Made by a program: the position numbers and the translations under genes. A stretch of 64,000 nucleotides of DNA from contig NZ_CP116413.1 of NCBI RefSeq assembly GCF_030064675.1, positions 1,892,001-1,956,000 on the forward strand. The letters are read 5' to 3'. Of the stretch, positions 1 through 64,000 are shown piece by piece. Source of the stretch: Crossiella sp. CA-258035. Its GTDB lineage: Bacteria > Actinomycetota > Actinomycetes > Mycobacteriales > Pseudonocardiaceae. Within the stretch, counting starts at the first letter, position 1, and each line of letters begins with the position of its first letter. Below the pieces are notes generated by a model. It had not been told where the DNA came from. It saw only the letters and a list, made by a program, of their open reading frames with translations, and ran no database searches.

Positions 1-30
1 TTCCAGCCTGTCACGAGGAGGCAGCGAGCA

Positions 31-957
31 GTGGGCCGCAAGGAGGGCAACCGGGCAGCGCGGCTGGCCAAGGTCACCGGCCTGGTCAGCCTGGTGGGCG
101 TCGCGGCCAGCGGCTGCTCCGCCGAGGAAGTGCTGCGTTTCGGGTGGCCGAAGGGGGTAACCCCGCAGGCCGAGGCGATGCGTCAGCTGTGGACCTGGTC
201 CGTGATCGCCGCGCTGGTCGTCGGCGTGATCGTGTGGGCGCTGATCTTCTGGTCGATCATCTTCCACCGGAAGAAGTCCGAGGAGTTCCCGCGCCAGTTC
301 CAGTACAACGGGCCGCTGGAGTTCGTGCTCATCGGACTCCCGATGGTCATCATCGTGGTGCTGTTCGTCTTCGCCACGCACGCGCAGAACGTGGTCACCA
401 ACAAGGACAAGACACCGGACGTCAACGTCAAGGTGTGGGCCTTCCAGTGGAACTGGGAGTTCGAGTACCCCGAGTTCAAGACCCCGGACGGCCAGACGGT
501 CCGGACCACGGGCTCGAGCACCGAGATCCCGCTGCTGGTGCTGCCGGCGACCAAGGAAGTCCGCTACACGATCGAGTCGAAGGACGTCATCCACTCCTTC
601 TTCGTGCCGGAGTACAACTTCAAGCGGGACACCATCCCGTTCCCGCAGAAGAACAGCCAGGACAACGTCTTCCAGAACTCCATCGACCACGAAGGCGCCT
701 TCGTCGGCCGCTGCGCCGAGCTGTGCGGCACCTACCACGCGGTGATGAACTTCGAGGTGCGGGCACTCCAGCCGCAGGTCTTCGACCGGTACATGCAGCT
801 GCGCACCAAGCTGAACCCGGCCACCGGCAAGCCGTACACCGCGGCCGAGGCGCTCACCGAGCTCAAGTGCGGCGAGTGGTGCGCCCCGCAGGCGATCAGG
901 ACCAAGCCGTTCGACACCAGCCGCACCTCCCGGAAGCCTTCGGGCGGGGACCGGTGA
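31..957 (+). CDS. ctaC: Cytochrome c oxidase subunit II (CtaC)
   Basis: 308 aa. This subunit takes electrons from cytochrome c (in actinobacteria the diheme QcrC) and passes them through its CuA centre to subunit I of the aa3 oxidase. The N-terminus has a lipobox (VAASGC), so the mature protein is probably a lipoprotein. Two transmembrane helices follow (about residues 50-75 and 95-115), then a periplasmic cupredoxin domain. The CuA ligands are visible in CAELCGTYHAVM near residues 230-241, with an upstream His in IHSFFVPEY. The GTG start is supported by a GAGGAG ribosome site 8-10 nt upstream. ctaF follows 40 nt downstream and is presumably co-transcribed. Homolog of M. tuberculosis Rv2200c; identification is secure. 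Confidence 0.96.
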   Translation: MGRKEGNRAARLAKVTGLVSLVGVAASGCSAEEVLRFGWPKGVTPQAEAMRQLWTWSVIAALVVGVIVWALIFWSIIFHRKKSEEFPRQFQYNGPLEFVLIGLPMVIIVVLFVFATHAQNVVTNKDKTPDVNVKVWAFQWNWEFEYPEFKTPDGQTVRTTGSSTEIPLLVLPATKEVRYTIESKDVIHSFFVPEYNFKRDTIPFPQKNSQDNVFQNSIDHEGAFVGRCAELCGTYHAVMNFEVRALQPQVFDRYMQLRTKLNPATGKPYTAAEALTELKCGEWCAPQAIRTKPFDTSRTSRKPSGGDR

Positions 958-997
958 CCACCCTGGTGAGCAGCGCAGAACTGGAGTTGAGGGAATC

Positions 998-1399
998 ATG
1001 AAGGTCGAAGCGCGGATCTTCGAGTTCATCACGATCTTCTGCTTCGTGGCCGCGGTCGTCTACGGCTTCTGGGCCAAGGAGCCGGTGGGCACGGTGGCGC
1101 TGGTCCTCACCGGCGGCCTGACCCTGCTGTGCGGCACCTACTTCCGGTTCATCGCCCGCCGGATCGAGCCCCGCCCCGAGGACGTGGACGACGCCGAGAT
1201 CGCCGACGGCGCCGGCGAGCTGGGCTTCTTCAGCCCGGGCAGCTACTGGCCGGTCGGCCTGGCCGCCGCGGCCGCCTTCACCGGCGTGGCGATGGCCTTC
1301 TTCCACATCTGGCTGATCGTGCTCGGCCTGGTGGCTGTGCTGATCATGGTGGGTGGGCTGCTGTTCGAGTACCACACCGCCGCGCCCAGCCACGACTGA
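998..1399 (+). CDS. ctaF: Cytochrome c oxidase subunit IV (CtaF)
   Basis: 133 aa small membrane subunit of the actinobacterial aa3 oxidase. Four hydrophobic helices are visible in two pairs (about residues 8-26, 30-50, 82-100 and 103-122), with a charged loop rich in Asp/Glu between the pairs. It begins MKVEARIFEFITIF, typical of the family. The ATG has a GAGGGA site just upstream. It follows ctaC in the order seen in mycobacteria (Rv2200c-Rv2199c). A GC-rich hairpin and then a tandem repeat array lie behind its stop codon. Confidence 0.93.
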   Translation: MKVEARIFEFITIFCFVAAVVYGFWAKEPVGTVALVLTGGLTLLCGTYFRFIARRIEPRPEDVDDAEIADGAGELGFFSPGSYWPVGLAAAAAFTGVAMAFFHIWLIVLGLVAVLIMVGGLLFEYHTAAPSHD

Positions 1400-1416
1400 G
1401 CGTTTCCGCATCGCCG

Positions 1417-1451
1417 ACGGCGGGCGTTCCCCTGGTGGGGGCGCCCGCCGT
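1417..1451 (+). terminator. Hairpin behind ctaF
   Basis: A 10-bp perfect stem (ACGGCGGGCG with CGCCCGCCGT) with an inner CCCC/GGGG pairing starts 18 nt after the ctaF stop. No clear T-run follows, so it may act as a rho-assisted or structural 3' end rather than a classic intrinsic terminator. Confidence 0.55.
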
Positions 1452-1464
1452 TCGCGTTGGGGGA

Positions 1465-1700
1465 GGAGCTGGCCGGTCGTCTCAATGTGGTGGGGCGCGC
1501 AATATGACCGGTCGTCTCGGCTTGGTTGAGCCGCAATGTGGCCGCAATGTGACCGGTCGTCTCGAGTTGATTGGGGCGCAATATGACCGGTCATCTTACT
1601 GGGCTGGTGCCGCAATATGACCGGTCGTCTTAATTTGGTCAGGTGCGCAATGTGACCGGTCATCTTATCCGGCTGGTGGGCGCAATGTGACCGGTCGTCT
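1465..1700. repeat. Tandem array of about 35-bp units with palindromic ACCGGT core
   Basis: Six copies of a 19-bp core, GCAAT(A/G)TGACCGGTC(G/A)TCT, begin at 1499, 1544, 1578, 1612, 1647 and 1682. A seventh degenerate copy sits at 1465-1483. Spacing is 34-35 bp except one 45-bp step that contains a partial extra GCAATGTGGC. In the copies ending CATCT the core holds the 12-bp palindrome ATGACCGGTCAT. The 15-16 bp between cores are themselves loosely alike (TTGGT, GGGGC), so this is a diverged tandem repeat, not a repeat-spacer array. It lies between convergent ctaF and the acetyltransferase gene. Read on the minus strand it encodes artefactual ETTGHIA-like peptides. Confidence 0.88.
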
Positions 1701-1721
1701 CAGGCTGGCAGGGAGGAACTG

Positions 1722-2522
1722 CTAGGCGCGGTGGCCAAGCCGGTCCGCGGACACCGGCTGATCCGCCAGCAGCTCGGTGAGGCGGGGCACGGCGAAGTCC
1801 ACCAGCGCCCGCGCGGGCAGCAGGCGGCACTCGGCCGCGCCCGCCCGGAACGGCCGGATCCCGGCCAGCTGCTCGAACTCCCGGCCCAGCAGCGGGAAGA
1901 ACCTGCCGTTGTCGTCGGCCACGTCCAGCGCCTCGCACCACACCCGCTCGCCGCCGACCAGCAGTGGGAACCGGCGCAGCTTCAGCCTCGGGCGGGGTGT
2001 GCGGCTCTCCACGTGGTGCAGGAAGCTGTTCCGGTTGTGTCCGACGCCGATAAGCAGGATGTGCGCGTCCAGCTCGTACAGCCTGCCGAAGGGTGAGTCC
2101 GGGCCCAGCGCGAAGGACAGCGGCTGGTGCGCCACGACCTCCTCCGCGTGCCTGCCGAGCGCGGTCACCGACGCCTGGGGGTGGTTGCTGCGCAGCGCGC
2201 CCGCGCCGGTGCGCACCGCCTCGGCCACCGCGCCCATCGTCGAGGGCAGGTCCGGGTGGAACAGCGGCACCGCGGCCCGCTCGGCCCGGACCCGCGCGTC
2301 CGGGATGCCGGCTTCCGGGGCCGGATCGGTCACCTGCGGGGTGAACGCGGGGGCGACCAGGGTTCCGGTGCCGCCGACCGCCTGGCGCAGTGACTCGGCC
2401 ACGGTGGCGGCTCCGCCCGGCACGTGGCCGAGGCTGGACAGCGCGGCGTGCGCGACCACCGTCATGCCTTCGGTGATCCCGGCCTGCCGCCACGCGGTCA
2501 GCAGGCCGGGTCCGTCGGTCAG
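1722..2522 (-). CDS. AAC(3)-family aminoglycoside N-acetyltransferase-like protein
   Basis: About 266 aa, close to the usual length of the aminoglycoside 3-N-acetyltransferase family, which transfers acetyl from acetyl-CoA to the 3-amino group of 2-deoxystreptamine drugs. Family landmarks visible are VVAHAALSSLGHVPGG near the N-terminus, LFHPDLPSTMGAVAEAVR, RSNHPQASVTALG and LLIGVGHNRNSFLHHVE. The start is uncertain. No ATG, GTG or TTG precedes the first helix; a CTG at 2522 would overlap the trpD stop as CTGA and gives a full domain. The first in-frame ATG is at 2465 and would lose about 19 residues. It is translationally linked to trpD on the minus strand. The physiological substrate is unknown; some relatives do not confer resistance. 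Confidence 0.8.
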   Translation of the reverse strand: MTDGPGLLTAWRQAGITEGMTVVAHAALSSLGHVPGGAATVAESLRQAVGGTGTLVAPAFTPQVTDPAPEAGIPDARVRAERAAVPLFHPDLPSTMGAVAEAVRTGAGALRSNHPQASVTALGRHAEEVVAHQPLSFALGPDSPFGRLYELDAHILLIGVGHNRNSFLHHVESRTPRPRLKLRRFPLLVGGERVWCEALDVADDNGRFFPLLGREFEQLAGIRPFRAGAAECRLLPARALVDFAVPRLTELLADQPVSADRLGHRA

Positions 2523-3601
2523 GACAGCTCCGACTTCAGCTTCTGGGTGAGCGTGACCCAGCGGGCCAGCAGCTCCCGCGCCGCACCCGAGTCGATCGCC
2601 TCGCGCACCACGCCCAGTGCCCCGCGCAGGTCGGCCACCAGGTCCCCGGACGGCCCTCGGTGCGCGGTGACCGCGCCGGCCGCGTTGAGCAGCACCGCGT
2701 CCCGGATCGCGTCCTGCCTGCCCGCCAGCAGCTGCCGGACCGCCTCCGCGTTGACCTCGGCGTCGCCGCCGAGCAGCGCCTCCGGGGTGGAGACCGGGAT
2801 GTCCAGCTCGGTCGGGTCCAGGGTGCGCTTGGTGACCGTGCCCCGGTGGACCTGCCAGACGGTGCTGGTCGTGGTGGTGGTGAGCTCGTCGAGGCCGTCG
2901 TCGCCGCGGACCACCAAGACCGAGGAGCCGCGGTCGGCGAAGACCTGGGCCATCAGCGGGGCGGCCTTGGGGTCGGCGCAGCCGATCAGGCCGGCGGCGG
3001 GCTGGGCCGGGTTGGACAGCGGGCCGAGCAGGTTGAACGTGGTCGGGATGCCGATCTCGCGGCGGGCCGGGGCGGCGTGCCGCATCGCCGGGTGGAAGAC
3101 CGGGGCGAAGCAGAAGCCGATGCCCAGTTCGGCCACGCTGCGCTGGACGCCCGCCGGGGGCAGGTCGATGACCACGCCCAGGGTCTCCAGCACGTCGGCG
3201 GTGCCGCACTTGGAGGAGGCGGCCCGGTTGCCGTGCTTGACCACCGGCACGCCCGCGGCCGCGGTGACCAGGGAGGCCATCGTGGAGATGTTCACCGTGC
3301 CGGAGCGGTCGCCGCCGGTGCCGACGATGTCCACCGCGGGCACGTCGATCTCCACCCGGCGGGCGTGCGCGAGCATGCCCTCGGCCATGCCGGCCACCTC
3401 GGCGGCGGTCTCGCCCTTGGCGCGCAGCGCGACCACCAGGGCCACGGTCTGCGCGACGGTGGCCGCGCCGGACATCACCTGGTCCATCGCCCAGGCCAGG
3501 TCCGAGGTGGGGCAGTCGATCCGGGCGACCAGGCGGCCCAGCAGGTCCGGCCAGGTCGGCGCCGGGGGAGTGGTGTCCGGGTCAGCCGTTGTCCCGCTCA
3601 T
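2519..3601 (-). CDS. trpD: Anthranilate phosphoribosyltransferase (TrpD)
   Basis: 360 aa. Joins anthranilate and PRPP in the second step of tryptophan synthesis; cytosolic. The PRPP-binding glycine-rich loop GTGGDRSGTVNIST and the motif KHGNRAASSKCG are both present, as is the later VVRGDDGLDEL segment. The first 20 residues are a Pro/Thr-rich extension. The gene lies apart from other trp genes, next to the cytochrome oxidase genes, as in M. tuberculosis (Rv2192c). It is 21 nt downstream of the receiver-like gene on the same strand, and its stop overlaps the presumed start of the acetyltransferase gene. Confidence 0.96.
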   Translation of the reverse strand: MSGTTADPDTTPPAPTWPDLLGRLVARIDCPTSDLAWAMDQVMSGAATVAQTVALVVALRAKGETAAEVAGMAEGMLAHARRVEIDVPAVDIVGTGGDRSGTVNISTMASLVTAAAGVPVVKHGNRAASSKCGTADVLETLGVVIDLPPAGVQRSVAELGIGFCFAPVFHPAMRHAAPARREIGIPTTFNLLGPLSNPAQPAAGLIGCADPKAAPLMAQVFADRGSSVLVVRGDDGLDELTTTTTSTVWQVHRGTVTKRTLDPTELDIPVSTPEALLGGDAEVNAEAVRQLLAGRQDAIRDAVLLNAAGAVTAHRGPSGDLVADLRGALGVVREAIDSGAARELLARWVTLTQKLKSELS

Positions 3602-3622
3602 CGCGCAGCCGCCCCGTCCCGC

Positions 3623-4033
3623 TCAGCCCTGGGCCGCGGGCAGCCGCTGGGAACGCAGCACCTCGGCCACGGTCTCGGCGGCGGCCAGCGGGTCCAGCGG
3701 GTGCACGATCACCGCGTCCGCCTGGGACCAGGTGGCCAGCCACCGGTCGTCTTTGCGCCGCACCGCGACCACGATCGGCGGGCAGTGCGTGATCTCGTTC
3801 TTCAGCTGCCGGGACAGCCCCATGCCGCCGGTGGGCTGGGCCTCGCCGTCCAGGATGGCCAGGTCCACCCCGCCGGAGTCGGCCTCGACCAGGACCTCGG
3901 CGATGGCGCCCGCCTCGATGTAGCGCAGTCGCGGCAGGTCAGGCGCGGGCCTGCGGCCGACCGCGCTGATGATCTGCTCGCGCACCTCGGGGCGGTGGCT
4001 GAACACCAGGACGGTCAGGGTGTCGTTGCTCAT
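3623..4033 (-). CDS. Degenerate response-regulator receiver-like protein
   Basis: 136 aa, alternating beta/alpha pattern of a stand-alone CheY-like fold: LTVLVFSH, then [17 protein letters not shown] and [11 protein letters not shown]. The Asp in LAILDGE sits where a phosphoacceptor would be. The N-terminal acidic pair is replaced by Ser-His, and the usual Lys before Pro in the last strand is His. Phosphorylation is therefore doubtful. No DNA-binding domain is present. ATG at 4033 has a GAGG site 7 nt away; a GTG immediately before it is an alternative. It is divergent from ctaE and upstream of trpD. Function unknown. Confidence 0.75.
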
Positions 4034-4206
4034 CACGCGTCCTCTACGGCAGGTCGTTCGGGCAGTTGGATGCTATAGCCCGGCCGGGCACGAGCGGGCC
4101 GCGCCCTGTCCGCGGGGCCTCGCGCGCGGTGTGGGACAGGACACGATCGGGAACTCGGCCGGACCCGGCCCAGCGAGCCTCGGAGCCGCAGGACATAATG
4201 CGTCGC
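4034..4206. promoter_or_regulatory. Divergent promoter region between receiver-like gene and ctaE
   Basis: About 170 bp with no gene. On the plus strand a CATAAT hexamer (4194-4199) lies exactly 7 nt before the GTG used here as the ctaE start, the spacing seen at many other genes of this window and consistent with a leaderless transcript. No good -35 box is visible. On the minus strand GCTATAGC at 4069-4076 could supply a -10 for the receiver gene. Confidence 0.4.
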
Positions 4207-4809
4207 GTGACAACTGCTGCGCCCTCCATCGGCCAACGGGTGCACTCGCTGAACCGCCCGAACATGGTCAGCGTCGGCACCATCGTCTGGCTGTCCAGCG
4301 AGCTCATGTTCTTCGCTGGGCTCTTCGCCATGTTCTTCACGGTGAAAGCCCAGAACACGGGGAAGTGGCCACCGGACCCGACTGAGCTGAACCTGCCGTA
4401 CGCCCTGGTCTTCACGACCATCCTGGTGGCGTCCTCGTTCACCTGCCAGATGGGTGTGTTCGCCGCCGAGCGCGGTGACGTGTTCGGTCTCCGGCGTTGG
4501 TACGTGCTCACCCTGATCATGGGCACGATCTTCGTCGGCGGTCAGATCGGCGAGTACTACACGCTGGTCACCGGGCACCACACCACCATCGCGTCCTCGG
4601 CGTACGGCACGGTCTTCTACTTGACCACCGGGTTCCACGGCCTGCACGTGGTCGGCGGCCTGATCGCCTTCGTGTTCCTGATCTGGCGTACCAAGCTCAG
4701 CAAGTTCACGCCGGCCCAGGCCACCGCGGCGATCGTGGTGTCGTACTACTGGCACTTCGTCGACATCGTCTGGATCGGGCTGTTCGCCGTCATCTACCTC
4801 GTTCCCTGA
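4207..4809 (+). CDS. ctaE: Cytochrome c oxidase subunit III (CtaE)
   Basis: 200 aa integral membrane subunit of the aa3 oxidase, with five helices. Family signatures are [20 protein letters not shown] at the first helix, [12 protein letters not shown], and the final [14 protein letters not shown]. The GTG at 4207 is chosen because a CATAAT -10 lies 7 nt upstream and the N-terminus then matches relatives. An ATG three codons earlier (4198, MRR-) is the alternative, with a weak AGGA site only 4 nt away. qcrC, qcrA and qcrB follow on the same strand, so oxidase and bcc subunits are likely one transcript, as in mycobacteria (Rv2193-Rv2196). Confidence 0.95.
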
Positions 4810-4880
4810 CGAGACGACTTCATCCCGAAGCTCCCACCCAAGGCGTACGCCCGAATTCGACTGCAAGGGTTGCCGCACTG

Positions 4881-5687
4881 ATGACCACCAACAACGATCG
4901 GGCCAGGAAGCGGGCCAAGTTCCGGCGCCGCCTGTCCGGCCTGCTCGCCCTCGGTTTCGCGCTCGTCGGCGCGGGCGCGGCGTACGCCGGGTTCCTGCCC
5001 GAGCCGCACACCGCGCAGGCCCAGCAGGATCCGACCAAGATCCAGAAGGGCGAACAGCTCTACAACACCGCCTGCATCACCTGCCACGGCGCGAACCTCC
5101 AGGGTGAGCAGGACCGCGGGCCGAGCCTGATCGGTGTCGGCGAGGCGGCGGTGTACTTCCAGGTCTCCTCCGGCCGCATGCCGATGGCCCGCCAGGAGGC
5201 GCAGGCGCTGCGCAAGCCTGCCAAGTTCAACTCCGAGGAGATCGACCAGCTCAGCGCGTTCATCCAGTCCAAGGGCGGCGGTCCGACGCTGCCCCAGGAG
5301 TCCGGCAAGGAGCTGCGCGGGGACAACTCCGCCCGCGGCGGTGAGCTGTTCCGGCTCAACTGCGCCTCCTGCCACAACTTCACCGGACGTGGTGGCGCGC
5401 TGTCCTCCGGCAAGCTGGCGCCCGCGCTCGACGGCGTGAGCGAGGAGCAGATCTACGCCGCGATGCTCACCGGGCCGCAGAACATGCCCAAGTTCTCCGA
5501 CCGGCAGCTCTCGCCGCAGGAGAAGAAGGACATCGTGGCCTACGTCAAGTCGGTCACCGACGGCAACAACAACCCGGGCGGCCACCCGCTGGGCGGGTTC
5601 GGCCCCGCCACCGAAGGCCTGGTCGCCTGGATCATCGGCCTCGCCGCCCTGATCGGCGTGACCGTGTGGATCGGGAGCAGGGCATGA
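4881..5687 (+). CDS. qcrC: Diheme cytochrome c subunit of the bcc complex (QcrC)
   Basis: 268 aa. Carries electrons from the Rieske protein to CtaC in the actinobacterial bcc-aa3 supercomplex, replacing a soluble cytochrome c. An N-terminal signal/anchor helix (about residues 14-35) precedes two c-type heme domains with CITCH and CASCH attachment sites. Likely methionine ligands sit in SGRMPMA and QNMPKF. A C-terminal helix (about residues 243-262) anchors the domain. It starts 71 nt after ctaE. Its stop overlaps the qcrA start (ATGA), indicating coupled translation. Confidence 0.96.
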
Positions 5688-6811
5688 GCGACCAGCAGGA
5701 CAAGAAGACACCCACCGACGCCGAACTGGCGGAGCTGAGCCGCGACGAGCTGGTCACCCTCGGCCTGGCCGCCGACGGCGTGCACCTCAAGCACCGGGAC
5801 CCGCACTTCCCGGTGCCGGGCACCAGGGCCGAGAAGCGCACCGAGCGCGGCGTGGCCGCCTGGTTCATCCTGGGCGCGCTGGCCGGCCTGGCCTTCCTCG
5901 GCGTGTACTTCGCCTGGCCGCACGAGTACGTGGCGCCGGATGAGCCGGGCAGCTTCTGGTACGACCTGCACACCCCGATGCTGGGCCTGACCCTCGGTCT
6001 GTCCATCACCGGCATCGGCGTCGGCGTGATCGCCTACGCCAAGAAGCTGCTGCCGCACGAGGTCGCGGTGCAGGACCGGCACGACGGCGGTTCGGCGGAG
6101 TTCGACAAGCAGACCTCGGCCGCGCTGCTGGCCGACTCCGGGGCCAAGTCCGAGATCGGCCGCCGCTCGCTGATCCGGCGCAGCCTGCTCGGCGCGGGCA
6201 CCGTGTTCGGCCTCGGCGTCGGCGTGTTCGCCGTCGGCGGCCTGGTCCGCAACCCGAAGGCCTACGACGCCGACGGCGCGCTGGCCACCAGCGGCTGGAA
6301 GAAGAAGGACGCCAAGGAGAAGGTCTTCCTGCGTCGCGACACCGGCAACCCGCACGACGTGGTGCTGGTGCGGCCGGAGGACGTCGAGCCGGGTGGCTTC
6401 GAGACCGTCTTCCCCTTCCGCGAGTCCGAGCGGGGCAACGACCACAAGCTGCTCCAGGCGCTGCGCCGCTCGGACAACCCGGTCATGCTGATCCGGCTCC
6501 GGCCGGGCCAGCCGGTGACCAAGCGCAAGGGCCAGGCGGACTTCAACTTCGGCGACCTGTACGCCTACTCGAAGGTCTGCACCCACCTGGGCTGCCCGAC
6601 CTCGCTGTTCGAGCAGCAGACCGGCCGCCTGCTCTGCCCGTGCCACCAGTCGCAGTTCGACGTCTTCAACTACGCCAAGCCGATCTTCGGCCCGGCGACC
6701 CGCTCGCTGCCGCAGCTGCCCATCACGGTCGACCCGGAGACGGGTTTCCTGGTGGCCCGCGGCGACTTCATCGAGCCGGTGGGCCCGGCCTACTGGGAGC
6801 GTAAGCCATGA
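5684..6811 (+). CDS. qcrA: Rieske iron-sulfur subunit of the bcc complex (QcrA)
   Basis: 375 aa. Moves electrons from menaquinol to QcrC through a 2Fe-2S centre. The cluster ligands are in [11 protein letters not shown] and [11 protein letters not shown] near the C-terminus. The protein has the actinobacterial N-terminal extension with three helices (about residues 60-80, 100-125 and 168-190); an RRSLIRRS segment stands before the third. The ATG overlaps the qcrC stop, and its own stop overlaps the start of qcrB in the same ATGA way, so the three bcc genes are translated as a block. Confidence 0.96.
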
Positions 6812-8463
6812 GTTCGATCACCACGCCGACCAAGCAGGCGAACGCGGCGTCCCGGGCGGCCGGTGGCGCGGCGAAGTGGGCCGACGACCGCTACCACGTG
6901 GCGGCCGGACTGCGCAGGCAGATCAACAAGGTCTTCCCGACGCACTGGTCGTTCATGCTCGGTGAGATCGCGCTGTACAGCTTCATCGTGCTGCTGCTCT
7001 CCGGTGTCTACCTCGCGCTGTTCTTCGACCCCTCGATGGAGGAGGTCAAGTACGCCGGGGTGTTCACCAACCTCAAGGACGTGTGGATGTCGCGGGCCTT
7101 CGAGTCCGCGCTGCAGATCTCCTTCGAGGTGCGCGGCGGCCTGTTCGCCCGCCAGGTGCACCACTGGGCGGCGCTGCTGTTCATGGCCTCGATCGTGGCG
7201 CACATGTTCCGGGTGTTCTTCACCGGCGCGTTCCGCCGCCCGCGCGAAGTCAACTGGATCATCGGCATCCTGCTGTTCGTGCTGGGCATGTTCGAGGGCT
7301 TCACCGGCTACTCGCTGCCCGACGACCTGCTCTCCGGTGTCGGCCTGCGCATCGCCTCCGCGCTGATCCTGACCATCCCGGTGCTGGGCACCTGGGTGCA
7401 CTGGGCCCTCTTCGGCGGCGAGTTCCCCGGCACCGAGATCATCCCGCGGCTCTACACGGTGCACATCCTGTTGCTGCCGGGCATCATCCTCGGCCTGGTC
7501 GCGGTGCACCTGGCGCTGGTCTGGTACCAGAAGCACACCCAGTTCCCGGGTGTCGGCCGCACCGAGAGCAACGTGGTCGGCGTGCGCATCATGCCGGTGT
7601 TCGCGGCCAAGGGCGGTGGCTTCTTCGCCGTCACGGTCGGCGTCATCGCGCTGATGGGCGGGCTCTTCCAGATCAACCCGATCTGGAACTTCGGCCCGTA
7701 CAACGCCGCGCAGGTCTCCGCGGGCAGCCAGCCCGACTGGTACATGGCCTGGACGGACGGCCTGGTCCGGCTGTGGCCCGCCTGGGAGACCTACATCTTC
7801 GGGCACACCATCCCGGCGCCGTTCATCCCGTTCATCGGCAGCATCGGGTTCTGCGTCACCCTGGCGATCCTCTACCCGTGGATCGAGCGCAAGCTGACCA
7901 AGGACGACGCGCACCACAACCTGTTGCAGCGGCCGAGGGACGTGCCGGTCCGCACCAGCCTGGGCATGATGGCCATCACCTTCTTCATGGTGATGATGCT
8001 CTCCGGCTTCAACGACATCATCGCGTACCAGTTCAACATCTCGCTGAACGCGATGACCTGGGCCGGCCGGATCGGGCTGATCATCCTGCCGCCGATCGCC
8101 TACATCCTCACCTACCGGCTCTGCCTCGGCTTGCAGCGGCACGACCGCGAGGTGCTGGAGCACGGGGTGGAGACCGGCATCATCAAGCGCCTGCCGCACG
8201 GCGAGTTCATCGAGATCCACCAGCCGCTGGGCCCGGTGGACGACCACGGCCACCCGGTGCCCCTGGCCTACCAGGGCGCCTCGGTGCCGAAGAAGATGAA
8301 CGCGCTGGGCGCGGCCGGCGAGCCGGTCGCGGGCAGCCTGCTCCGCCCGGACCCGGTGGACGAGACCACCGCGCTCAAGCGCGCCAAGCACGAGGGCGAG
8401 CTGCGCGGCGGCGACAACACCAGGGAGCTGACCGCGGGCAAGCCCGCGGCGCCCAAGGAGTAA
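6808..8463 (+). CDS. qcrB: Cytochrome b subunit of the bcc complex (QcrB)
   Basis: 551 aa. Membrane subunit with two b hemes and the menaquinol oxidation and reduction sites. About eight helices are visible. Paired heme-binding His residues occur in [20 protein letters not shown] and [10 protein letters not shown]...VHLALVW. The quinol-site region ends in a variant of the PEWY motif ([12 protein letters not shown]). The C-terminal 100 residues are a soluble, charged tail typical of actinobacteria. This is the last gene of the ctaE-qcrCAB unit; a strong intrinsic terminator follows 13 nt after its stop. Confidence 0.96.
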
Positions 8464-8476
8464 GCCACAGCAGAAG

Positions 8477-8516
8477 AGGCGCGGCCCGCGATTTTGTTCG
8501 CGGGCCGCGCCTTTTT
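8477..8516 (+). terminator. Intrinsic terminator of the ctaE-qcrCAB operon
   Basis: A perfect 15-bp stem (AGGCGCGGCCCGCGA and its complement) closes a 6-nt loop and runs into TTTTTGTT. This is the clearest rho-independent terminator in the window. Confidence 0.92.
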
Positions 8517-8575
8517 GTTGCTCGGGTGGCGAAGTAGGACACGACCTGTCCGCCTGGGTGGTTAGCGTCCGGATC

Positions 8576-9079
8576 ATGACGAACGAGCGCACCCAGACCC
8601 TGGCCATGCTGGCCGAGACCCGCCAGACCCTGCTGATCACCCTGCGCGGCCTCACCGATGAGCAGGCGGGCGCCAGGAGCACGGTGAGCGAGCTGACCCT
8701 CGGCGGCATCCTGCGCCACCTGATCTCGGGCGAGCGGAACTGGACCCGGGTGCTGCTGACCGGCGACGGCACCCTGCCGGAAGGCATGCTGGACGAGGAC
8801 CAGTACCTGATGCCGGCGGACCGGTCACTGGCCGAGCTGCGCGCGGAGTACCTGGCGGTGGCCAAGATGACCGACACCGCCTTCGCCACCGCGGACCTGG
8901 ACGCCAGGATCCTGCTGCCGCAGACCCCGTGGTCCCCGCCGGAACCCCAGTTCTGGTCGGCCCGGCAGATCCTGCTGCACCTGTTCCGCGAGACCGCCCA
9001 GCACGCCGGTCACGCCGACCTCATCCGCGAGTCCCTGGACGGCGCGAACACCACGGCCCAGCTGGGCGCCGACGAATGA
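8576..9079 (+). CDS. DinB-family protein
   Basis: 167 aa four-helix protein of the DinB/YfiT superfamily, which includes metal-dependent thiol transferases and damage-inducible proteins. Putative metal-ligand histidines occur in GILRHLISGERNW and in HLFRETAQHAGHADLIRE, the two usual positions. The ATG at 8576 is preceded at 7 nt by TAGCGT, so it may be leaderless. The gene ends next to the convergent Lrp/AsnC-type gene with no spacer. Substrate unknown. Confidence 0.82.
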   Translation: MTNERTQTLAMLAETRQTLLITLRGLTDEQAGARSTVSELTLGGILRHLISGERNWTRVLLTGDGTLPEGMLDEDQYLMPADRSLAELRAEYLAVAKMTDTAFATADLDARILLPQTPWSPPEPQFWSARQILLHLFRETAQHAGHADLIRESLDGANTTAQLGADE

Positions 9080-9358
9080 TCAGTCGACGCCGATGTTGAA
9101 CGCGGCCTCGGTGTCGGCCTTGGAGTAGGAGCGGAACGCGATGTGCGTGTCGGTGTTGAGCACCCCGGCCACCTTGCCGATCCGCCCCGGCACCAGCTCG
9201 GCCAGATCCTCGTGCCTGGCCACCTGGACCACCGCGATCAGGTCCACGTCACCGGCGCAGGAGTAGACCTCCAGCACCCCCTCGAAGTCGGCGATGGTCT
9301 GCGCCGCCTCCGGGATGCTGGCGGCGTCGGACTGGATCAGCACGATGGCCTTGATCAC
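9080..9358 (-). CDS. Lrp/AsnC ligand-binding (RAM) domain protein
   Basis: 92 aa. Only the alpha/beta sandwich ligand domain of Lrp/AsnC regulators is present (IKAIVLIQ..., FEGVLEVYSCAGDVDLIAVV); there is no helix-turn-helix. Such single-domain proteins form oligomers and bind amino acids or effectors, sometimes modulating full-length partners. The GTG start has a good AAGGAG site 6 nt upstream. It is convergent with and directly abuts the DinB-like gene. Confidence 0.88.
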   Translation of the reverse strand: MIKAIVLIQSDAASIPEAAQTIADFEGVLEVYSCAGDVDLIAVVQVARHEDLAELVPGRIGKVAGVLNTDTHIAFRSYSKADTEAAFNIGVD

Positions 9359-9431
9359 GGTGTGCTCCTTGGGCGCTGAGGTGGTAGACCGATCGTAGCC
9401 AGCGGGTTCGGGACCCGATCGGTGGACGGGG

Positions 9432-9761
9432 GTGGGTTGCCACTGTGGCAAGGGCGAGACTGGGGCCGGGCACCCGGACTGGGTGGACGTGGCGAAGACC
9501 GGACCTGAGGTCTGGGGCGCGCTGGACGGGGAGGCGCGGGCGAGCTTCGAGGAGGAGTTCCGCGCGGCGCTGACAAGGGCGGCTGAGGACTTCGACCTGG
9601 CCGCGGCGGAGGCGGTGGTGCTGCGGTGGTGGCCGGTCGCGGTGGTGACGGCCAACCCGGATCCGCGGGTGGACGAGGCGATCCGGCGGTTCCGGGAGAG
9701 CGGGGAGGACTTCTCCACGCTGCGCCCCGCGCCGGTGCTGGACGACGAGGCCCGGCGATGA
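9432..9761 (+). CDS. DUF6247-type protein
   Basis: About 109 aa. The core WGALDGEARASFEEEFRAAL, followed by DFDLAAAEAVVLRWWPVA and a charged C-terminal end, matches a short actinobacterial family of unknown function (DUF6247, from memory). Members often stand beside small toxin-like genes, which suggests an antitoxin-type role but is unproven. The start is uncertain: GTG 9432 gives an odd Cys/His-rich leader; GTG 9483 or 9489 would give the core only. Its stop overlaps the next tiny ORF as ATGA. Confidence 0.6.
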   Translation: MGCHCGKGETGAGHPDWVDVAKTGPEVWGALDGEARASFEEEFRAALTRAAEDFDLAAAEAVVLRWWPVAVVTANPDPRVDEAIRRFRESGEDFSTLRPAPVLDDEARR

Positions 9762-9853
9762 AGTACGAGGTCCTGCTCGCGCTAGCCGCTCCGCTGGTGG
9801 CCGCTTCGCTCACGACACCCGCGGCCCGAGCACGCCTCGGCGACTGCCGCTAG
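9758..9853 (+). CDS. Tiny ORF coupled to the DUF6247 gene
   Basis: 31 codons, starting at the ATG that overlaps the upstream stop (ATGA). The product MKYEVLLALAAPLVAASLTT... is hydrophobic in the middle and ends GDCR. It could be a small membrane peptide or the remnant of a second gene of a two-gene module. Its stop overlaps the end of the convergent exonuclease gene. Coding status is uncertain. Confidence 0.3.
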   Translation: MKYEVLLALAAPLVAASLTTPAARARLGDCR

Positions 9854-11583
9854 TCCGCCCCCGCGTACCCGTGCCGCCCCGCCTCCGCCCGCTCCAGCCA
9901 CTCCCGCCACCGCGCCGCCGACCGCGCGGGCGAGCGCCACGGCTCCGCCGCGCGCACCAGCCGCGTCCCCGGCTGCTCGAGCCACCGCAGGATCACCCGC
10001 ACCTCCTCCGCCGGTGCCCCGCGCAGTGGGCCGAGGCCGGGGATCACCGTCTCCGCGGCCAGCACCAGCTGTTCCACCACCGGCATCGGGGCCACGCCGC
10101 GGCGGGCGCCGCCGGCGGCGGCGAGGCGGCCGTGGCGGACGATGGCGAACTGCCAGCCGCCTGCGCCGTCGGGGCGGGCGGCGATGAGCTCGGGGATGGC
10201 GGCCAGTGCGGTCAGGCGCTGGCCGCGGTCCAGGCCCTTGAGCAGGCCGACGATCCGGTCGCGGTGCAGGCCTGCCTGCTCGAAGCGTTCGGTGGTGGCG
10301 TAGGCGCCGAGCTGGTCCAGGAGCAGGCGGACGGGTTCGTCGTCGTGGCCGGCCACCAGTGCCCGCATGGCGGCGACGGCGGGGGCGTAGTCGTCGGTGG
10401 ACTGGTGGCCGGCGCAGGGGGCGGCGCAGCGGTGCAGCTCGGCCAGGATGCAGGGGCGGCCCTGCGGGTTGCGGGCCGGGATGCGCTGGTTGCACTGGCG
10501 CAGCGGGATGGCCTCGTGGATGGCCTCCACCGCCAGGGTGGCCTGGCCGCGGCTGCCGAAGGGGCCCAGCGCGCCCTCGCGGGGGTTGGTCACCACGGAC
10601 AGGCGGGGGAAGGCCTCCTCGGTCAGGGTGATCCACCAGGCGCGGTGCGGCTGGGTGGAGCGGCGGTTGTACCGGGGGCGGTGCGCGGCCAGCAGACGCA
10701 GCTCGCGGACCGCGGCCTCCAGCGGGTGCGCGCACTCGACGTGGTCGACGCGTTCGGCGAAGGCGACCATGTCCCGGATGCGGGAGCGGGTCTCGCCCGC
10801 GGTGAAGTACTGGCCGACCCGGCGGCGCAGGTTGGTCGCGGTGCCCACGTAGAGCACCTCCTCGCGCGGGCCGCGGAAGAGGTACACGCCCGGCCGCTCC
10901 GGCAGTCCGGTGGCCAGGCCGCGTTTGCCGCGCTGGGCCGGGGTGACCTCGGGCAGGTAGCCGAGCAGCTCCTCCAGCGAGTGCACACCCAGCGGCCCGA
11001 GGCGCTCCAGCAGCGCGTGCAGCACGTCCACGGTGGCCTTGGCGTCGTCGAGGGCCCGGTGGTTCGGGGTGACGCTGGCGCCGAAGAGGGCGGCCAGCGC
11101 GGACAGGCGGCAGCTGGGGGCCTCCTCGCGGGAGAGCACCCGGCGGGCCAGCCGGACCGTGCACAGCACCTGCGGCTTCGGCCACTCGTAGTCCAGCTGG
11201 GCCGCGGCGGCCTTGAGGAAGCCGATGTCGAAGGGCGCGTTGTGCGCCACCAGCACGGTTCCCGGGTCCCCGGTGGCGAACTCCAGGAACGCGGGCAGCA
11301 CCTGGGCCAGCTTGGGCGCCTGGCGCACCATCAGCTCGGTGATGCCGGTCAGCGCGACCACCTCCGGCGGGATGCCGCGCTCCGGGTCGACCAGGGTGCC
11401 GAACTCGCCGAGCACCTGGCCGCCGCGCACCTTCACCGCGCCGAACTCGGTGATCATGTCCGAACCCGGCCGCCCGCCGGTGGTCTCCAGGTCCAGCACG
11501 ACGAAGGTCACCTCGTGCAGCGGGGTGCCGAGCTGCTCGAAGGACAGCTGCAGTGGGGTGGCCCTGGGGCTGTGCTGGCTCAT
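9850..11583 (-). CDS. DEDDh exonuclease / GIY-YIG (UvrC-like) fusion protein
   Basis: 577 aa. The N-terminal half is a DnaQ-type 3'-5' exonuclease: FVVLDLETTGG (Asp-Glu), AHNAPFDIGFL, and HRALDDAKAT for the last His-Asp. The middle holds a GIY-YIG nuclease related to UvrC/Cho (GVYLFRGPREEVLYVGTATN, residues about 235-260), followed by a UvrC-like region with Cys residues (CNQRIPA, CAAPCAG). Homolog of M. tuberculosis Rv2191, which lies at the same place next to the bcc genes. Probably acts in DNA repair. The ATG at 11583 sits just before the conserved region; a start 36 codons upstream is possible. Confidence 0.88.
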   Translation of the reverse strand: MSQHSPRATPLQLSFEQLGTPLHEVTFVVLDLETTGGRPGSDMITEFGAVKVRGGQVLGEFGTLVDPERGIPPEVVALTGITELMVRQAPKLAQVLPAFLEFATGDPGTVLVAHNAPFDIGFLKAAAAQLDYEWPKPQVLCTVRLARRVLSREEAPSCRLSALAALFGASVTPNHRALDDAKATVDVLHALLERLGPLGVHSLEELLGYLPEVTPAQRGKRGLATGLPERPGVYLFRGPREEVLYVGTATNLRRRVGQYFTAGETRSRIRDMVAFAERVDHVECAHPLEAAVRELRLLAAHRPRYNRRSTQPHRAWWITLTEEAFPRLSVVTNPREGALGPFGSRGQATLAVEAIHEAIPLRQCNQRIPARNPQGRPCILAELHRCAAPCAGHQSTDDYAPAVAAMRALVAGHDDEPVRLLLDQLGAYATTERFEQAGLHRDRIVGLLKGLDRGQRLTALAAIPELIAARPDGAGGWQFAIVRHGRLAAAGGARRGVAPMPVVEQLVLAAETVIPGLGPLRGAPAEEVRVILRWLEQPGTRLVRAAEPWRSPARSAARWREWLERAEAGRHGYAGAD

Positions 11584-11720
11584 CAGCAGCGACGGTAGGT
11601 CACCCCACTGACAGTTCCGTCGGCAGAACCGGACCACTGCAAAGGTTCTTCCTGGCCTGCGTTCAAGATCCACGGTTACGTTCGGGCTCATCAGCCATGG
11701 TGGGTTCGGAGGTCTTGGGA

Positions 11721-12644
11721 GTGGGCACGCGTAACGGGCGGGTACTGGAGCGGATCAGCCGCACGCTGGCCGCGGGGGAACGCCCCGACAGCTGGCAGGA
11801 CAACCGGATCTCGTACTTCGAGAACATGCGCGCCGAGATGTCGATCCTGAACAAGACCGGCGGCGGCTACTGGCACACCATCGGATGCACCCCGGCCGAG
11901 GCCAAGCTGGTCGAGCCGCTGGTGCTGCACTTCTACTCGCTGGTCTACCAGGGCGACATCATCTACGAGGCGGCCCAGCAGGCCGGTTCCAGCCGGGTCA
12001 CCGACCACAGCTGGAAGACCCGCATGCAGGAGCTGCTGAAGAACCACAACCTCTACGACAGCCGCATCCAGGCCGGGGTGGACAACCTGGAGCGCTACTA
12101 CGTCATGGAGGGCCAGCTGCTGCTGGGCGAGCTGCCGCTGACCGAGGAGGTCATCGAGGAGATCTCGTTCCTGCGCTCCTCGGACCTGCACGTGATGATC
12201 AGGGTGATGGACCGGCTCAAGGGCCGCACCCCGAACGAGCAGTTCTACCAGCTGCTCAAGGCCCCGATGGCGCTGTTCGACATCGGCGACGACTTCGACT
12301 CCTACGAGCGCGACATCGCCGACGCGAGCTACAACTCGCTGCGGCTCTACGTCGCGCTCTACGGCGTCGAGCAGGCCAGGGAGAAGCTGCAGGCGCTGCG
12401 GGAGCGGATCTGGGCCAGGGGCCTGGCCCTCTTCGGCGAGGTGGGCAAGCCGGCGCTGGTGCGCTACCTGACCAGCACCCCGCTGGTGAACCTGAACCTG
12501 CCGGTGGTGCCCGAGCTGCTCGGCACGCTGCCCCGCGCGGTGCTGGCCAAGCTCGCGGTCAGCGCCTACAAGCTGGAGGGCAACGGCGCCGAGGTGATCC
12601 CGGAGCCGATCGCCGAGTCCGGCCCGCTGGTACCGGTGTCCTGA
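11721..12644 (+). CDS. Class I terpene-synthase-fold protein, paralog 1 (motifs retained)
   Basis: 307 aa, mostly helical. Three features recall bacterial class I terpene synthases: VYQGDIIYE in an early helix (possible metal-binding Asp/Glu), FLRSSD (Arg-x-x-Asp, like the diphosphate sensor and linker), and DDFDSYERD about 38 residues later, which aligns with the NSE triad as Asp-Ser-Asp in place of Asn-Ser-Glu. The segment after it, ASYNSLRLYV, matches the helix that follows that triad. A GTG at 11721 is chosen: GGAGG lies 8 nt before it and the N-terminus then aligns with paralog 4. First of four tandem paralogs; 47 nt to the next. No product is assigned. Confidence 0.7.
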   Translation: MGTRNGRVLERISRTLAAGERPDSWQDNRISYFENMRAEMSILNKTGGGYWHTIGCTPAEAKLVEPLVLHFYSLVYQGDIIYEAAQQAGSSRVTDHSWKTRMQELLKNHNLYDSRIQAGVDNLERYYVMEGQLLLGELPLTEEVIEEISFLRSSDLHVMIRVMDRLKGRTPNEQFYQLLKAPMALFDIGDDFDSYERDIADASYNSLRLYVALYGVEQAREKLQALRERIWARGLALFGEVGKPALVRYLTSTPLVNLNLPVVPELLGTLPRAVLAKLAVSAYKLEGNGAEVIPEPIAESGPLVPVS

Positions 12645-12691
12645 CCCAGCGGCTGACGCCACCACCACACACTTCAGCAGGGAGAAAGATC

Positions 12692-13549
12692 GTGACCGAG
12701 GCGGCGGTGCAGCGGCTCAAGGAACGGATGGTTCCCAAGGAGCCGCCAGCGGCCTGGCAGCAGCTGGACATCAGCTACCGGGACAGCATGCGGGCCAACC
12801 GCGCGCTGCTCTGGGACAACTGGGGCGCGCGGTACGCGCTGGGCTTCAGCAGGGGCGAGTTCGAGGTGATCCGCCCGTTCGTCCGGCACTACATCGCGCT
12901 GGCCTACCAGGCGGAGTCGGACCCGGCGCTGGTGGCCGAGCTGGTCACGCTGGCCGAGAGCTACGGCGTGCTCGACGAGCAGGTGCGGGCCGGACTGGCC
13001 GAGCTGTCGGAGTCCCTGGTCACCAGGGACCGGCTGCGGCGCGGCGAGCTGGCCGCGGACGAGAAGGTGATCACCGAGCTGACGCACAGCAGGGTCGCCG
13101 ACGTCCGGGTGCTCAACCGGCTGCTCTACCTGCTGAGGGACCAGCCGGTGGATGAGGAGCACCTCGGCCTGATCGACCCGTGGCTGCGGTTGCAGGACCT
13201 GCGCGGCGACCTCGCCGGCTACCCGGAGGACATCGCCTGGGACCGGTTCAACCTGCTCCGGCTGTTCGTCCAGGCGCACGGCCAGAGCCAGGGCGTGCAC
13301 AAGCTGCGCGCGTACCGGGCCGGCCTGCTGCGCCAGGCGCTGGGCCAGCTGCCCGGCGCGAGCACCGCGGCGCTGCGCAAGCTGCTCACCGCGGCCCTGC
13401 CGGACCTCGGCATCGAGCTGACCGCCTCGGTGGTGGCGCGGCTGCCGCGCGCGGTGCTGCTGCCGCTGCTGACCAATGTCGGGCGCACCTGGGACCTGGC
13501 CACCGCGCCGGTGCCCACGCCGTTGCCCGAAGACGTGAACGCCCGATAG
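12692..13549 (+). CDS. Class I terpene-synthase-fold protein, paralog 2 (degenerate motifs)
   Basis: 285 aa, alignable end to end with paralogs 1 and 4, but the catalytic positions have changed. YQADLAYE is YQAESDPAL here. Arg-x-x-Asp is kept as SRVAD. The NSE-like segment is GDLAGYPED, losing the first Asp and the Ser. It is therefore probably a pseudo-enzyme or a non-catalytic subunit (inference). The GTG at 12692 has a GGGAG site upstream. It sits 47 nt after paralog 1 and most likely shares its transcript. A 132-nt gap with a small inverted repeat follows. Confidence 0.68.
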   Translation: MTEAAVQRLKERMVPKEPPAAWQQLDISYRDSMRANRALLWDNWGARYALGFSRGEFEVIRPFVRHYIALAYQAESDPALVAELVTLAESYGVLDEQVRAGLAELSESLVTRDRLRRGELAADEKVITELTHSRVADVRVLNRLLYLLRDQPVDEEHLGLIDPWLRLQDLRGDLAGYPEDIAWDRFNLLRLFVQAHGQSQGVHKLRAYRAGLLRQALGQLPGASTAALRKLLTAALPDLGIELTASVVARLPRAVLLPLLTNVGRTWDLATAPVPTPLPEDVNAR

Positions 13550-13578
13550 AAATCGCCGAAGGCACCAGCAGATCTGCG

Positions 13579-13615
13579 GGTGGCGAAAAGGGAAGTCTTT
13601 CCTCAAGTTTTCGCC
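13579..13615. promoter_or_regulatory. Inverted repeat upstream of paralog 3
   Basis: GGCGAAAA (13582-13589) and its complement TTTTCGCC (13608-13615) enclose an 18-nt spacer in a locally AT-richer gap. A TAGTTT hexamer at 13645-13650 could be a -10. The arrangement suggests a separate promoter with an operator for paralogs 3 and 4, but the arms are short. Confidence 0.3.
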
Positions 13616-13681
13616 AACCGCGCAGCGGCAACGGCGCACGCTGCTAGTTTCGCCCCAAGTTTCGAGGCGAGGAGTGCACCG

Positions 13682-14482
13682 TTGTCCAAGTGGGGACGGA
13701 AGTCGTTAGAAAAAATCAGGGATAATGTCTACGGTCGGCCCGCACCCGAACTGTGGACGCAGAGCAGCGTCACCTATCAGGACAAGGTGACCTCGACCGC
13801 GCGGCTTTTCTCCTGCGGCGGGCTGCGCTACTGGGAGCTGCTGGGCGCGAGCAGGCTGGAGATCCGGCTGATCCAGCCGATCGCTCACCACTACCTCGCG
13901 CTGTGCAGCCAGGCCCGCCGCACGGAGGTCGCCGACGACTCCTGGAAGAAGGAGATCGAGGCGTTCTTCCGCAGCTACGGCGCCTTCGACAGCGACGTGC
14001 AGAAGTGCCTCTACGACCTCGAGCACGCCCGCACGCTGACCGCCTCGCTGCGCGCGGGCCTGCTCGAACCGACCCCCTCGCTGCTGACCGAGCTGAGCAG
14101 GCTGCGCGCCGGTGAGCTGCTCGCGCTGGTCAAGGTGGTCAGCACGCTGCGCGGGCGGCCGCTGGCCGGGCACGAGCTGGCCGTCTACGAGTCCGCGGTG
14201 CGGCTGGCCCAGCTCGACGGCGACCTCGCCGACTACCCGGCCGACGTGCGCGCCGACCGGTACAACCACTACCGCGCGCTGCTGGCGCTGACCGGCCCGC
14301 AGCGGGCCGCGACCAGGGTGCGCGAGCACCGCCAGGACCTGCTCACCGAGACGCACCAGCGGCTGCGGGCGGGCAGGCTCGGCCGCAGCGGCCACCGCGA
14401 GCTGCGCAGCTGGCTGACCAGGCGGCAGGAGCAGCCGCCGGTGCCACAGGCCATCACCACCACCTCGGTCGCCGCGCGCTGA
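13682..14482 (+). CDS. Class I terpene-synthase-fold protein, paralog 3 (degenerate motifs)
   Basis: 266 aa. The N-terminus SKWGRKSLEKIRDNVYG followed by PELWTQSSVTYQDK aligns with paralog 4 (ALRERILG, PEFWSTTRVTYLES). The early Asp motif is lost (LCSQARRTE), Arg-x-x-Asp is RAGE, and the NSE-like segment is GDLADYPAD. It shares the GDLA.YP.D pattern with paralog 2, so these two form the degenerate pair. The TTG at 13682 is chosen from an AGGAG site 7 nt upstream and from the alignment; a GTG at 13580 would add an unlike leader. The C-terminus is shorter than in the others. Confidence 0.66.
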   Translation: MSKWGRKSLEKIRDNVYGRPAPELWTQSSVTYQDKVTSTARLFSCGGLRYWELLGASRLEIRLIQPIAHHYLALCSQARRTEVADDSWKKEIEAFFRSYGAFDSDVQKCLYDLEHARTLTASLRAGLLEPTPSLLTELSRLRAGELLALVKVVSTLRGRPLAGHELAVYESAVRLAQLDGDLADYPADVRADRYNHYRALLALTGPQRAATRVREHRQDLLTETHQRLRAGRLGRSGHRELRSWLTRRQEQPPVPQAITTTSVAAR

Positions 14483-14493
14483 GCTTTGTAGGC

Positions 14494-14501
14494 AAGCGCT
14501 T
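14494..14501. promoter_or_regulatory. AAGCGCTT palindrome before paralog 4
   Basis: The 58-nt gap between paralogs 3 and 4 contains TTTGTAGGCAAGCGCTTACA, with an 8-bp palindrome and flanking TGTA/TACA. It resembles LacI/GntR-type operator halves, but a single short site is weak evidence. Confidence 0.25.
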
Positions 14502-14540
14502 ACACCTGCCCTGAACCACCAATCCACCTGGGGAAACGCA

Positions 14541-15428
14541 ATGGTGCACGGCACTGCCACCGCCGAGGCGCTCCGCGAGCGCATCCTCGGCCCCGACGCG
14601 CCCGAGTTCTGGTCCACGACCCGGGTCACCTACCTGGAGTCGCTCAAGGCCAGCCGGGTCATGTTCCTCGACGGCTACGACACGATGCTGCACCTGGTCG
14701 GGGTCAGCGAGGACACCGCCAAGGTGTTCGAGCCGCTGGTGATCCACTTCCTGGCCCTGGTCTACCAGGCCGACCTCGCCTACGAGGAGGCCCAGGTCAA
14801 CGGGTCCTTCGAGGTCGACCTCGGCTGGCGGCGGGACATGGAGGACCTGCTGGAGGGCTACGGCCTGCTGGACGGGCAGGCCAGGGCGCGGCTGGACGAC
14901 CTGCAGCGGTACTTCGAGCTGGAGGGGCAGCTGCTGCTCGGCCAGGTCGAGGTCACCGAGGACTCGGTCTACGAGGTGCTCTCCATCCGCTCCTCCGACA
15001 TCGCGCTGGCCATCCCGCTGATGCTCAACCTGGTCGGCGTGGACCCCAGGATCGTGGACGAGCTGGTGCGGGTGAACAAGCCGCTGTACATGCTCTGGGA
15101 GATCGCCGACGACGTGCCCTCCTACGCCAAGGACGTGGCCGCGGGCAGCTACAGCACGATCCGGATGTACGCGAAGATCTTCGGCGCCGAGCGTGGCCGG
15201 GCCAAGCTGGAGGAGTTCCGCGCCCGGCTGGTGGAGCAGGCCTGCGCGGAGTTCGCCAAGGTCTCGGCGACCACGCTGCGGATCTTCGTCAGCTCGCTGG
15301 CGCCTGCCTGGCTGATGCCGGTGGTGCGCCGGATTCCGCGCGGACTGCTGGTGCGAATCCTCCAGTCTTCCATGCGCAAGGACAAGATGAGCAGGCCAGA
15401 ATTACCCACAATGGTCGACGAGAACTGA
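14541..15428 (+). CDS. Class I terpene-synthase-fold protein, paralog 4 (motifs retained)
   Basis: 295 aa and the best-preserved member. It has VYQADLAYEEA, then TEDSVYEVLSIRSSD, which closely resembles the helix of bacterial terpene synthases carrying Arg-x-x-Asp. Forty residues on is ADDVPSYAKDVAAGSYSTI, matching the classical (N/D)D..S...E-type triad with Asp as last ligand. The classical first DDxxD is reduced to Asp...Glu. A role in isoprenoid cyclisation or condensation is inferred; no substrate can be named. ATG at 14541 has a GGGGA site. No P450 or prenyltransferase gene is adjacent. Confidence 0.72.
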   Translation: MVHGTATAEALRERILGPDAPEFWSTTRVTYLESLKASRVMFLDGYDTMLHLVGVSEDTAKVFEPLVIHFLALVYQADLAYEEAQVNGSFEVDLGWRRDMEDLLEGYGLLDGQARARLDDLQRYFELEGQLLLGQVEVTEDSVYEVLSIRSSDIALAIPLMLNLVGVDPRIVDELVRVNKPLYMLWEIADDVPSYAKDVAAGSYSTIRMYAKIFGAERGRAKLEEFRARLVEQACAEFAKVSATTLRIFVSSLAPAWLMPVVRRIPRGLLVRILQSSMRKDKMSRPELPTMVDEN

Positions 15429-15615
15429 GAGATTTACGCAATTCGGTCCGGCGTTGCTTTCCTGGCACAAAACTGTCAGGAGCGCGCACTCAATTGTTGA
15501 ATGGACGTGCGGCGGCCTTGTCGTGGCGCGGGCGTGATCAGGTTGTTGCCGAAGCGTCGCCGAGCGTAACCACGGGCGCGCGCCGAGGGGGTTGACGGCG
15601 GCTAACCTTATGCGG

Positions 15616-16989
15616 GTGTTCCCGTTGCCCGCGCAGACCAGCCACGACCGGCCGGAACCCGACCTGGGTCCGTCCGCTGTGGACGGTGCGCCGCCGTCGG
15701 AGCCCGAGGTGGACTTCGACACCCTGCCGGAGGCGGTTCGGGTGCGGCTCGCCGAGCTCTCCGCCGAGGCGCTGGGCACCATGCCCCAGCTCGACATCCC
15801 GCAGCCGCTGCGGCCGGTGGCCCGGTTCGCCCCGGCCAAGCGGGCCAGGCTGGGCGCCGGGCCGCTGCTGGCCGCGCTGCGCGACTCCGCGGTCTTCCGC
15901 AACGCGGTGGTGCAGTGGTGCCGGGAGCACCGGCCCAGCACCCTGGAGCTCGCGCCCGGCGACCCGGTGGCCACCGCGGCCGCCGCGGTGCTGCTGGCCG
16001 ATCCGGCCGCCCCGCTGCACGTGGAGCTGGTGGCCAGGCGCTCGGTGGACGCGCAGCTGCGGGCCGAGCGGGACGCGGCGCTGTCCCGGCTGGAGCGGCT
16101 GGAGGCCGAGCTGGCCAGGGTGCGCGCCGAGCTGGCCGAGGCCAGGGGCGCGGCCGAGCAGGTCCGGCAGGAGGGCGAGGCCGAGCTGGACCGGCTGCGC
16201 AAGCGCCTGCGCGAGCAGGGCGTGAAGCTGCGCCAGGCCAAGGACGAGGCCGAGGCGGCCCGGTCCGCGCTGAGCAAGGGCCACGGCGAGACCGAGGCGG
16301 TGGTCGCCGCGGTCACCGCCGAACGGGACAAGGAACGGGAGCGGGCCGAGGTGGAGCGGCTCAAGGCCGCCCGCGCCCAGGCCGAGGCCGAGGTGGCCAG
16401 GCAGTCCGCCCGCGAGGCCAGGCAGGCCGACGAGGTCCGGCTGGGCCTGCTGGTGGACACCCTGGCCGGCGCGGTCACCGGGCTGCGCAGGGAGCTGGCC
16501 CTCGGCGGCAGCGGCCCCCGGCCCGCGGACACCGTGCGCGGGGCCACCCCGGCCGCCGGCGCGGTCGGCCGGGTGCAGGACCCGGCCGCGCTGGACCGGC
16601 TGCTCGCGCTGCCCACCGTGCACCTGGTGGTGGACGGCTACAACGTGACCAAGACCGGCTATCCCGAGCTGACCCTCTCCGAGCAACGGGACCGGCTGGT
16701 GCACCAGCTCGCGGTGCTGGCCGCGCGCACCGGGGCCGAGGTCACCCTGGTCTTCGACGGCGCGGGCGTGGTCGCGGTGCCCGCCTCCGTGCCGCGCGGG
16801 GTGCGGGTGCTCTTCAGCGACCCCGGGGTGCTGGCCGACGACGTGATCAGGGCGCTGGTCACCGCCGAGCCGGAAGGCCGCCCGGTGGTGGTGGTGACCT
16901 CCGACCGCGCGGTGGCCGACTCGGTGCGCAGGCGCGGCGCGCACCCGGTGCCCTCGGCCGTGCTGCTGGCCAGGCTGGGCCGGGTGTGA
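15616..16989 (+). CDS. NYN (YacP-like) domain protein with long coiled coil
   Basis: 457 aa. The N-terminal 130 residues are an uncharacterised acidic/helical region. Residues about 135-310 form a long Arg/Glu/Ala coiled coil. The C-terminal 150 residues are a YacP/Rae1-like NYN fold: VVDGYNVTKTGYPELTLSEQ, LVFDGAG and VVVVTSDRAVADSVRRRG, i.e. the acidic positions of PIN/NYN ribonucleases. It probably binds or cuts RNA. The GTG at 15616 lies 7 nt after TAACCT, which fits a leaderless start; an ATG two codons earlier (15610) is too close to that hexamer. Confidence 0.82.
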   Translation: MFPLPAQTSHDRPEPDLGPSAVDGAPPSEPEVDFDTLPEAVRVRLAELSAEALGTMPQLDIPQPLRPVARFAPAKRARLGAGPLLAALRDSAVFRNAVVQWCREHRPSTLELAPGDPVATAAAAVLLADPAAPLHVELVARRSVDAQLRAERDAALSRLERLEAELARVRAELAEARGAAEQVRQEGEAELDRLRKRLREQGVKLRQAKDEAEAARSALSKGHGETEAVVAAVTAERDKERERAEVERLKAARAQAEAEVARQSAREARQADEVRLGLLVDTLAGAVTGLRRELALGGSGPRPADTVRGATPAAGAVGRVQDPAALDRLLALPTVHLVVDGYNVTKTGYPELTLSEQRDRLVHQLAVLAARTGAEVTLVFDGAGVVAVPASVPRGVRVLFSDPGVLADDVIRALVTAEPEGRPVVVVTSDRAVADSVRRRGAHPVPSAVLLARLGRV

Positions 16990-17218
16990 GTCCACCCATA
17001 CCCGCTATACGTGTGGCGCTCGTCACTTTTCCCGGGTGAACCATCGTGCAACCAGGAACGGTCCGTGTCGGTGCGTGGCCGGAGTTGATCTCCGGAGAGG
17101 GGGAACACCGCAGGTCGCGCCGAATATGGTGAGCGACTACACAGCGCTGTTGTATCGCTGGGTAACTACTCCGATCGGGCGGCTGGGTCACGGCCAAACA
17201 TCGGCCTACCCCCGGCGG
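16990..17218. other. Non-coding stretch before the riboswitch promoter
   Basis: About 230 bp without a convincing gene. A small hairpin, CCGGAGTTGATCTCCGG (17081-17097), lies in it. An open frame at 17036-17389 exists but has no family resemblance and runs into the riboswitch. Confidence 0.5.
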
Positions 17219-17247
17219 TGGACTGCGGGCCTCACTACTCGTAACCT
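17219..17247 (+). promoter_or_regulatory. Promoter of the riboswitch-NlpC/P60 transcript
   Basis: TGGACT (17219-17224) and TAACCT (17242-17247) stand 17 bp apart, close to actinobacterial housekeeping sigma boxes. Transcription would begin near 17254, upstream of the riboswitch. Confidence 0.5.
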
Positions 17248-17290
17248 GTCCGAGATCTCGCGGCGGACCGTCGTCCAACCGAGGACGACA

Positions 17291-17440
17291 CCGCGAGTCA
17301 CCGCCGAATCGGCCTGTCGGGGGGCCGAACCGGGGACCCAGGCAGTTGGGGTGAATCGGGCGGGCCTTGATCGAAGGCGCCGCGCGTAGGGCGACTTCGG
17401 GCCCGAACCCGTCAGCTAACCCGGTAAGCGGTAGCGAGCA
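17291..17440 (+). ncRNA. c-di-AMP riboswitch (ydaO/yuaA leader)
   Basis: The leader contains the conserved blocks of the actinobacterial ydaO class in order: CCGCCGAATC, then GGGGACCCAGG, GGGGTGAATCGGGC, GTAGGGCGAC and CCCGAACCCGTCAGCTAAC followed by CCGGTAAGCGG. These are recognised from known ydaO leaders in front of cell-wall hydrolase genes. The element would sense c-di-AMP and control the NlpC/P60 gene starting 20 nt downstream; in this class ligand binding usually turns expression off. The exact 5' end is approximate. Confidence 0.88.
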
Positions 17441-17459
17441 CGAAGGAGTAGTACGCCAC

Positions 17460-18500
17460 GTGGCGTCGCATCGACTCAAGCGCACGATGCGCGGGGCCCT
17501 CGCGGCCTCAGCAGTGGTCGTAGCTGTAGGCATCGCGCCGACGACCCCCGCGCTGGCCGACCCGGAACTGCCCGCCAACGCCTCCGAGGCGATGAAGCAG
17601 CTCCAGGAACTGGCCAAGGAGACCGAGAAGCTCGCGGAATCCCTGCACGAGGCCCAGGACGACCTGGACAAGAAGAACGCGGACCTGGCCAAGGCCAACA
17701 AGGAGGCCGAGGACGCCAGCAAGCTGGGCGCCCAGGCTCGCGAGCAGGAGCAGGCACTCCGCCAGGACGTCGACAAGGTCGCCGCCGCCGACTTCGAGGG
17801 CGCCCGGCTGAGCCAGGTCGAAGCGCTGATGACCTCGTCGTCGCCGCAGGTGTTCCTGGAGAAGATGTACGTGCTGGACCTGATCGCGGGCGACAACAAG
17901 GACGCGATCGACAAGCTGCACGCGACCATCAAGCAGGCCGAGGACGCGGCCAAGCGGGCGGTGGACGCCAAGGACCGCGCGCAGAAGGCCACCGACGAGG
18001 CCCAGCGGATCAAGGCCGAGCTGGACAAGCGCGACGCCGAGCTGAAGAGCCGCACGTCCAAGGTGAAGGCGCAGTACGACAAGCTCACCGCGGACGAGAA
18101 GAAGAAGCTCAAGGGGCCCGAGGACAACTCGGTCATCGACATCCCCGGCAACAGCGGCATCGCGGGCGCGGCGCTGCAGAAGGCGCTGAGCAAGCGCGGC
18201 TCGCCCTACGTCTACGGCGACGAGGGTCCGAGCACCTTCGACTGCTCCGGCCTGGTCTACTGGGCGTACCAGCAGGTCGGCATGACGCTGCCGCGGTCGA
18301 GCTCGCAGCAGGCCCGGATCGGCACCGCGGTGCCGCTCAACGCGATCCAGGCGGGCGACCTGGTGGCCTACAAGGGCCACATCGGCATCTCGGTCGGCAA
18401 CGGCAAGATGGTGCACGCGCCCACCACCGGTGACGTGGTCAAGATCGCCCCGCTGCAGAGCGGGATCATCGCGGTCCGCCGGGTCGGGGTCGGGTCCTGA
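17460..18500 (+). CDS. Secreted NlpC/P60 peptidoglycan hydrolase (RipA/CwlO-like)
   Basis: 346 aa. A signal peptide (about residues 1-38, ending PALA) precedes a coiled-coil region (about 45-215), rich in Lys/Glu/Ala, and a C-terminal NlpC/P60 domain. The catalytic Cys is in STFDCSGLVYWAYQQ and the His in YKGHIGISVGN, with a further polar residue in MVHAPTTG. It should cut the stem-peptide bond between D-Glu and the diamino acid. The GTG has an AAGGAG site 11 nt upstream. Position matches M. tuberculosis Rv2190c. Expression is probably governed by the c-di-AMP riboswitch directly upstream. Confidence 0.93.
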   Translation: MASHRLKRTMRGALAASAVVVAVGIAPTTPALADPELPANASEAMKQLQELAKETEKLAESLHEAQDDLDKKNADLAKANKEAEDASKLGAQAREQEQALRQDVDKVAAADFEGARLSQVEALMTSSSPQVFLEKMYVLDLIAGDNKDAIDKLHATIKQAEDAAKRAVDAKDRAQKATDEAQRIKAELDKRDAELKSRTSKVKAQYDKLTADEKKKLKGPEDNSVIDIPGNSGIAGAALQKALSKRGSPYVYGDEGPSTFDCSGLVYWAYQQVGMTLPRSSSQQARIGTAVPLNAIQAGDLVAYKGHIGISVGNGKMVHAPTTGDVVKIAPLQSGIIAVRRVGVGS

Positions 18501-18527
18501 CCCAGACGGGTAGATAAGTCTGTTTTT

Positions 18528-18564
18528 CCGCGGGGCCGTCACCGATCGGGTGTCGGCCCCGCGG
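18528..18564 (+). terminator. GC hairpin behind the NlpC/P60 gene
   Basis: A perfect 11-bp stem (CCGCGGGGCCG) continues into a second CACC/GGTG pairing with a 5-nt loop. TTTTT precedes it on the plus strand rather than following, so on this strand it is a structural 3' end without a T-tail. Confidence 0.6.
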
Positions 18565-18588
18565 CCATTCCCGTCCTAGGATGCAGCT

Positions 18589-19947
18589 GTGTCCGGGGTT
18601 GGCCGGTACAGGAGTTGGCTGGTCGCCGCGGTGGCCGCCGTGCTGCTTGCTGGGCTGGCCGTGGTCGCCACCCCGCAGGCCAGGGACGTCGTCGGCCCCG
18701 GGCCTCAGGTCACCACCCTGGACGCGGCGGGCCGCCCGGTTCCCCCAGAGGCGCCCGCCACCTCGGCGGAGGCCCCGCGCGCGGCCGCGGTGGCCGAGCT
18801 GCTGCGCCGCCGGGCCGAGGCGGTGCTGCGCAGGGACGAGGCCACCTTCCTGGCCACCCTCGACCCCAACGCCGACTCCGCCTTCGGCACCGCCCAGCGC
18901 AACCTGTTCGTCAACCTGGCCGGGGTGCCGCTGAGCAGCTGGCGCTACCAGGTCGAGCCGGCCGAGGCGCTGGGCACCTCGGGGCTGACCTCCTACGCCC
19001 CCGACGCCGACGAGCTGTACTCGCCAAGGGTCGAGCTGAGCTACGCCATCGGCGGCGGCGACGCGGTGGCCACCAGCAGGCCGATGGGCTACCTGTTCGC
19101 CCGCTACGGCGACAGCTGGTACCTGACCTCGGACTCGGCGCTGGAGGCCCAGGGCCGCCGGACCTGGCGCGGGCCGTGGGACTTCGGGCCCTGCCAGGTG
19201 CTGACCACCAACTCCGGCATCGTGCTCGGCCACCGCGCCAACCAGGCGCTGGCCCAGCGGGTGGCCAAGGAGCTGGACGCGGCGGTGCGCGCGGTCAGCG
19301 AGGTGTGGGGCCGGGAGTGGTCGCAGCGGGTGGTCGTGGTGCTGCCGGAGACCACCAGGGAGCTGCAGGCCACGGTCGGCTCGGAGTTCGCGGTGGACTC
19401 CATCGCCGCGGTCGCCCTGGCCGACCGGGTGGACCACGAGCAGCAGCTGGTCGAGGGCGCCCGGATCGTGTTCAACCCCAAGACCGCCACCCGCCTGTCG
19501 GCCAGCGCGCTGCGGGTGGTGCTGCGGCACGAGATCACCCACGTGGCCGCCCGCGCCGCCACCGTGGACGGCGCGCCGATGTGGCTGCTGGAGGGCTTCG
19601 CCGACTACGTGGGCTACCGCGGCTCCGGCATCGCCCCCACCGAGGCCGCCCCCGACCTGACCCGCCGGGTGCGCGCCCAGGACGGCGTGCTGGACCTGCC
19701 CGCTGACACCGACTTCCGCTCCGGCGGCCAGCGCCTGGACGTGGCCTACCAGTCCTCGTGGTCGCTGTCGGCGCACATCGCCGAGCGCTACGGCGAGGCC
19801 ACGCTGGTGGAGCTGTACCGGCGGCTGGCCAGGGCGGGCCAGACCGACACCGCGGGACAGGACCGGATACTGCGCGAAGTGCTCGGCGTGGACCGCGCGA
19901 AACTCCTCATCGGCTGGCGAGAGTTCCTGCGCAAGACATACGGCTAA
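18589..19947 (+). CDS. Membrane-anchored HExxH metallopeptidase-like protein
   Basis: 452 aa. An N-terminal helix (about residues 9-30) without a clear cleavage site anchors it, and the rest faces outside. The N-terminal half resembles the NTF2/SnoaL-like domains found in secreted proteins (LLRRRAEAVLRRDEATFLATLDP). The C-terminal half has a zinc motif LRHEITHVAAR, with a downstream Glu in MWLLEGFADYVGY, as in gluzincin (peptidase MA-like) proteins. GTG at 18589 lies 6 nt after TAGGAT, consistent with leaderless expression. Substrate unknown. The PimB'-like gene follows 10 nt later. Confidence 0.78.
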   Translation: MSGVGRYRSWLVAAVAAVLLAGLAVVATPQARDVVGPGPQVTTLDAAGRPVPPEAPATSAEAPRAAAVAELLRRRAEAVLRRDEATFLATLDPNADSAFGTAQRNLFVNLAGVPLSSWRYQVEPAEALGTSGLTSYAPDADELYSPRVELSYAIGGGDAVATSRPMGYLFARYGDSWYLTSDSALEAQGRRTWRGPWDFGPCQVLTTNSGIVLGHRANQALAQRVAKELDAAVRAVSEVWGREWSQRVVVVLPETTRELQATVGSEFAVDSIAAVALADRVDHEQQLVEGARIVFNPKTATRLSASALRVVLRHEITHVAARAATVDGAPMWLLEGFADYVGYRGSGIAPTEAAPDLTRRVRAQDGVLDLPADTDFRSGGQRLDVAYQSSWSLSAHIAERYGEATLVELYRRLARAGQTDTAGQDRILREVLGVDRAKLLIGWREFLRKTYG

Positions 19948-19957
19948 GGTTCGCCCC

Positions 19958-21094
19958 GTGCGCCGCACCTTGCTGGTCACCAACGACTTCCCGCCCCGTC
20001 CCGGTGGCATCCCGGCGTACCTGCACTCGCTGGCCACCGCGCTGCCCCCGGACAGCCTGGTCGTCTACGCCCCGGCCTGGGACGGCCCGGTGGGCTCGGC
20101 GGCGGACTTCGACGCCGCGCTGCCGTTCCCGGTGATCCGGCACGCCAGCCCGCTGCTGTTGCCCGAGCCCGAGGTGGTGGCCAGGGCCACCGACATCCTG
20201 CGCGCCGAGGGCTGCACCGCGGTGTGGTTCGGCGCGGCCGCCCCGCTGGGCCTGCTGGCCGCGCGGCTGCGGGTGGCCGGGGCGCGCCGGGTGGTGGCGT
20301 GCAGCCACGGCCACGAGGTCGGCTGGTCCATGTTCCCGGGAGCGCGCTGGGCGCTGCGCCGGATCGGCGCGGCCGCGGACGTGGTCACCTGCGTGAGCCG
20401 GTACACCCGCTCGGCCATCGCCTCCTCCTTCGGCCCGCTGGCCGCGCTGGAACACCTGCCGGCTGGGGTGGACGCCACCTACTTCCGCCCGGACTCCGTT
20501 GCCCGCCAAGAGATCCGCCGCCGCCACCGGCTCGGCGCGGCCCCGGTGGTGCTGTGCGTCTCCCGCCTGGTCCCGCGCAAGGGCCAGGACGCCCTGATCC
20601 GCGCCCTGCCCCGGATCCGGCACCAGGTCCCCGGCGCGAAGCTCCTCCTGGTCGGCGGCGGCCCGTACCTCAAGCGCCTGCGCCGCCTGGCCAGACAGTC
20701 CACTGTGGACGAACACGTGATCTTCACCGGCGCGCTCCCGATGACCGAGGTCCCCGCCTACTACGCCGCCGCCGACGTCTTCGCCATGCCCTGCCGCAAA
20801 CGCGGCTTCGGCCTGGACGTCGAAGGCCACGGCCTGGTCTTCCTGGAGGCCGCGGCCAGCGGGCTGCCGGTGGTGGCCGGGGACTCCGGCGGGGTGCCGG
20901 AGACGGTGCGGGACGGGGTCACCGGCAGCGTGGTGGACGGGCGCTCGGTGCGCGCGGTGGCCGAGTCGGTCGGGCGGCTGCTGGGTGATCCGGAGCTGGC
21001 GGCGAGCATGGGGCGGGCCGGGCGGGAGTGGATGCGCCGGGCCTGGCGCTGGGACGCCGCGGGGGCCCGGCTGGCGGGTTACCTGGACGGCTGA
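19958..21094 (+). CDS. pimB: GT4 mannosyltransferase, PimB'-like
   Basis: 378 aa, two Rossmann domains. The N-terminus RRTLLVTNDFPPRPGGI is characteristic of PimB' (Rv2188c), which adds the second mannose of phosphatidylinositol mannosides from GDP-mannose at the inner membrane. The donor-site region has GHGLVFLEAAASGLPVV (the E-x7-E type motif of GT4) and VSRLVPRKGQD. The GTG is 7 nt after TAAGGT. Its last 16 nt overlap the end of the convergent SARP gene. Position in the conserved gene order supports the PimB' assignment; acceptor specificity is not proven. Confidence 0.9.
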   Translation: MRRTLLVTNDFPPRPGGIPAYLHSLATALPPDSLVVYAPAWDGPVGSAADFDAALPFPVIRHASPLLLPEPEVVARATDILRAEGCTAVWFGAAAPLGLLAARLRVAGARRVVACSHGHEVGWSMFPGARWALRRIGAAADVVTCVSRYTRSAIASSFGPLAALEHLPAGVDATYFRPDSVARQEIRRRHRLGAAPVVLCVSRLVPRKGQDALIRALPRIRHQVPGAKLLLVGGGPYLKRLRRLARQSTVDEHVIFTGALPMTEVPAYYAAADVFAMPCRKRGFGLDVEGHGLVFLEAAASGLPVVAGDSGGVPETVRDGVTGSVVDGRSVRAVAESVGRLLGDPELAASMGRAGREWMRRAWRWDAAGARLAGYLDG

Positions 21095-24000
21095 GCCGCG
21101 TCCAGCTCGGCGAGCAGCGCCAGCGTCTGCCCGGTGCCACCCTCGTAGCCGGTCTCCTGGAAAGCGGTCAGCGCGGCCCGCGCGTGCTGGGCCGCCACCG
21201 CGGTCGCGCCCAGCCGCTGTTCGGCCCTGGCCAGCGCCAGCAGGCCGCGGGCCTCGAAGGTCCGCTGGTGGGTCCGCCGGGCCAGGGCGACCGCCTCGCC
21301 GGCGACCCGCCGGGCCTCGGGCAGTTCGGCCAGGTCGAGGTGGGCCAGGGCGTTGCCGAGCAGCGCCTGCGTCATCTCCTGGAACTGGCCGAGCGGGGCC
21401 GCCTGCTGGTAGGCGGCGGCGAAGCGGTCGGCGGCGAGCCGGGGCCGTCCCCGCCGGTGCTCCGCGATGCCCTCGGCGAGCAGCCCGTAGGCGCTGTTGA
21501 GCCTGCGCCGCACCGGGTACGGGTCGGTCCGCAGCGCGGTGATCTGCCGCTGCGCCTGCTCGTAGTCGCCCAGCTCCGCGTAGGCCTCGGCGATCAGGCC
21601 GGCGCCGACGGACTCCGGGAGCGCGATACCCAGTTTCCAGCGCAGGTCCCGGCAGCGCGACAGGCTGCGCACGGCCAGCTCGGGCCGCCCGAGGCGGACC
21701 TGCTGATCGGCGAGGTCGGCCAGGGCGAGCGTCTCCAGCCCCGCCGCGCCGAGCTCGGCGAAGATCTCGATCGCGGCGGAGACCTGCGCGCCGGACTCGG
21801 CGAGGCGGCCCAGCCGCATGGTCGCCGCGCCGAGGTGGGTCAGCGCCACCCCCTGGACCAGCCGCGAACCCGCCGCGGTGGCGATCCGGTGGGCGCGCTC
21901 GAAGTACACCTGGGACCGGTCCAGCCGGCCGGCGAGGCCGTGGGCGTGGCCGATGCGGATCAGCGCGAGGGCTTCGCCCGCGGGCAGGCCGAGCCGGGTA
22001 AAGACCAGCTTGGCCTCAGCGCCCAGCCGCACACTGGTGCGGTAGTCCCGCCGCCAGAGCAGGATCTCGCTCAGGATGCCCCGCGCGTCCGCGCCCGCCC
22101 GGAGCGCTCCGGCCCGGTCCGCTGCTTCGACGGTGCGCCGGGCGAGGACGACCTGCTCGGCGTGCTGGTACTGGATGTAGAGCACCCGCAGCATCGCGAT
22201 GCCCAGCAGCGCCGCCCGCTCCGGATCGGCGTCGACAGCGCGCCCCTGCACCCCGGTCAGGGTGGCGAACTCGGTGTCGAACCACTCCAGGCCCTCGGCC
22301 GCGGTGCGCGGTCGCGGCCAGGCCCGCTGGGGCGACCAGTCGTCGAGCGCGGTCTCGGTGCGCGGCCCGTACAGCAGGCCGATCAACTGCACCGTGCCGG
22401 TCAGGCAGTGCTCGAGCAGCCGGTGTTCGGCGGCCGCCCGGTCCGCGGGGGCGTCCTCGGCCTGGTGGCGTTCCGCGGCGTAGAGGTGGAGCAGGTCGTG
22501 CGCGCGGTAGCGCCCCGGCCGGTACTCGTCGACCAGGTGCGCGTCGGCCAGTTCGGCCAGTGCGGCCCCGGCCGGTTCCCCGGCGAGCGCCGCCGCGGTC
22601 GGTTCGGTGAGGTCCGAGCCGGGCGTCACGCTCGACAGCCGGAACATCCGGCGGGCCGGGACGGTCAGCGCGCGGTAGGACAGGTCGAAGGCGCGGCGGA
22701 CCACCGTGTCCTGGTCGTCGTCGATGGCCAGTTCGGCGAGCCGGTCGCGGCCGGCCAGGCGGTGCAGGTAGGCGCCGAGGTCGGGGGAGGACAGGCCCGC
22801 GATGTTGGCCGCGGCCACCCGCAGTGCGAGCGGCAGCCGGGCGCACAGGTCAGCCAGCTGGGCGGACTCGGCTGGGTGGGCCTCGACCAGGTCCGGGCCG
22901 AGGATGCGGGTGAGCAGGGTTCGGGCTTCGGCCGGGTTGAGGACGTCCAGGGTGACGCGGCGGCACTCCGGCAGGCCGGGGATGACGCCGCGGCTGGTGA
23001 TCAGGGTGCGGCAGTGCTTGCCGGTGGGCACCAGGGGGGCGACCGTGGTGGCGTCGGCGGCGTTGTCCAGCAGGACCAGGAAGCGGCGGTCGGCCAGCAG
23101 GGACTGGTACAGGCGGGCGCGGCCCGGTTCGTCGGCGGGGATCTCGGACTCGGTGAGGCCGAAGGCGCGCAGGAAGCGGGCCAGCACGGCGAAGGTGGTG
23201 GGTTTCTCCTCGGGGGAGTAGCCGCGCAGGTCGACGTAGAGCTGGCCGTCGGGGTAGCGGTCCTTGAGCAGGTGGCCGATGTGCACGGCCAGCGCGGTCT
23301 TGCCGACGCCGGGCTGGCCGTAGATCACCGTGCAGCCGTGCGGGGCCGTGGTGATGGCCTCGACCAGCTCCGCGCGGCCGACGAAGTCGTTGATGTCCAA
23401 CGGGAGCTGGTGGATGGGCAGGCCGCCGCGCGGGGCAGGGGGCGGGGTGGCGCGGGGGTGCTGTTCGGTCAGGATGGCCTGGTGCTGGGCGCGCAGTTCC
23501 GGGGACGGGCGGATGCCGAGCAGTCTGCTCAGGGTCTCGCTCGCGGTCTGGAAGGCTTGCAGCGCCTCGGCTTGGCGGCCGGAGCCGGCCAGCGCGAGCA
23601 TCAGCTGGGCCCAGTGCCGTTCGCGCAGCGGGTCCTGGGTGGTCAGCTGTTGCAGCTCCGGCACCAGCTCGGCGTGCCCGCCCAGGGCCAGGTCCAGGTC
23701 GATCCGGCGTTCCAGCGCCTGCTGCCGTTCGGCTTCCAGTCCGGCCGCGGTGACCCGCAGGGCGGGGGAGAAGACGTCGGAGAGCGCGGGGCCACGCCAC
23801 AGTGCCAGTGCGGCGCGCAGGGTGGCGCGTTCGGCGTGCGGGTCGCCGCCCGCTTCGGCGACCAGGGCGCGGAAGCGGTGCAGGTCAACGGAATCGGGCT
23901 GGACCTCGGCCAGGTAGCCGGTGGCGGTGGTGCGCAGCACCGGTTCGGGCAGGGTGGCGCGCATGCGGCGGATGTAGGTCTGCAGCGCGTTCTTCGGGTT

Positions 24001-24171
24001 GCGCGGGGGCTGCTCCCACACCTGCTCGGTCAGCTCGGTGATGCTCACCGGCCGCCCTGGGCGCAGCAGCAGCGCGGCCAGCACGGTGCGGTGCTTGCCG
24101 GGCAGCGCGGGCAGGAGCTGTCCATTGTGGACTGTCTCGGTGGGGCCGAGCAGCCGGAACTCCAGTGTCAC
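21079..24171 (-). CDS. SARP/BTAD-NB-ARC-TPR regulator, third gene of the array
   Basis: 1030 aa AfsR/DnrI-type regulator. Order: winged-helix DNA-binding domain (about 1-92), BTAD (about 95-240), NB-ARC ATPase with Walker A GQPGVGKTA (residues 285-293) and Walker B FLVLLDNA, then a long TPR region to the C-terminus. It probably binds direct repeats near -35 boxes and recruits RNA polymerase, with ATP-dependent oligomerisation. The GTG at 24171 overlaps the stop of the gene before it (GTGA), so the two are translationally coupled. Target genes cannot be told from the sequence. Confidence 0.9.
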   Translation of the reverse strand: MTLEFRLLGPTETVHNGQLLPALPGKHRTVLAALLLRPGRPVSITELTEQVWEQPPRNPKNALQTYIRRMRATLPEPVLRTTATGYLAEVQPDSVDLHRFRALVAEAGGDPHAERATLRAALALWRGPALSDVFSPALRVTAAGLEAERQQALERRIDLDLALGGHAELVPELQQLTTQDPLRERHWAQLMLALAGSGRQAEALQAFQTASETLSRLLGIRPSPELRAQHQAILTEQHPRATPPPAPRGGLPIHQLPLDINDFVGRAELVEAITTAPHGCTVIYGQPGVGKTALAVHIGHLLKDRYPDGQLYVDLRGYSPEEKPTTFAVLARFLRAFGLTESEIPADEPGRARLYQSLLADRRFLVLLDNAADATTVAPLVPTGKHCRTLITSRGVIPGLPECRRVTLDVLNPAEARTLLTRILGPDLVEAHPAESAQLADLCARLPLALRVAAANIAGLSSPDLGAYLHRLAGRDRLAELAIDDDQDTVVRRAFDLSYRALTVPARRMFRLSSVTPGSDLTEPTAAALAGEPAGAALAELADAHLVDEYRPGRYRAHDLLHLYAAERHQAEDAPADRAAAEHRLLEHCLTGTVQLIGLLYGPRTETALDDWSPQRAWPRPRTAAEGLEWFDTEFATLTGVQGRAVDADPERAALLGIAMLRVLYIQYQHAEQVVLARRTVEAADRAGALRAGADARGILSEILLWRRDYRTSVRLGAEAKLVFTRLGLPAGEALALIRIGHAHGLAGRLDRSQVYFERAHRIATAAGSRLVQGVALTHLGAATMRLGRLAESGAQVSAAIEIFAELGAAGLETLALADLADQQVRLGRPELAVRSLSRCRDLRWKLGIALPESVGAGLIAEAYAELGDYEQAQRQITALRTDPYPVRRRLNSAYGLLAEGIAEHRRGRPRLAADRFAAAYQQAAPLGQFQEMTQALLGNALAHLDLAELPEARRVAGEAVALARRTHQRTFEARGLLALARAEQRLGATAVAAQHARAALTAFQETGYEGGTGQTLALLAELDAAQPSR

Positions 24172-27100
24172 GGGGTGGCTCCGTGCTCGGCCAGCCTGGC
24201 CCGGACGGCGCTGGTGTCCACCACGCCCATGGTCACGTAGTGTGCCAGCGCCTCTGTCCACAGTGGACGGGCGACACGCGGGCCGTGGGTGGCCAGTCTG
24301 GCCCGGCCCAGCACCTCCAGCGCCTGCGCCTCACCCGGTCGCCTGCCGGTCTCCCGGTGCACCGCGATCGCGGACTCGGCCAGCCCGGCCGCGGTCTCCG
24401 GCTCGCCGAGGTCCAGCCGCACCACGGCCAGCTCGGTGAGCGCGTCGCCGAGCGCGGTGCGCAGGCCCCTGGTGCGGGCCATCTGCTCGCCCTCCTCGGC
24501 GTGTGGCAGCGCCGCGGCCGGGTCGCCCTGGCCCCGGCGCACCGCGGAGACGCCGAGGCAGATCAGCACCGGGACCGCGGGGTGGCCGCCGGAGGTGCTG
24601 GCCAGCTCGCGGGCGGCCCGGTAGTGCCGCAGCGCCTCGGGCCACTCCCGGTGCGCGCGGTGGATGGCCGCGATCAGCGTGCGGGTGGCCGGTTCCAGGC
24701 GGTCCCGCGAGCTGCCCGCCTCGCTGGCCAGCACCCGGTCCAGGTGCACCCGCGCGGCCGCCACATCGCCCCTGGCCAGCTCGAACCGGGCGCGGGCCTC
24801 CTCGACCAGGCGCTGCTGCAACCGGCCCAGGCGCTGGGCCAGCCGCTGCGCCTGGGCCAGCCGCCGGCCGGCCTCGGTGAACTCGCCCACCCCGGCCAGG
24901 GTGTCGGCCAGGTGCACCAGGCACAGCGTCTCCGACTCGTGCGCCTGTAGCCGGTGCGCGATCCGGTAGGCGTGCTCGATCCGGGCGACCGCCTCGGGCA
25001 GCCGGCCGACCGCGACGTAGGCCGAGTGCAGGCCCTGGCTGGCGTAGCCCTCACCCGCCGGGAACCCGGCCTCGGCGCTGAGCCGGATCGCCTCGGTGTA
25101 GCGGGCGATCGCCCGGTGGAACCGGGTGGCGACCTCGTAGGCCATGCCGATGTTGGTCAGCGCCATGGCCTTTCCCGAGCGGGAGCCGACCTCGCGGTAG
25201 CGGCACACCGCCAGCGCGCCGTGCCGCACCGCCTCGGCCACCCGCCCGTACACCGACAGCGCCCCGCTGAGCGCGTTGTGCATGTCGGCCTGCCCGAGGA
25301 CCAGGCCCTGCCGCCGCGCCGAGCGCAGCCCGGCCTCGCAGCTGAGCACCTGCTCCTCGAAGTGCCCGTTGGTCCAGAAGTGGGTGGTCAGCGCGGTGGC
25401 CAGGGCCACGCACAGCTCGTCCGGCTGCTCCTGGGTGGCCAGCACGGCGGCCACCAGGGTGGCGCGTTCGGCGTCCAGCCAGTGCTTGGCGCCGTCGGAG
25501 TCGGTGAAGGGGGCCTGCTCGCCGACGCCCTCGCGCGGGGCCTCGGCGTAGAGCAGCACGGCGGCGTAGCTCGCACAGTCCAGCAGGTAGGCCAGCAGCC
25601 GCTGCCGCGCCTCGGCCACCGCCTCCGGCGGGTCCTCCAGGTCGCGCTGCCTGCCGGTGTAGAGCCGGAGCAGGTCGTGGAACTGGTAGCGGCCCTCGCG
25701 GTGCTCCTGCACCAGGTGCGCGGTGGCCAGCTGGTGCAGCAGCTCGGCCGCCTCCTCCCGGGTGCACCCGGTGAGCACGGCGGCGTGCGCGGCGGTGAAG
25801 TCGGGGCCGGGCACCAGGCCGAGGTCGCGGAAGACCCGTTGCGCGGCAGGGGAAAGCGTGGCGTAGGACAGGTCGAAGGCGCGGTGCACGGCCGCGTCGT
25901 CGTCGCCGTCGATGGCCAGCGCGGCCAGCCGGTTGCCGGTGGCCAGCTCGTGCACGTAGCCGGGCAGGTCCGGCTCGCCGCGGACGGTCAGGTTGGCCGC
26001 GGCGATGCGCAGCGCCAGCGGCAGCCGCGCGCACAGACCGGCCAGCTCGGCGGCGGCCGCGCGGTGCGCCGCCAGGTGTTCCGGGCCGAGGATCGCGCCG
26101 ATCAGGTCCAGGGAGTCCTGTTCCCCCAACGGGTCCAGCCGGATCCGATGACAGTCCACAGTGGACAGCGCGTTGCGGCTGGTGACCAGCGCGGCGCAGC
26201 CGGGGGTGTCCGGCAGCAGCGGCAGCAGCTGGGCCGCCGAGCCCGCGTTGTCCAGCAGCACCAGCACCCGCCGCCCGGCCAGCAGCGCCCGGTAGCGGCT
26301 GATCCGGTCCGCGGTGCGGTAGGGAACCTGGTCGGCGGGCACGCCGAGCGCGCGCAGGAACTGGCCGAGCACCTGGGCGGGGTCGAGCTGCTCGCCGGGG
26401 CAGTAGCCGCGCAGGTTGACGTAGAGCTGGCCGTCCGGGAAGGCCGGGCGCAGCAGGTGCCCGGCGCGCACCGCGAGCGCGGTCTTGCCGATGCCGGGCT
26501 GCCCGCACACCAGCACCCGCTGCTCCCGCTGCCGCGCCAGCAGCTCGCCCAGCTCGGTCAGCTCGGTGTGCCGGCCGGTGAAGTCACTGATGTCGGAGGG
26601 CAGCTGGCAGGCCGGTCGCCACAGCTCGGCCGCCGGTGGCGGCGCGGCCAGCCCAGGGGCGTTGGTCAGCACCGCCTCGTGCGTCCAGCGCAGCCGGGCC
26701 CCCGGCGAGATGCCCAGCTCGGCCTGCAGGGTGGCCGCCGCGGTGGCGTAGACCTGCACCGCCTCGGCCGGGCGCTGGGCACGGTAGAGGGCGACCATCA
26801 GCTGGCTCCAGAACACCTCCCGCACCGGGTGCCGCCGGGTGAGCAGCTGGAGCTCGCCGATCACCGCGTTGTGCTCGCCGCGGTCCAGGTCCAGCTGGAT
26901 CCGCCTGGCCAGCGCGGTCAGCCTGCGCTCCTGCCAGCGGGCCGCCTCCGGTTCGGTGAAGCCCGGCGCGGGCACGTCGGCGAAGGGCTCGCCGTGCCAC
27001 TGGGCCAGCGCCGCGGTCAGCTCGGCGTGCTCCACCTCGGTGTCCTGGGCCTCGTCCGCGCGGCGCAGGTGCGCGGCGAACCGGTGCAGGTCAACGGCTT

Positions 27101-27389
27101 CCGGCGGCACGTCGAGCAGGTAGCCGTGCGCCACGGTGCGGATCACCTCGGCGCCCAGGCGGGCGCGCAGCCGCTGCACGTAGGTGTGCACCGCGCCGCG
27201 CGGGTTGCGCGGCCGGGCGGCCTCCCTCGGCCACAGGTGGCCCGCGATGGCGTCCGCCTCGATCGGCTTGCCGGGACTGAGCAGCAGGCAGGCCAGCAGC
27301 ACCCGGTGCTGGGCCGCGCCGATCCGCAGCACCCGGCCGGCCCTGCTCACCTGCAACGGACCGAGGACCTGGAACTCCAGCCCGGTCAC
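24168..27389 (-). CDS. SARP/BTAD-NB-ARC-TPR regulator, second gene of the array
   Basis: 1073 aa with the same architecture as its neighbours: winged helix (LEFQVLGPLQVSRAG, ...VHTYVQRLRARLG), BTAD, NB-ARC (Walker A CGQPGIGKTALA, Walker B VLVLLDNAG, and the GLCARLPLALRIAA helix), and TPR repeats. The GTG has a purine-rich G tract upstream. It begins 28 nt after the first gene of the array. Sequence divergence from both neighbours is substantial outside the motifs, so the duplications are not recent. Confidence 0.9.
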   Translation of the reverse strand: MTGLEFQVLGPLQVSRAGRVLRIGAAQHRVLLACLLLSPGKPIEADAIAGHLWPREAARPRNPRGAVHTYVQRLRARLGAEVIRTVAHGYLLDVPPEAVDLHRFAAHLRRADEAQDTEVEHAELTAALAQWHGEPFADVPAPGFTEPEAARWQERRLTALARRIQLDLDRGEHNAVIGELQLLTRRHPVREVFWSQLMVALYRAQRPAEAVQVYATAAATLQAELGISPGARLRWTHEAVLTNAPGLAAPPPAAELWRPACQLPSDISDFTGRHTELTELGELLARQREQRVLVCGQPGIGKTALAVRAGHLLRPAFPDGQLYVNLRGYCPGEQLDPAQVLGQFLRALGVPADQVPYRTADRISRYRALLAGRRVLVLLDNAGSAAQLLPLLPDTPGCAALVTSRNALSTVDCHRIRLDPLGEQDSLDLIGAILGPEHLAAHRAAAAELAGLCARLPLALRIAAANLTVRGEPDLPGYVHELATGNRLAALAIDGDDDAAVHRAFDLSYATLSPAAQRVFRDLGLVPGPDFTAAHAAVLTGCTREEAAELLHQLATAHLVQEHREGRYQFHDLLRLYTGRQRDLEDPPEAVAEARQRLLAYLLDCASYAAVLLYAEAPREGVGEQAPFTDSDGAKHWLDAERATLVAAVLATQEQPDELCVALATALTTHFWTNGHFEEQVLSCEAGLRSARRQGLVLGQADMHNALSGALSVYGRVAEAVRHGALAVCRYREVGSRSGKAMALTNIGMAYEVATRFHRAIARYTEAIRLSAEAGFPAGEGYASQGLHSAYVAVGRLPEAVARIEHAYRIAHRLQAHESETLCLVHLADTLAGVGEFTEAGRRLAQAQRLAQRLGRLQQRLVEEARARFELARGDVAAARVHLDRVLASEAGSSRDRLEPATRTLIAAIHRAHREWPEALRHYRAARELASTSGGHPAVPVLICLGVSAVRRGQGDPAAALPHAEEGEQMARTRGLRTALGDALTELAVVRLDLGEPETAAGLAESAIAVHRETGRRPGEAQALEVLGRARLATHGPRVARPLWTEALAHYVTMGVVDTSAVRARLAEHGATP

Positions 27390-27417
27390 GCCACCACCCC
27401 CCTTCCGCTCAACCTGT

Positions 27418-30400
27418 CTACTCGACCCCCGCCGGCTCGCGCTGGCGCCCCCACACCAGCGTGAACAACTCCCGCGCCCGCGCCAGGTACGGCGCCGCGG
27501 CCCCGGCCTCCGCGCCGCGACCCAGTCCCTCCGCGATGAGCAGCAGGGTGCGGGCCTCGCCGAGCCGGTGGCCGGTCTCGGCGTGCACGTCCAGCGCCTG
27601 CTGCGCGGTGGACAGCGCCGCGGCCAGCCCGTCGGCGCCCAGCGGGTCCGCGGCCAGCCAGGCGGCGGCCAGCGCGGTGAGCGCCTGGCCGACCTTGACC
27701 CGGCGGCCCGACGCCCTGGCCACCCGCTCGGCCTCGCGCCCGCAGTGCAGCGCCTCCTCGGCCGCGCCCGCCGCGGTGTGCGTCTGGGTGAGCACGATCA
27801 GCGCGTCGATCTCGGTGCTCGCGTGCGCGATATCGCGGGCCAGGCCGAGAGAGCCGGTGGCGGCGCGCAGCGCGGCGGCGTGCTCGCCGGCGGCCAGGTG
27901 CAGCGCGGCCTGGGTGCACAGGGTGTCGCACTCGGTGCGCCGGTCGTCCACCGCCCGCGCGTTGGCCAGCGCGGCCTCGGCGTGCCGGGCGGCTTCGGCG
28001 TGCTCGCCGAGGTCCAGGTGCACCTTGGCCAGGGCTTCCTCGGTGTTGGCCTGGTCGTAGCGGGAGCCGTGGTCGGCGTAGAAGGCCAGCGCCTCGGTCA
28101 GCTGGTCCGCGGCCAGGCGCAGCTGCCCGAGGTCGGCCAGCACGATGGCCAGGTTGACCAGGGTGCTGTAGGCCAGCGCCCGCGCGCCCAGCTCGCGGTG
28201 CAGGTCGACCGCCCGGTGCAGGTGCCCGGCGGCCTCGGCGAGCCTGCCGAAGACCGCGTGCGCGATGCCCAGGTTGTTCAGCGTGGTCGCGGTGGCCGCG
28301 GTCTTCGGGCGACCGGCGCGCAGGGTCAGCGCGCGCTGGAAGTGCTCGACGGCCTGCTGGTAGTCGCCGCCGTTGCTGTGCGCGGTGCCGATGTTGTGGT
28401 GCATGGTCGCGGCCGCCTCGACCTCGCCGTGCTCCTGGGCGGCGCGCAGCGCGGCGTGCCCGGCGGCCAGCCACTCCGCGGTGTGCCGGTGCGCGTAGAA
28501 GTACAGCCGCAGCGAGTCGATCAGGTGCCAGGCGGTCTCCGGCGGCCCGTGCCCGGCGGCGTGGTGCACCGCGGCGAGCAGGTTGGGCCGCTCGGTGTCC
28601 AGCCAGGCCAGCGCCTCCTGGCCGGTGGCGAACTCGGGCGCGGGGACCAGCCCGGTGCCCCTGGACAGCAGCAGCGCGTCCGGGTAGAGCCGCCGGATGG
28701 CCTGGTCCGCGCCCCGCAGGTAGCCCGCGAACAGCCGTCGGCGCGCGGCCGCCAGCTCCTCGGGGCTGTCCTCTTCCTCGCCCAGGTCCTGGGCGTAGCG
28801 GCGCAGGAGGTCGTGGAAGTGGAACCGTGCAGGCGAGTGCTGGCCGACCAGGTTGGCCGCGGTCAGGCGGTCCAGCAGGCGGTCGGCCTCGGCCAGGTCG
28901 ACATCGGCCAGGGCCGCGGCGGCCGGTGCGGTGAAGTCGGGGCCGGGGACCAGGCCGAGGTGGCGGAACAGGCGGCGGACGTCGGCGGGCAGCGCGGTGT
29001 AGGACAGGTCGAAGGCGGCGTGCACCGCGACCTGGTCGTCACCGTCGATGCTCAGCGCGGCGATGGTCCCGGCGCGCAGCTCGTCCCGGTAGCCGCCCAG
29101 GGTGTGCCGGGGGTTGCTGACCAGGTTGGCCGCGGCGATCCGCAGGGCCAGCGGCAGCCGGGCGCACAGCTCGGCCAGCCCGTCGGCGGCGCTCGGCTCG
29201 GCGGCGATCCGGTCCGGCCCGAGGATCGCGGCCAGCAGGTCCCGCGCCTCCGGCCGGTCCAGCACCTCCAGGGTGAGCCTGCGCGCGCCCTGCAACGCGG
29301 TCAGCCCGCGCAGGTCGTCCCGGCTGGTCACCAGCACCCCGCAGTGCGGCTCGGCGGGCAGCAGCGGGCGGACCTGCTCGGCGGCGGCCGCGTTGTCCAG
29401 CACCACCAGCACCCGGCGGCCGGTGAGCAGCGACCGGTACAGCGCGGCCTGCTCCTCGATCTCGGTCGGGATCTGCTTCTGCGGCACGCCCAGCACCCGC
29501 AGGAAGTGCGCCAGCGCCTCGGCCACGGTCATCGGCTGGCTGCTGGCGTGCCCGCGCAGGTTGATGTGCAGCTGGCCGTCCGGGAAGCGTTCGCCCAGCC
29601 GGTGCGCGGCCCGCACGGCCAGCGCGGTCTTGCCGATGCCCGGCGGTCCGGCCAGCACCACGATCGGCGCGGCCGTGCGCGGGCCGGAGCTGGACAGCAG
29701 CTCCCCGATCCGCCGCAGCTCACCGGCCCGGCCCACGAAGTCGGCCAGGTCCGGCGGCAGCTGGCGGAGCACGCCCTGGCGCGGCTGGGCGGGCAGGTCG
29801 GCCGGTGGCTCGACCGGGCGGGGCGCGGCCAGCGCGGGGTCGTTGACCAGGATCGCCCGGTGCAGCTGGCGCAGCGGCTCACCGGGGTCGATGCCCAGCT
29901 CCTCGGCCAGGGTGTCGCTGAGCTGGCCGAACACCCGCAGCGCCTCGGCCTGCCGGTCGCAGCGGTAGAGGGCCAGCATCAGCTGGTGCCAGAACCGCTC
30001 GCGCAGCGGGTGCTCGGCGGTGAGCCGGTGCAGCTCGGCGGCCAGCTCGGCGTGCCTGCCCAGCTGGAGGTCGACCTCGATCCGGCGTTCCAGGGCTTGC
30101 AGCCGCTCCTCGGCCAGCCGGGGCGCCTCGTCCCGGCGCAGCGCGTCCGAGGGCACCCCGGACAGCGCCTCGCCGCGCCAGAGCGCCAGCGCCCGGCGCA
30201 GGCAGTCCGCCTCCCCGGCCGGATCCGCGGCCGCGGCCAGCGCCCGGCCCCGTTCCAGCAGCTCGCGGAAGGTGAACAGGTCGAGCTGGGCGGAGCCGAG
30301 CCGGATCAGGTAGCCCTCGGGGCGGGTGTGCACCAGCTGGCCGGGGCCCGGCTCGTCGCCGAGGGCCTGGCGCAGCCGCATCACGTAGGTCTGCAGGGTG

Positions 30401-30600
30401 CCGCGGGCGCGGGCGGGCGGCGTGTCGCCCCAGATCCGGTCGAACAGCTCCTCGACCGGCACCACCTGGTTGGCCCGCAGCAGCAGGGTGGCCAGCAGCG
30501 CCCGGTGTTTTCCGGCTCGCACCTCCACCGGCAGCCCGCCGCGGCGGACCTCGACCGGCCCGAGGATCCGGAAAACCACCTCCTTGGGCGCCGATTCCAT
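27418..30600 (-). CDS. SARP/BTAD-NB-ARC-TPR regulator, first gene of the array
   Basis: 1060 aa. Winged helix (VVFRILGPVEVRRGG, ...LQTYVMRLRQALG), BTAD with RFWHQLMLALYRCDRQAEAL, NB-ARC with Walker A GPPGIGKTALA and Walker B VLVVLDNAA, then clear TPR units (ATTLNNLGIAHAVFGRLAEA, YSTLVNLAIVLADLGQL). The ATG at 30600 has an AAGGA site 4-5 nt upstream; an in-frame ATG 22 codons earlier is less likely. As the promoter-proximal gene it should set expression of all three regulators. Confidence 0.91.
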   Translation of the reverse strand: MESAPKEVVFRILGPVEVRRGGLPVEVRAGKHRALLATLLLRANQVVPVEELFDRIWGDTPPARARGTLQTYVMRLRQALGDEPGPGQLVHTRPEGYLIRLGSAQLDLFTFRELLERGRALAAAADPAGEADCLRRALALWRGEALSGVPSDALRRDEAPRLAEERLQALERRIEVDLQLGRHAELAAELHRLTAEHPLRERFWHQLMLALYRCDRQAEALRVFGQLSDTLAEELGIDPGEPLRQLHRAILVNDPALAAPRPVEPPADLPAQPRQGVLRQLPPDLADFVGRAGELRRIGELLSSSGPRTAAPIVVLAGPPGIGKTALAVRAAHRLGERFPDGQLHINLRGHASSQPMTVAEALAHFLRVLGVPQKQIPTEIEEQAALYRSLLTGRRVLVVLDNAAAAEQVRPLLPAEPHCGVLVTSRDDLRGLTALQGARRLTLEVLDRPEARDLLAAILGPDRIAAEPSAADGLAELCARLPLALRIAAANLVSNPRHTLGGYRDELRAGTIAALSIDGDDQVAVHAAFDLSYTALPADVRRLFRHLGLVPGPDFTAPAAAALADVDLAEADRLLDRLTAANLVGQHSPARFHFHDLLRRYAQDLGEEEDSPEELAAARRRLFAGYLRGADQAIRRLYPDALLLSRGTGLVPAPEFATGQEALAWLDTERPNLLAAVHHAAGHGPPETAWHLIDSLRLYFYAHRHTAEWLAAGHAALRAAQEHGEVEAAATMHHNIGTAHSNGGDYQQAVEHFQRALTLRAGRPKTAATATTLNNLGIAHAVFGRLAEAAGHLHRAVDLHRELGARALAYSTLVNLAIVLADLGQLRLAADQLTEALAFYADHGSRYDQANTEEALAKVHLDLGEHAEAARHAEAALANARAVDDRRTECDTLCTQAALHLAAGEHAAALRAATGSLGLARDIAHASTEIDALIVLTQTHTAAGAAEEALHCGREAERVARASGRRVKVGQALTALAAAWLAADPLGADGLAAALSTAQQALDVHAETGHRLGEARTLLLIAEGLGRGAEAGAAAPYLARARELFTLVWGRQREPAGVE

Positions 30601-30663
30601 GAATTCCTTCCCCCCGTGCCCTGGTTGCGGGCACCATGAAGCCTGGGCCGACCGTGCCCCGAA

Positions 30664-30695
30664 CACTGTAGGCGTCCGCGTTAGTCACACGTCAG
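30664..30695 (-). promoter_or_regulatory. Candidate promoter of the SARP operon
   Basis: On the minus strand CTGACG (30695-30690) and TACAGT (30669-30664) lie about 20 bp apart, roughly 65 nt before the first SARP start. The spacing is slightly long, so confidence is low. Confidence 0.3.
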
Positions 30696-30738
30696 CGAGA
30701 CGACAGCGCCGTCCGGCAACCTAGTTGTCAGGGGGGCC

Positions 30739-30778
30739 GGGTGGCCCGCGCTACAGGGGGACGAAGCGCGGGCCACCC
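30739..30778 (-). terminator. Terminator behind the acyl-CoA synthetase gene
   Basis: Perfect 14-bp stem (GGGTGGCCCGCGCT with its complement) and 12-nt loop, 11 nt past the fadD stop. No T-run follows on the minus strand. It separates fadD from the SARP operon downstream. Confidence 0.7.
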
Positions 30779-30788
30779 GAAATTCTTC

Positions 30789-32576
30789 TCAGCTGTACAT
30801 GCCGGAGATCTCGGTCGAGTAGGTCTCGTTCACCACGTTCCGGCGCAGCTTCAGACTCGGCGTCAGCTCGCCACCGGCCTCGGTGAAGTCCACCGGCAGG
30901 ATCCGGAACTTCTTGATCGCCTCCGCGTTGGAGACCGCCTGGTTGGCCTCGGCCACCGCGGCCTCGATCTCCCCGCGCAGCTCGGCGTCCTCGACCATCT
31001 CGGCCACGCTGGCGTCCTCGGGCTTGCCGTGCTGCTTCTTCCAGGCCGGGAAGAACTCCGGGTCGATGGTGATCAGCGCGGCGATGAACGGCTGCCGGTC
31101 GCCGACCACCATGCACTGGCTGATCAGCGGGTGCGCGCGCAGCCGGTCCTCCAGCACCGCGGGGGCCACGTTCTTGCCGCCGGCGGTGACGATGATCTCC
31201 TTCTTCCGCCCGGTGATGGACAGGAAGCCCGCGTCGTCGAGCTCGCCGAGGTCACCGGTGTGGAACCAGTCGTCCCTGATCGACTCGGCGCTGGCCGCCT
31301 CGTTCCGCCAGTAGCGGCGGAAGACGATGTCGCCCTTGATCAGCACCTCGCCGTCCTCGCCGATGCGCACCGAGGTGCCGGCCACCGGGCGGCCGACCGA
31401 GCCGATCCGGATCGCGTCCTGGGTGTTCACGCAGGCCGCGGCGCTGGTCTCGGTGAGGCCGTAGCCCTCGTAGACGGTGACGCCGACGCCGCGGAAGAAG
31501 TGCGCCAGCCGGGCGCCGAGCGGGGCGCCGCCGGAGACCGCGGCCTGGCAGCGGCCGCCGAGGGCGTTGCGCAGCTTGACGTAGACCAGCTTGTCGAACA
31601 GCGCGTGCTTGAGCTTGAGGCCCAGGCCCGCGCCGCCGTGGTCCTGCGCCTCGCTGTAGGCCACCGCGGTCGCCTCGGCCAGGTCGAAGATCTTGCCCTT
31701 GCCCGCGGCGTGCGCCTTCTGCTTCGCGCCGTTGTAGACCTTCTCGAACACCCTGGGCACCGAGACCACGAAGGTCGGCCGGAAGGTGCCCAGGTCGGCG
31801 ACCAGGTTCTTCACGTCCGCGGTGTGCCCGACCGTGGTGCGGGTGTAGACCGCGCACACCGCGAGCACCCTGGCCAGCACGTGTGCCAGCGGCAGGAAGG
31901 CCAGCATCGAGTTGCCGGGCTGCAGCAGGCTGGGGAAGGCGGCGATGTCGGAGCGGATCTCGGCCAGCAGGTTGCGGTGGGTCAGCTCGCAGCCCTTGGG
32001 ACGGCCGGTGGTGCCCGAGGTGTAGATGATGGTGGCCAGGTCGTCGGCCCGCACCGCCGCGCGCCGGTTGTGCACCTCGCTGTCGGGCACGCCCTTGCCC
32101 GCTTCGGTGAGGCTGGTCACGGCGCCGTTCTCGATCTGCCACACATCGGACAGTTCGGGCAGGTTGCCGCGCACGCCGTCCAGGGTGCTGCGGTGCGCCG
32201 AGGTCTCCACGACCACCGCGCGGGCGCCCGAGTCGGACAGGATCCACTCGATCTGACCGGCCGAGGAGGTCTCGTAGATCGGCACGCTGACCGCGCCGGC
32301 GAACCAGATCGCGTAGTCGAACAGGGTCCACTCGTACCGGGTCTTGGACAGCAGCCCGATCCGGTCGCCCTGCTGGACGCCCGAGGCGATGAAACCCTTG
32401 GCCAGCGCGACGACCTGGTTGGCGAAGTCCTTGGCGGTGACGTCCAGCCAGGTGCCGTCGACCCGTCTGCGGAAGCTCACCGCCGTCGCGAACCGCTCCG
32501 CGTTGGCCCACACCATGTCGGTGAGGTTCTCCTCATCGGCCACGGTGGCGGTGGCCGGGACGCTGAACTCTCGCAC
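30789..32576 (-). CDS. Long-chain fatty-acyl-CoA synthetase, FadD15-like
   Basis: 595 aa ANL-superfamily enzyme that activates fatty acids as acyl-adenylates and then thioesters. Visible motifs are the AMP-binding loop TIIYTSGTTGRPKGCELTHR (P-loop-like), YGLTETSA, and the hinge region DLGELDDAGFLSITGRKKE with the Asp that binds ribose. The C-terminal catalytic Lys is probably in LTPSLKLRRN. Position matches Rv2187 (fadD15). The GTG has a GAGG site upstream. It is divergent from the Rv2186c-like gene across a 111-nt gap. Confidence 0.92.
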   Translation of the reverse strand: MREFSVPATATVADEENLTDMVWANAERFATAVSFRRRVDGTWLDVTAKDFANQVVALAKGFIASGVQQGDRIGLLSKTRYEWTLFDYAIWFAGAVSVPIYETSSAGQIEWILSDSGARAVVVETSAHRSTLDGVRGNLPELSDVWQIENGAVTSLTEAGKGVPDSEVHNRRAAVRADDLATIIYTSGTTGRPKGCELTHRNLLAEIRSDIAAFPSLLQPGNSMLAFLPLAHVLARVLAVCAVYTRTTVGHTADVKNLVADLGTFRPTFVVSVPRVFEKVYNGAKQKAHAAGKGKIFDLAEATAVAYSEAQDHGGAGLGLKLKHALFDKLVYVKLRNALGGRCQAAVSGGAPLGARLAHFFRGVGVTVYEGYGLTETSAAACVNTQDAIRIGSVGRPVAGTSVRIGEDGEVLIKGDIVFRRYWRNEAASAESIRDDWFHTGDLGELDDAGFLSITGRKKEIIVTAGGKNVAPAVLEDRLRAHPLISQCMVVGDRQPFIAALITIDPEFFPAWKKQHGKPEDASVAEMVEDAELRGEIEAAVAEANQAVSNAEAIKKFRILPVDFTEAGGELTPSLKLRRNVVNETYSTEISGMYS

Positions 32577-32687
32577 GTCAACCTCGCTAACGCAGGGAGG
32601 GTGTTACTGACGGGTTAACCTAGCTCCTTGTGACGCTGTGACAATAGGGCGTAACCCAGCTGTGGCCGTTATGGCACGCTTTGTCCC
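32577..32687. promoter_or_regulatory. Divergent gap between fadD and the Rv2186c-like gene
   Basis: 111 bp and AT-richer than its surroundings. It holds GTTAACCTAGC, TTGTGACGCTGTGACAATAG and GTAACC, so promoters on both strands are likely. A CACGCT hexamer lies 7 nt before the ATG at 32688. No specific operator is recognised. Confidence 0.35.
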
Positions 32688-33065
32688 ATGTCCTCGGTAG
32701 ACGTGGTCGACGAACTCTTCATCACGGTTCCCCCGTCCACCCTGGCCGCCAGCCTCGCCGATCCGGCCTCCTGGCGCGCGTACTGGCCGGACCTGGAGCT
32801 GACCGTCTACGCCGACCGCGGGGCCGAGGGCCTGCGCTGGACCGTGGGCGGGGCCCTGGTCGGCACCATGGAGCTGTGGCTGGAGGCGGTGCTGGACGGC
32901 ACCGTCGTGCACTACTTCCTGCGCGCCGAACGCCCGGGCGAGGTCCCGTTCACCCCGCGCGAGGCCCAGCGCGAGACGGTGCGCCGCCAGCGCGCCCAGA
33001 AGAAGGTCGCGTTCACCTGGAAGGACCTGTTCGAGGCGGGGCGTCCTGTCGGGGTCGCGCCTTAG
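32688..33065 (+). CDS. Conserved hypothetical protein, Rv2186c-like
   Basis: 125 aa. Starts MSSVDVVDELFITVPP and has several alternating beta strands (LELTVYADRGAEGLRWTVGG, GTMELWLEAVLDGTVVHYFL), which resembles a small START/polyketide-cyclase-like fold. The last 40 residues are basic and helical. The assignment as Rv2186c-like rests mainly on gene order (between fadD15 and the Rv2185c homolog). Function unknown. Confidence 0.65.
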   Translation: MSSVDVVDELFITVPPSTLAASLADPASWRAYWPDLELTVYADRGAEGLRWTVGGALVGTMELWLEAVLDGTVVHYFLRAERPGEVPFTPREAQRETVRRQRAQKKVAFTWKDLFEAGRPVGVAP

Positions 33066-33074
33066 CCTGCGGGT

Positions 33075-33512
33075 ATGCAGAGCAGCGCGAACACCGTCGA
33101 GGACTACCTGGCCGAGCTGCCCCCGGACCGCCGCGAGACCGTGGCCGCCGTCCGCGAGGTGGTCCTGGCGAACCTGCCCGAGGGCTACGAGGAGGGCATG
33201 GACTTCGGGATGATCTGCTGGCACGTCCCGCTGAGCCGGTACCCGGACACCTACAACGGCCACCCGCTGGGCTACGTGGCGCTGGCCTCGCAGAAGCAGT
33301 ACCTGTCGCTGTACCTGATGGGGGCGTACGCGGACGGGGACGACTTCCGGGCGCGGTACGAGGCGACCGGGAAGAAGCTCAACATGGGCAAGTCCTGCGT
33401 GCGGTTCAAGAAGCTGGCCGACCTGCCGCTGGAGCTGATCGGCGAGGTGGTGGCCGAGGTGACGCCGGAGCAGTACATCGAGATCTATGAGAAGGCCCGC
33501 GGCCTGCGGTGA
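33075..33512 (+). CDS. DUF1801-domain protein
   Basis: 145 aa. Shows the family pattern VEDYLAELPPDRRETVAAVRE near the N-terminus, then FGMICWHVPLSRYP, SQKQYLSLYLMGAY and GKSCVRFKKLADLP. These YdhG/DUF1801 proteins are of unknown, possibly iron- or stress-related function. The ATG is 6 nt after a TAGCCT hexamer that overlaps the stop of the gene before. Confidence 0.82.
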   Translation: MQSSANTVEDYLAELPPDRRETVAAVREVVLANLPEGYEEGMDFGMICWHVPLSRYPDTYNGHPLGYVALASQKQYLSLYLMGAYADGDDFRARYEATGKKLNMGKSCVRFKKLADLPLELIGEVVAEVTPEQYIEIYEKARGLR

Positions 33513-33621
33513 ACCGGGGTGGCTTGCCGGACCTCGGCGAGCATCGGAAGCGGCGGGGCGGGGCTGGGACGCCGTGGTCGAAGTTCGAGCGCAACGCCAA
33601 GGCCGAGGCGGTGCTGACGCG

Positions 33622-34143
33622 GTGACCGCGCTTCCGCAGACCACTCTTTTTCGCCTCCTGACCATCGACGACTACCTCGCGCTGGGTGAGTTCGAGCACG
33701 GCTACACCGAACTCCTGGAAGGCCGTCTCTTGCTGACTCCTGGCCTGGCGCCGCGGCACAGCAGGGCCATCTACCGGTTCATGGCCGAGCTCGAACGGCA
33801 GCTCCCCGGCGACCTCGAAGCCGTGCCACAAGCCGACATCGACCTGGAACTCGCCCCTCCGGACGAACCCGGCTTCTCGCGGCGACCGGATCTTGTCGTG
33901 GTCGACCGCTCCGTGCTGCCCAGGATCGAGGCGGCGGGGGGCATGATCCGGGCCTCCGAGGTCCGCGTGGTCATCGAGTTCCTCGTGCCTGGCGCACAGC
34001 GCACCGTCACCGTGACCAAGCGCCTGGAGTACGCCGACGCGGGTATCCCGCACTACTGGATCGTCGACCTCTCCCGCGCCACCGGCACCTTCACCACCAC
34101 GGTGCCCTTCCCCGTCACGATCGACCTGGGCCGCCTCAACTGA
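33622..34143 (+). CDS. Uma2-family restriction-endonuclease-like protein
   Basis: 173 aa PD-(D/E)XK-fold protein. Family signs: LEGRLLLTPGLAPRHSRAIY, ADIDLEL, RRPDLVVVD with the catalytic Asp, VVIEFLVPGAQRTV, and KRLEYADAGIPHYWIVDLS. Uma2 proteins are abundant in actinobacteria and cyanobacteria; their targets are unknown. The GTG at 33622 sits just before the conserved core; the 109 nt upstream do not show a gene. Confidence 0.85.
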   Translation: MTALPQTTLFRLLTIDDYLALGEFEHGYTELLEGRLLLTPGLAPRHSRAIYRFMAELERQLPGDLEAVPQADIDLELAPPDEPGFSRRPDLVVVDRSVLPRIEAAGGMIRASEVRVVIEFLVPGAQRTVTVTKRLEYADAGIPHYWIVDLSRATGTFTTTVPFPVTIDLGRLN

Positions 34144-34169
34144 TCCCGCCGCTCGCCTAAAGTCGTTCC

Positions 34170-34958
34170 GTGCGAGTTCATGTGGTCTCCGACGTCCATG
34201 GCAACGCCGACGCGCTGGCCCGTGCCGGTGACGGAGCGGACGCGCTGGTCGTGCTTGGGGACCTGCTGGACTTCGTCGACTACCACAACCACGAGCGCGG
34301 GATCTTCGGCGCGGTGTTCGGCGCGGAGAAGGTTCGCCAGTTCGCTGAGCTGCGCAAAGGCGGGCGGCGGGGGGAAGCCGGGGCCTTTGTCCGGTCGTTG
34401 TGGGCTGGGCTGGCGGATGCCGCGGCGGTGATCGAGGAGGCGGCGCGGGAGCAGTACGCGGCCATGTTCGGGGCGATGTCCGCGCCGACCTATGCCACGC
34501 CCGGCAACGTCGACCTGCCGTACCTGTGGAAGGAGTTCGCCGGGTCCGATCTCCAGGTGCTGGACGGGGACGTGGCCGAGATCGGCGGGTTGCGGTTCGG
34601 GTTCGCCGGTGGGGCGCTGCTGCTGCCCGGCACCTCGCTGCCGCGGAACGCGCCTTGGCTGCCCTACCTCCGCTCGGCCGAGGAGTTCGGCGAGGCGGTG
34701 CTGGAGCTCGGCGCGGTCGACGTGCTCTGCACGCACATCCCGCCCGCCCGGGCCGAGCTGACCTACGACGTGGTGGCCCGGCGGGCCGAGCTGGGGTCCT
34801 CGGCGATCTTGCAGCTCATTGACCGGGACCGGCCTCGGTGGTCGGTGTTCGGGCACGTGCACCAGCCGTTGGCCCAGCGGATGCGGATCGGGCGGACGGA
34901 ATGCGTCAACGTGGGTCATTTCCAGCGGCGGGAGCGGCCCTACGTGCTGCGGTGGTGA
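34170..34958 (+). CDS. Calcineurin-like metallophosphoesterase
   Basis: 262 aa. The dinuclear metal site is visible: VSDVHGN (DxH), LGDLLDF (GD), TPGNVD (GN in place of GNHD), CTHIPP (H) and VFGHVHQP (GHxH). The HD of the usual GNHD block is replaced by VD, so specificity may differ. The GTG is 6 nt after TAAAGT. It stands alone between the Uma2 gene and the conserved Rv2185c block, each with its own -10-like hexamer. Confidence 0.86.
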   Translation: MRVHVVSDVHGNADALARAGDGADALVVLGDLLDFVDYHNHERGIFGAVFGAEKVRQFAELRKGGRRGEAGAFVRSLWAGLADAAAVIEEAAREQYAAMFGAMSAPTYATPGNVDLPYLWKEFAGSDLQVLDGDVAEIGGLRFGFAGGALLLPGTSLPRNAPWLPYLRSAEEFGEAVLELGAVDVLCTHIPPARAELTYDVVARRAELGSSAILQLIDRDRPRWSVFGHVHQPLAQRMRIGRTECVNVGHFQRRERPYVLRW

Positions 34959-34984
34959 CCCCCGAACGCGGTAACCTCCCCGCT

Positions 34985-35425
34985 ATGGCCGACCAGTCCA
35001 CCCAGTCCATCGTCATCGCCGCCTCGCCAGAGGAGATCATGGCGGTGATCGCCGACTTCGTCAGTTATCCCGACTGGGCCGACCAGTTCAAGTCCGTCGA
35101 GGTGCTGGAGACCGATGGGGCGGGCCGGCCGAGCCAGGTCCGGTTCAAGGTGGACGCCGGCGCGTTCAAGGACGAGTACGTGCTCGCCTACGACTACAGC
35201 GAGGACGGCCGCTCGCTCGGCTGGAACCTGGTCAAGGGCACCATGCAGAAGGCCCAGAACGGCCGCTACCAGCTGGCCGAAGAGGGCGCGGGCACCAAGG
35301 TCACCTACTCGCTCACCGTCGAGCTGGCCATCCCGATGATCGGGCTGTTCAAGCGCAAGGCGGAGAAGATGATCATGGATATCGCGCTGAAGAACCTCAA
35401 GCGGCGGGTCGAGAGCGCGGGCTGA
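34985..35425 (+). CDS. SRPBCC (START-like) family protein, Rv2185c-like
   Basis: 146 aa. Typical small polyketide-cyclase/COQ10-like fold: ASPEEIMAVIADFVSYPDW at the N-terminus and a final amphipathic helix FKRKAEKMIMDIALKNLKRR. Probably binds a lipid or other hydrophobic ligand. Position matches Rv2185c, upstream of the ArsA-like ATPase. The ATG is 7 nt after TAACCT. Confidence 0.87.
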   Translation: MADQSTQSIVIAASPEEIMAVIADFVSYPDWADQFKSVEVLETDGAGRPSQVRFKVDAGAFKDEYVLAYDYSEDGRSLGWNLVKGTMQKAQNGRYQLAEEGAGTKVTYSLTVELAIPMIGLFKRKAEKMIMDIALKNLKRRVESAG

Positions 35426-35451
35426 ACCGGCGTCCCGGAGAATCGTCACTC

Positions 35452-36666
35452 GTGCGTGTCCTGCTGTTCACCGGCAAGGGCGGGGTGGGCAAGACGACCC
35501 TCGCCGCCGCGACGGCCGCCCGCCTCGCGGCAGGCGGCCACAAAGCGCTGGTCGTCTCCACCGACCCGGCGCACTCCCTCGGCGACGCCCTGGGCGCCCC
35601 GCTGACCTCCGCGCCCGCCGAGGTCGAGGGCGCGAACGGGCTGTACGCGGCCCAGATCGACGCCCGTGGCCTGGTCGACGGGGCCTGGCAGGAGCTGCGC
35701 GGGCACCTGCACACCGTGCTGGCCGGCGCCGGGGTGGACGAGCTGGACGCCGAGGAGCTGACCGTGCTGCCCGGCGTGGAGGAGCTGCTCGCCCTCGCCG
35801 AGGTCGAGCGCGCCGCGCGCCTGGGCCCGTGGGAGACGGTGGTGGTGGACTGCGGTCCGACCGCCGAGACGCTGCGCCTGCTCGCGCTGCCCGAAGCCTT
35901 CGCCGGCTACCTGGAACGGCTCTTCCCCACCCACCGCAGGGTGGTCCGCGGCCTGCTCGCCGGTGTCGCGGGCAGCGCTACGGTGGAGAAGTGGGACGCC
36001 GCGGCCGAGGCGCTGGGCAGGCTGGCGGTGCGGCTGGAGGCCCTGCGCGACCTGCTGGTCAGCCCCGAGCACACCAGCGTCCGGCTGGTGCTGACCCCGG
36101 AGCGGGTGGTCGCCGCCGAGACCCGGCGCACGCTGACCGCGCTGGCCCTGCAAGGCATCCGGGTGGACGGGCTGGTCGCCAACCGGGTGCTGCCCGACCT
36201 GGGCGCCGGTGGCCGGGGCGCCGCTGCCCAGTGGCTGCGCACCCGCCGCGGCGAGCAGGACACCGTGCTGGCCGAGCTGCACGAGGCCACCGACGTGCCG
36301 GTGCGCATCGTGGAGCACCGGGCCGCCGAACCGGTCGGGGTGCCCGCGCTGCTGGAACTGGCCGCCGAGCTCTACGGCGAGGGCGACCCGCTGGCCGGGG
36401 CCGACCGGCCGCCGCTGGTCTCGGTCAGCGGCGGTGGCCGCGGCCTGGACGCCCGCTACGAGCTGCACCTGGCGCTGCCGCTGCTGGCCGAGTCCGCAGT
36501 GGACCTGGCGCGGGTGGACGACGACCTGGTGGTCACGGTGGACGGCAGGCGCAAGCTGGTCGCGCTGCCCGCGGCGCTGCGGCGGTGCGAGGTGACCGGC
36601 GCGGCCGCCGGGACCGAGGGGCTGACCGTGCGGTTCCGGCCCGACCCCCGGCTCTGGATGCGGTGA
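35452..36666 (+). CDS. ArsA/GET3-like ATPase, Rv2184c-like
   Basis: 404 aa deviant-Walker P-loop ATPase: LFTGKGGVGKTTLAAATAA at the N-terminus, STDPAHSLGDALG (switch I), and VVVDCGPTAETLRLLALP (switch II). It has a single ATPase half, as in GET3-type proteins that bind hydrophobic helices, but the role of actinobacterial members is unknown. The GTG is preceded at 8 nt by GAGAAT. It starts 26 nt after the SRPBCC gene and is followed 4 nt later by the DUF5304-like gene, so these probably form an operon. Confidence 0.88.
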   Translation: MRVLLFTGKGGVGKTTLAAATAARLAAGGHKALVVSTDPAHSLGDALGAPLTSAPAEVEGANGLYAAQIDARGLVDGAWQELRGHLHTVLAGAGVDELDAEELTVLPGVEELLALAEVERAARLGPWETVVVDCGPTAETLRLLALPEAFAGYLERLFPTHRRVVRGLLAGVAGSATVEKWDAAAEALGRLAVRLEALRDLLVSPEHTSVRLVLTPERVVAAETRRTLTALALQGIRVDGLVANRVLPDLGAGGRGAAAQWLRTRRGEQDTVLAELHEATDVPVRIVEHRAAEPVGVPALLELAAELYGEGDPLAGADRPPLVSVSGGGRGLDARYELHLALPLLAESAVDLARVDDDLVVTVDGRRKLVALPAALRRCEVTGAAAGTEGLTVRFRPDPRLWMR

Positions 36667-36670
36667 GGCG

Positions 36671-37060
36671 ATGAACGAGCAGAACAACACCGGCGACGGA
36701 CAGAACCGGCTGGCCGAGGAGGCCAGGCTGCTGCTGGACGCCCTGGCCGAGCGGGCGGTGCCCTGGCTGCGCAAGCTCGCCGCCGAGCAGCCCGGCGGCG
36801 AGCACAGTCCGGCCAGCTGCGGCTGGTGCCCGCTGTGCGCGGCCATCGCGGTGGCCCGCGGTGAACGGCCGGAGCTGGCCGTGCGCGCGGCCGACCACCT
36901 GGCCGGGCTGCTGGGCACGCTGCGCGCGGCCATGGAGGAGCGGGTGCCCGCGGCGCCGGGCCAGGACGCCGGCGCCACGCCGTCGCCCGCCGGGTCGCCT
37001 GAGCCCGAAGCGCCGAGCGCGCCCCGGGTACAGCGGATCGCGGTGGAGCGGGAGTGCTGA
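36671..37060 (+). CDS. DUF5304-type small protein, Rv2183c-like
   Basis: 129 aa. A helical region contains SCGWCPLCAAIAVARGERPE, a Cys-x2-Cys-x2-Cys group that may bind metal, followed by an amphipathic helix and a Pro/Ala/Glu-rich tail. Position matches Rv2183c. It starts 4 nt after the ArsA-like gene and its end overlaps the glucokinase start. Function unknown. Confidence 0.75.
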   Translation: MNEQNNTGDGQNRLAEEARLLLDALAERAVPWLRKLAAEQPGGEHSPASCGWCPLCAAIAVARGERPELAVRAADHLAGLLGTLRAAMEERVPAAPGQDAGATPSPAGSPEPEAPSAPRVQRIAVEREC

Positions 37061-38004
37061 CTGTCGGCATCGACGTCGGCGGGACCACGGTGCGGGCAGG
37101 GGTGGTCGACGACCACGGCTCGGTGCTGGACACCGCCCGCACCGCCACCCCGGCCGGCCAGGACGCGCTGGAGAACGCCATCGCCTCGGTGGTCGGCCAG
37201 CTGACCGAGCGGCACGAGGTGTGCGCGGTCGGCCTCGCGGTCGCCGGGTTCGTCACCGAGGACCGGCGCGGCGTGCGCTTCGCCCCGCACCTGGCCTGGC
37301 GGCAGGCCCCGGTCGCGGACCGGATGACCCGCAAGCTGCGGCTGCCCGTGGTGCTGGAGCACGACGCGAACGCCGCGGCCATGGCCGAGTACCGCTTCGG
37401 CGCCTCCCGGGGCGCGCGGGTGTCGGTGCTGGTCGCGCTGGGCACCGGGATCGGCGGCGCGCTGCTGGTCGACGGCGAGGTCTTCCGCGGCGCGCACGGC
37501 GTCGCGCCCGAGCTGGGCCACCTGCGGGTGGTGCCGGACGGCCGCCCGTGCCCCTGCGGCAAGCGGGGTTGCTGGGAGCGCTACTGCTCGGGCACCGCGC
37601 TGGCCGCGACCACGGTGGAGCTGCTGGCCACCGAGCCCGGCCTGTCCACTGTGCTGGCCCGCGAGCCGGTGCGCGACGGCCGCGGCATCACCGGCCGCGC
37701 GGTGGCCGGCGCGGCCCGCGAGGGCGACCCGCTGGCGCTGCGCGCCTTCGGCGAGCTGGCCCGCTGGCTCGGCGAGGGCCTGGCCCTGGTCGCCGACGTC
37801 TACGACCCGGAGGTCGTGGTGATCGGCGGCGGGGTCTCGGAGTCCGCGCCGCTGTTCCTGGACGAGGCCCGTGAGCACTACGCGCGGCAGGTGACCGGAG
37901 CCGGCCACCGCCCGCTGGCCCGCATCCGCCCGGCCCAGCTCGGCGACGACGCCGGCATCGTCGGCGCGGCCGCGCTGGCCGCGGACCTGGTCGCCAGGGT
38001 CTGA
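37054..38004 (+). CDS. glk: ROK-family glucokinase
   Basis: 316 aa. Phosphorylates glucose (or a related sugar) with ATP; ROK proteins lacking a winged helix are kinases, not repressors. Visible features are the phosphate loop VGIDVGGTTVRAGVV, the catalytic Asp in LEHDANAAAMAEYRFG, GTGIGGALLVDG, and the zinc motif CPCGKRGCWERYCSG. The GTG start overlaps the upstream gene by 7 nt. This gene is not in the mycobacterial version of the block. Glucokinase is likely, but N-acetyl-sugar kinase activity cannot be excluded. Confidence 0.9.
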   Translation: MLTVGIDVGGTTVRAGVVDDHGSVLDTARTATPAGQDALENAIASVVGQLTERHEVCAVGLAVAGFVTEDRRGVRFAPHLAWRQAPVADRMTRKLRLPVVLEHDANAAAMAEYRFGASRGARVSVLVALGTGIGGALLVDGEVFRGAHGVAPELGHLRVVPDGRPCPCGKRGCWERYCSGTALAATTVELLATEPGLSTVLAREPVRDGRGITGRAVAGAAREGDPLALRAFGELARWLGEGLALVADVYDPEVVVIGGGVSESAPLFLDEAREHYARQVTGAGHRPLARIRPAQLGDDAGIVGAAALAADLVARV

Positions 38005-38022
38005 GCGCCTTCGAAAACGAAA

Positions 38023-38049
38023 CGGACCCGGCGCGGTGGCTCGGGTCCG
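38023..38049. terminator. Hairpin between glk and the small minus-strand gene
   Basis: 8-bp stem (CGGACCCG with CGGGTCCG). On the minus strand it is followed by TTTCGTTTTCG, so it is a reasonable terminator for the small gene at 38105-38236; for glk it lies 18 nt past the stop. Confidence 0.55.
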
Positions 38050-38104
38050 GCAAGTGGACAACGCCTGGCTGATCCGGCGACGCTGCCGGTCAGGCGCCGC
38101 TGGG

Positions 38105-38236
38105 TCAGCGGCCGCCGCGGCGGAACAGGCGGCGGCGACGGCCACCGGTGGTGTTGCGACGGTGCTGCTTCTGCTCACGCGCCCAGCTCGTCTCGGCGAG
38201 CGCCTTGGCCAGCCACATGGCCTGGAGCTGATCCAT
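38105..38236 (-). CDS. Small basic protein (43 aa)
   Basis: 43 codons from the ATG at 38236. The product MDQLQAMWLAKALAETSWAR is followed by a strongly basic end (GGRRRRLFRRGGR). It looks like an amphipathic helix with an Arg-rich tail that could bind nucleic acid or membrane. A hairpin with T-rich tail follows on the same strand. The ribosome site is weak. Hypothetical. Confidence 0.4.
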   Translation of the reverse strand: MDQLQAMWLAKALAETSWAREQKQHRRNTTGGRRRRLFRRGGR

Positions 38237-38353
38237 GGAGAGGGACCTGCCTTCCGTTTCTGTATCGGTTCTGACGAGTCTCAGGCTACGCCTCGACTGA
38301 ATCGGTACACAAACGAGAAACCGCAGTTCGTGGCCCACTTCACCCCGTTACCG

Positions 38354-38827
38354 TCAGACCTGCGCGCCGTCGTCCCAGCCGGAGTCCGGGGGCGGGCCCT
38401 TGCGCATGTTGACCACCAGCCAGCCGATGCCGCCGCTGATCAGCAGCAGGCCCAGCGGGAAGGCGGTGCTCCACAGCATGCCGATCAGGCCGTGGGTGAA
38501 GAACAGCAGCACGCCAAGGCCGATCAGCGCCAGCGCCGCGGCCGTGCTGCGGCGCAGCGGCGGGATGGGCGGCGGCTCCGGGGGCTCGTAGTGGCCCTCG
38601 TCCTCCTCCGGCGGCGCGGCCGCCTGGCGGGACGGCTGCTCTTCCTCGGCCGCGCGCTCGGGGCGCGGGGCGCGTTCCGCTTCCGGCGGCTCGACGGCCT
38701 TGGCCGCGGCCTCCGGGGTCTCCGGCCATTCCGGAGCGCTGCCCTCACGGCGGAGACCCGCGACGATCGCCTCGAAGGCGGCGTCCACGTCCTCCGGTCC
38801 GTTGGTCTCCTCCGCGCGGTTGCTCAT
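38354..38827 (-). CDS. Small membrane protein with acidic N-terminal domain
   Basis: 157 aa. Residues 1-95 are acidic and Pro/Glu/Ala-rich with no recognisable fold (DVDAAFEAIVAGLRREG helix, then a disordered linker). Two hydrophobic helices follow (about 100-118 and 123-143), ending NMRKGPPPDSGWDD. The ATG at 38827 is preferred over the one three codons upstream. Divergent from the acyltransferase gene. No named family recognised. Confidence 0.7.
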   Translation of the reverse strand: MSNRAEETNGPEDVDAAFEAIVAGLRREGSAPEWPETPEAAAKAVEPPEAERAPRPERAAEEEQPSRQAAAPPEEDEGHYEPPEPPPIPPLRRSTAAALALIGLGVLLFFTHGLIGMLWSTAFPLGLLLISGGIGWLVVNMRKGPPPDSGWDDGAQV

Positions 38828-39015
38828 CACCGCCATCGTCCCATGAGCGGGCCGTGCCCGGCAGACGTCGGAATGGGCCTTCCGGCAGAAGAAGATGGGT
38901 GTGCCTGGTCACCTGTGCACGTCAACGCGTGCCTTGCCGTTGTGCGCAGTCGAACTCGCTCCGTAGTCTGGAGTACACCGGCCTGGTCTGGGCTTTGAGG
39001 GAGGCGCTTTCCGCG

Positions 39016-39729
39016 GTGTTGTGGTGGGTGATGAAGTGGGTTCTGCTCGGACCCATCTTGCGGCTGTTCTTCCGTCCGTCCATCCAGGGACTTGAGCACG
39101 TCCCGGAGTCCGGCGGAGCCATCCTGGCCAGCAACCACCTCGCGGTGGCCGACTCGTTCTTCCTGCCCCTGATGGTGCCGCGCCGGGTCACCTTCCTGGC
39201 CAAGCGGGAGTACTTCACCGGCAAGGGCATCAAGGGCCGGTTCAAGCGGGCCTTCTTCGGCGGGCTGGGCCAGGTGCCGATCGACCGCTCCAGCGCGATG
39301 GCCGCGCAGGCCGCGCTGGACACCGGCGTTCGGCTGCTCAAGGAGGGCAAGCTCCTCGGCATCTACCCCGAGGGCACCCGCTCGCCGGACGGCAGGCTGT
39401 ACAAGGGCAAGACCGGCGTGGCCAGGATGGCGCTGGAGGCCGGGGTGCCCGTGGTCCCGGTGGTCATGGTCGGCACGGACCGGGCCAACCCGATCGGCTC
39501 CAAGATGTGGCGGCCGCACAAGATCCGCATCGTGATCGGCCCGCCGCTGGACTTCTCCCGGTACGAGGGCCTCGGCGGGGACCGGTTCATCGAGCGGTCC
39601 ATCACCGACGAGATCATGTACACCCTGATGGAGATGTCCGGCCAGGAGTACGTGGACGTCTACGCCGCGAAGGTCAAGGAGCCGCAGGCCACGCCGTCCT
39701 CGGCGACCCCGGAGCGCAAGGCCGCCTGA
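39016..39729 (+). CDS. 1-acyl-sn-glycerol-3-phosphate acyltransferase (PlsC-like, Rv2182c-like)
   Basis: 237 aa membrane-associated acyltransferase. The catalytic motif is SNHLAVADSF (NHxxxxD, with Leu), the glycerophosphate site is YPEGTRSPDG, and GQVPIDRSS is the third block. It makes phosphatidic acid or a related lipid from an acyl donor. The GTG at 39016 is chosen because VLWWVMKWVLLGP then aligns with the usual N-terminus of this subfamily, and a GAGGGAGG site is about 11 nt upstream; a TTG at 38995 or ATG at 39031 are alternatives. Confidence 0.88.
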   Translation: MLWWVMKWVLLGPILRLFFRPSIQGLEHVPESGGAILASNHLAVADSFFLPLMVPRRVTFLAKREYFTGKGIKGRFKRAFFGGLGQVPIDRSSAMAAQAALDTGVRLLKEGKLLGIYPEGTRSPDGRLYKGKTGVARMALEAGVPVVPVVMVGTDRANPIGSKMWRPHKIRIVIGPPLDFSRYEGLGGDRFIERSITDEIMYTLMEMSGQEYVDVYAAKVKEPQATPSSATPERKAA

Positions 39730-39771
39730 GTCGCGGTCAGGGGCGGAACGGGCGCCGACTAACCTTGGTCG

Positions 39772-40275
39772 GTGCGGTTCTTCTACGACTGTGAGTTCAT
39801 CGAGGACGGGGTCACCATCGACCTCGTATCCATCGGGGTGGTGAGTGAGGACGGTCGTGAGTACTACGCCGTGTCCACCGAGTTCGACCCCGAGCGGGCG
39901 GGTCCGTGGGTGCGGCAGCACGTGCTCGCCAAACTGCCCCCGCCCTCGGATCCGCACTGGCGCAGCCGCAACCAGATCCGCCGCGAGCTGCTCGACTTCG
40001 TGACCGAGTCGGACAACCAGCCCGAGCTGTGGGCCTGGTTCGCCGCCTACGACCACGTGGCGCTGGCCCAGCTGTGGGGCGCGATGCCCGCGCTGCCGCC
40101 GGAGCTGCCCCGGTTCACCAGGGACCTGCGGCAGCGCTGGGAGGACCTGGGCAAGCCCCGGCTGCCCGGCCCGCCCGCCGACGCGCACGACGCGCTGGCC
40201 GACGCCCGGCACAACTACCAGCGCTGGCAGGTCATGGAGCAGGCCCGCCTGCGGAAGGGCTTCGCGGTCCGCTGA
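39772..40275 (+). CDS. DEDDh 3'-exoribonuclease, Rv2179c-like (polyadenylate-specific)
   Basis: 167 aa RNase T/DEDDh fold: FFYDCEFIEDG (Asp-Glu), WFAAYDHVAL (Asp), and HDALADARHNYQRW (His-Asp). M. tuberculosis Rv2179c is a Mg-dependent 3' exoribonuclease with the same length and motifs, and lies in the same gene order. The GTG is 6 nt after TAACCT and the N-terminus matches the family exactly, so this is one of the better supported leaderless starts. Confidence 0.9.
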   Translation: MRFFYDCEFIEDGVTIDLVSIGVVSEDGREYYAVSTEFDPERAGPWVRQHVLAKLPPPSDPHWRSRNQIRRELLDFVTESDNQPELWAWFAAYDHVALAQLWGAMPALPPELPRFTRDLRQRWEDLGKPRLPGPPADAHDALADARHNYQRWQVMEQARLRKGFAVR

Positions 40276-40425
40276 GCAGGCGGCGGTAGTTCCTCCTCCT
40301 CGCCCGAAGTTCCGGAAGTGTTGCCGGTTATCTGCACCCCGCTTGCTGCACCGATCCAGGTGCGGGCAGACTCGGCGGTGACGCGAGAGACGCCGCTCAC
40401 AGTCGGCGCGAAGAGGAGGCACTAC

Positions 40426-41451
40426 ATGCGCATTGGTGTGCTCACGGGTGGCGGCGACTGCCCGGGGCTGAACGCGGTCATCCGGGCGGTCGTCCGCAAG
40501 GGCGTGGAGGTCTACGGCCACGACTTCGTCGGCTTCCGCAACGGGTGGAAGGGCCCGATCGAGGGTCACACCAAGCCGCTGGGCCTGGACCAGGTCGAGG
40601 ACATCCTGACTCGCGGCGGCACGATCCTGGGCAGCTCCCGGACCAACCCGTACAAGGTCGAGGGTGGCGTCGAGGCCATCCGGAAGAACCTGGCCGAACT
40701 GGGGGTGGACGCGCTCATCGCCATCGGCGGCGAGGACACCCTGGGCGTGGCCAAGCGGCTGACCGATGACGGCATCGGTGTGGTCGGCGTGCCGAAGACG
40801 ATCGACAACGACCTGGGCGCGACGGACTACACCTTCGGCTTCGACACCGCGGTGCACATCGCCACCGAGTCCATCGACCGGTTGCGCACCACCGCCGAGT
40901 CGCATCACCGGGCCCTGGTCGTGGAGGTCATGGGGCGGCACGCGGGCTGGATCGCGCTGCACTCCGGGCTGGCCGGCGGCGCGAACGTGATCCTGGTGCC
41001 GGAGAAGCCGTTCAGCGTGGACAAGGTCGTCGAGTGGGTGCAGCGGCGGTTCGAGCGCGAGTACGCGCCGATCATCGTGGTGGCCGAGGGCGCGGTGCCG
41101 GAGAACGGGGCCGAGGTCCTGCTCACCGGTGAGAAGGACGCCTTCGGGCACGTCCGGCTCGGCGGCATCGGCACCTGGCTGGCCGAGGAGATCGCGCAGC
41201 GGACCGGCAAGGAGTCCAGGGCGGTGATCCTGGGGCACACCCAGCGCGGTGGCACCCCGACGGCCTACGACCGGGTGCTGGCCACGCGGTTCGGGCTGCA
41301 CGCGGTGGACGCGGTCAACGACGGCGACTTCGGCGTGATGGTGGCGTTGAAGGGCACGGACATCGTGCGGGTGAAGCTGGCCGAGGCCACGGCTGAGCTG
41401 AAGACCGTGCCGGCCGACCGGTACGCCGAGGCCGAGGTCTTCTTCGGCTGA
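40426..41451 (+). CDS. 6-phosphofructokinase, PPi-type signature
   Basis: 341 aa. Phosphorylates fructose 6-phosphate in glycolysis. GVLTGGGDCPGLNAVIR starts the donor site. The residues that set donor choice read GGEDTLG (Asp where ATP enzymes have Gly) and PKTIDNDLG (Lys where ATP enzymes have Gly). Both are the signature of PPi-dependent enzymes such as that of Amycolatopsis methanolica, so a reversible PPi-linked reaction is likely. The ATG has a GAGGAGG site 6-7 nt upstream. It is monocistronic, with a terminator 17 nt after the stop. Confidence 0.92.
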   Translation: MRIGVLTGGGDCPGLNAVIRAVVRKGVEVYGHDFVGFRNGWKGPIEGHTKPLGLDQVEDILTRGGTILGSSRTNPYKVEGGVEAIRKNLAELGVDALIAIGGEDTLGVAKRLTDDGIGVVGVPKTIDNDLGATDYTFGFDTAVHIATESIDRLRTTAESHHRALVVEVMGRHAGWIALHSGLAGGANVILVPEKPFSVDKVVEWVQRRFEREYAPIIVVAEGAVPENGAEVLLTGEKDAFGHVRLGGIGTWLAEEIAQRTGKESRAVILGHTQRGGTPTAYDRVLATRFGLHAVDAVNDGDFGVMVALKGTDIVRVKLAEATAELKTVPADRYAEAEVFFG

Positions 41452-41468
41452 GTTCACGGGTTGAGCTG

Positions 41469-41501
41469 AGCGACGCTCTCAACGGGGAGAGCGTCGCTTT
41501 C
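41469..41501 (+). terminator. Intrinsic terminator behind phosphofructokinase
   Basis: Perfect 12-bp stem (AGCGACGCTCTC with its complement), 6-nt loop and a TTTCTTCT tail. It also ends the convergent GH5 gene region. Confidence 0.88.
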
Positions 41502-41514
41502 TTCTCGTTTCCGG

Positions 41515-42717
41515 TTACCGGACGGCGCTCATGATGGCGTTGATGATGCCCTGCTGGGTCACCGCGCCGGTCCGCCGGTTGAACAGCCCGAACCCGTGCC
41601 GACCGTTTTCGCCGTTGTCCCAGTAGACGGTGGCCGCGCCGTACTTCTTCGACACCGCCACGATGGCCCGTGCGTAGTCCGCGCGGTACCGGTTGTTCGA
41701 GGAGTCGGCCGAGGACTTGTCGATCGAGCCGTGTTCACCGACGACCACCGGATAGCCCTTGGTGACGAAGGTGTCGTACATCTTCTTCAGCTGGGACTCC
41801 AGGTAGTCCTCCTGGCCCCAGGTGGATTTCCGGGCCGGATTGGTAGACCCCCGGCCCCACTGCGTGATGGTGTCCTTCTCCTCACCCGCGAAGTCCCACG
41901 GGCTGTAGTAGTGCACGGAAATCATGATGCGCTTCTCGTTGCGCGGGATCGAGGGGGACCGGTACTGGTCGGTCGGCAGCACGAAACCGTAGTTCCCCGC
42001 GGTGTAGTCGATGTTGGTGTTCCAGCCGGGCACGAGCAGCCACCGCGAACTGTTCTGCCCGCCGGCCCGCCGCACGGTGTCCACGAAGATCTGGTTGTAG
42101 CTGTTGATGTTCGAGTAGCACGGCTGCGTCGGATTGCCGTACTGCCCGTCGAAGTTCTCGTTCATCGACTCCAGGATCAGGCGCTGGTCGTAGTTCTGGA
42201 ACCGCTGCGCGATCTGCTGCCACACCTTCTGGTACTTGGCCCTGATGGTGGCCTGCGCGGAGGAGTCGCAGATCAGCCAGGAGTTGCTGATGGTCTTGTA
42301 ACCGTCACCGTGCATGTTGATCAGCACGTGCAGGCCGCGGTTGTAGGCGTAGTTGACGACCTCCTGGATCCGGTTCAGCCAGGAGGAGTTGATCGTGTAG
42401 TTCGGCCCGGAGCCGATGTGCCGCAGGTAGGAGACCGGGATCCGGATTGTCTTGAACCCGGCCGCCTTCACCCTGTCGATGAGGCCCTGCGTCACGGTGG
42501 GCTGGCCCCATGCCGTTTCGCTGGGTGTGCCATCGATGTTGGCTTCCAGTTGGTTGCCCAGGTTCCAGCCCGCGCCCATGTTGGCCACGACCTGCGCGGC
42601 GTTCAGTTGGCCGGCCGGGGCGGCCGAGGCCGGACTCGCCAAACCGGACGCGGAAGCGGCAACCGTCAGCACGGCGGCGAGCAAGCCGGCCTTGAACTTT
42701 CTTACTGGTGAGCGCAC
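41515..42717 (-). CDS. Secreted GH5-family cellulase-like glycoside hydrolase
   Basis: 400 aa. Signal peptide (about residues 1-33, ending ASAA) and one TIM-barrel GH5 domain beginning MGAGWNLGNQLEAN. The acid/base Glu is in LILESMNENFDG and the nucleophile Glu in YPVVVGEHGSID; IRIPVSYLRHIG and HYYSPWDFAGEE are further substrate-cleft blocks. It should cut beta-1,4-glucan or a related polymer outside the cell. No carbohydrate-binding module is attached. The GTG has a GGGAG site upstream. Not part of the conserved mycobacterial block. Confidence 0.92.
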   Translation of the reverse strand: MRSPVRKFKAGLLAAVLTVAASASGLASPASAAPAGQLNAAQVVANMGAGWNLGNQLEANIDGTPSETAWGQPTVTQGLIDRVKAAGFKTIRIPVSYLRHIGSGPNYTINSSWLNRIQEVVNYAYNRGLHVLINMHGDGYKTISNSWLICDSSAQATIRAKYQKVWQQIAQRFQNYDQRLILESMNENFDGQYGNPTQPCYSNINSYNQIFVDTVRRAGGQNSSRWLLVPGWNTNIDYTAGNYGFVLPTDQYRSPSIPRNEKRIMISVHYYSPWDFAGEEKDTITQWGRGSTNPARKSTWGQEDYLESQLKKMYDTFVTKGYPVVVGEHGSIDKSSADSSNNRYRADYARAIVAVSKKYGAATVYWDNGENGRHGFGLFNRRTGAVTQQGIINAIMSAVR

Positions 42718-42819
42718 AGGTTTCTCCCGCGTCTTCAGGGCGGCGGAAAGCGTATTGCCACATTGCAGTAGCCGACCTGCCCAGTCAATCCCTGAGCTTG
42801 CGGGAAACCTGTGCCTGGC

Positions 42820-44193
42820 TCAATTCGACGAAATTCGAGTCGAACGATCCGCCATTTCGCTGGAAATCGCGACCATCTCCTCGCGGCTCACCACCTTGAT
42901 GCGTTCCCGGTTGGCGGCCAGGCCGAGTTTCAGTTCGTGGGTGTCGAGCCGGTTCCAGCCTGCCAGGGTGGTGTATTCGATGCCGCGTTCGATGAGCAGC
43001 TCGGTGACCCGGTCCGGATTCGGTTCCGGGGCCGGGGTGATGTTCGGCAGGTCGGCCAGGATGCTGTTCACGGTTTCCAGCGCGTCGCCCTTGGTGTGGC
43101 CGATGAGGCCGACCGGGCCGCGCTTGATCCAGCCGGTGACGTAGGTGCGGTCCACCTGGTCCGCGCCGTCGAGGACCCGGCCCGCCTCGTTCGGCACCAC
43201 GCCGGCCGCGTGGTCGAACGGCAGCTCCGCCAGGTGGCTGCTCAGGTAGCCGACCGCGCGGTAGACCGCCTGGACCGGCCACTCGTGGAAGGCGCCGGTG
43301 CCCCTGACGTCGCCGGTGCCGTCCAGCTCCATGCGCTCGGTGCGCAGGCCGGTGACCACGCCGTCGCCGACGATGGCCACCGGGCGGTGCAGGAAGTGCA
43401 GGTGCAGGCGACGGGGGCGGGCGCCGGGGTCGCGGATGGCCCAGTCCTGGAGGGTCTTGACCACCTGGCGGACCTGGTTGCTGCGCTCGATGGCCGCCAG
43501 GCTGCCCTGGTCGAACTCGATGTCCTCGGGGTGGACGATGACCTCGACGTTGGGGGAGTGGTCGAGCTCGCGAAGCTCCAGCGGGGTGAACTTGGCCTGG
43601 GCCGGGCCGCGGCGGCCGAAGACGTGCACGTCGGTGACCGGGCTGCCCTTCAGGCCCCGGTAGACGTTGTCCGGGATCTCGGTGCTGAGCAGCTCGTCGG
43701 CGGTCTTGGCCAGGATGCGGGCCACGTCCAGGGCCACGTTGCCCACCCCGAGCACGGCGACGCTGTTGGCAACCAGCGGCCAGTCCCTCGGCACGTCGGG
43801 GTGGCCGTCGTACCAGCTGACGAAGTCGGCCGCGCCGTAGCTGCCGTCCAGGCCGATGCCGGGGATGTCGAGGGACCGGTCCTTTTCCGCGCCGGTGGCG
43901 AAGATGGCCACGTCGTAGTGGCGGCGCAGGTCGTCCAGGGTGAGGTCGGCGCCGTAGTTGATGTTGCCCAGGAAGCGGATCTCCGGGCGCTCCAGCACTC
44001 GCTGCAGGGCGTGCACGATCTGCTTGATGCGCGGGTGGTCGGGGGCCACGCCGTAGCGGATCAGGCCGTAGGGCGCGGGCAGCTTCTCGAGAAGGTCGAT
44101 GCTGACCGGGGTTTCGGACTTGGCCAGGATGTCGGCGGCGTAGATGCCCGCCGGTCCCGCACCGATGACCGCGACCCGTAGCGGGCGCTGCAT
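42820..44193 (-). CDS. fprA: FprA-type NADPH-ferredoxin reductase
   Basis: 457 aa flavoprotein of the adrenodoxin-reductase type. Binds FAD at VIGAGPAGIYAADIL and NADP at VLGVGNVALDVARIL, with GYLSSHLAELPFD and TGWIKRGPVGLIGHTKGDA in the C-terminal part. It supplies electrons to ferredoxins, and so to P450s and Fe-S enzymes. An IdeR/DtxR-like box lies 38-56 nt upstream of its start, so iron repression is likely. Confidence 0.93.
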   Translation of the reverse strand: MQRPLRVAVIGAGPAGIYAADILAKSETPVSIDLLEKLPAPYGLIRYGVAPDHPRIKQIVHALQRVLERPEIRFLGNINYGADLTLDDLRRHYDVAIFATGAEKDRSLDIPGIGLDGSYGAADFVSWYDGHPDVPRDWPLVANSVAVLGVGNVALDVARILAKTADELLSTEIPDNVYRGLKGSPVTDVHVFGRRGPAQAKFTPLELRELDHSPNVEVIVHPEDIEFDQGSLAAIERSNQVRQVVKTLQDWAIRDPGARPRRLHLHFLHRPVAIVGDGVVTGLRTERMELDGTGDVRGTGAFHEWPVQAVYRAVGYLSSHLAELPFDHAAGVVPNEAGRVLDGADQVDRTYVTGWIKRGPVGLIGHTKGDALETVNSILADLPNITPAPEPNPDRVTELLIERGIEYTTLAGWNRLDTHELKLGLAANRERIKVVSREEMVAISSEMADRSTRISSN

Positions 44194-44230
44194 GACGTTC
44201 TCCCTCAGCTCTGGATGACTCCCTGTAGTT

Positions 44231-45738
<1,508 letters not shown>

Positions 45739-45769
45739 GTTTCTGGGCAAACTGAGGTTCGAGGAACGC

Positions 45770-45809
45770 GTCTGTGGCGGCCGACCCCCAGGGGACGGCC
45801 GCCACAGAC
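45770..45809. terminator. Bidirectional hairpin between aroG and M23 peptidase
   Basis: Perfect 14-bp stem (GTCTGTGGCGGCCG with its complement) and 12-nt loop; TTTCC follows on the plus strand. It separates convergent transcripts. Confidence 0.75.
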
Positions 45810-45833
45810 TTTCCCTGCGGTTGGCGCCGGGGC

Positions 45834-46682
45834 TCAGCTACCGCAGTGCTCGAACCCGCTGGTGTAAGCGGTGGAACCGACCGAGCCGCCCCACTTCACG
45901 CACTTGCCGGGGGCCGCTCTGCGCACCGGTCCCGCGTAGTGGGTGAAGTTGCCGGAGTCGGTGCTGCGGGCCTCGCCCTGGACCTCCAGGAAGGCCGAGA
46001 CCGCGCTCGCGGTGCCCAGCGAGACCGCCTTCAGGGTCACCACGCAGTTGTTGCCGTTGGCGTTGTTGTAGAGCAGGTAGGTGCGGCCGACCGTGCCCAG
46101 GGCCTGCTGGTCGACCACGCCGTAGCCGCTGCCGCAGACCTGCTCCGGGGTGTACGGGTTGCCGCCACCACCGCAGTTGCGGCTGGTGTAGCTCCGGCTG
46201 CCGAAGTACAGGATCTGGCTGCCGTTGAAGGTGATCCGCACGTCGTCGCCGTTGAGCCGCTGCTCGTAGTGCAGGTGCGCGCCGGTGGAGCCGCCGGTGT
46301 TGCCCACCTTGCCGATCTGCCTGCCCCTGGCCACCTGGGTGCCCACGCTGACGTCCTGGCTGGACAGGTGCGCGTAGCGGGAGGTCCAGCCGCCGCCGTG
46401 GTCGATCTCGATCCAGCGGCCGTAGGAGGTGCTGCCTTCGTTCGCCACCCGGCTCACCCGGCCCGCCGCGGAGGCCAGCACGGCGTCGCCCTCGTCGTTG
46501 GCGCGGTTGAAGTCGACCGAGTTCTGCGGGCTGTGGCCGGTGCGGGTCTGCCCCTCCCACACCTGGTCGCAGGGGAACGGGAGCTGGAACGCGGGCGCGG
46601 CCGCCGCGGGTTGCGCGACGGCCGCGAGTCCACCCAGTGCCACGGCCAGGGCCAGTCCCAGCCGGAGAAGTGCTCGCGTCAT
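45834..46682 (-). CDS. Secreted M23-family metallopeptidase
   Basis: 282 aa. Signal peptide (about residues 1-28, ending AAAA) and an M23 (lysostaphin-like) zinc domain: GHSPQNSVDFNRANDEGDAV supplies the H-x-D pattern and HLHYEQ the second metal motif. It should cut peptidoglycan cross-bridges or bind wall. The C-terminal 110 residues, after CGGGGNPYTPEQVCGSG, form a separate Cys-paired beta domain of unknown role. Single gene. Confidence 0.9.
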   Translation of the reverse strand: MTRALLRLGLALAVALGGLAAVAQPAAAAPAFQLPFPCDQVWEGQTRTGHSPQNSVDFNRANDEGDAVLASAAGRVSRVANEGSTSYGRWIEIDHGGGWTSRYAHLSSQDVSVGTQVARGRQIGKVGNTGGSTGAHLHYEQRLNGDDVRITFNGSQILYFGSRSYTSRNCGGGGNPYTPEQVCGSGYGVVDQQALGTVGRTYLLYNNANGNNCVVTLKAVSLGTASAVSAFLEVQGEARSTDSGNFTHYAGPVRRAAPGKCVKWGGSVGSTAYTSGFEHCGS

Positions 46683-46738
46683 GGCCGGGAGCCTGACCCC
46701 GGGAGGTACAGCCGGGGTCCAATCCGGATACAACCGGT

Positions 46739-47506
46739 TCAGCTAGCCGTCCGCCGCCGGAACAACCGGCCGGTCAGCGGCATCGCCACCAGCAGGATCG
46801 CGGTCCACCACAGCACCGCCAGCCAGCCCTGACCGGTGGTCGGCAGGCCCAGCAGCAGCGGGCGCACGGTGTCCATCACCAGCGTCATCGGCTGGTGCTC
46901 GACAAAGGCGCGCAGCCAGTCCGGCAGGGTGTGCGCGGGCACGAACGCGCTGCTGGCATACGGCACGAACAGCAGGATCAGGCTCAGCCCACTGGCGCCC
47001 TCCACGGTCCTGGCGAGCAGGCCGAACAGGGCCGCGACGCAGGCCATCGCCGCGGCGAAGAGCCAGAGCAGCCCGAAGACCGCCAGCCAGTCCAGCGGCG
47101 AAGCCTGCGGGCGGAAGCCGAGCAGCAGGCCGACGAGCACCATCACGACGGTGGAGACCGTGGTGCGCACCACCGTGGCCGCGACGTGCCCGATGATCAC
47201 CGCCGAGCTGAGCATCGGCATCGAGCGCAGCCGGTCCACGATGCCGTCGGAGAGGTCCTGCCGGACGCCGACCGCGGTGGGCATCGAGTTGGTGCCCACG
47301 CTGATCACCAGGATGCCCGCGATCAGGTAGTTGACGTAGCTGGTGCCGCCGGTGGCCACCGCGCCGCCGAACATGAACCGGAAGATCACCAGCATGGTGG
47401 TGGGGATCATGAACATCACCCCGAGCTGCTCGGGGCTACGCAGGATGTGCCGCAGGTTGCGGCCGATCATCACCTGGGCGTCGATGAGGTAGGACAGGGG
47501 TTTCAC
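46739..47506 (-). CDS. ABC-2 type exporter permease (DrrB-like)
   Basis: 255 aa with six helices (about 30-50, 55-77, 107-130, 138-160, 167-187, 225-245). ABC-2 signature in the region GVRQDLSDGIVDRLRSMPM. It pairs with the ATPase immediately upstream; the GTG overlaps the ATPase stop (GTGA). Daunorubicin-resistance-type exporters move drugs or lipids outward; the substrate here is unknown. Regulated by the divergent TetR gene. Confidence 0.9.
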   Translation of the reverse strand: MKPLSYLIDAQVMIGRNLRHILRSPEQLGVMFMIPTTMLVIFRFMFGGAVATGGTSYVNYLIAGILVISVGTNSMPTAVGVRQDLSDGIVDRLRSMPMLSSAVIIGHVAATVVRTTVSTVVMVLVGLLLGFRPQASPLDWLAVFGLLWLFAAAMACVAALFGLLARTVEGASGLSLILLFVPYASSAFVPAHTLPDWLRAFVEHQPMTLVMDTVRPLLLGLPTTGQGWLAVLWWTAILLVAMPLTGRLFRRRTAS

Positions 47507-48462
47507 GCGGCGCCTCCGACGGTCTCGGCAGCCGGGCGGGCGCCGGTGAGGGACAGGAACACGTCGTCCAGGGTGGGACGGGTCAGGGCCAGGCCGGTCG
47601 GCTCCAGGCCCGCGGTCTCCAGCTGCTCCAGGACTTGGCGCAGCTGCCGTGCGCCGTCCACCGCGAGGCTGAGCCGGGGCGCCTCGCCCTCGTGCCGCAG
47701 CGCCTCGGCCGGCAGCGCGGCCAGCGCGCGGTCCAGCTCGGCGGTGCCGGCGAAGGTCAGCTCCAGGCGCTCGGCGCCCACGGTGGCCTTGAGCTCGGCC
47801 GGGCTGCCCTCGGCGATCACCCGGCCGTGGTCCAGCAGCACCACCTGGTCGGCCAGCCGGTCGGCCTCCTCCAGGTACTGGGTGGTCAGCAGGATCGTGG
47901 TGCCCTCGGCCAGCAGCCGCTCGATCGCGGTCCACAACGTGTTGCGGCTGCGCGGGTCCAGGCCGGTGGTGGGCTCGTCCAGGAACAGCACCGGCGGCGC
48001 GGTGATCAGGCTGGCGGCCAGGTCCAGCCGCCGCCGCATGCCGCCGGAGTAGCCGCTGACCGCCCGGTCGGCCGCCCCGGCGAGTTCGAACTCGGCCAGC
48101 AGCTCGGTCGCCCTCGCCTTGGCCGCGCGCCTGCTCAGCCGGTGCAGGCGGCCCAGCATGACCAGGTTCTCCCGGCCGGTGAGCAGTCCGTCCAGCGCGG
48201 TCTGCTGGCCGGTCAGGCCGATCATCCGGCGCACCCGGTCCGGTCGGCGGCCCACCTCGGCCCCGTTGACCAGGGCCGTGCCGCCGTCGGCGGCCAGCAG
48301 GGTGCTGAGGATGCGCACCACCGTGGTCTTGCCCGCTCCGTTGGGACCGAGCAGCGCGAGCATCCGCCCGCGCCGCACGGTCAGGTCCACGCCGCGCAGC
48401 ACCGGTGTCGAACCGAAGCTCTTGCGCAGGCCGGACACGCTGATCACGGCGTCCGAATCCAT
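47503..48462 (-). CDS. ABC exporter ATPase (DrrA-like)
   Basis: 319 aa. Walker A LLGPNGAGKTTVVR, signature YSGGMRRRLDLAASL, Walker B PPVLFLDEPTTGLDP, and the H-loop replaced by Gln in LTTQYLEEADRLAD, as usual for the DrrA group. The C-terminal 90 residues are the DrrA extension. The ATG at 48462 is followed directly upstream by the TetR operator region. Operon with the permease. Confidence 0.93.
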   Translation of the reverse strand: MDSDAVISVSGLRKSFGSTPVLRGVDLTVRRGRMLALLGPNGAGKTTVVRILSTLLAADGGTALVNGAEVGRRPDRVRRMIGLTGQQTALDGLLTGRENLVMLGRLHRLSRRAAKARATELLAEFELAGAADRAVSGYSGGMRRRLDLAASLITAPPVLFLDEPTTGLDPRSRNTLWTAIERLLAEGTTILLTTQYLEEADRLADQVVLLDHGRVIAEGSPAELKATVGAERLELTFAGTAELDRALAALPAEALRHEGEAPRLSLAVDGARQLRQVLEQLETAGLEPTGLALTRPTLDDVFLSLTGARPAAETVGGAA

Positions 48463-48475
48463 CTCGCCCCCAAAC

Positions 48476-48522
48476 TGTGTATCTCGCACACTGATTGTGT
48501 ATTTGATACACAGTTCTAGGAT
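48476..48522. promoter_or_regulatory. Paired TetR operators and promoter
   Basis: Two 17-bp related sites, TGTGTATCTCGCACACT (48476-48492) and TGTGTATTTGATACACA (48496-48512), the second a near-perfect palindrome (GTGTAT/ATACAC). A TTGTGT/TAGGAT pair with a 16-bp spacer (48495-48500 and 48517-48522) drives tetR and is covered by the second site, so autorepression and control of the exporter are expected. Confidence 0.75.
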
Positions 48523-48548
48523 GTGGGTCAAGCCAGGGAGGGTGGGAG

Positions 48549-49316
48549 ATGTCAGCCGAGCACGAGGCGATGGCGCGCAGCCTGGAGCTGCTGTGGGGCG
48601 AGCGGGCCCAGCCGAGCAGGGGCCCACGGCCGAAGATGTCGGTGGACAAGATCGTCGAGGCCGCGGTGCGCATCGCCGACGCGGAGGGTCTTGGCGCGCT
48701 GTCCATGCAGCGGGTGGCCGCCGAGCTGGGCTACACCACGATGTCGCTCTACCGGTACGTCCCGGCCAAGGAGCAGTTGGTCGACCTGATGGTGGACCAC
48801 GCCATCGGCACACCGCCGGCCGAGCTGACCGCCGAGCAGCACTGGCGGGCCGCGCTGACCGGCTGGGCGCACGCGTTCTGGGCGGTCTGCCAGCGGCACC
48901 CGTGGCTGCTCAAGGTGCAGGCGGACCGACCGCCGGTGGGCCCGAACCAGCTGTCCTGGCTGGAGTGCGGGCTGCGCGCGCTGGCCGGGCTGGGTTTTGA
49001 GGGCTACGAGCGGGTTTCGGTGGTCACCTTCATCTTCGCCGCGGTGCAGGGCCTGGCCAAGGTCTCCGTCGACCAGCGGCCGCTCACCGACCACGCCGAG
49101 GGCCCGGTGGCCAACGCCTACGCCGCCACCCTGGGCCGCTTCGTCAGCCCGGACCGCTACCCGGAGCTGGCCGGGATCATGGCCGGTGGGGCCTTCGACG
49201 TTCCTGCGGACCACCCGGAGCCCAACGACGTGCTGCCAGACCTGGAGTTCGGCCTGTCCCACCTGCTCAACGGGATCGAGGCGTTCGTCCAGGCCCGGCA
49301 GTCAGCAGTCAGCTAG
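48549..49316 (+). CDS. TetR-family regulator of the ABC exporter
   Basis: 255 aa. The HTH is KIVEAAVRIADAEGLGALSMQRVAAELGYTTMSLYRYVPAKE (segments seen at residues about 33-75), followed by a TetR_C_1-type ligand domain. Divergent from the drrA-like gene with two operator-like sites between. The ATG has a GGGAGGGTGGGAG site. Its last 4 nt overlap the small convergent gene. Confidence 0.9.
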   Translation: MSAEHEAMARSLELLWGERAQPSRGPRPKMSVDKIVEAAVRIADAEGLGALSMQRVAAELGYTTMSLYRYVPAKEQLVDLMVDHAIGTPPAELTAEQHWRAALTGWAHAFWAVCQRHPWLLKVQADRPPVGPNQLSWLECGLRALAGLGFEGYERVSVVTFIFAAVQGLAKVSVDQRPLTDHAEGPVANAYAATLGRFVSPDRYPELAGIMAGGAFDVPADHPEPNDVLPDLEFGLSHLLNGIEAFVQARQSAVS

Positions 49317-49456
49317 TGCGCCACATCGGTGAACAACCCGTGCGTCCTGGCGCCGTCCTCCGGCTCGGCCGGGCGCTGCGTGCCGCCCCAGGCCGGTTCG
49401 CCGAAGAGGTGCTCCACGGCCGCTCGGCCCGCGCCGCTTTCCTCGTACGGTTCCAT
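49313..49456 (-). CDS. Small acidic protein (47 aa)
   Basis: 47 codons starting at ATG 49456, which has a strong GGGGGAGA site. The product begins MEPYEESGAGRAAVEHLFGE and is acidic and Gly/Glu-rich, with no Cys and no obvious helix-anchoring region. A TACCCT -10-like hexamer lies about 50 nt upstream on the minus strand. Downstream of the flotillin gene on the same strand. Hypothetical. Confidence 0.5.
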   Translation of the reverse strand: MEPYEESGAGRAAVEHLFGEPAWGGTQRPAEPEDGARTHGLFTDVAH

Positions 49457-49568
49457 CCCAGTCTCCCCCTCCCCAGTGCCGGTCCTCCCACCGGCGTCTG
49501 TTGAGGGTAGCGAACGGGTTGTGTGGCGCGAGCCGTCCAACCGCACAATATTTACGCCGCTGGTTGTC

Positions 49569-51071
49569 CTAGGACTCCTTCTGCCCCTGGAAGCTGGTCA
49601 GATCCAGGCCGCCCTCTTTTTTCACAGTGTTGCCCTCGGCGCTGTTGGGTTCTGCCGGGCTGGTTCCCATGGACTGCATCAGGGTGCGCGCCAGGCCCAG
49701 TCCGGTGCCGCCCAGGGTCATCGCCTTGGCCAGCAGGTCGGAGAGGCCGTCCGCGCCGTTGAGCACCACCATGTGGTCCACGTTGCCCAGCGCGCTCGCG
49801 CCGGCGGCCACGATCTCCGGCCACTTCTCCGCCAGCTGCTGGGCGATGACGGCCTCCTGGTTCTCCGCCAGCGCGCTCGCCCTCGCCTTGATCGACTCGG
49901 CCTCGGCCAGACCCTTCGCCCGCGCGGCCTCCGCCTCGGCCAGACCGCGGGCCTTGGCCGAGGCGGCCTCGGCCTCACCGGTGGCGCGGGTGGCGCTCGC
50001 GCTGGCCTCACCGCGGGCCTTGGTGGCCTCGGCGTCGGCGATCGCGGCGGTCTTCACCCTGGTCGCGTCGGCGGTGGCGCGCAGCTCGGTCTCCTTGGCC
50101 TCGGCCTGCGCGCGGGCGATCTGCGCGTCGCGCTCGGCGTCGGCCAGCGTCCTGGTCTCATACGCCCTGGCGTCGGCGGGCTTGCGCACCTGGGACTGCA
50201 ACCGCTGCTCGGCCAGGTCGGCCTCCAGCTGCGCGGCCCTGGTCTCCTGCACCACGACCTCCTGGCGCGCGCTGGCCTGCGCCAGCGGCCCGGACTGCTG
50301 CGCCTTGGCCGCGGCCTGGTCGATCTCGGCCTGGTACGCCGACTGCTTGATCCGGCTGTCGCGCAGCGCGGCGGCCTTGAGCGCGGCCGCGATCTGCTCG
50401 GCCTCGGCCGCCTCCTGGTCCCGCTGGGCCTCGGCGATGCGGGCCGCGGCCGCCACCGCGGCGGCGTGCGGCTTGCCCAGGTTGAGGATGTAGCCGGACT
50501 CGTCCTCGATCTCCTGGATCTGCAACGAGTCCACCACCAGGCCCAGCTTGCTCATCTCGATCGCCGAGGACTGCCGGACCTCGCCGGTGAGCGCGTCCCG
50601 GTTGTGGATCATCTCCTCGATGGTCAGTCCGCCCACTATCGAACGCAGGTGACCGGAGAACAGCTCGTGGATGGTGTTGTTCATGCCGTTCTGCTGGTCC
50701 AGGAACCGGCGGGCCGCGTTGGCGATGGAGACGAAGTCGTCGCCCACCTTGTAGATCACCACCGCGCGCACGGTCACCGGCAGGCCCTGCTTGGTCACGC
50801 AGGAGATCTGCAGGTTGGCCGCGTGCGTGTCCAGCGACAGCCGCCGCGCCACCTGGAAACCGGGCAGCACCAGCGTGCCCTTGCCGGTCACGATCTTGAA
50901 GCCGAGGCTGTCCGCGGTGTCCGCGGCCGTCCCCTTGGCCCCGAACCCGGAAATGATCATGGCCTCGTTCGGCTCCGCCACCCGCCAGAGCAACCGCAGC
51001 AGCAGGAACAGCAGGAGCAACCCGACGACGCCCCCGCCAACCGCGATCAGAATCGTCTGATTCATCGTCAT
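49569..51071 (-). CDS. floA: Flotillin-like SPFH protein
   Basis: About 500 aa. An N-terminal membrane helix (about residues 4-30), an SPFH domain (about 35-200; SGFGAKG, LSLDTHAANLQISC, TVRAVVIYKVGDDFVSIANAA), and a long Ala/Glu/Arg coiled coil (about 205-400) with repeated EAEAA-type units. Flotillins scaffold membrane microdomains. The ATG at 51071 or 51065 is chosen; a GTG at 51098 would add nine residues. It is 55 nt downstream of the NfeD-like gene, and the two families are known partners. Confidence 0.9.
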   Translation of the reverse strand: MTMNQTILIAVGGGVVGLLLLFLLLRLLWRVAEPNEAMIISGFGAKGTAADTADSLGFKIVTGKGTLVLPGFQVARRLSLDTHAANLQISCVTKQGLPVTVRAVVIYKVGDDFVSIANAARRFLDQQNGMNNTIHELFSGHLRSIVGGLTIEEMIHNRDALTGEVRQSSAIEMSKLGLVVDSLQIQEIEDESGYILNLGKPHAAAVAAAARIAEAQRDQEAAEAEQIAAALKAAALRDSRIKQSAYQAEIDQAAAKAQQSGPLAQASARQEVVVQETRAAQLEADLAEQRLQSQVRKPADARAYETRTLADAERDAQIARAQAEAKETELRATADATRVKTAAIADAEATKARGEASASATRATGEAEAASAKARGLAEAEAARAKGLAEAESIKARASALAENQEAVIAQQLAEKWPEIVAAGASALGNVDHMVVLNGADGLSDLLAKAMTLGGTGLGLARTLMQSMGTSPAEPNSAEGNTVKKEGGLDLTSFQGQKES

Positions 51072-51126
51072 ACCCGGTGGGACACCGGCCAGTGGCAAAA
51101 GGTTCCGTGCCGGTCCAGGTCGTGAT

Positions 51127-51330
51127 CTACGGCAGTTCCCAGCGCTCCACGTAGAGCATCCGCGGCGGCTCGAAGTCGACCACCAGCACCCTGGCGTCCA
51201 CCTCGATGGTCGCGGCGGGGTCGGCCGGTTTGGCGTAGTACGCCTCGACTCCGCCGCGGATGGCCACCATCACCTCGCCGATCAGCCCCGGCCCGACCCG
51301 CCCGGTGACCCGGCCCGTTTTCCCGATCAC
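51127..51330 (-). CDS. NfeD-like OB-fold small protein
   Basis: 67 aa. Pattern GKTGRVTGRVGPGLIGEVMVA, then VLVVDFEPPRMLYVERW, is the soluble C-terminal OB fold of NfeD proteins without any membrane helices. Such proteins pair with SPFH/flotillin proteins. The GTG start overlaps the pknL stop (GTGA), so it is translated with the kinase. This puts kinase, NfeD-like and flotillin proteins into one unit. Confidence 0.75.
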   Translation of the reverse strand: MIGKTGRVTGRVGPGLIGEVMVAIRGGVEAYYAKPADPAATIEVDARVLVVDFEPPRMLYVERWELP

Positions 51331-53330
51331 GGGAAGGCGGTGACGCTGAACTTGGACCCCGGGCGCACCCTGGTTCCCGGCGGTGCTCCCTGGCCGAGCA
51401 CCCTGGAGTCGTCCCCGCCGCCGAAGGCGTGCTGGACCTCCACGGTCAGCCCGCGCTCGGCCGCCCACTGCCGGACCTCGCCGACGGTCTTGCCCAGCAG
51501 CGCGGGCATGGTGACCGCGTTGGAGAGCAGCACGCCGACCCGGCTGCCCTTGGCCACCTTGGCGCCGATGGCCGGCTCGGAGCTGATCACCCGGCCGCCC
51601 TCGACGTCGGCGGAGAAGTCCTGGCCCTTCTCGAACGGCTCCAGGCCCGCCCTGCGCAGCTCGGCGAAGGCGGCGTCCCTGGTCATCCCGGCCACGGTCG
51701 GCACGTTCACCGGCGCCGCGCCCTTGGACAGCCCGATCGCCACCGCCGCGCCCATCTGCACCGGGGTGCCGGGGGCCGGGTCGATCTTGAGCACCTTGCC
51801 CTCGGGCACCTCGGAGCTGAAGCCGTCCAGGCCCTTGTCCAGGCGCGGGGCCAGCTGGGCGTTGCGGATCAGGTCCTCGGCCTCCTGCGGGCTGATGCCG
51901 GCCTTGACGTCGGGCACCACCGGGCGGCCGCGGGAGACCACCACGGAGACCTTGTCCCCGCGCAGCACGTCGACGCCACGCGCCGGATCGGTGCGGATCA
52001 CGGTGCCCGCGACCACGTCGTTGTGGTGCTCCACCTTGACGTCGGGCACCAGGTCCACGGCCTTGACCGAGCTGATCGCGGTCTCCTGGGTCTGCCCGGC
52101 CACATCGGGCACCTGGGCCCAGCGGCCGGAACCCAGCCACCACGCGGTGATGCCGATGGCCACCGCGAGCACCGCGACCACCGACACCCAGATGGTGAAG
52201 GAGCGGCGGCTGCGCGCGCGTTCCCTGGCCCGCTGCTCGGCCAGGCTGGGCACGGTCCGCGGCGGGGCCGGCGGACCGGCTGCCGGGGCGAGCTGGGGGA
52301 GCTCGGCCCGTGACATCGCCCTGGTGCCCTGCGGCCCGATCGGGGCAGGCGCGGGCACGGCGGCGCGCGGCACCGCCCGGACGGTGGCGTCCGGATCGTC
52401 CACCACCGGCTTCATCTGCTGGGTGACCGCCTCGTCGATCTCCTCGACCGGCACCGGCACCGGCACGGTGGCCAGGCCGAGCTCGTCCCGCAGCTGCTGC
52501 ACGGCCAGCAGGAAGGCGGCCGCGTCGGCCGGGCGCTGGTTCGGATCGCGGCGGGTGGCGGCCAGCACCAGCTCGTCCAGCTCCGCGGGCAGACCGGGCT
52601 TGGCCAGGCCCGGCGCGGGCACATCGCTGTTGACGTGCCGGTAGGCCACCGAGATCGCGGTGTCGCCGGTGTAGGGCTGCGCGCCGGTGAGCATCTCGTA
52701 GAGCACGATCCCGGCGGCGTAGACATCGCTGCGGGCATCCGCGGCGCCGGTGGCGACCTGCTCGGGGGAGAGGTAGGCGACCGTGCCCAGGATCATGCTG
52801 TCGCTGGTGGTTCCGGCCCCGGCGATCGCCCTGACCAGGCCGAAGTCGGCGACCTTGACCGCGCCGCCCTTGCCGATGAGCACGTTCTCCGGCTTGATGT
52901 CGCGGTGCACCAGCCCGGAGCGGTGCGCGGCGGCCAGCGCGGAGAGCACCGGCTCGATGACGCTGAGCGCCAGCGGCACCGGCAGCGGGCCCTGCTTGCG
53001 CAGCAGGTCGCGCAGGGTGCCGCCCTGGAGCAGCTCCATCACGATGAAGGCCAGGTCGCCCTCTGGCGTCGGGTCGATGCCCTGGTCGTACACGCCGACC
53101 ACACACGGGTGGTGCAGCCGCGCGGCGCTGCGGGCCTCGCGCTCCAGCCGGTCCAGGAAGCTCCGGTCGCCGGACAGCCGCTGGTCCATGACCTTGATGG
53201 CCACCGGACGGTCCAGCCTGGTGTCGAGCCCGCGGTACACCGTGGACATGCCACCGTGCGCGATCAATCCCTCGACCCGGTATCGGCGCTCCAACACCGT
53301 GCCGGTCAGTACTGAACCCCGCGTCTGCAC
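51327..53330 (-). CDS. pknL: Ser/Thr protein kinase PknL with PASTA repeats
   Basis: 667 aa. Kinase domain about residues 10-275: glycine loop AHGGMSTVYRG, VAIKVMDQR, catalytic HRDIKPENVL, and DFGLVRA. A proline-rich linker is followed by a helix (about 385-405) and four extracellular PASTA-like repeats (RWAQVPDVAGQT, VVPDVKAGIS, VNVPTVAGMT, VTMPALLGKT). M. tuberculosis PknL lacks PASTA, corynebacterial PknL has it. Start GTG 53330 is 6 nt after TACGAT. Divergent from its likely partner, the Rv2175c homolog. Confidence 0.92.
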   Translation of the reverse strand: MQTRGSVLTGTVLERRYRVEGLIAHGGMSTVYRGLDTRLDRPVAIKVMDQRLSGDRSFLDRLEREARSAARLHHPCVVGVYDQGIDPTPEGDLAFIVMELLQGGTLRDLLRKQGPLPVPLALSVIEPVLSALAAAHRSGLVHRDIKPENVLIGKGGAVKVADFGLVRAIAGAGTTSDSMILGTVAYLSPEQVATGAADARSDVYAAGIVLYEMLTGAQPYTGDTAISVAYRHVNSDVPAPGLAKPGLPAELDELVLAATRRDPNQRPADAAAFLLAVQQLRDELGLATVPVPVPVEEIDEAVTQQMKPVVDDPDATVRAVPRAAVPAPAPIGPQGTRAMSRAELPQLAPAAGPPAPPRTVPSLAEQRARERARSRRSFTIWVSVVAVLAVAIGITAWWLGSGRWAQVPDVAGQTQETAISSVKAVDLVPDVKVEHHNDVVAGTVIRTDPARGVDVLRGDKVSVVVSRGRPVVPDVKAGISPQEAEDLIRNAQLAPRLDKGLDGFSSEVPEGKVLKIDPAPGTPVQMGAAVAIGLSKGAAPVNVPTVAGMTRDAAFAELRRAGLEPFEKGQDFSADVEGGRVISSEPAIGAKVAKGSRVGVLLSNAVTMPALLGKTVGEVRQWAAERGLTVEVQHAFGGGDDSRVLGQGAPPGTRVRPGSKFSVTAFP

Positions 53331-53404
53331 AACCCGATCGTACGGAGCGGGGTCAATCCGTGGTTCAGCGCACACCCAGTCGGAATGTGGCAGGCTGATG
53401 AGCT

Positions 53405-53770
53405 GTGAGTACGATCCCTGCCGCCGATGACGTGCTGAAGCGCGAGGTGGAGGTCCTGCCGCTGCCCACGGTCGCGGAGCACCTCGGCCTGCCGATCACC
53501 CGGGTCCACCAGATGTTGCGCGACGGCCAGCTGCTCGCGGTGCGCCGCGACCGGGTGCTGTCCGTGCCAGCGGACTTCCTCGACGACAACGGCGTGGTCA
53601 AGCACCTAGCCGGCACGATCACCGTGCTCAAGGACGGTGGTTACACCGTGGAGGACATCCTGCGCTGGCTGTTCACCGAGGACGACTCGTTGCCGGGCAC
53701 CCCGGTCGACGCGCTGCGCTCGGACCGCTCCCGCGAGGTGAAGCGGCGCGCCCAGGCGATGGCGTTCTGA
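53405..53770 (+). CDS. Rv2175c-like winged-helix DNA-binding protein
   Basis: 121 aa. HTH-like core TVAEHLGLPITRVHQMLRDG (MerR/excisionase-like), a beta wing, and a C-terminal helix pair (EDILRWLFTEDD). M. tuberculosis Rv2175c is a DNA-binding substrate of PknL, and the two genes are divergent here too. The 74-nt gap between them probably holds both promoters. Confidence 0.9.
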   Translation: MSTIPAADDVLKREVEVLPLPTVAEHLGLPITRVHQMLRDGQLLAVRRDRVLSVPADFLDDNGVVKHLAGTITVLKDGGYTVEDILRWLFTEDDSLPGTPVDALRSDRSREVKRRAQAMAF

Positions 53771-53786
53771 GGTTCCCCCGTCGGCC

Positions 53787-53816
53787 GACCGTGGCGGCGC
53801 CACCGCCGTCACGGTC
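53787..53816. terminator. Hairpin between Rv2175c-like and mannosyltransferase genes
   Basis: GACCGTG/CACGGTC stem extended by GCGG/CCGC inside, between two convergent genes. No T-run; confidence moderate. Confidence 0.5.
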
Positions 53817-53822
53817 ACCAGT

Positions 53823-55475
53823 TCAGGTGACTGGAGTAGAGCGCAGCCGCAATGGGTCCGGGCGGACCAGCGAGGCCGCGGCCAGCGCGGACACCGCGAA
53901 CGCCCCGGCCAGGTAGCCCCAGTCGTAGAGCGCTGACTCGCCGGTGGGGTAGGTGACCAGCAGCAGCCACACCGAGGCGGCCACCACGCCCACCACCAGG
54001 CGGCCGGACCAGGCGAAACCGGCGGCCAGCGCCAGCGCCCAGCTGAAGTACCAGGGGAAGGTGGTCGGCGAGAGCACCGAGGCGGCCAGCAGCACCAGGG
54101 CCGCGTGGTGCACCGCGGTCCTGCCGCCGGTGCGGGCCAGCCACCACTGCCGCAGGCCGAAGGCGACCAGCAGCAGGTAGCCGGTGGTCCTGGCCACGCC
54201 GAGGAACCAGCCGCCGTCCACCGTGAAGAACACGCTGACCAGGCCGTGCACCAGCTGGCCTGCCGCGGTGGGCAGCGACAGCCAGTTGATCACCGCGGAG
54301 GAGTTGCTCAGCGCGTGCAGCCAGCCGAGGCCGACCCCGGCGGCGAGCATGGTCAGCGCGAAGGTGCCGGTGAACACGGCCAGCCCCGCGGCCACCGCGC
54401 GGCCGAGCCTGCGGCGCGGTGAACCGGCCATCCGGGCCGCCCACATCCACACCAGGAACGGCAGCGCGAGCGCCGCGGTCGCCTTCACCGCGACCGCCAG
54501 GCTGACCAGCGCGATGCCCAGCACGAACCGGCGGTCCAGCACGAAGACCACGCCCGCGGCGAGCAGGCCGACCATGAGCAGGTCGTTGTGCGGGCCGCCG
54601 ACCAGGTGCACCAGGATCAGCGGGTTGGCCGCGGCCAGCCACAGCGCCAGCGGGGCCTTGCCGCCCAGCCGCACGGCCAGCCGGGGCAGCGCCCAGCACA
54701 GCAGCACCAGGCCGCCGACCAGCGCCAGCCGCATCAGCACCACGCCGAGGATCATGCTGTCGCCGGTGAGCGCGACCACGCCCTTGGCGATGAGGATGAA
54801 CAGCGGGCCGTAGGGCGCGGGGCTGTTCTGCCAGAGCCAGCTCACGTTCTCCAGCAGCGGCCCCCGGCTGAGCTCGATCGGGCCTGCCACATAAGGGTCG
54901 TAGCCCTGCCAGGCCAGCGCGCCCTGGGCCAGGTAGCTGTAGATGTCCCGGCTGAACAACGGCGGCGCGACCAGCAGCGGCAGCGTCCACACGCCGATGG
55001 CCAGCAGCACCCCGCGCGCCGAGGTCCGGCCCGCCCAGACGTCGCGGCCCAGCCGCACCCAGGCCAGCACGATCAGCGCGAGGCCGCCGTAGAGCAGCAG
55101 GGTGGCCAGGTCCTTGCCGTGGCCGAAGCGCACCCAGCTGAATCCGGTGTCGGCCAGCAGCGGGTCGCGCACCAGCACGCCGCCCGCGCCGACGCCGCCG
55201 AGGGCGATGAAGGCCGAGCCGAGCCCGCCGAGCAGCACCGTGCGCAGCGACACCGGCCGCGGTCCCGGCGCGGGCTCCGGCTCCGCGGCCGCCGTGGCGG
55301 TTTTGACCGGCGCGACGACCGGCCGTTCGGGCGCCTCGGGCGGCGTCATCGGCTGGGTGACCATGTCCGTGCTGCCCGCCGTCAGCGGCGCGGCGAGCAC
55401 CTGTGCGACCTCATGCGAAAACCGCACCGGTTCACCGCCGGCGCTCGAACGAGGAAGCGAGGGAATGGAGGTCAT
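53823..55475 (-). CDS. Polyprenyl-phosphate-mannose-dependent alpha-(1-6)-mannosyltransferase (MptA-like)
   Basis: 550 aa GT-C-type membrane enzyme with about 12 helices. The catalytic loop after the first helices contains LFSRDIYSYLAQGALAWQG (Asp-x-Tyr). MptA (Rv2174) lengthens the mannan core of lipomannan using decaprenyl-phosphate mannose, at the outer face of the membrane. Position next to pknL/Rv2175c and idsA2 matches that gene. The ATG at 55475 is chosen because GGAGGT lies just upstream; an ATG four codons earlier overlaps that site. The mannan type of this organism is not known. Confidence 0.87.
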   Translation of the reverse strand: MTSIPSLPRSSAGGEPVRFSHEVAQVLAAPLTAGSTDMVTQPMTPPEAPERPVVAPVKTATAAAEPEPAPGPRPVSLRTVLLGGLGSAFIALGGVGAGGVLVRDPLLADTGFSWVRFGHGKDLATLLLYGGLALIVLAWVRLGRDVWAGRTSARGVLLAIGVWTLPLLVAPPLFSRDIYSYLAQGALAWQGYDPYVAGPIELSRGPLLENVSWLWQNSPAPYGPLFILIAKGVVALTGDSMILGVVLMRLALVGGLVLLCWALPRLAVRLGGKAPLALWLAAANPLILVHLVGGPHNDLLMVGLLAAGVVFVLDRRFVLGIALVSLAVAVKATAALALPFLVWMWAARMAGSPRRRLGRAVAAGLAVFTGTFALTMLAAGVGLGWLHALSNSSAVINWLSLPTAAGQLVHGLVSVFFTVDGGWFLGVARTTGYLLLVAFGLRQWWLARTGGRTAVHHAALVLLAASVLSPTTFPWYFSWALALAAGFAWSGRLVVGVVAASVWLLLVTYPTGESALYDWGYLAGAFAVSALAAASLVRPDPLRLRSTPVT

Positions 55476-55642
55476 CGCGACCTCCATGGTCCCACAACGG
55501 CTCCGTGCCCCGGCACGGGATCGGGACCGGGGAGACGCAGGTCATCAATCCCTCGCCCCTTGGTGCCATTCAGGTGTCAGCCGGAAGAGGGAATTCCGGC
55601 GGTCCTGTTTCCGGCCCGTGTCAGCGCGGCGACAACCATTGG
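55476..55642. other. Intergenic region between idsA2-like and MptA-like genes
   Basis: About 165 bp. The minus strand should hold the MptA-like promoter. An imperfect inverted repeat CCGGAAGAGGGAATTCCGG (55578-55596) is visible. No other feature recognised. Confidence 0.35.
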
Positions 55643-56752
55643 TCAGTGGTCGCGGCGGGTGGCCTCGATGGCGAGCTCGGCGAGCTTGCCGCGGGCCTGC
55701 TCCTCGGCCATCGGCGCGGTCGCCAGCGCGCTCAGCGCGGCCTCGGTGTGCGCGGTGATCCGCTGCTCCACCGCCTCCACCGCGCCCAGCCGGTGCAGCA
55801 GCTCCCTGGTCCGGTCCACCCCGGCCTCGTCCAGCTCCGGGTTGCCGATCGCGGCCTGCAACGCGACCAGCGCGGGCCGGTCGCCCAGCTCCTCAGCTCG
55901 TTGCAGGCCGAGCGTGACCAGCAGCGTGCGCTTGCCCTCGCGCAGGTCGTCACCAGCGGGTTTGCCGGTGACCTTGGGGTCGCCGAACACGCCGAGCAGG
56001 TCATCGCGCAGCTGGAAGCCGATGCCGAGGTCGGTGCCGAAGGCGCGCAGCCCGGCGATCAGCTCCGGCGATCCACCGGCCAGCGCGGCGCCCAGGTGCA
56101 GCGGCCGCTCCACGGTGTAGGCGGCGGTCTTGTACCGGTTGATCCGCATCGCGGTCTCCGGCTCGTTCGCCGCGCGGGCCTGGGCCAGCACGTCCAGGTA
56201 CTGCCCGACCAGCACCTCGGTGCGCATGGACCGCCACACCGGGCGCGCCCGCGCCAGCGCCGCCTGGTCCAGCGCGGCGTCGTAGAGCAGGTCGTCGGCC
56301 CAGGCCAGGGCCAGGTCGCCGAGCAGGATCGCGGCGGAGAGCCCGAAGGCGTCCGGGGTGCCCGCCCAGCCAGCCGCGTGGTGCTGCATGGCGAAGCGCA
56401 CGTGCAGGGTCGGCTGCCCGCGCCGCCGGTCCGAGGAGTCCATCAGGTCGTCGTGCACCAGCGCGCAGGCCTGGATCAGCTCCAGCGAGCTGACCGCGCG
56501 CAGCACCTCCGGCGCGTCCGGCGACTCCGGCCGCCCGCCCCCGGCCCGCCAGCCCCACCAGGCGAAAGTCGGCCGGATCCGCTTGCCGCCGTCCAGGATG
56601 AAACTGGTCAGCGAGTCCATCGCGGCGGCGACCGTCTCGTCGATCGCGTCGATCTCCCGCCGTCGCTCCTCCAGGAACTCCCGGAGCGCCTCGTGCACGT
56701 GCGCGGTGAGGTCGATGTCGATCGGATGGCGCAGCAGCTGCGGTGGAGGCAC
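55643..56752 (-). CDS. Polyprenyl diphosphate synthase (IdsA-type, GGPP/FPP synthase)
   Basis: 369 aa class I trans-prenyltransferase. First Asp-rich motif ALVHDDLMDSSDRRRG, with RPTF upstream (GKRIRPTFAWWG), and second motif FQLRDDLLGVFGD, plus KPAGDDLREGKRT. Makes a C15-C20 diphosphate for isoprenoids. Homolog of Rv2173 (idsA2), in the same order. It would supply precursors both for decaprenyl/menaquinone and, possibly, for the terpene-synthase-like cluster of this window. The GTG is 6 nt after CAGGAT, divergent from metF. Confidence 0.93.
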   Translation of the reverse strand: MPPPQLLRHPIDIDLTAHVHEALREFLEERRREIDAIDETVAAAMDSLTSFILDGGKRIRPTFAWWGWRAGGGRPESPDAPEVLRAVSSLELIQACALVHDDLMDSSDRRRGQPTLHVRFAMQHHAAGWAGTPDAFGLSAAILLGDLALAWADDLLYDAALDQAALARARPVWRSMRTEVLVGQYLDVLAQARAANEPETAMRINRYKTAAYTVERPLHLGAALAGGSPELIAGLRAFGTDLGIGFQLRDDLLGVFGDPKVTGKPAGDDLREGKRTLLVTLGLQRAEELGDRPALVALQAAIGNPELDEAGVDRTRELLHRLGAVEAVEQRITAHTEAALSALATAPMAEEQARGKLAELAIEATRRDH

Positions 56753-56913
56753 CCTTCAATCCTGCGTGTTCCTCCGCCTGGGCGCATGCCCGGGTGGCGA
56801 AACTCCCATTTGCGGCACCTGGTATCGAGGTCGGCCGGACCGTGCCGCGAAGGGCGGATCCACTTGTTGGAACAACCCGCCAAAGCGGCATTCCGGGCCA
56901 GTAACCTTGGCGT
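56753..56913. promoter_or_regulatory. Divergent gap idsA2-like / metF
   Basis: 160 bp. TAACCT (56902-56907) lies 6 nt before the metF ATG; CAGGAT (minus strand 56764-56759) lies 6 nt before the GTG of the prenyl synthase. Both genes therefore look leaderless, with promoters facing away from each other. Confidence 0.45.
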
Positions 56914-57807
56914 ATGACGTCGGTGGTGGATCGCCTGTGCACAGGCAGACCCTCGTTCTCGGTGGAGTTCTTCCCACCGGGCGATGAGAACGCGGAGCGG
57001 GGCCTGTGGCGCTCGATCCGGGAGCTGGAACCGCTGGAACCCACGTTCGTCTCGGTCACCTACGGCGCGGGCGGCTCCAAGCGGGACCGCACCATCCGGA
57101 TCACCGGCCGCATCGCCGCGGAGACCACGCTGCTGCCGGTGGCGCACCTGACCGCGGTGAACCACTCGGTGGCCGAACTGCGCAACATCATCGGCTGGTA
57201 CGCCTCGGCCGGGGTGACCAACGTGCTCGCCCTGCGCGGCGACCCGCCCGGCGACCCGCACGGCGACTGGATCCCGCACCCGGAGGGCCTGGCCTACGCC
57301 GAGGACCTGGTCCGCCTGGTCCGCGGCCTCGGCGACTTCTGCGTCAGCGTGGCCTGCTTCCCCAACGGCCACCCGCGCTCACCCGACCTGGACACCGACG
57401 CGGACTACCTGGTCCGCAAGTTCGACGCCGGCGCCCAGTACGCGGTGTCCCAGACGGTGTTCCGGGTGGAGGAGTTCCTCCGCCTGCGCGACCGGGTGGC
57501 CGCGCGCGGGGTGGACGTGGACCGGGTGCCGCTGCTGCCCGGCCTGATGCCGATCACCTCGGTCAAGGGCGTGCGCCGGATGGCCGAGCTCTCCGGCGAC
57601 CCCATCCCGGCCGAGGTGCTGGCCCGGATCGACCCGATCGCCGACGACCCGGCCGCGGTGCGCCAGGAGGGCGTGCGGATCGCCACCGAGCTGTCCGAGC
57701 GGCTGCTGGCCGAGGGCGTGCGGAACCTGCACTACTACACGTTGAACAAGTCGACCGCGACGCGCGAGGTGCTGGAAAACCTCGGACTGGTACCCGCCAG
57801 AGCGTGA
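56914..57807 (+). CDS. metF: Methylenetetrahydrofolate reductase (MetF)
   Basis: 297 aa TIM-barrel FAD enzyme reducing methylene-THF to methyl-THF for methionine synthesis. Family blocks: FSVEFFPPGDENAERGLW, TYGAGGSKRDRTI, HLTAVNHSVAEL, ALRGDPPGDPHGDW, QTVFRVEEFL and LLPGLMPITSVKG, ending LHYYTLNKSTATREVLENLG. Position corresponds to Rv2172c. A strong hairpin follows 4 nt after the stop. Confidence 0.95.
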   Translation: MTSVVDRLCTGRPSFSVEFFPPGDENAERGLWRSIRELEPLEPTFVSVTYGAGGSKRDRTIRITGRIAAETTLLPVAHLTAVNHSVAELRNIIGWYASAGVTNVLALRGDPPGDPHGDWIPHPEGLAYAEDLVRLVRGLGDFCVSVACFPNGHPRSPDLDTDADYLVRKFDAGAQYAVSQTVFRVEEFLRLRDRVAARGVDVDRVPLLPGLMPITSVKGVRRMAELSGDPIPAEVLARIDPIADDPAAVRQEGVRIATELSERLLAEGVRNLHYYTLNKSTATREVLENLGLVPARA

Positions 57808-57811
57808 AAGA

Positions 57812-57845
57812 TCGGCCCTGCGGTCTGCACGGACCGTAGGGCCGA
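57812..57845 (+). terminator. Hairpin behind metF
   Basis: 14-bp stem (TCGGCCCTGCGGTC with GACCGTAGGGCCGA, one G-U pair) and a 6-nt loop. No T-tail. Confidence 0.7.
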
Positions 57846-57864
57846 CTGGTCCACTCAGGTGCAG

Positions 57865-57875
57865 CCGTTCGTCGC
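57865..57875 (+). repeat. CCGTTCGTCGC 11-mer, copy 1
   Basis: Identical 11-mer also found at 58488-58498 and 58554-58564, all in non-coding DNA flanking two small membrane-protein genes. Possibly a shared regulatory site. Confidence 0.45.
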
Positions 57876-57970
57876 ATCAGGTCTCCTTGTGATGAACAGA
57901 TACGGTGAATACCGTTGCGCCACATGACTTTCGCTAAGGTCATCGCACCCGGCGAAAGGTGGTGCCACCC

Positions 57971-58180
57971 GTGACGGCCCCGGATGCGCAGCCCCTGCTG
58001 TCGGATCACGCGCAGCTGACCATCGTGCTGGTGGTGTGGGTGGCGGTCGCGGTGGTGCTGACCGTGGTGGTGGTGCGCTCCTGCTGGCGCCGCAAGCGGG
58101 CCGACCGGCGATCGCGGGCAGCGGAGGCCGGGCCGTTCATCCGCCTGATGCCCCCGGAACCGGATACCAAGGCGTCCTGA
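57971..58180 (+). CDS. Small single-pass membrane protein
   Basis: 69 aa. One helix of about 22 residues (IVLVVWVAVAVVLTVVVV region), a basic stretch SCWRRKRADRRSR inside, and a short tail ending EPDTKAS. The GTG at 57971 has an AAAGGTGG site about 8 nt upstream. No family recognised. Confidence 0.6.
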   Translation: MTAPDAQPLLSDHAQLTIVLVVWVAVAVVLTVVVVRSCWRRKRADRRSRAAEAGPFIRLMPPEPDTKAS

Positions 58181-58487
58181 CCGGGCGGGTCTGGTCCGCC
58201 TTTCGTGAGTTCGTTCCCGGCAATCCGGATTCGTGTACAGCCGGGCGAATCGCGAAGAGTGACTAGATACTTTTCATCGGTCGAGCAGACCGCCAGGTCA
58301 AAATTTCGTGGGAGCCGACGTAATAGCTGGTCAGGGCCTGCTGAGTCGCCCTGAGCTGCGACGGGACCGCTCTTCGGAGAGATTGCGCCACTCGGGCGCG
58401 CTGCTCGGCTAGGTGATGCACACCGGCGCACAATAGGACTCAGGGTCGACGTCTTTGCCGGTTCAAGCTTTTTCGGGTGAACGGCAA

Positions 58488-58498
58488 CCGTTCGTCGC
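58488..58498 (+). repeat. CCGTTCGTCGC 11-mer, copy 2
   Basis: Exact copy of the 11-mer at 57865; here followed by CTCAATCGGGTGATAATC, part of which resembles the flank of copy 1. Confidence 0.45.
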
Positions 58499-58553
58499 CT
58501 CAATCGGGTGATAATCGCTGATCAGCGCTGACGTTGAGTTGTCGGCATAGGGA

Positions 58554-58564
58554 CCGTTCGTCGC
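58554..58564 (+). repeat. CCGTTCGTCGC 11-mer, copy 3
   Basis: Third exact copy, immediately before the most upstream possible start (58568) of the next gene. Confidence 0.45.
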
Positions 58565-58567
58565 GGT

Positions 58568-59080
58568 TTGCCGCCTGGCTGGCGCATTGCCACTCGAATC
58601 CCGCTTTTTTCCAAGATCACGCAGGAACACTGGGGGCAACGCAGCCGGGGTGTCGTCGCGGAGAGCGACGGAACCCGCCCCGCACACCTCCCCGACCCCA
58701 CCAGGCTCGCGACCCTCTCCCGGTTGCCCGCACGAGAAACGTGTTCGACGTTGAGTTCCGAACCACGCCGTCCACAGGCGTCCAAGCGCAAGGCTCCGGT
58801 GAAGCCCGCCGCGTCCCCGTCACCGCGCACGCCCCTGGACCTCTGTTACCTCATCCTGGAGAACTGGGGCTACTCGCTGCGCGCCCTGGTGATGGTGATG
58901 GGGCCGCTCCTCGCGGTCCTCGGCGCCGTCGTGCTGCTCGCCGTGTTCGCCGGTCCCTGGGTGGCGTTCTCGGTCGGCAGCGGCATCGCGACAGCCGGTG
59001 GCTGGTGCCTGCACACCGCGCGGAAGGAGCGCAGGCTCACCGCGGTGGAGCCGCCGACGGAACCGGCCGGCGGCAAGTAG
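58568..59080 (+). CDS. Membrane protein, start uncertain
   Basis: Up to 170 aa. The reliable part is the C-terminal half: PLDLCYLILENWGYSLRALV, then two hydrophobic helices (about residues 108-128 and 133-155), and a basic end (CLHTARKERRL). The N-terminal 80 residues from TTG 58568 are low in recognisable pattern; TTG 58751 would give about 109 aa. No family recognised. Confidence 0.5.
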   Translation: MPPGWRIATRIPLFSKITQEHWGQRSRGVVAESDGTRPAHLPDPTRLATLSRLPARETCSTLSSEPRRPQASKRKAPVKPAASPSPRTPLDLCYLILENWGYSLRALVMVMGPLLAVLGAVVLLAVFAGPWVAFSVGSGIATAGGWCLHTARKERRLTAVEPPTEPAGGK

Positions 59081-59086
59081 CCGCGT

Positions 59087-59470
59087 TCACCCCAGCCGCG
59101 CGTCCACCTCGATCTCGATCCGCGCCCGGGGATCCACCAGTCCGCAGATCGCCAGCGTCGCCGCGGGCCGAGCCTGGCCGAAAGCCTTGCGCAGCAACGG
59201 CCAGCACGGCTCGAAGTCGGTGCGTTCCGGCAGCAGGTAGCGCACCCGCACCACGTTGGCGAAGCTGCACCCCGCCTCGGCGAGGGCCTGCTCGATGTTG
59301 CGCAGGCACTGGGCGGCCTGGGTCAGCAGGTCGTCGGAGATGGTCATGGTGGTGTAGTCGAAGCCGGTGGTGCCGGAGACGTAGACGTGGTCCCCGGCCA
59401 CCACGGCCCTGGAGTACCCGACCTGCTCCTCGAACGTCGATCCGCTGGAGATCAACCGTCGCTGTGTCAT
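59087..59470 (-). CDS. RidA-family (YjgF/YER057c/UK114) protein
   Basis: 127 aa trimeric fold: YSRAVVAGDHVYVSGTTGFD, AAQCLRNIEQALAEAGCSFANVVRVRYLL, and ARPAATLAICGLVDPRARIEIEVDA with the conserved Arg (RIEIEVDA). Canonical members hydrolyse reactive imine/enamine intermediates. Ends 6 nt from the convergent membrane-protein gene. Confidence 0.9.
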   Translation of the reverse strand: MTQRRLISSGSTFEEQVGYSRAVVAGDHVYVSGTTGFDYTTMTISDDLLTQAAQCLRNIEQALAEAGCSFANVVRVRYLLPERTDFEPCWPLLRKAFGQARPAATLAICGLVDPRARIEIEVDARLG

Positions 59471-59480
59471 GCCGGAGAAC

Positions 59481-59630
59481 CTAAGCGCGGGACCGGTTTC
59501 CTGGCGAGGCGGTTTCCGGCCGGGGCCGGGCCGGGGCCGCGGTGGTCCGGCCGCCGCGCCGCTTTCCGGCGCGCAGGACCACCTGCAGGTCGCCGGTCGG
59601 CCTGGTGATGTGGAACTGTGTCGCCGCCAT
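59481..59630 (-). CDS. Small basic protein (49 aa) with strong ribosome site
   Basis: 49 codons from ATG 59630, behind an AGGAGGG site 5 nt upstream. The product MAATQFHITRPTGDLQVVLR is followed by a basic AGKRRGGRTTAAPARPRP region. It looks like a short beta-rich head and a disordered basic tail. It lies between RidA (same strand, 10 nt downstream) and the divergent AraC gene, so it may share the RidA transcript. Not recognised. Confidence 0.5.
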   Translation of the reverse strand: MAATQFHITRPTGDLQVVLRAGKRRGGRTTAAPARPRPETASPGNRSRA

Positions 59631-59798
59631 GGTGACCCTCCTGTTCCCGACCCGCGCACCCCCAGTGGCGCGCGTCGTACCGCGAAACCTAGGGCGGGCC
59701 CGTGAACAGGGAAATCCAGATCGCGACAGGATGCGAGGCGCAATTCGGACAACCGGCGCGGTGGGTGGCACGTCCTGGGTACGGCACGGGGAGTCAGC

Positions 59799-60773
59799 AT
59801 GATCTTGTTCGAGGGCCGGGATGTCGACGAGGTGCACGAGGTGGTCAGCACGCACTTCGCGCCGCACCGGCTGCGGGTGGTGGACAACCTGCCGCTGGCC
59901 GGGCGGTTCGTGGCCGCGCACGTCGGGGCGGTGTCGGTGTTCGAGCTGGGTTACGGCGCGGAGGTCGAGGTGCGACCGGGGGAGCTGCCCGACATCTACA
60001 ACGTGCACCTCCCGCTGACCGGGCACGGGGACCTGCGGGTGGACCAGCACCAGGTCGGCACCGACAGCAGCGTGGTCGGGCCGGGGCAGCGGCTGCGGAT
60101 GCGCTGGAGCGGGGACAGCAACACGCTGATCCTGCGCTTCACCCGCGCCGCCATCGACGAGGCGCTGGCGCTGCGGCTCGGCGACTCACCTGCCGCGCCG
60201 ACCCGGTTCGAACCGGAGGTCGGCCCGGCGGCCCGGTCCTGGCTGCTGGCCATGCGCGCCTTCGCCGAACAGGCGGGCTCGGGGCTGTTCGCCCGCTCGC
60301 CGCTGGCCGCCGCGCACTTCGAGCAGATGCTGGTGCACGGCCTGCTGGACTCCCAGCCGCACACCCTGGCCGAGGCCCTGTCCGAACCCGAACGGCCCGA
60401 GCTGCCGCAGGTGCTGCGCCGGGCCATGGCCTACTGCGAGGAGCACGCCGCCGAACCAGTCACCCCGGCGGACATGGCGCTGGCGGCCAGGGTCGGCGTG
60501 CGCTCACTGCAACGGGCCTTCCGCACCCACCTGGACACCACCCCGCTGGCCTACCTGTACCGGGTCCGGCTGGACCGGGCACACCGGGACCTGCTGGCCA
60601 TCGCCGAGGGCCGGGCCAGCGGTTCGGTCACCGATGTGGCGCTGCGCTGGGGTTTCACCCACCTCGGCCGGTTCGCCGCGCAGTACCGGCAGGCCTACGG
60701 GCAGCCGCCGGTGCACACCCTGCGCCAGGACCGGCCCCGGCTGCGGCTGGTCGGTGGGTCAGCGGTGTCCTGA
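59799..60773 (+). CDS. AraC-family transcriptional regulator
   Basis: 324 aa. N-terminal AraC-binding-type ligand domain (GAVSVFELGYGAEVEVR, YNVHLPLTGHGDL) and a C-terminal double HTH (MALAARVGVRSLQRAFRTHL, VTDVALRWGFTHLGRFAAQY). Likely activates nearby genes, perhaps the convergent nitrilase-family gene or RidA. ATG preceded by GGGGAG. Its last 15 nt overlap the convergent hydrolase gene. Confidence 0.91.
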   Translation: MILFEGRDVDEVHEVVSTHFAPHRLRVVDNLPLAGRFVAAHVGAVSVFELGYGAEVEVRPGELPDIYNVHLPLTGHGDLRVDQHQVGTDSSVVGPGQRLRMRWSGDSNTLILRFTRAAIDEALALRLGDSPAAPTRFEPEVGPAARSWLLAMRAFAEQAGSGLFARSPLAAAHFEQMLVHGLLDSQPHTLAEALSEPERPELPQVLRRAMAYCEEHAAEPVTPADMALAARVGVRSLQRAFRTHLDTTPLAYLYRVRLDRAHRDLLAIAEGRASGSVTDVALRWGFTHLGRFAAQYRQAYGQPPVHTLRQDRPRLRLVGGSAVS

Positions 60774-61460
60774 CAGCCGCGCGCGGACCACCGCGCCGGT
60801 CTCCGGTCCCGCCGCGGCCAGCACCGAGCCGTCCGCGGCCCAGATCGTGGAATGCCCGGCGCAGCGGTCGAAACCGCCGCCGGTGGCGCCCGCGCAGCTG
60901 GCCATGGCCACCGGCACGCCGTGCTCACTCGCCACCCGCCGCGCGCGGCGCTCCTGCTCGGCCAGTTCGGACTCCTCGTGCACCACCCCGGCCAGGTAGA
61001 CGTCCATGCCCAGGGCCGCGGTGTCCGCCGCGTGCCGGGGCACGCCGGTGTCCCGGCAGATCGCCAGGCCCAGCCGCCAGCCAGCCACCGTCAGCACCAC
61101 CGGCTCCGGACCGGGCCGGAACCGCTCCGGCTCCGCGCCGCCCAGGTGCTGCTTGCGGTAGACCACCCGGGCGCCCTCGCCGTCGATGGCCAGCATGCCG
61201 ATGTGCGGCCCGGCCACCGGCGCACCGGCCAGCGCCAGCGCGCCGGTGTCCGCGCAGGCCTCCACGACCGGCCACAGCCGGGCGTCCCCGGGATCGATCA
61301 GGTCGGCGGCCAGCTCGTAGCCGGTCAGCGACAGCTCGGGGAAGACCACCACCCTGGCCCCGGCCGCGCGCACGGTGGCGGCGTGGGTGACCGCGTTGGC
61401 GGCCACGTCGTGCGAGATGCAGGGCGGCTGGGCCACGGCGATGGTCAGCGGCGCGCGCAA
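60759..61460 (-). CDS. Carbon-nitrogen hydrolase (nitrilase superfamily)
   Basis: 233 aa. The Glu-Lys-Cys triad is visible: FPELSLTGYE, YRKQHLGG and LAICRDTG. It hydrolyses amide C-N bonds in small molecules; substrate unknown. The N-terminus MRAPLTIAVAQPP is typical. Starts 4 nt downstream of the LppM-like gene on the same strand, so co-transcription with it is likely. Confidence 0.9.
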   Translation of the reverse strand: MRAPLTIAVAQPPCISHDVAANAVTHAATVRAAGARVVVFPELSLTGYELAADLIDPGDARLWPVVEACADTGALALAGAPVAGPHIGMLAIDGEGARVVYRKQHLGGAEPERFRPGPEPVVLTVAGWRLGLAICRDTGVPRHAADTAALGMDVYLAGVVHEESELAEQERRARRVASEHGVPVAMASCAGATGGGFDRCAGHSTIWAADGSVLAAAGPETGAVVRARLSGHR

Positions 61461-61464
61461 CGGC

Positions 61465-62133
61465 TCACTCCACGGGGTCGAGGCGGGCGACGTAGCGCCG
61501 GTGCGCCACGAAGGCCATCACGTACACCAGCAGCGCCACCCCGCCGGAACCACCCGCGACCACCATCGCCCAGTACTCCCAGGACTCGGTGCGCTGGTCG
61601 GCGTAGGACACCGTGGCGGCCAGCTCGGTGATCTCCCCGGCCTTGGGCGACCAGCCGATGCCGTCGGTGAGGTGCCTGCCGTTGGTGCTGGCGATCCGGC
61701 CGGGGAAGCTGATCTTCAGCTGGACGTCGGTGCGCTCCGGCGCGAGCGCGGTCAGGTCGACCGACCCGGACAGCGTCACCAGGCCGCCGGAGCGGCGCAG
61801 CTGCAACCGGTAGTTGGTGGAGAGCAGCTCGGTGGCGTTGGCCAGCCCGCGCAGCTCCTCGAAGGTCAGCCCGTTGAAGAACAGCTGCGAGCCCGAGTAG
61901 CCGTCCCTGCTGTGCGGCAGCACCCGCACCCGGCTGGCCAGCTCGGCGGGCACCTTCAGCTGCGGGCCCAGGTCACCCTCTCGGGTGGGCAGGGTGAGCA
62001 GCACCAGCTCGCCGGAGACCCGGTCGTCCTCGGTGACCGCCATGGTCAGCGAGGCGCGCACGCAGCCGGAGAGGAACAACGCGCACAGCAGCCCGAGCAG
62101 CGGCAGGGCGAGGAGTCGCCGTGACAGGGGCAC
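61465..62133 (-). CDS. lppM: LppM-like lipoprotein
   Basis: 222 aa. Lipobox LFLSGC near residue 20, a beta-rich extracytoplasmic domain (SLTMAVTEDDRVSGELVLLT ... LQLRRSGGLVTLSG), and a C-terminal membrane helix (about 190-212) with a basic end. M. tuberculosis LppM (Rv2171) is at the same place in gene order and has phosphoinositide-mannoside-binding activity. The GTG at 62133 is 6 nt after CAGGAT; an upstream frame to 62307 lacks a family match. Confidence 0.87.
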   Translation of the reverse strand: MPLSRRLLALPLLGLLCALFLSGCVRASLTMAVTEDDRVSGELVLLTLPTREGDLGPQLKVPAELASRVRVLPHSRDGYSGSQLFFNGLTFEELRGLANATELLSTNYRLQLRRSGGLVTLSGSVDLTALAPERTDVQLKISFPGRIASTNGRHLTDGIGWSPKAGEITELAATVSYADQRTESWEYWAMVVAGGSGGVALLVYVMAFVAHRRYVARLDPVE

Positions 62134-62227
62134 CGGATCATCCTGCCAGCCATTCGGGTGACCTGTCCTTGCCAGCGCACAAGAATCCGAAAGCGACGCC
62201 GCGGAGCCGCCAGGTAGCGTCCCGGTC

Positions 62228-63913
62228 ATGTCCGCGACCGAAGGCGTCCACCAGATCAGCGAGCGGTACGTGCGAGATTTCGCCGCGCTCGACCCGAACA
62301 CCGCCACCTACCTCGGTGTCCCTGGTCATGACGACAAGCTCACCGACTACTCGCCAGAGGGCCACGCCGCCCGCGCCGAGCTGAACCGCGCCGCCCTGCG
62401 CGACCTGCGCGCCGCCACCGCCGCGGACGCCGACGAGCAGGCCGCCAAGGACGTGTTCCTGGAGCGGGTCGGGCTGAGCGTGGAACGGCACGAGGCCGGG
62501 CTGGACGCCAGCGAGCTCAACGTCATCGCCAGCCCGGTGCACGAGCTGCGGCAGACCTTCGACCTGATGCCCAGCGGCACCGCCGAGGACTGGGCGGTGA
62601 TCTCGGCCCGGCTCGGCGGCATGCCTGCCGCGCTCGACCAGGTGCGCGCCGCGCTCAGCCACTCCGCGGCCAAGGGCCGCACCTCGGCAATCCGGCAGGT
62701 CCGCCGGGTGGCCGAGCAGTGCGAGACCTGGGCGGGCCGCCGCGGCGGGGAGTCCTTCTTCAGCACCATGGTCGCCGCCGCCGACCAGGTCGACGGGGTG
62801 TCCGCGGCGCTGACCGCCGACCTGCGCGCGCACGCCGAGGCCGCCTCCGCCGCCTACGCCGACTTCGGCCGGTTCCTGCGCGAGGAGCTCGCGCCCAGCG
62901 CCCCGGAGAAGGACGCGGTCGGTCTCGAGGTCTACCAGCTGTCCTCCCGGTTCTTCACCGGCGCCGCCCTGGACCTGCAGGAGGCGTACGAGTGGGGCTG
63001 GGAGGAGTTCTCTCGGATCGAGTCGGAGATGAAGCAGGTCGCCGGCCGGATCAAGCCGGGGGCCACGCTGGCCGAGGCGGCCGCCGCGCTGGACGCCGAC
63101 CCGCGCTACCGGGTGCACGGCCAGGAGGCCTTCCAGCGCTGGATGCAGGAGCTCTCCGACCGGGCGCTGACCGACCTGCGCGGCGTGCACTTCGAGATCC
63201 CGGACCGGCTGATGGCCCTGGAGTGCCGGATCGCCCCGCCCGGCGGCACCGTCGGCGCCTACTACACCGGCCCCACCGACGACTTCTCCCGCCCCGGCCG
63301 GATGTGGTGGTCGGTGCCCGCGGACAAGGAGGACTTCTCCACCTGGCGCGAGGTCTCCACCGTCTACCACGAGGGCGTGCCGGGCCATCACCTGCAGATC
63401 GCCACCGCGGTGCACGAGGCCGAGCGGCTCAACACCTTCCAGCGCCTGCTGTGCTGGGTCTCCGGCCACGGCGAGGGCTGGGCGCTCTACGCCGAGCGGC
63501 TCATGCGCGAGCTGGGCTACCTCGACGACGACGGCAACCTGCTGGGCATGCTGGACGCGCACCTGTTCCGCGCGGCCAGGGTGATCGTGGACATCGGCAT
63601 GCACCTGGAGCTGACCATCCCGGCCGGTTCCGGCTTCCACCCCGGCGAGCGCTGGACCCCGGAACTGGGCCTGGAGTTCATGCTCACCAGGACCATCACC
63701 GACGCCACCCACGTGCGCGACGAGATCGACCGGTACCTGGGCTGGCCGGGTCAGGCGCCCTCGTACAAGCTCGGGGAGCGGCTGTGGCTGCAGGCGCGGG
63801 ACGAGGCCAAGCAGCGCGAGGGCGCGGACTTCGACCTCAAGCGCTTCCACGAACGCGCGCTGAAGATGGGCGCGATGGGGCTGGACCTGCTGAAGGAACG
63901 CCTCGGGGGCTAG
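62228..63913 (+). CDS. DUF885-family putative metallopeptidase
   Basis: 561 aa helical protein. The metal-site candidate is TVYHEGVPGHHLQIAT (HExxxxHH), followed by GHGEGWALYAERL with further Glu, and ELGLEFMLTRT. DUF885 members resemble M3/gluzincin-type peptidases, but substrates are unknown. The ATG is 7 nt after TAGCGT. Divergent from LppM. Confidence 0.85.
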   Translation: MSATEGVHQISERYVRDFAALDPNTATYLGVPGHDDKLTDYSPEGHAARAELNRAALRDLRAATAADADEQAAKDVFLERVGLSVERHEAGLDASELNVIASPVHELRQTFDLMPSGTAEDWAVISARLGGMPAALDQVRAALSHSAAKGRTSAIRQVRRVAEQCETWAGRRGGESFFSTMVAAADQVDGVSAALTADLRAHAEAASAAYADFGRFLREELAPSAPEKDAVGLEVYQLSSRFFTGAALDLQEAYEWGWEEFSRIESEMKQVAGRIKPGATLAEAAAALDADPRYRVHGQEAFQRWMQELSDRALTDLRGVHFEIPDRLMALECRIAPPGGTVGAYYTGPTDDFSRPGRMWWSVPADKEDFSTWREVSTVYHEGVPGHHLQIATAVHEAERLNTFQRLLCWVSGHGEGWALYAERLMRELGYLDDDGNLLGMLDAHLFRAARVIVDIGMHLELTIPAGSGFHPGERWTPELGLEFMLTRTITDATHVRDEIDRYLGWPGQAPSYKLGERLWLQARDEAKQREGADFDLKRFHERALKMGAMGLDLLKERLGG

Positions 63914-63999
63914 GGCTCCAGCGGTAGCCGGCGGCCCAGGACCGCGAAGGGTCTTGGGTCGCCGGTGAAGGTGTAGTGCCGCAGCACGTCCTGGAAACC
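63910..63999 (-). CDS. C-terminal end of an unidentified gene (partial)
   Basis: Only the last 29 codons are inside the window: ...GFQDVLRHYTFTGDPRPFAV followed by LGRRLPLEP and stop. The stop overlaps the end of the DUF885 gene by 4 nt. Too short to name; the frame is consistent with a coding C-terminus. Confidence 0.45.
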   Translation of the reverse strand, partial: GFQDVLRHYTFTGDPRPFAVLGRRLPLEP

Positions 64000-64000
64000 C

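Follow-up and report, generated by a model that had tools for sequence, protein, structure and literature searches.

A candidate noncanonical class I isoprenoid-synthase-like family forms a tandem array rich in predicted pseudoenzymes in Crossiella

The window analysed here, 64,000 nucleotides from the soil actinomycete Crossiella sp. CA-258035, contains a tandem array of four genes. Judged from the motifs of its proteins and from a predicted fold, the array is best read as part of a noncanonical class I isoprenoid-synthase-like family and as rich in pseudoenzymes. We consider it probable that genes 1 and 4 (Table 1) encode enzymes of this family and that genes 2 and 3 encode non-catalytic partners kept by selection. 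This is proposed as the best explanation for the array, the motifs and the pattern of their loss, the low omega values, the genomic position and the neighbourhoods of relatives, all of which were observed, together with the predicted fold; the chemistry, ligands, heteromer and product that it involves are putative.

Table 1. The array genes and the two conserved core genes that border them (positions in the window)
Feature	Position	Strand	Start	Product	Remarks
Left flank, conserved core gene	9850..11691	-	position 11583 or 11691	RNase_T exonuclease + GIY-YIG	array border, outside the array
Gene 1 (type A)	11721..12644	+	GTG	307 aa	intact: YQGDIIYE, R at RSSD, DDFDSYERD
Gene 2 (type C)	12692..13549	+	GTG	285 aa	inactivated: motif 1 missing, GDLAGYPED
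Gene 3 (type D)	13682..14482	+	TTG (inferred)	266 aa	inactivated: motif 1 missing, GDLADYPAD, C-terminus shortened
Gene 4 (type E)	14541..15428	+	ATG	295 aa	intact: YQADLAYE, RSSD, DDVPSYAKD
Right flank, conserved core gene	15592..16989	+		NYN_YacP domain

The four genes follow one another on the same strand between 11721 and 15428, and their proteins align pairwise with 24-34% identity across 250-291 residues. An earlier note on this DNA had claimed four tandem paralogs, and both the mutual alignment and the motifs that it described were confirmed. The start codons were inferred by picking GGAG-like sites upstream, and the type names were taken from the types found in related genomes. A search of gene 4 against its own genome gave five matches at E<=1, namely itself, the three other array genes (E 4.8e-48, 9.1e-24 and 8.4e-17) and one sequence elsewhere (E 0.205). 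Since the intergenic gaps are only 47, 132 and 58 bases, co-transcription of the four genes is plausible. The promoter and terminator scan was uninformative, with no promoter-like site and one terminator-like site against 1.2 expected.

None of the four proteins reached the cut-off of a Pfam or NCBIfam family, and no terpene synthase family was returned for them at E up to 10, in scans where the HMMER filters drop most matches above E ~0.1 and where gene 2 was read from 12749 and gene 3 from 13580. Just two profile rows appeared up to this E value: gene 2 scored 19.2 bits with ARMH5, against a cut-off of 27, and gene 3 scored 9.4 bits with pyruvate carboxylase, against a cut-off of 1114. In PHROGs, gene 2 alone had a row, and this was weak (E 0.14). 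The best sequence match in the PDB was Sat1646 (7e4n), which was weak (E 0.048). The AlphaFold2 models had a pLDDT of 85.5 and a pTM of 0.82 for gene 4, and a pLDDT of 83.5 and a pTM of 0.82 for gene 2. The gene 4 model was aligned with prenyl diphosphate and terpene synthases by VIA-align, a tool that carries a caution on helical bundles, and many of the structural matches listed were prenyl diphosphate synthases. The class I terpene-synthase-like fold that had been proposed for these proteins thus finds support in the predicted structure of gene 4, which matches class I isoprenoid synthases, and gene 2 is predicted to keep the fold; there is weak support from sequence and further support from the terpenoid neighbourhoods of relatives.

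We compared 31 family members, of which 20 were intact, defined by keeping motif 1, and 11 were inactivated. In gene 4 numbering, Y75, D78, E82, Y124, E128, R150, D191, Y195, D198 and G215 were present in all 20 intact members, as was YxxDxxxE. Position 190 was D in 14 of them and T, N, H or V in the rest, and position 194 was S in 16. Because the former residues are invariant and positions 190 and 194 vary among the intact members, the family signature derived from the alignment is YxxDxxxE ... R ... DxxxYxxD. The invariant R150 stands 41 residues ahead of D191; in canonical class I terpene synthases, the diphosphate-sensing Arg lies about 46 residues before the second motif. The NSE-type motif (N,D)DXX(S,T)XXX(E,D) was found in 13 of the 20 intact members, including genes 1 and 4, and in none of the 11 inactivated ones. 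No inactivated member had D78 or E82, and all 11 kept D191. Genes 2 and 3 have lost motif 1 by in-frame shortening, beyond mere mutation, the segment being 13 and 9 residues shorter, respectively, than in gene 4, and types C and D show different shortenings across the motif.

No DDXX(D/E) was found at motif 1, near residue 80, in the 20 intact members; one DDLRE occurred at residue 208 of one member. For want of DDxxD, the family was kept apart from the canonical class I terpene synthases, membership of which was not supported. According to an excerpted report (PMC11234867), BalTS (class IB) and PeuTPS (class ID) were likewise unrecognised from canonical sequences and have a similar fold. The class ID motif RXXKD and the class IB motifs DYLDNLXD and DY(F,L,W)IDXXED were each present in 0/20 intact members. 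By its motifs, the family is outside canonical class I, IB and ID, classes IE and IF (SalTPS, NpsTPS) lying beyond this comparison.

The bacterial class I diterpene synthase Sat1646 has the fold class that is predicted for the array proteins, and its second metal motif, NDLASYERD, is similar to DDFDSYERD of gene 1. The excerpt of its structural report (PMC9814573) describes a first motif, EDWQVD, that binds metal by two acidic residues four apart, Asp88 and Asp92, and names these two together with Asn223, Asp224, Ser227, Arg230 and Asp231 as the Mg2+ ligands. This ligand pattern fits D78/E82 and D191/D198 when it is mapped by analogy onto the array proteins. On the other hand, the array proteins have no significant full-length match to Sat1646 and no DDxxD, and they are encoded in tandem with inactivated paralogues.

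The relatives outside Crossiella give an indication of the substrate. One family member follows dxs, ispG, ispH and an FAD monooxygenase (G245), and another follows ispG, ispH and an FAD monooxygenase (G077). A third (G358, L067 8386-16929) lies directly beside a Pyr4-like cyclase on the same strand, the cyclase match having E 3.7e-23 over the full frame and 3.8e-6 for a shorter piece; the opposite strand carries a polyprenyl synthase, three Rieske oxygenases and a PPDK-like enzyme. Because these three relatives sit in terpenoid settings, we argue that the family would act on prenyl diphosphates. The settings of the L069 and G566 members were non-terpenoid as far as they were scanned. The diverged L069 member (8067-9044, minus strand) lies beside a beta-lactamase-family gene, an Rce1-like protease, a nitroreductase and YcaO, in what looks like a peptide-modification cluster. 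By eye, this protein and the L068 member (8348-9391, minus strand) have an N-terminal hydrophobic stretch, possibly a membrane anchor. The remote G566 member (L136 9362-10360, minus strand), from what is probably a mycobacterium, is near AMP-binding, enoyl-CoA hydratase and PE/PGRS genes. The Crossiella array had no terpenoid gene among its direct neighbours, and a polyprenyl synthase is located in the window about 40 kb from it. Polyprenyl synthase matches (PF00348) numbered 7 in the window genome (G000), 7 in G188, 11 in G185, 12 in G186 and 7 in G187.

These settings bear on the main rival chemistry, in which the intact members would be class I-fold prenyltransferases, for example with an aromatic or indole acceptor, instead of cyclases, and the inactivated ones would be partners or carriers. 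We regard it as unlikely, although relatives lie beside an FAD monooxygenase, or beside a Pyr4-like cyclase with a polyprenyl synthase, and the prenyl diphosphate synthases among the listed structural matches of the gene 4 model point the same way. In the excerpt of a report on the zig cluster (PMC13307353), Pyr4-like cyclases in bacteria are known from meroterpenoid pathways, and the cluster encodes a separate prenyltransferase, though a triterpenoid pathway is also named there. Against this chemistry, the part of the neighbourhoods that was scanned held no recognisable gene for making an acceptor, and in 13 of the 20 intact members the second motif is closer to the NSE type than to a second DDxxD.

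A search with gene 4 across 390 genomes of the taxonomic family gave matches at E<=0.001 in 8, five of them Crossiella and three others. Among the former, G188 carries the species label of the window genome, and G185 and G186 carry its genus label. The array occupies the same place in all five Crossiella genomes, with 4 members in the window genome, 4 in G188, 6 in G185, 6 in G187 and 5 in G186. Types C and D are adjacent and present in 5/5 of these genomes, types A and E in four each, and types B and F in three each. The earlier note had named a lack of co-occurrence as a refutation, and this fails, as the types of genes 2 and 3 do co-occur side by side. The number of members is not fixed and varies from 4 to 6. 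At E<=0.001, profile A3 found two genomes among 397 of the order, the window genome and G566, and the window genome alone among 396 of the phylum sample; the family, order and phylum samples overlap, and only the top candidates of each genome were scored. No plasmid matched gene 4 at E<=0.01.

The weak partial matches in 18 of 26 genomes (E 7.1e-5 to 1.0e-3, in frames of 679-759 aa) were set aside as spurious because the one that was inspected, L041, has an in-frame product that looks by eye like a DinG-type helicase.

The two flanking genes locate the array in the chromosome. A search with the NYN protein matched 24 of 31 relatives, 20 of them non-Crossiella, and at 16 of these 20 loci the exonuclease directly neighbours the NYN gene. 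No array member was found at these 16 loci at E<=1e-4 within the flank of <=1.5 kb examined; of the remaining four loci, two start right where a contig ends, and in the other two no exonuclease was seen. As the exonuclease and NYN genes are adjacent without the array in other genera, it most likely came to lie, in the Crossiella lineage, between two core genes that are normally neighbours. Among the open-licence PMC papers listed, we found no report of the family, the Crossiella array or such a heteromeric terpene cyclase.

The maximum-likelihood tree required three changes between intact and inactivated states, a number forced by well-supported branches, and none of 500 label shuffles needed as few. 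Three changes could also mean that the label was gained once and lost twice, and long branches leave some deep placements unsure; because regaining a deleted motif is unlikely, three separate inactivations of motif 1 are the simplest reading. Type D is inactivated in all five Crossiella genomes, and on this pattern its inactivation predates their divergence; its G186 orthologue is highly diverged. Type C lost motif 1 in four genomes and kept it in G186, where the orthologue has motif 1 and RSSD, with V and D at positions 190 and 194, which places the type C inactivation after the G186 split. Type A kept motif 1 in two genomes and lost it in two, the G185/G187 lineage, by substitution (YQGERGYAAAR, with DQDLGSHQRG in G187 and DQDLDSHQRG in G185). 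The description of an active-like outer pair and a degenerate inner pair is thus correct for the window genome but does not extend across species, where the states differ.

The inactivated members are under purifying selection (ML omega 0.06-0.15). The ML values were 0.098, 0.123 and 0.152 for the type C pairs, 0.124, 0.057 and 0.143 for the type D pairs and 0.116 for the inactivated type A pair of G187 and G185, compared with 0.107, 0.126 and 0.147 for the intact type E pairs, 0.116 for type B, 0.137 for type F, 0.035 for the intact A pair and 0.223 for the A pair across the inactivation. The flanks gave 0.048 (NYN) and 0.070 (exonuclease). NG86 values were higher (C 0.29, 0.31 and 0.48; D 0.37, 0.13 and 0.41; E 0.30, 0.35 and 0.64; A across the inactivation 0.86), probably due to NG86 ignoring the G+C bias, and their bootstrap upper limits were below 1 for all six C and D pairs. 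By either estimate, the inactivated types C and D are constrained about as much as the intact type E, in a comparison, without a formal test, of pairs that are few and not independent. That selection preserves the proteins even after the loss of motif 1 suggests a function for the dead copies.

It could be held instead that genes 2 and 3 are functionless duplicates in decay towards pseudogenes, as the variable copy number (4, 4, 6, 6 and 5), the recurrent inactivation, the shortened C-terminus of the gene 3 type and the highly diverged G186 orthologue might indicate. We find this improbable: no internal stop codon was present in the 28 places matched by gene 4 or in the coding sequences used for omega, the omega of the inactivated pairs is close to that of the intact genes, and types C and D occur in all five Crossiella genomes searched whereas the other types are missing from some. 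The stepwise loss raised in the earlier note is supported by the tree with its three changes, although the purifying selection on the inactivated copies speaks against plain decay. We favour functional over decaying copies because motif 1 was lost recurrently, gene 2 has a predicted fold, omega is low and the C-D pair is kept in 5/5 genomes.

In the mechanism that we propose, the chains of genes 1 and 4 would bind Mg2+ through D78 and E82 on one helix and through D191 and D198 on another, with position 190 or 194 contributing to this second site in many members. R150 would hold the diphosphate of a prenyl diphosphate, which the intact chains would ionise, either releasing a terpene as cyclases, the more likely course, or transferring the prenyl group. 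Genes 2 and 3 would be unable to catalyse this reaction, the first metal motif being gone, and would most likely assemble with the intact chains as non-catalytic partners, like the small subunits of heteromeric prenyl diphosphate synthases. A heteromer of intact and inactivated chains is favoured by analogy with mint GPPS LSU/SSU, HexA/HexB and HepS/HepT, in which two unlike chains make up each enzyme. In the excerpt of a review of these enzymes (PMC7839719), the mint GPPS small subunit is without DDXXD (or DXXXD), and HexB bears both aspartate-rich motifs in HexA/HexB. The heteromeric prenyl diphosphate synthases elongate chains, whereas the array family has other motifs and more paralogues in a single array, and its complex is putative. 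That the inactivated proteins kept the pocket and act in ligand binding, transport or regulation independently of the intact chains is quite improbable: the predicted fold of gene 2 (pTM 0.82) and D191 in 11/11 inactivated members would allow it, but types C and D always lie inside an array with intact paralogues in the five genomes, and none was found elsewhere among the matched places, the 18 marginal matches being left out.

A bolder form of the partner model is put forward only tentatively, in which the family would be a new terpene synthase class, marked by the signature given above and working in Crossiella as a hetero-oligomeric, multi-subunit cyclase, the pseudo-synthase chains being obligate subunits and setting the product, and the catalytic and dead roles swapping between species.

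A family that is unlisted by terpene synthase profiles, in a genus rich in terpenoid genes, with 6-15 canonical terpene synthase domain matches per genome, would widen the targets of genome mining. The array further amounts to a natural experiment on a small scale, in which motif 1 was, on the simplest reading, lost three times at one locus with purifying selection retained, and for this reason the role of dead terpene-synthase-like chains is directly testable in it. The matches to the domain PF19086 numbered 6 in the window genome, 9 in G188, 15 in G185, 13 in G186 and 11 in G187, and some proteins hold two. The window contains another tandem set at 21082-30600 on the minus strand, consisting of three consecutive regulators of 1030-1073 aa with BTAD, NB-ARC and TPR domains.
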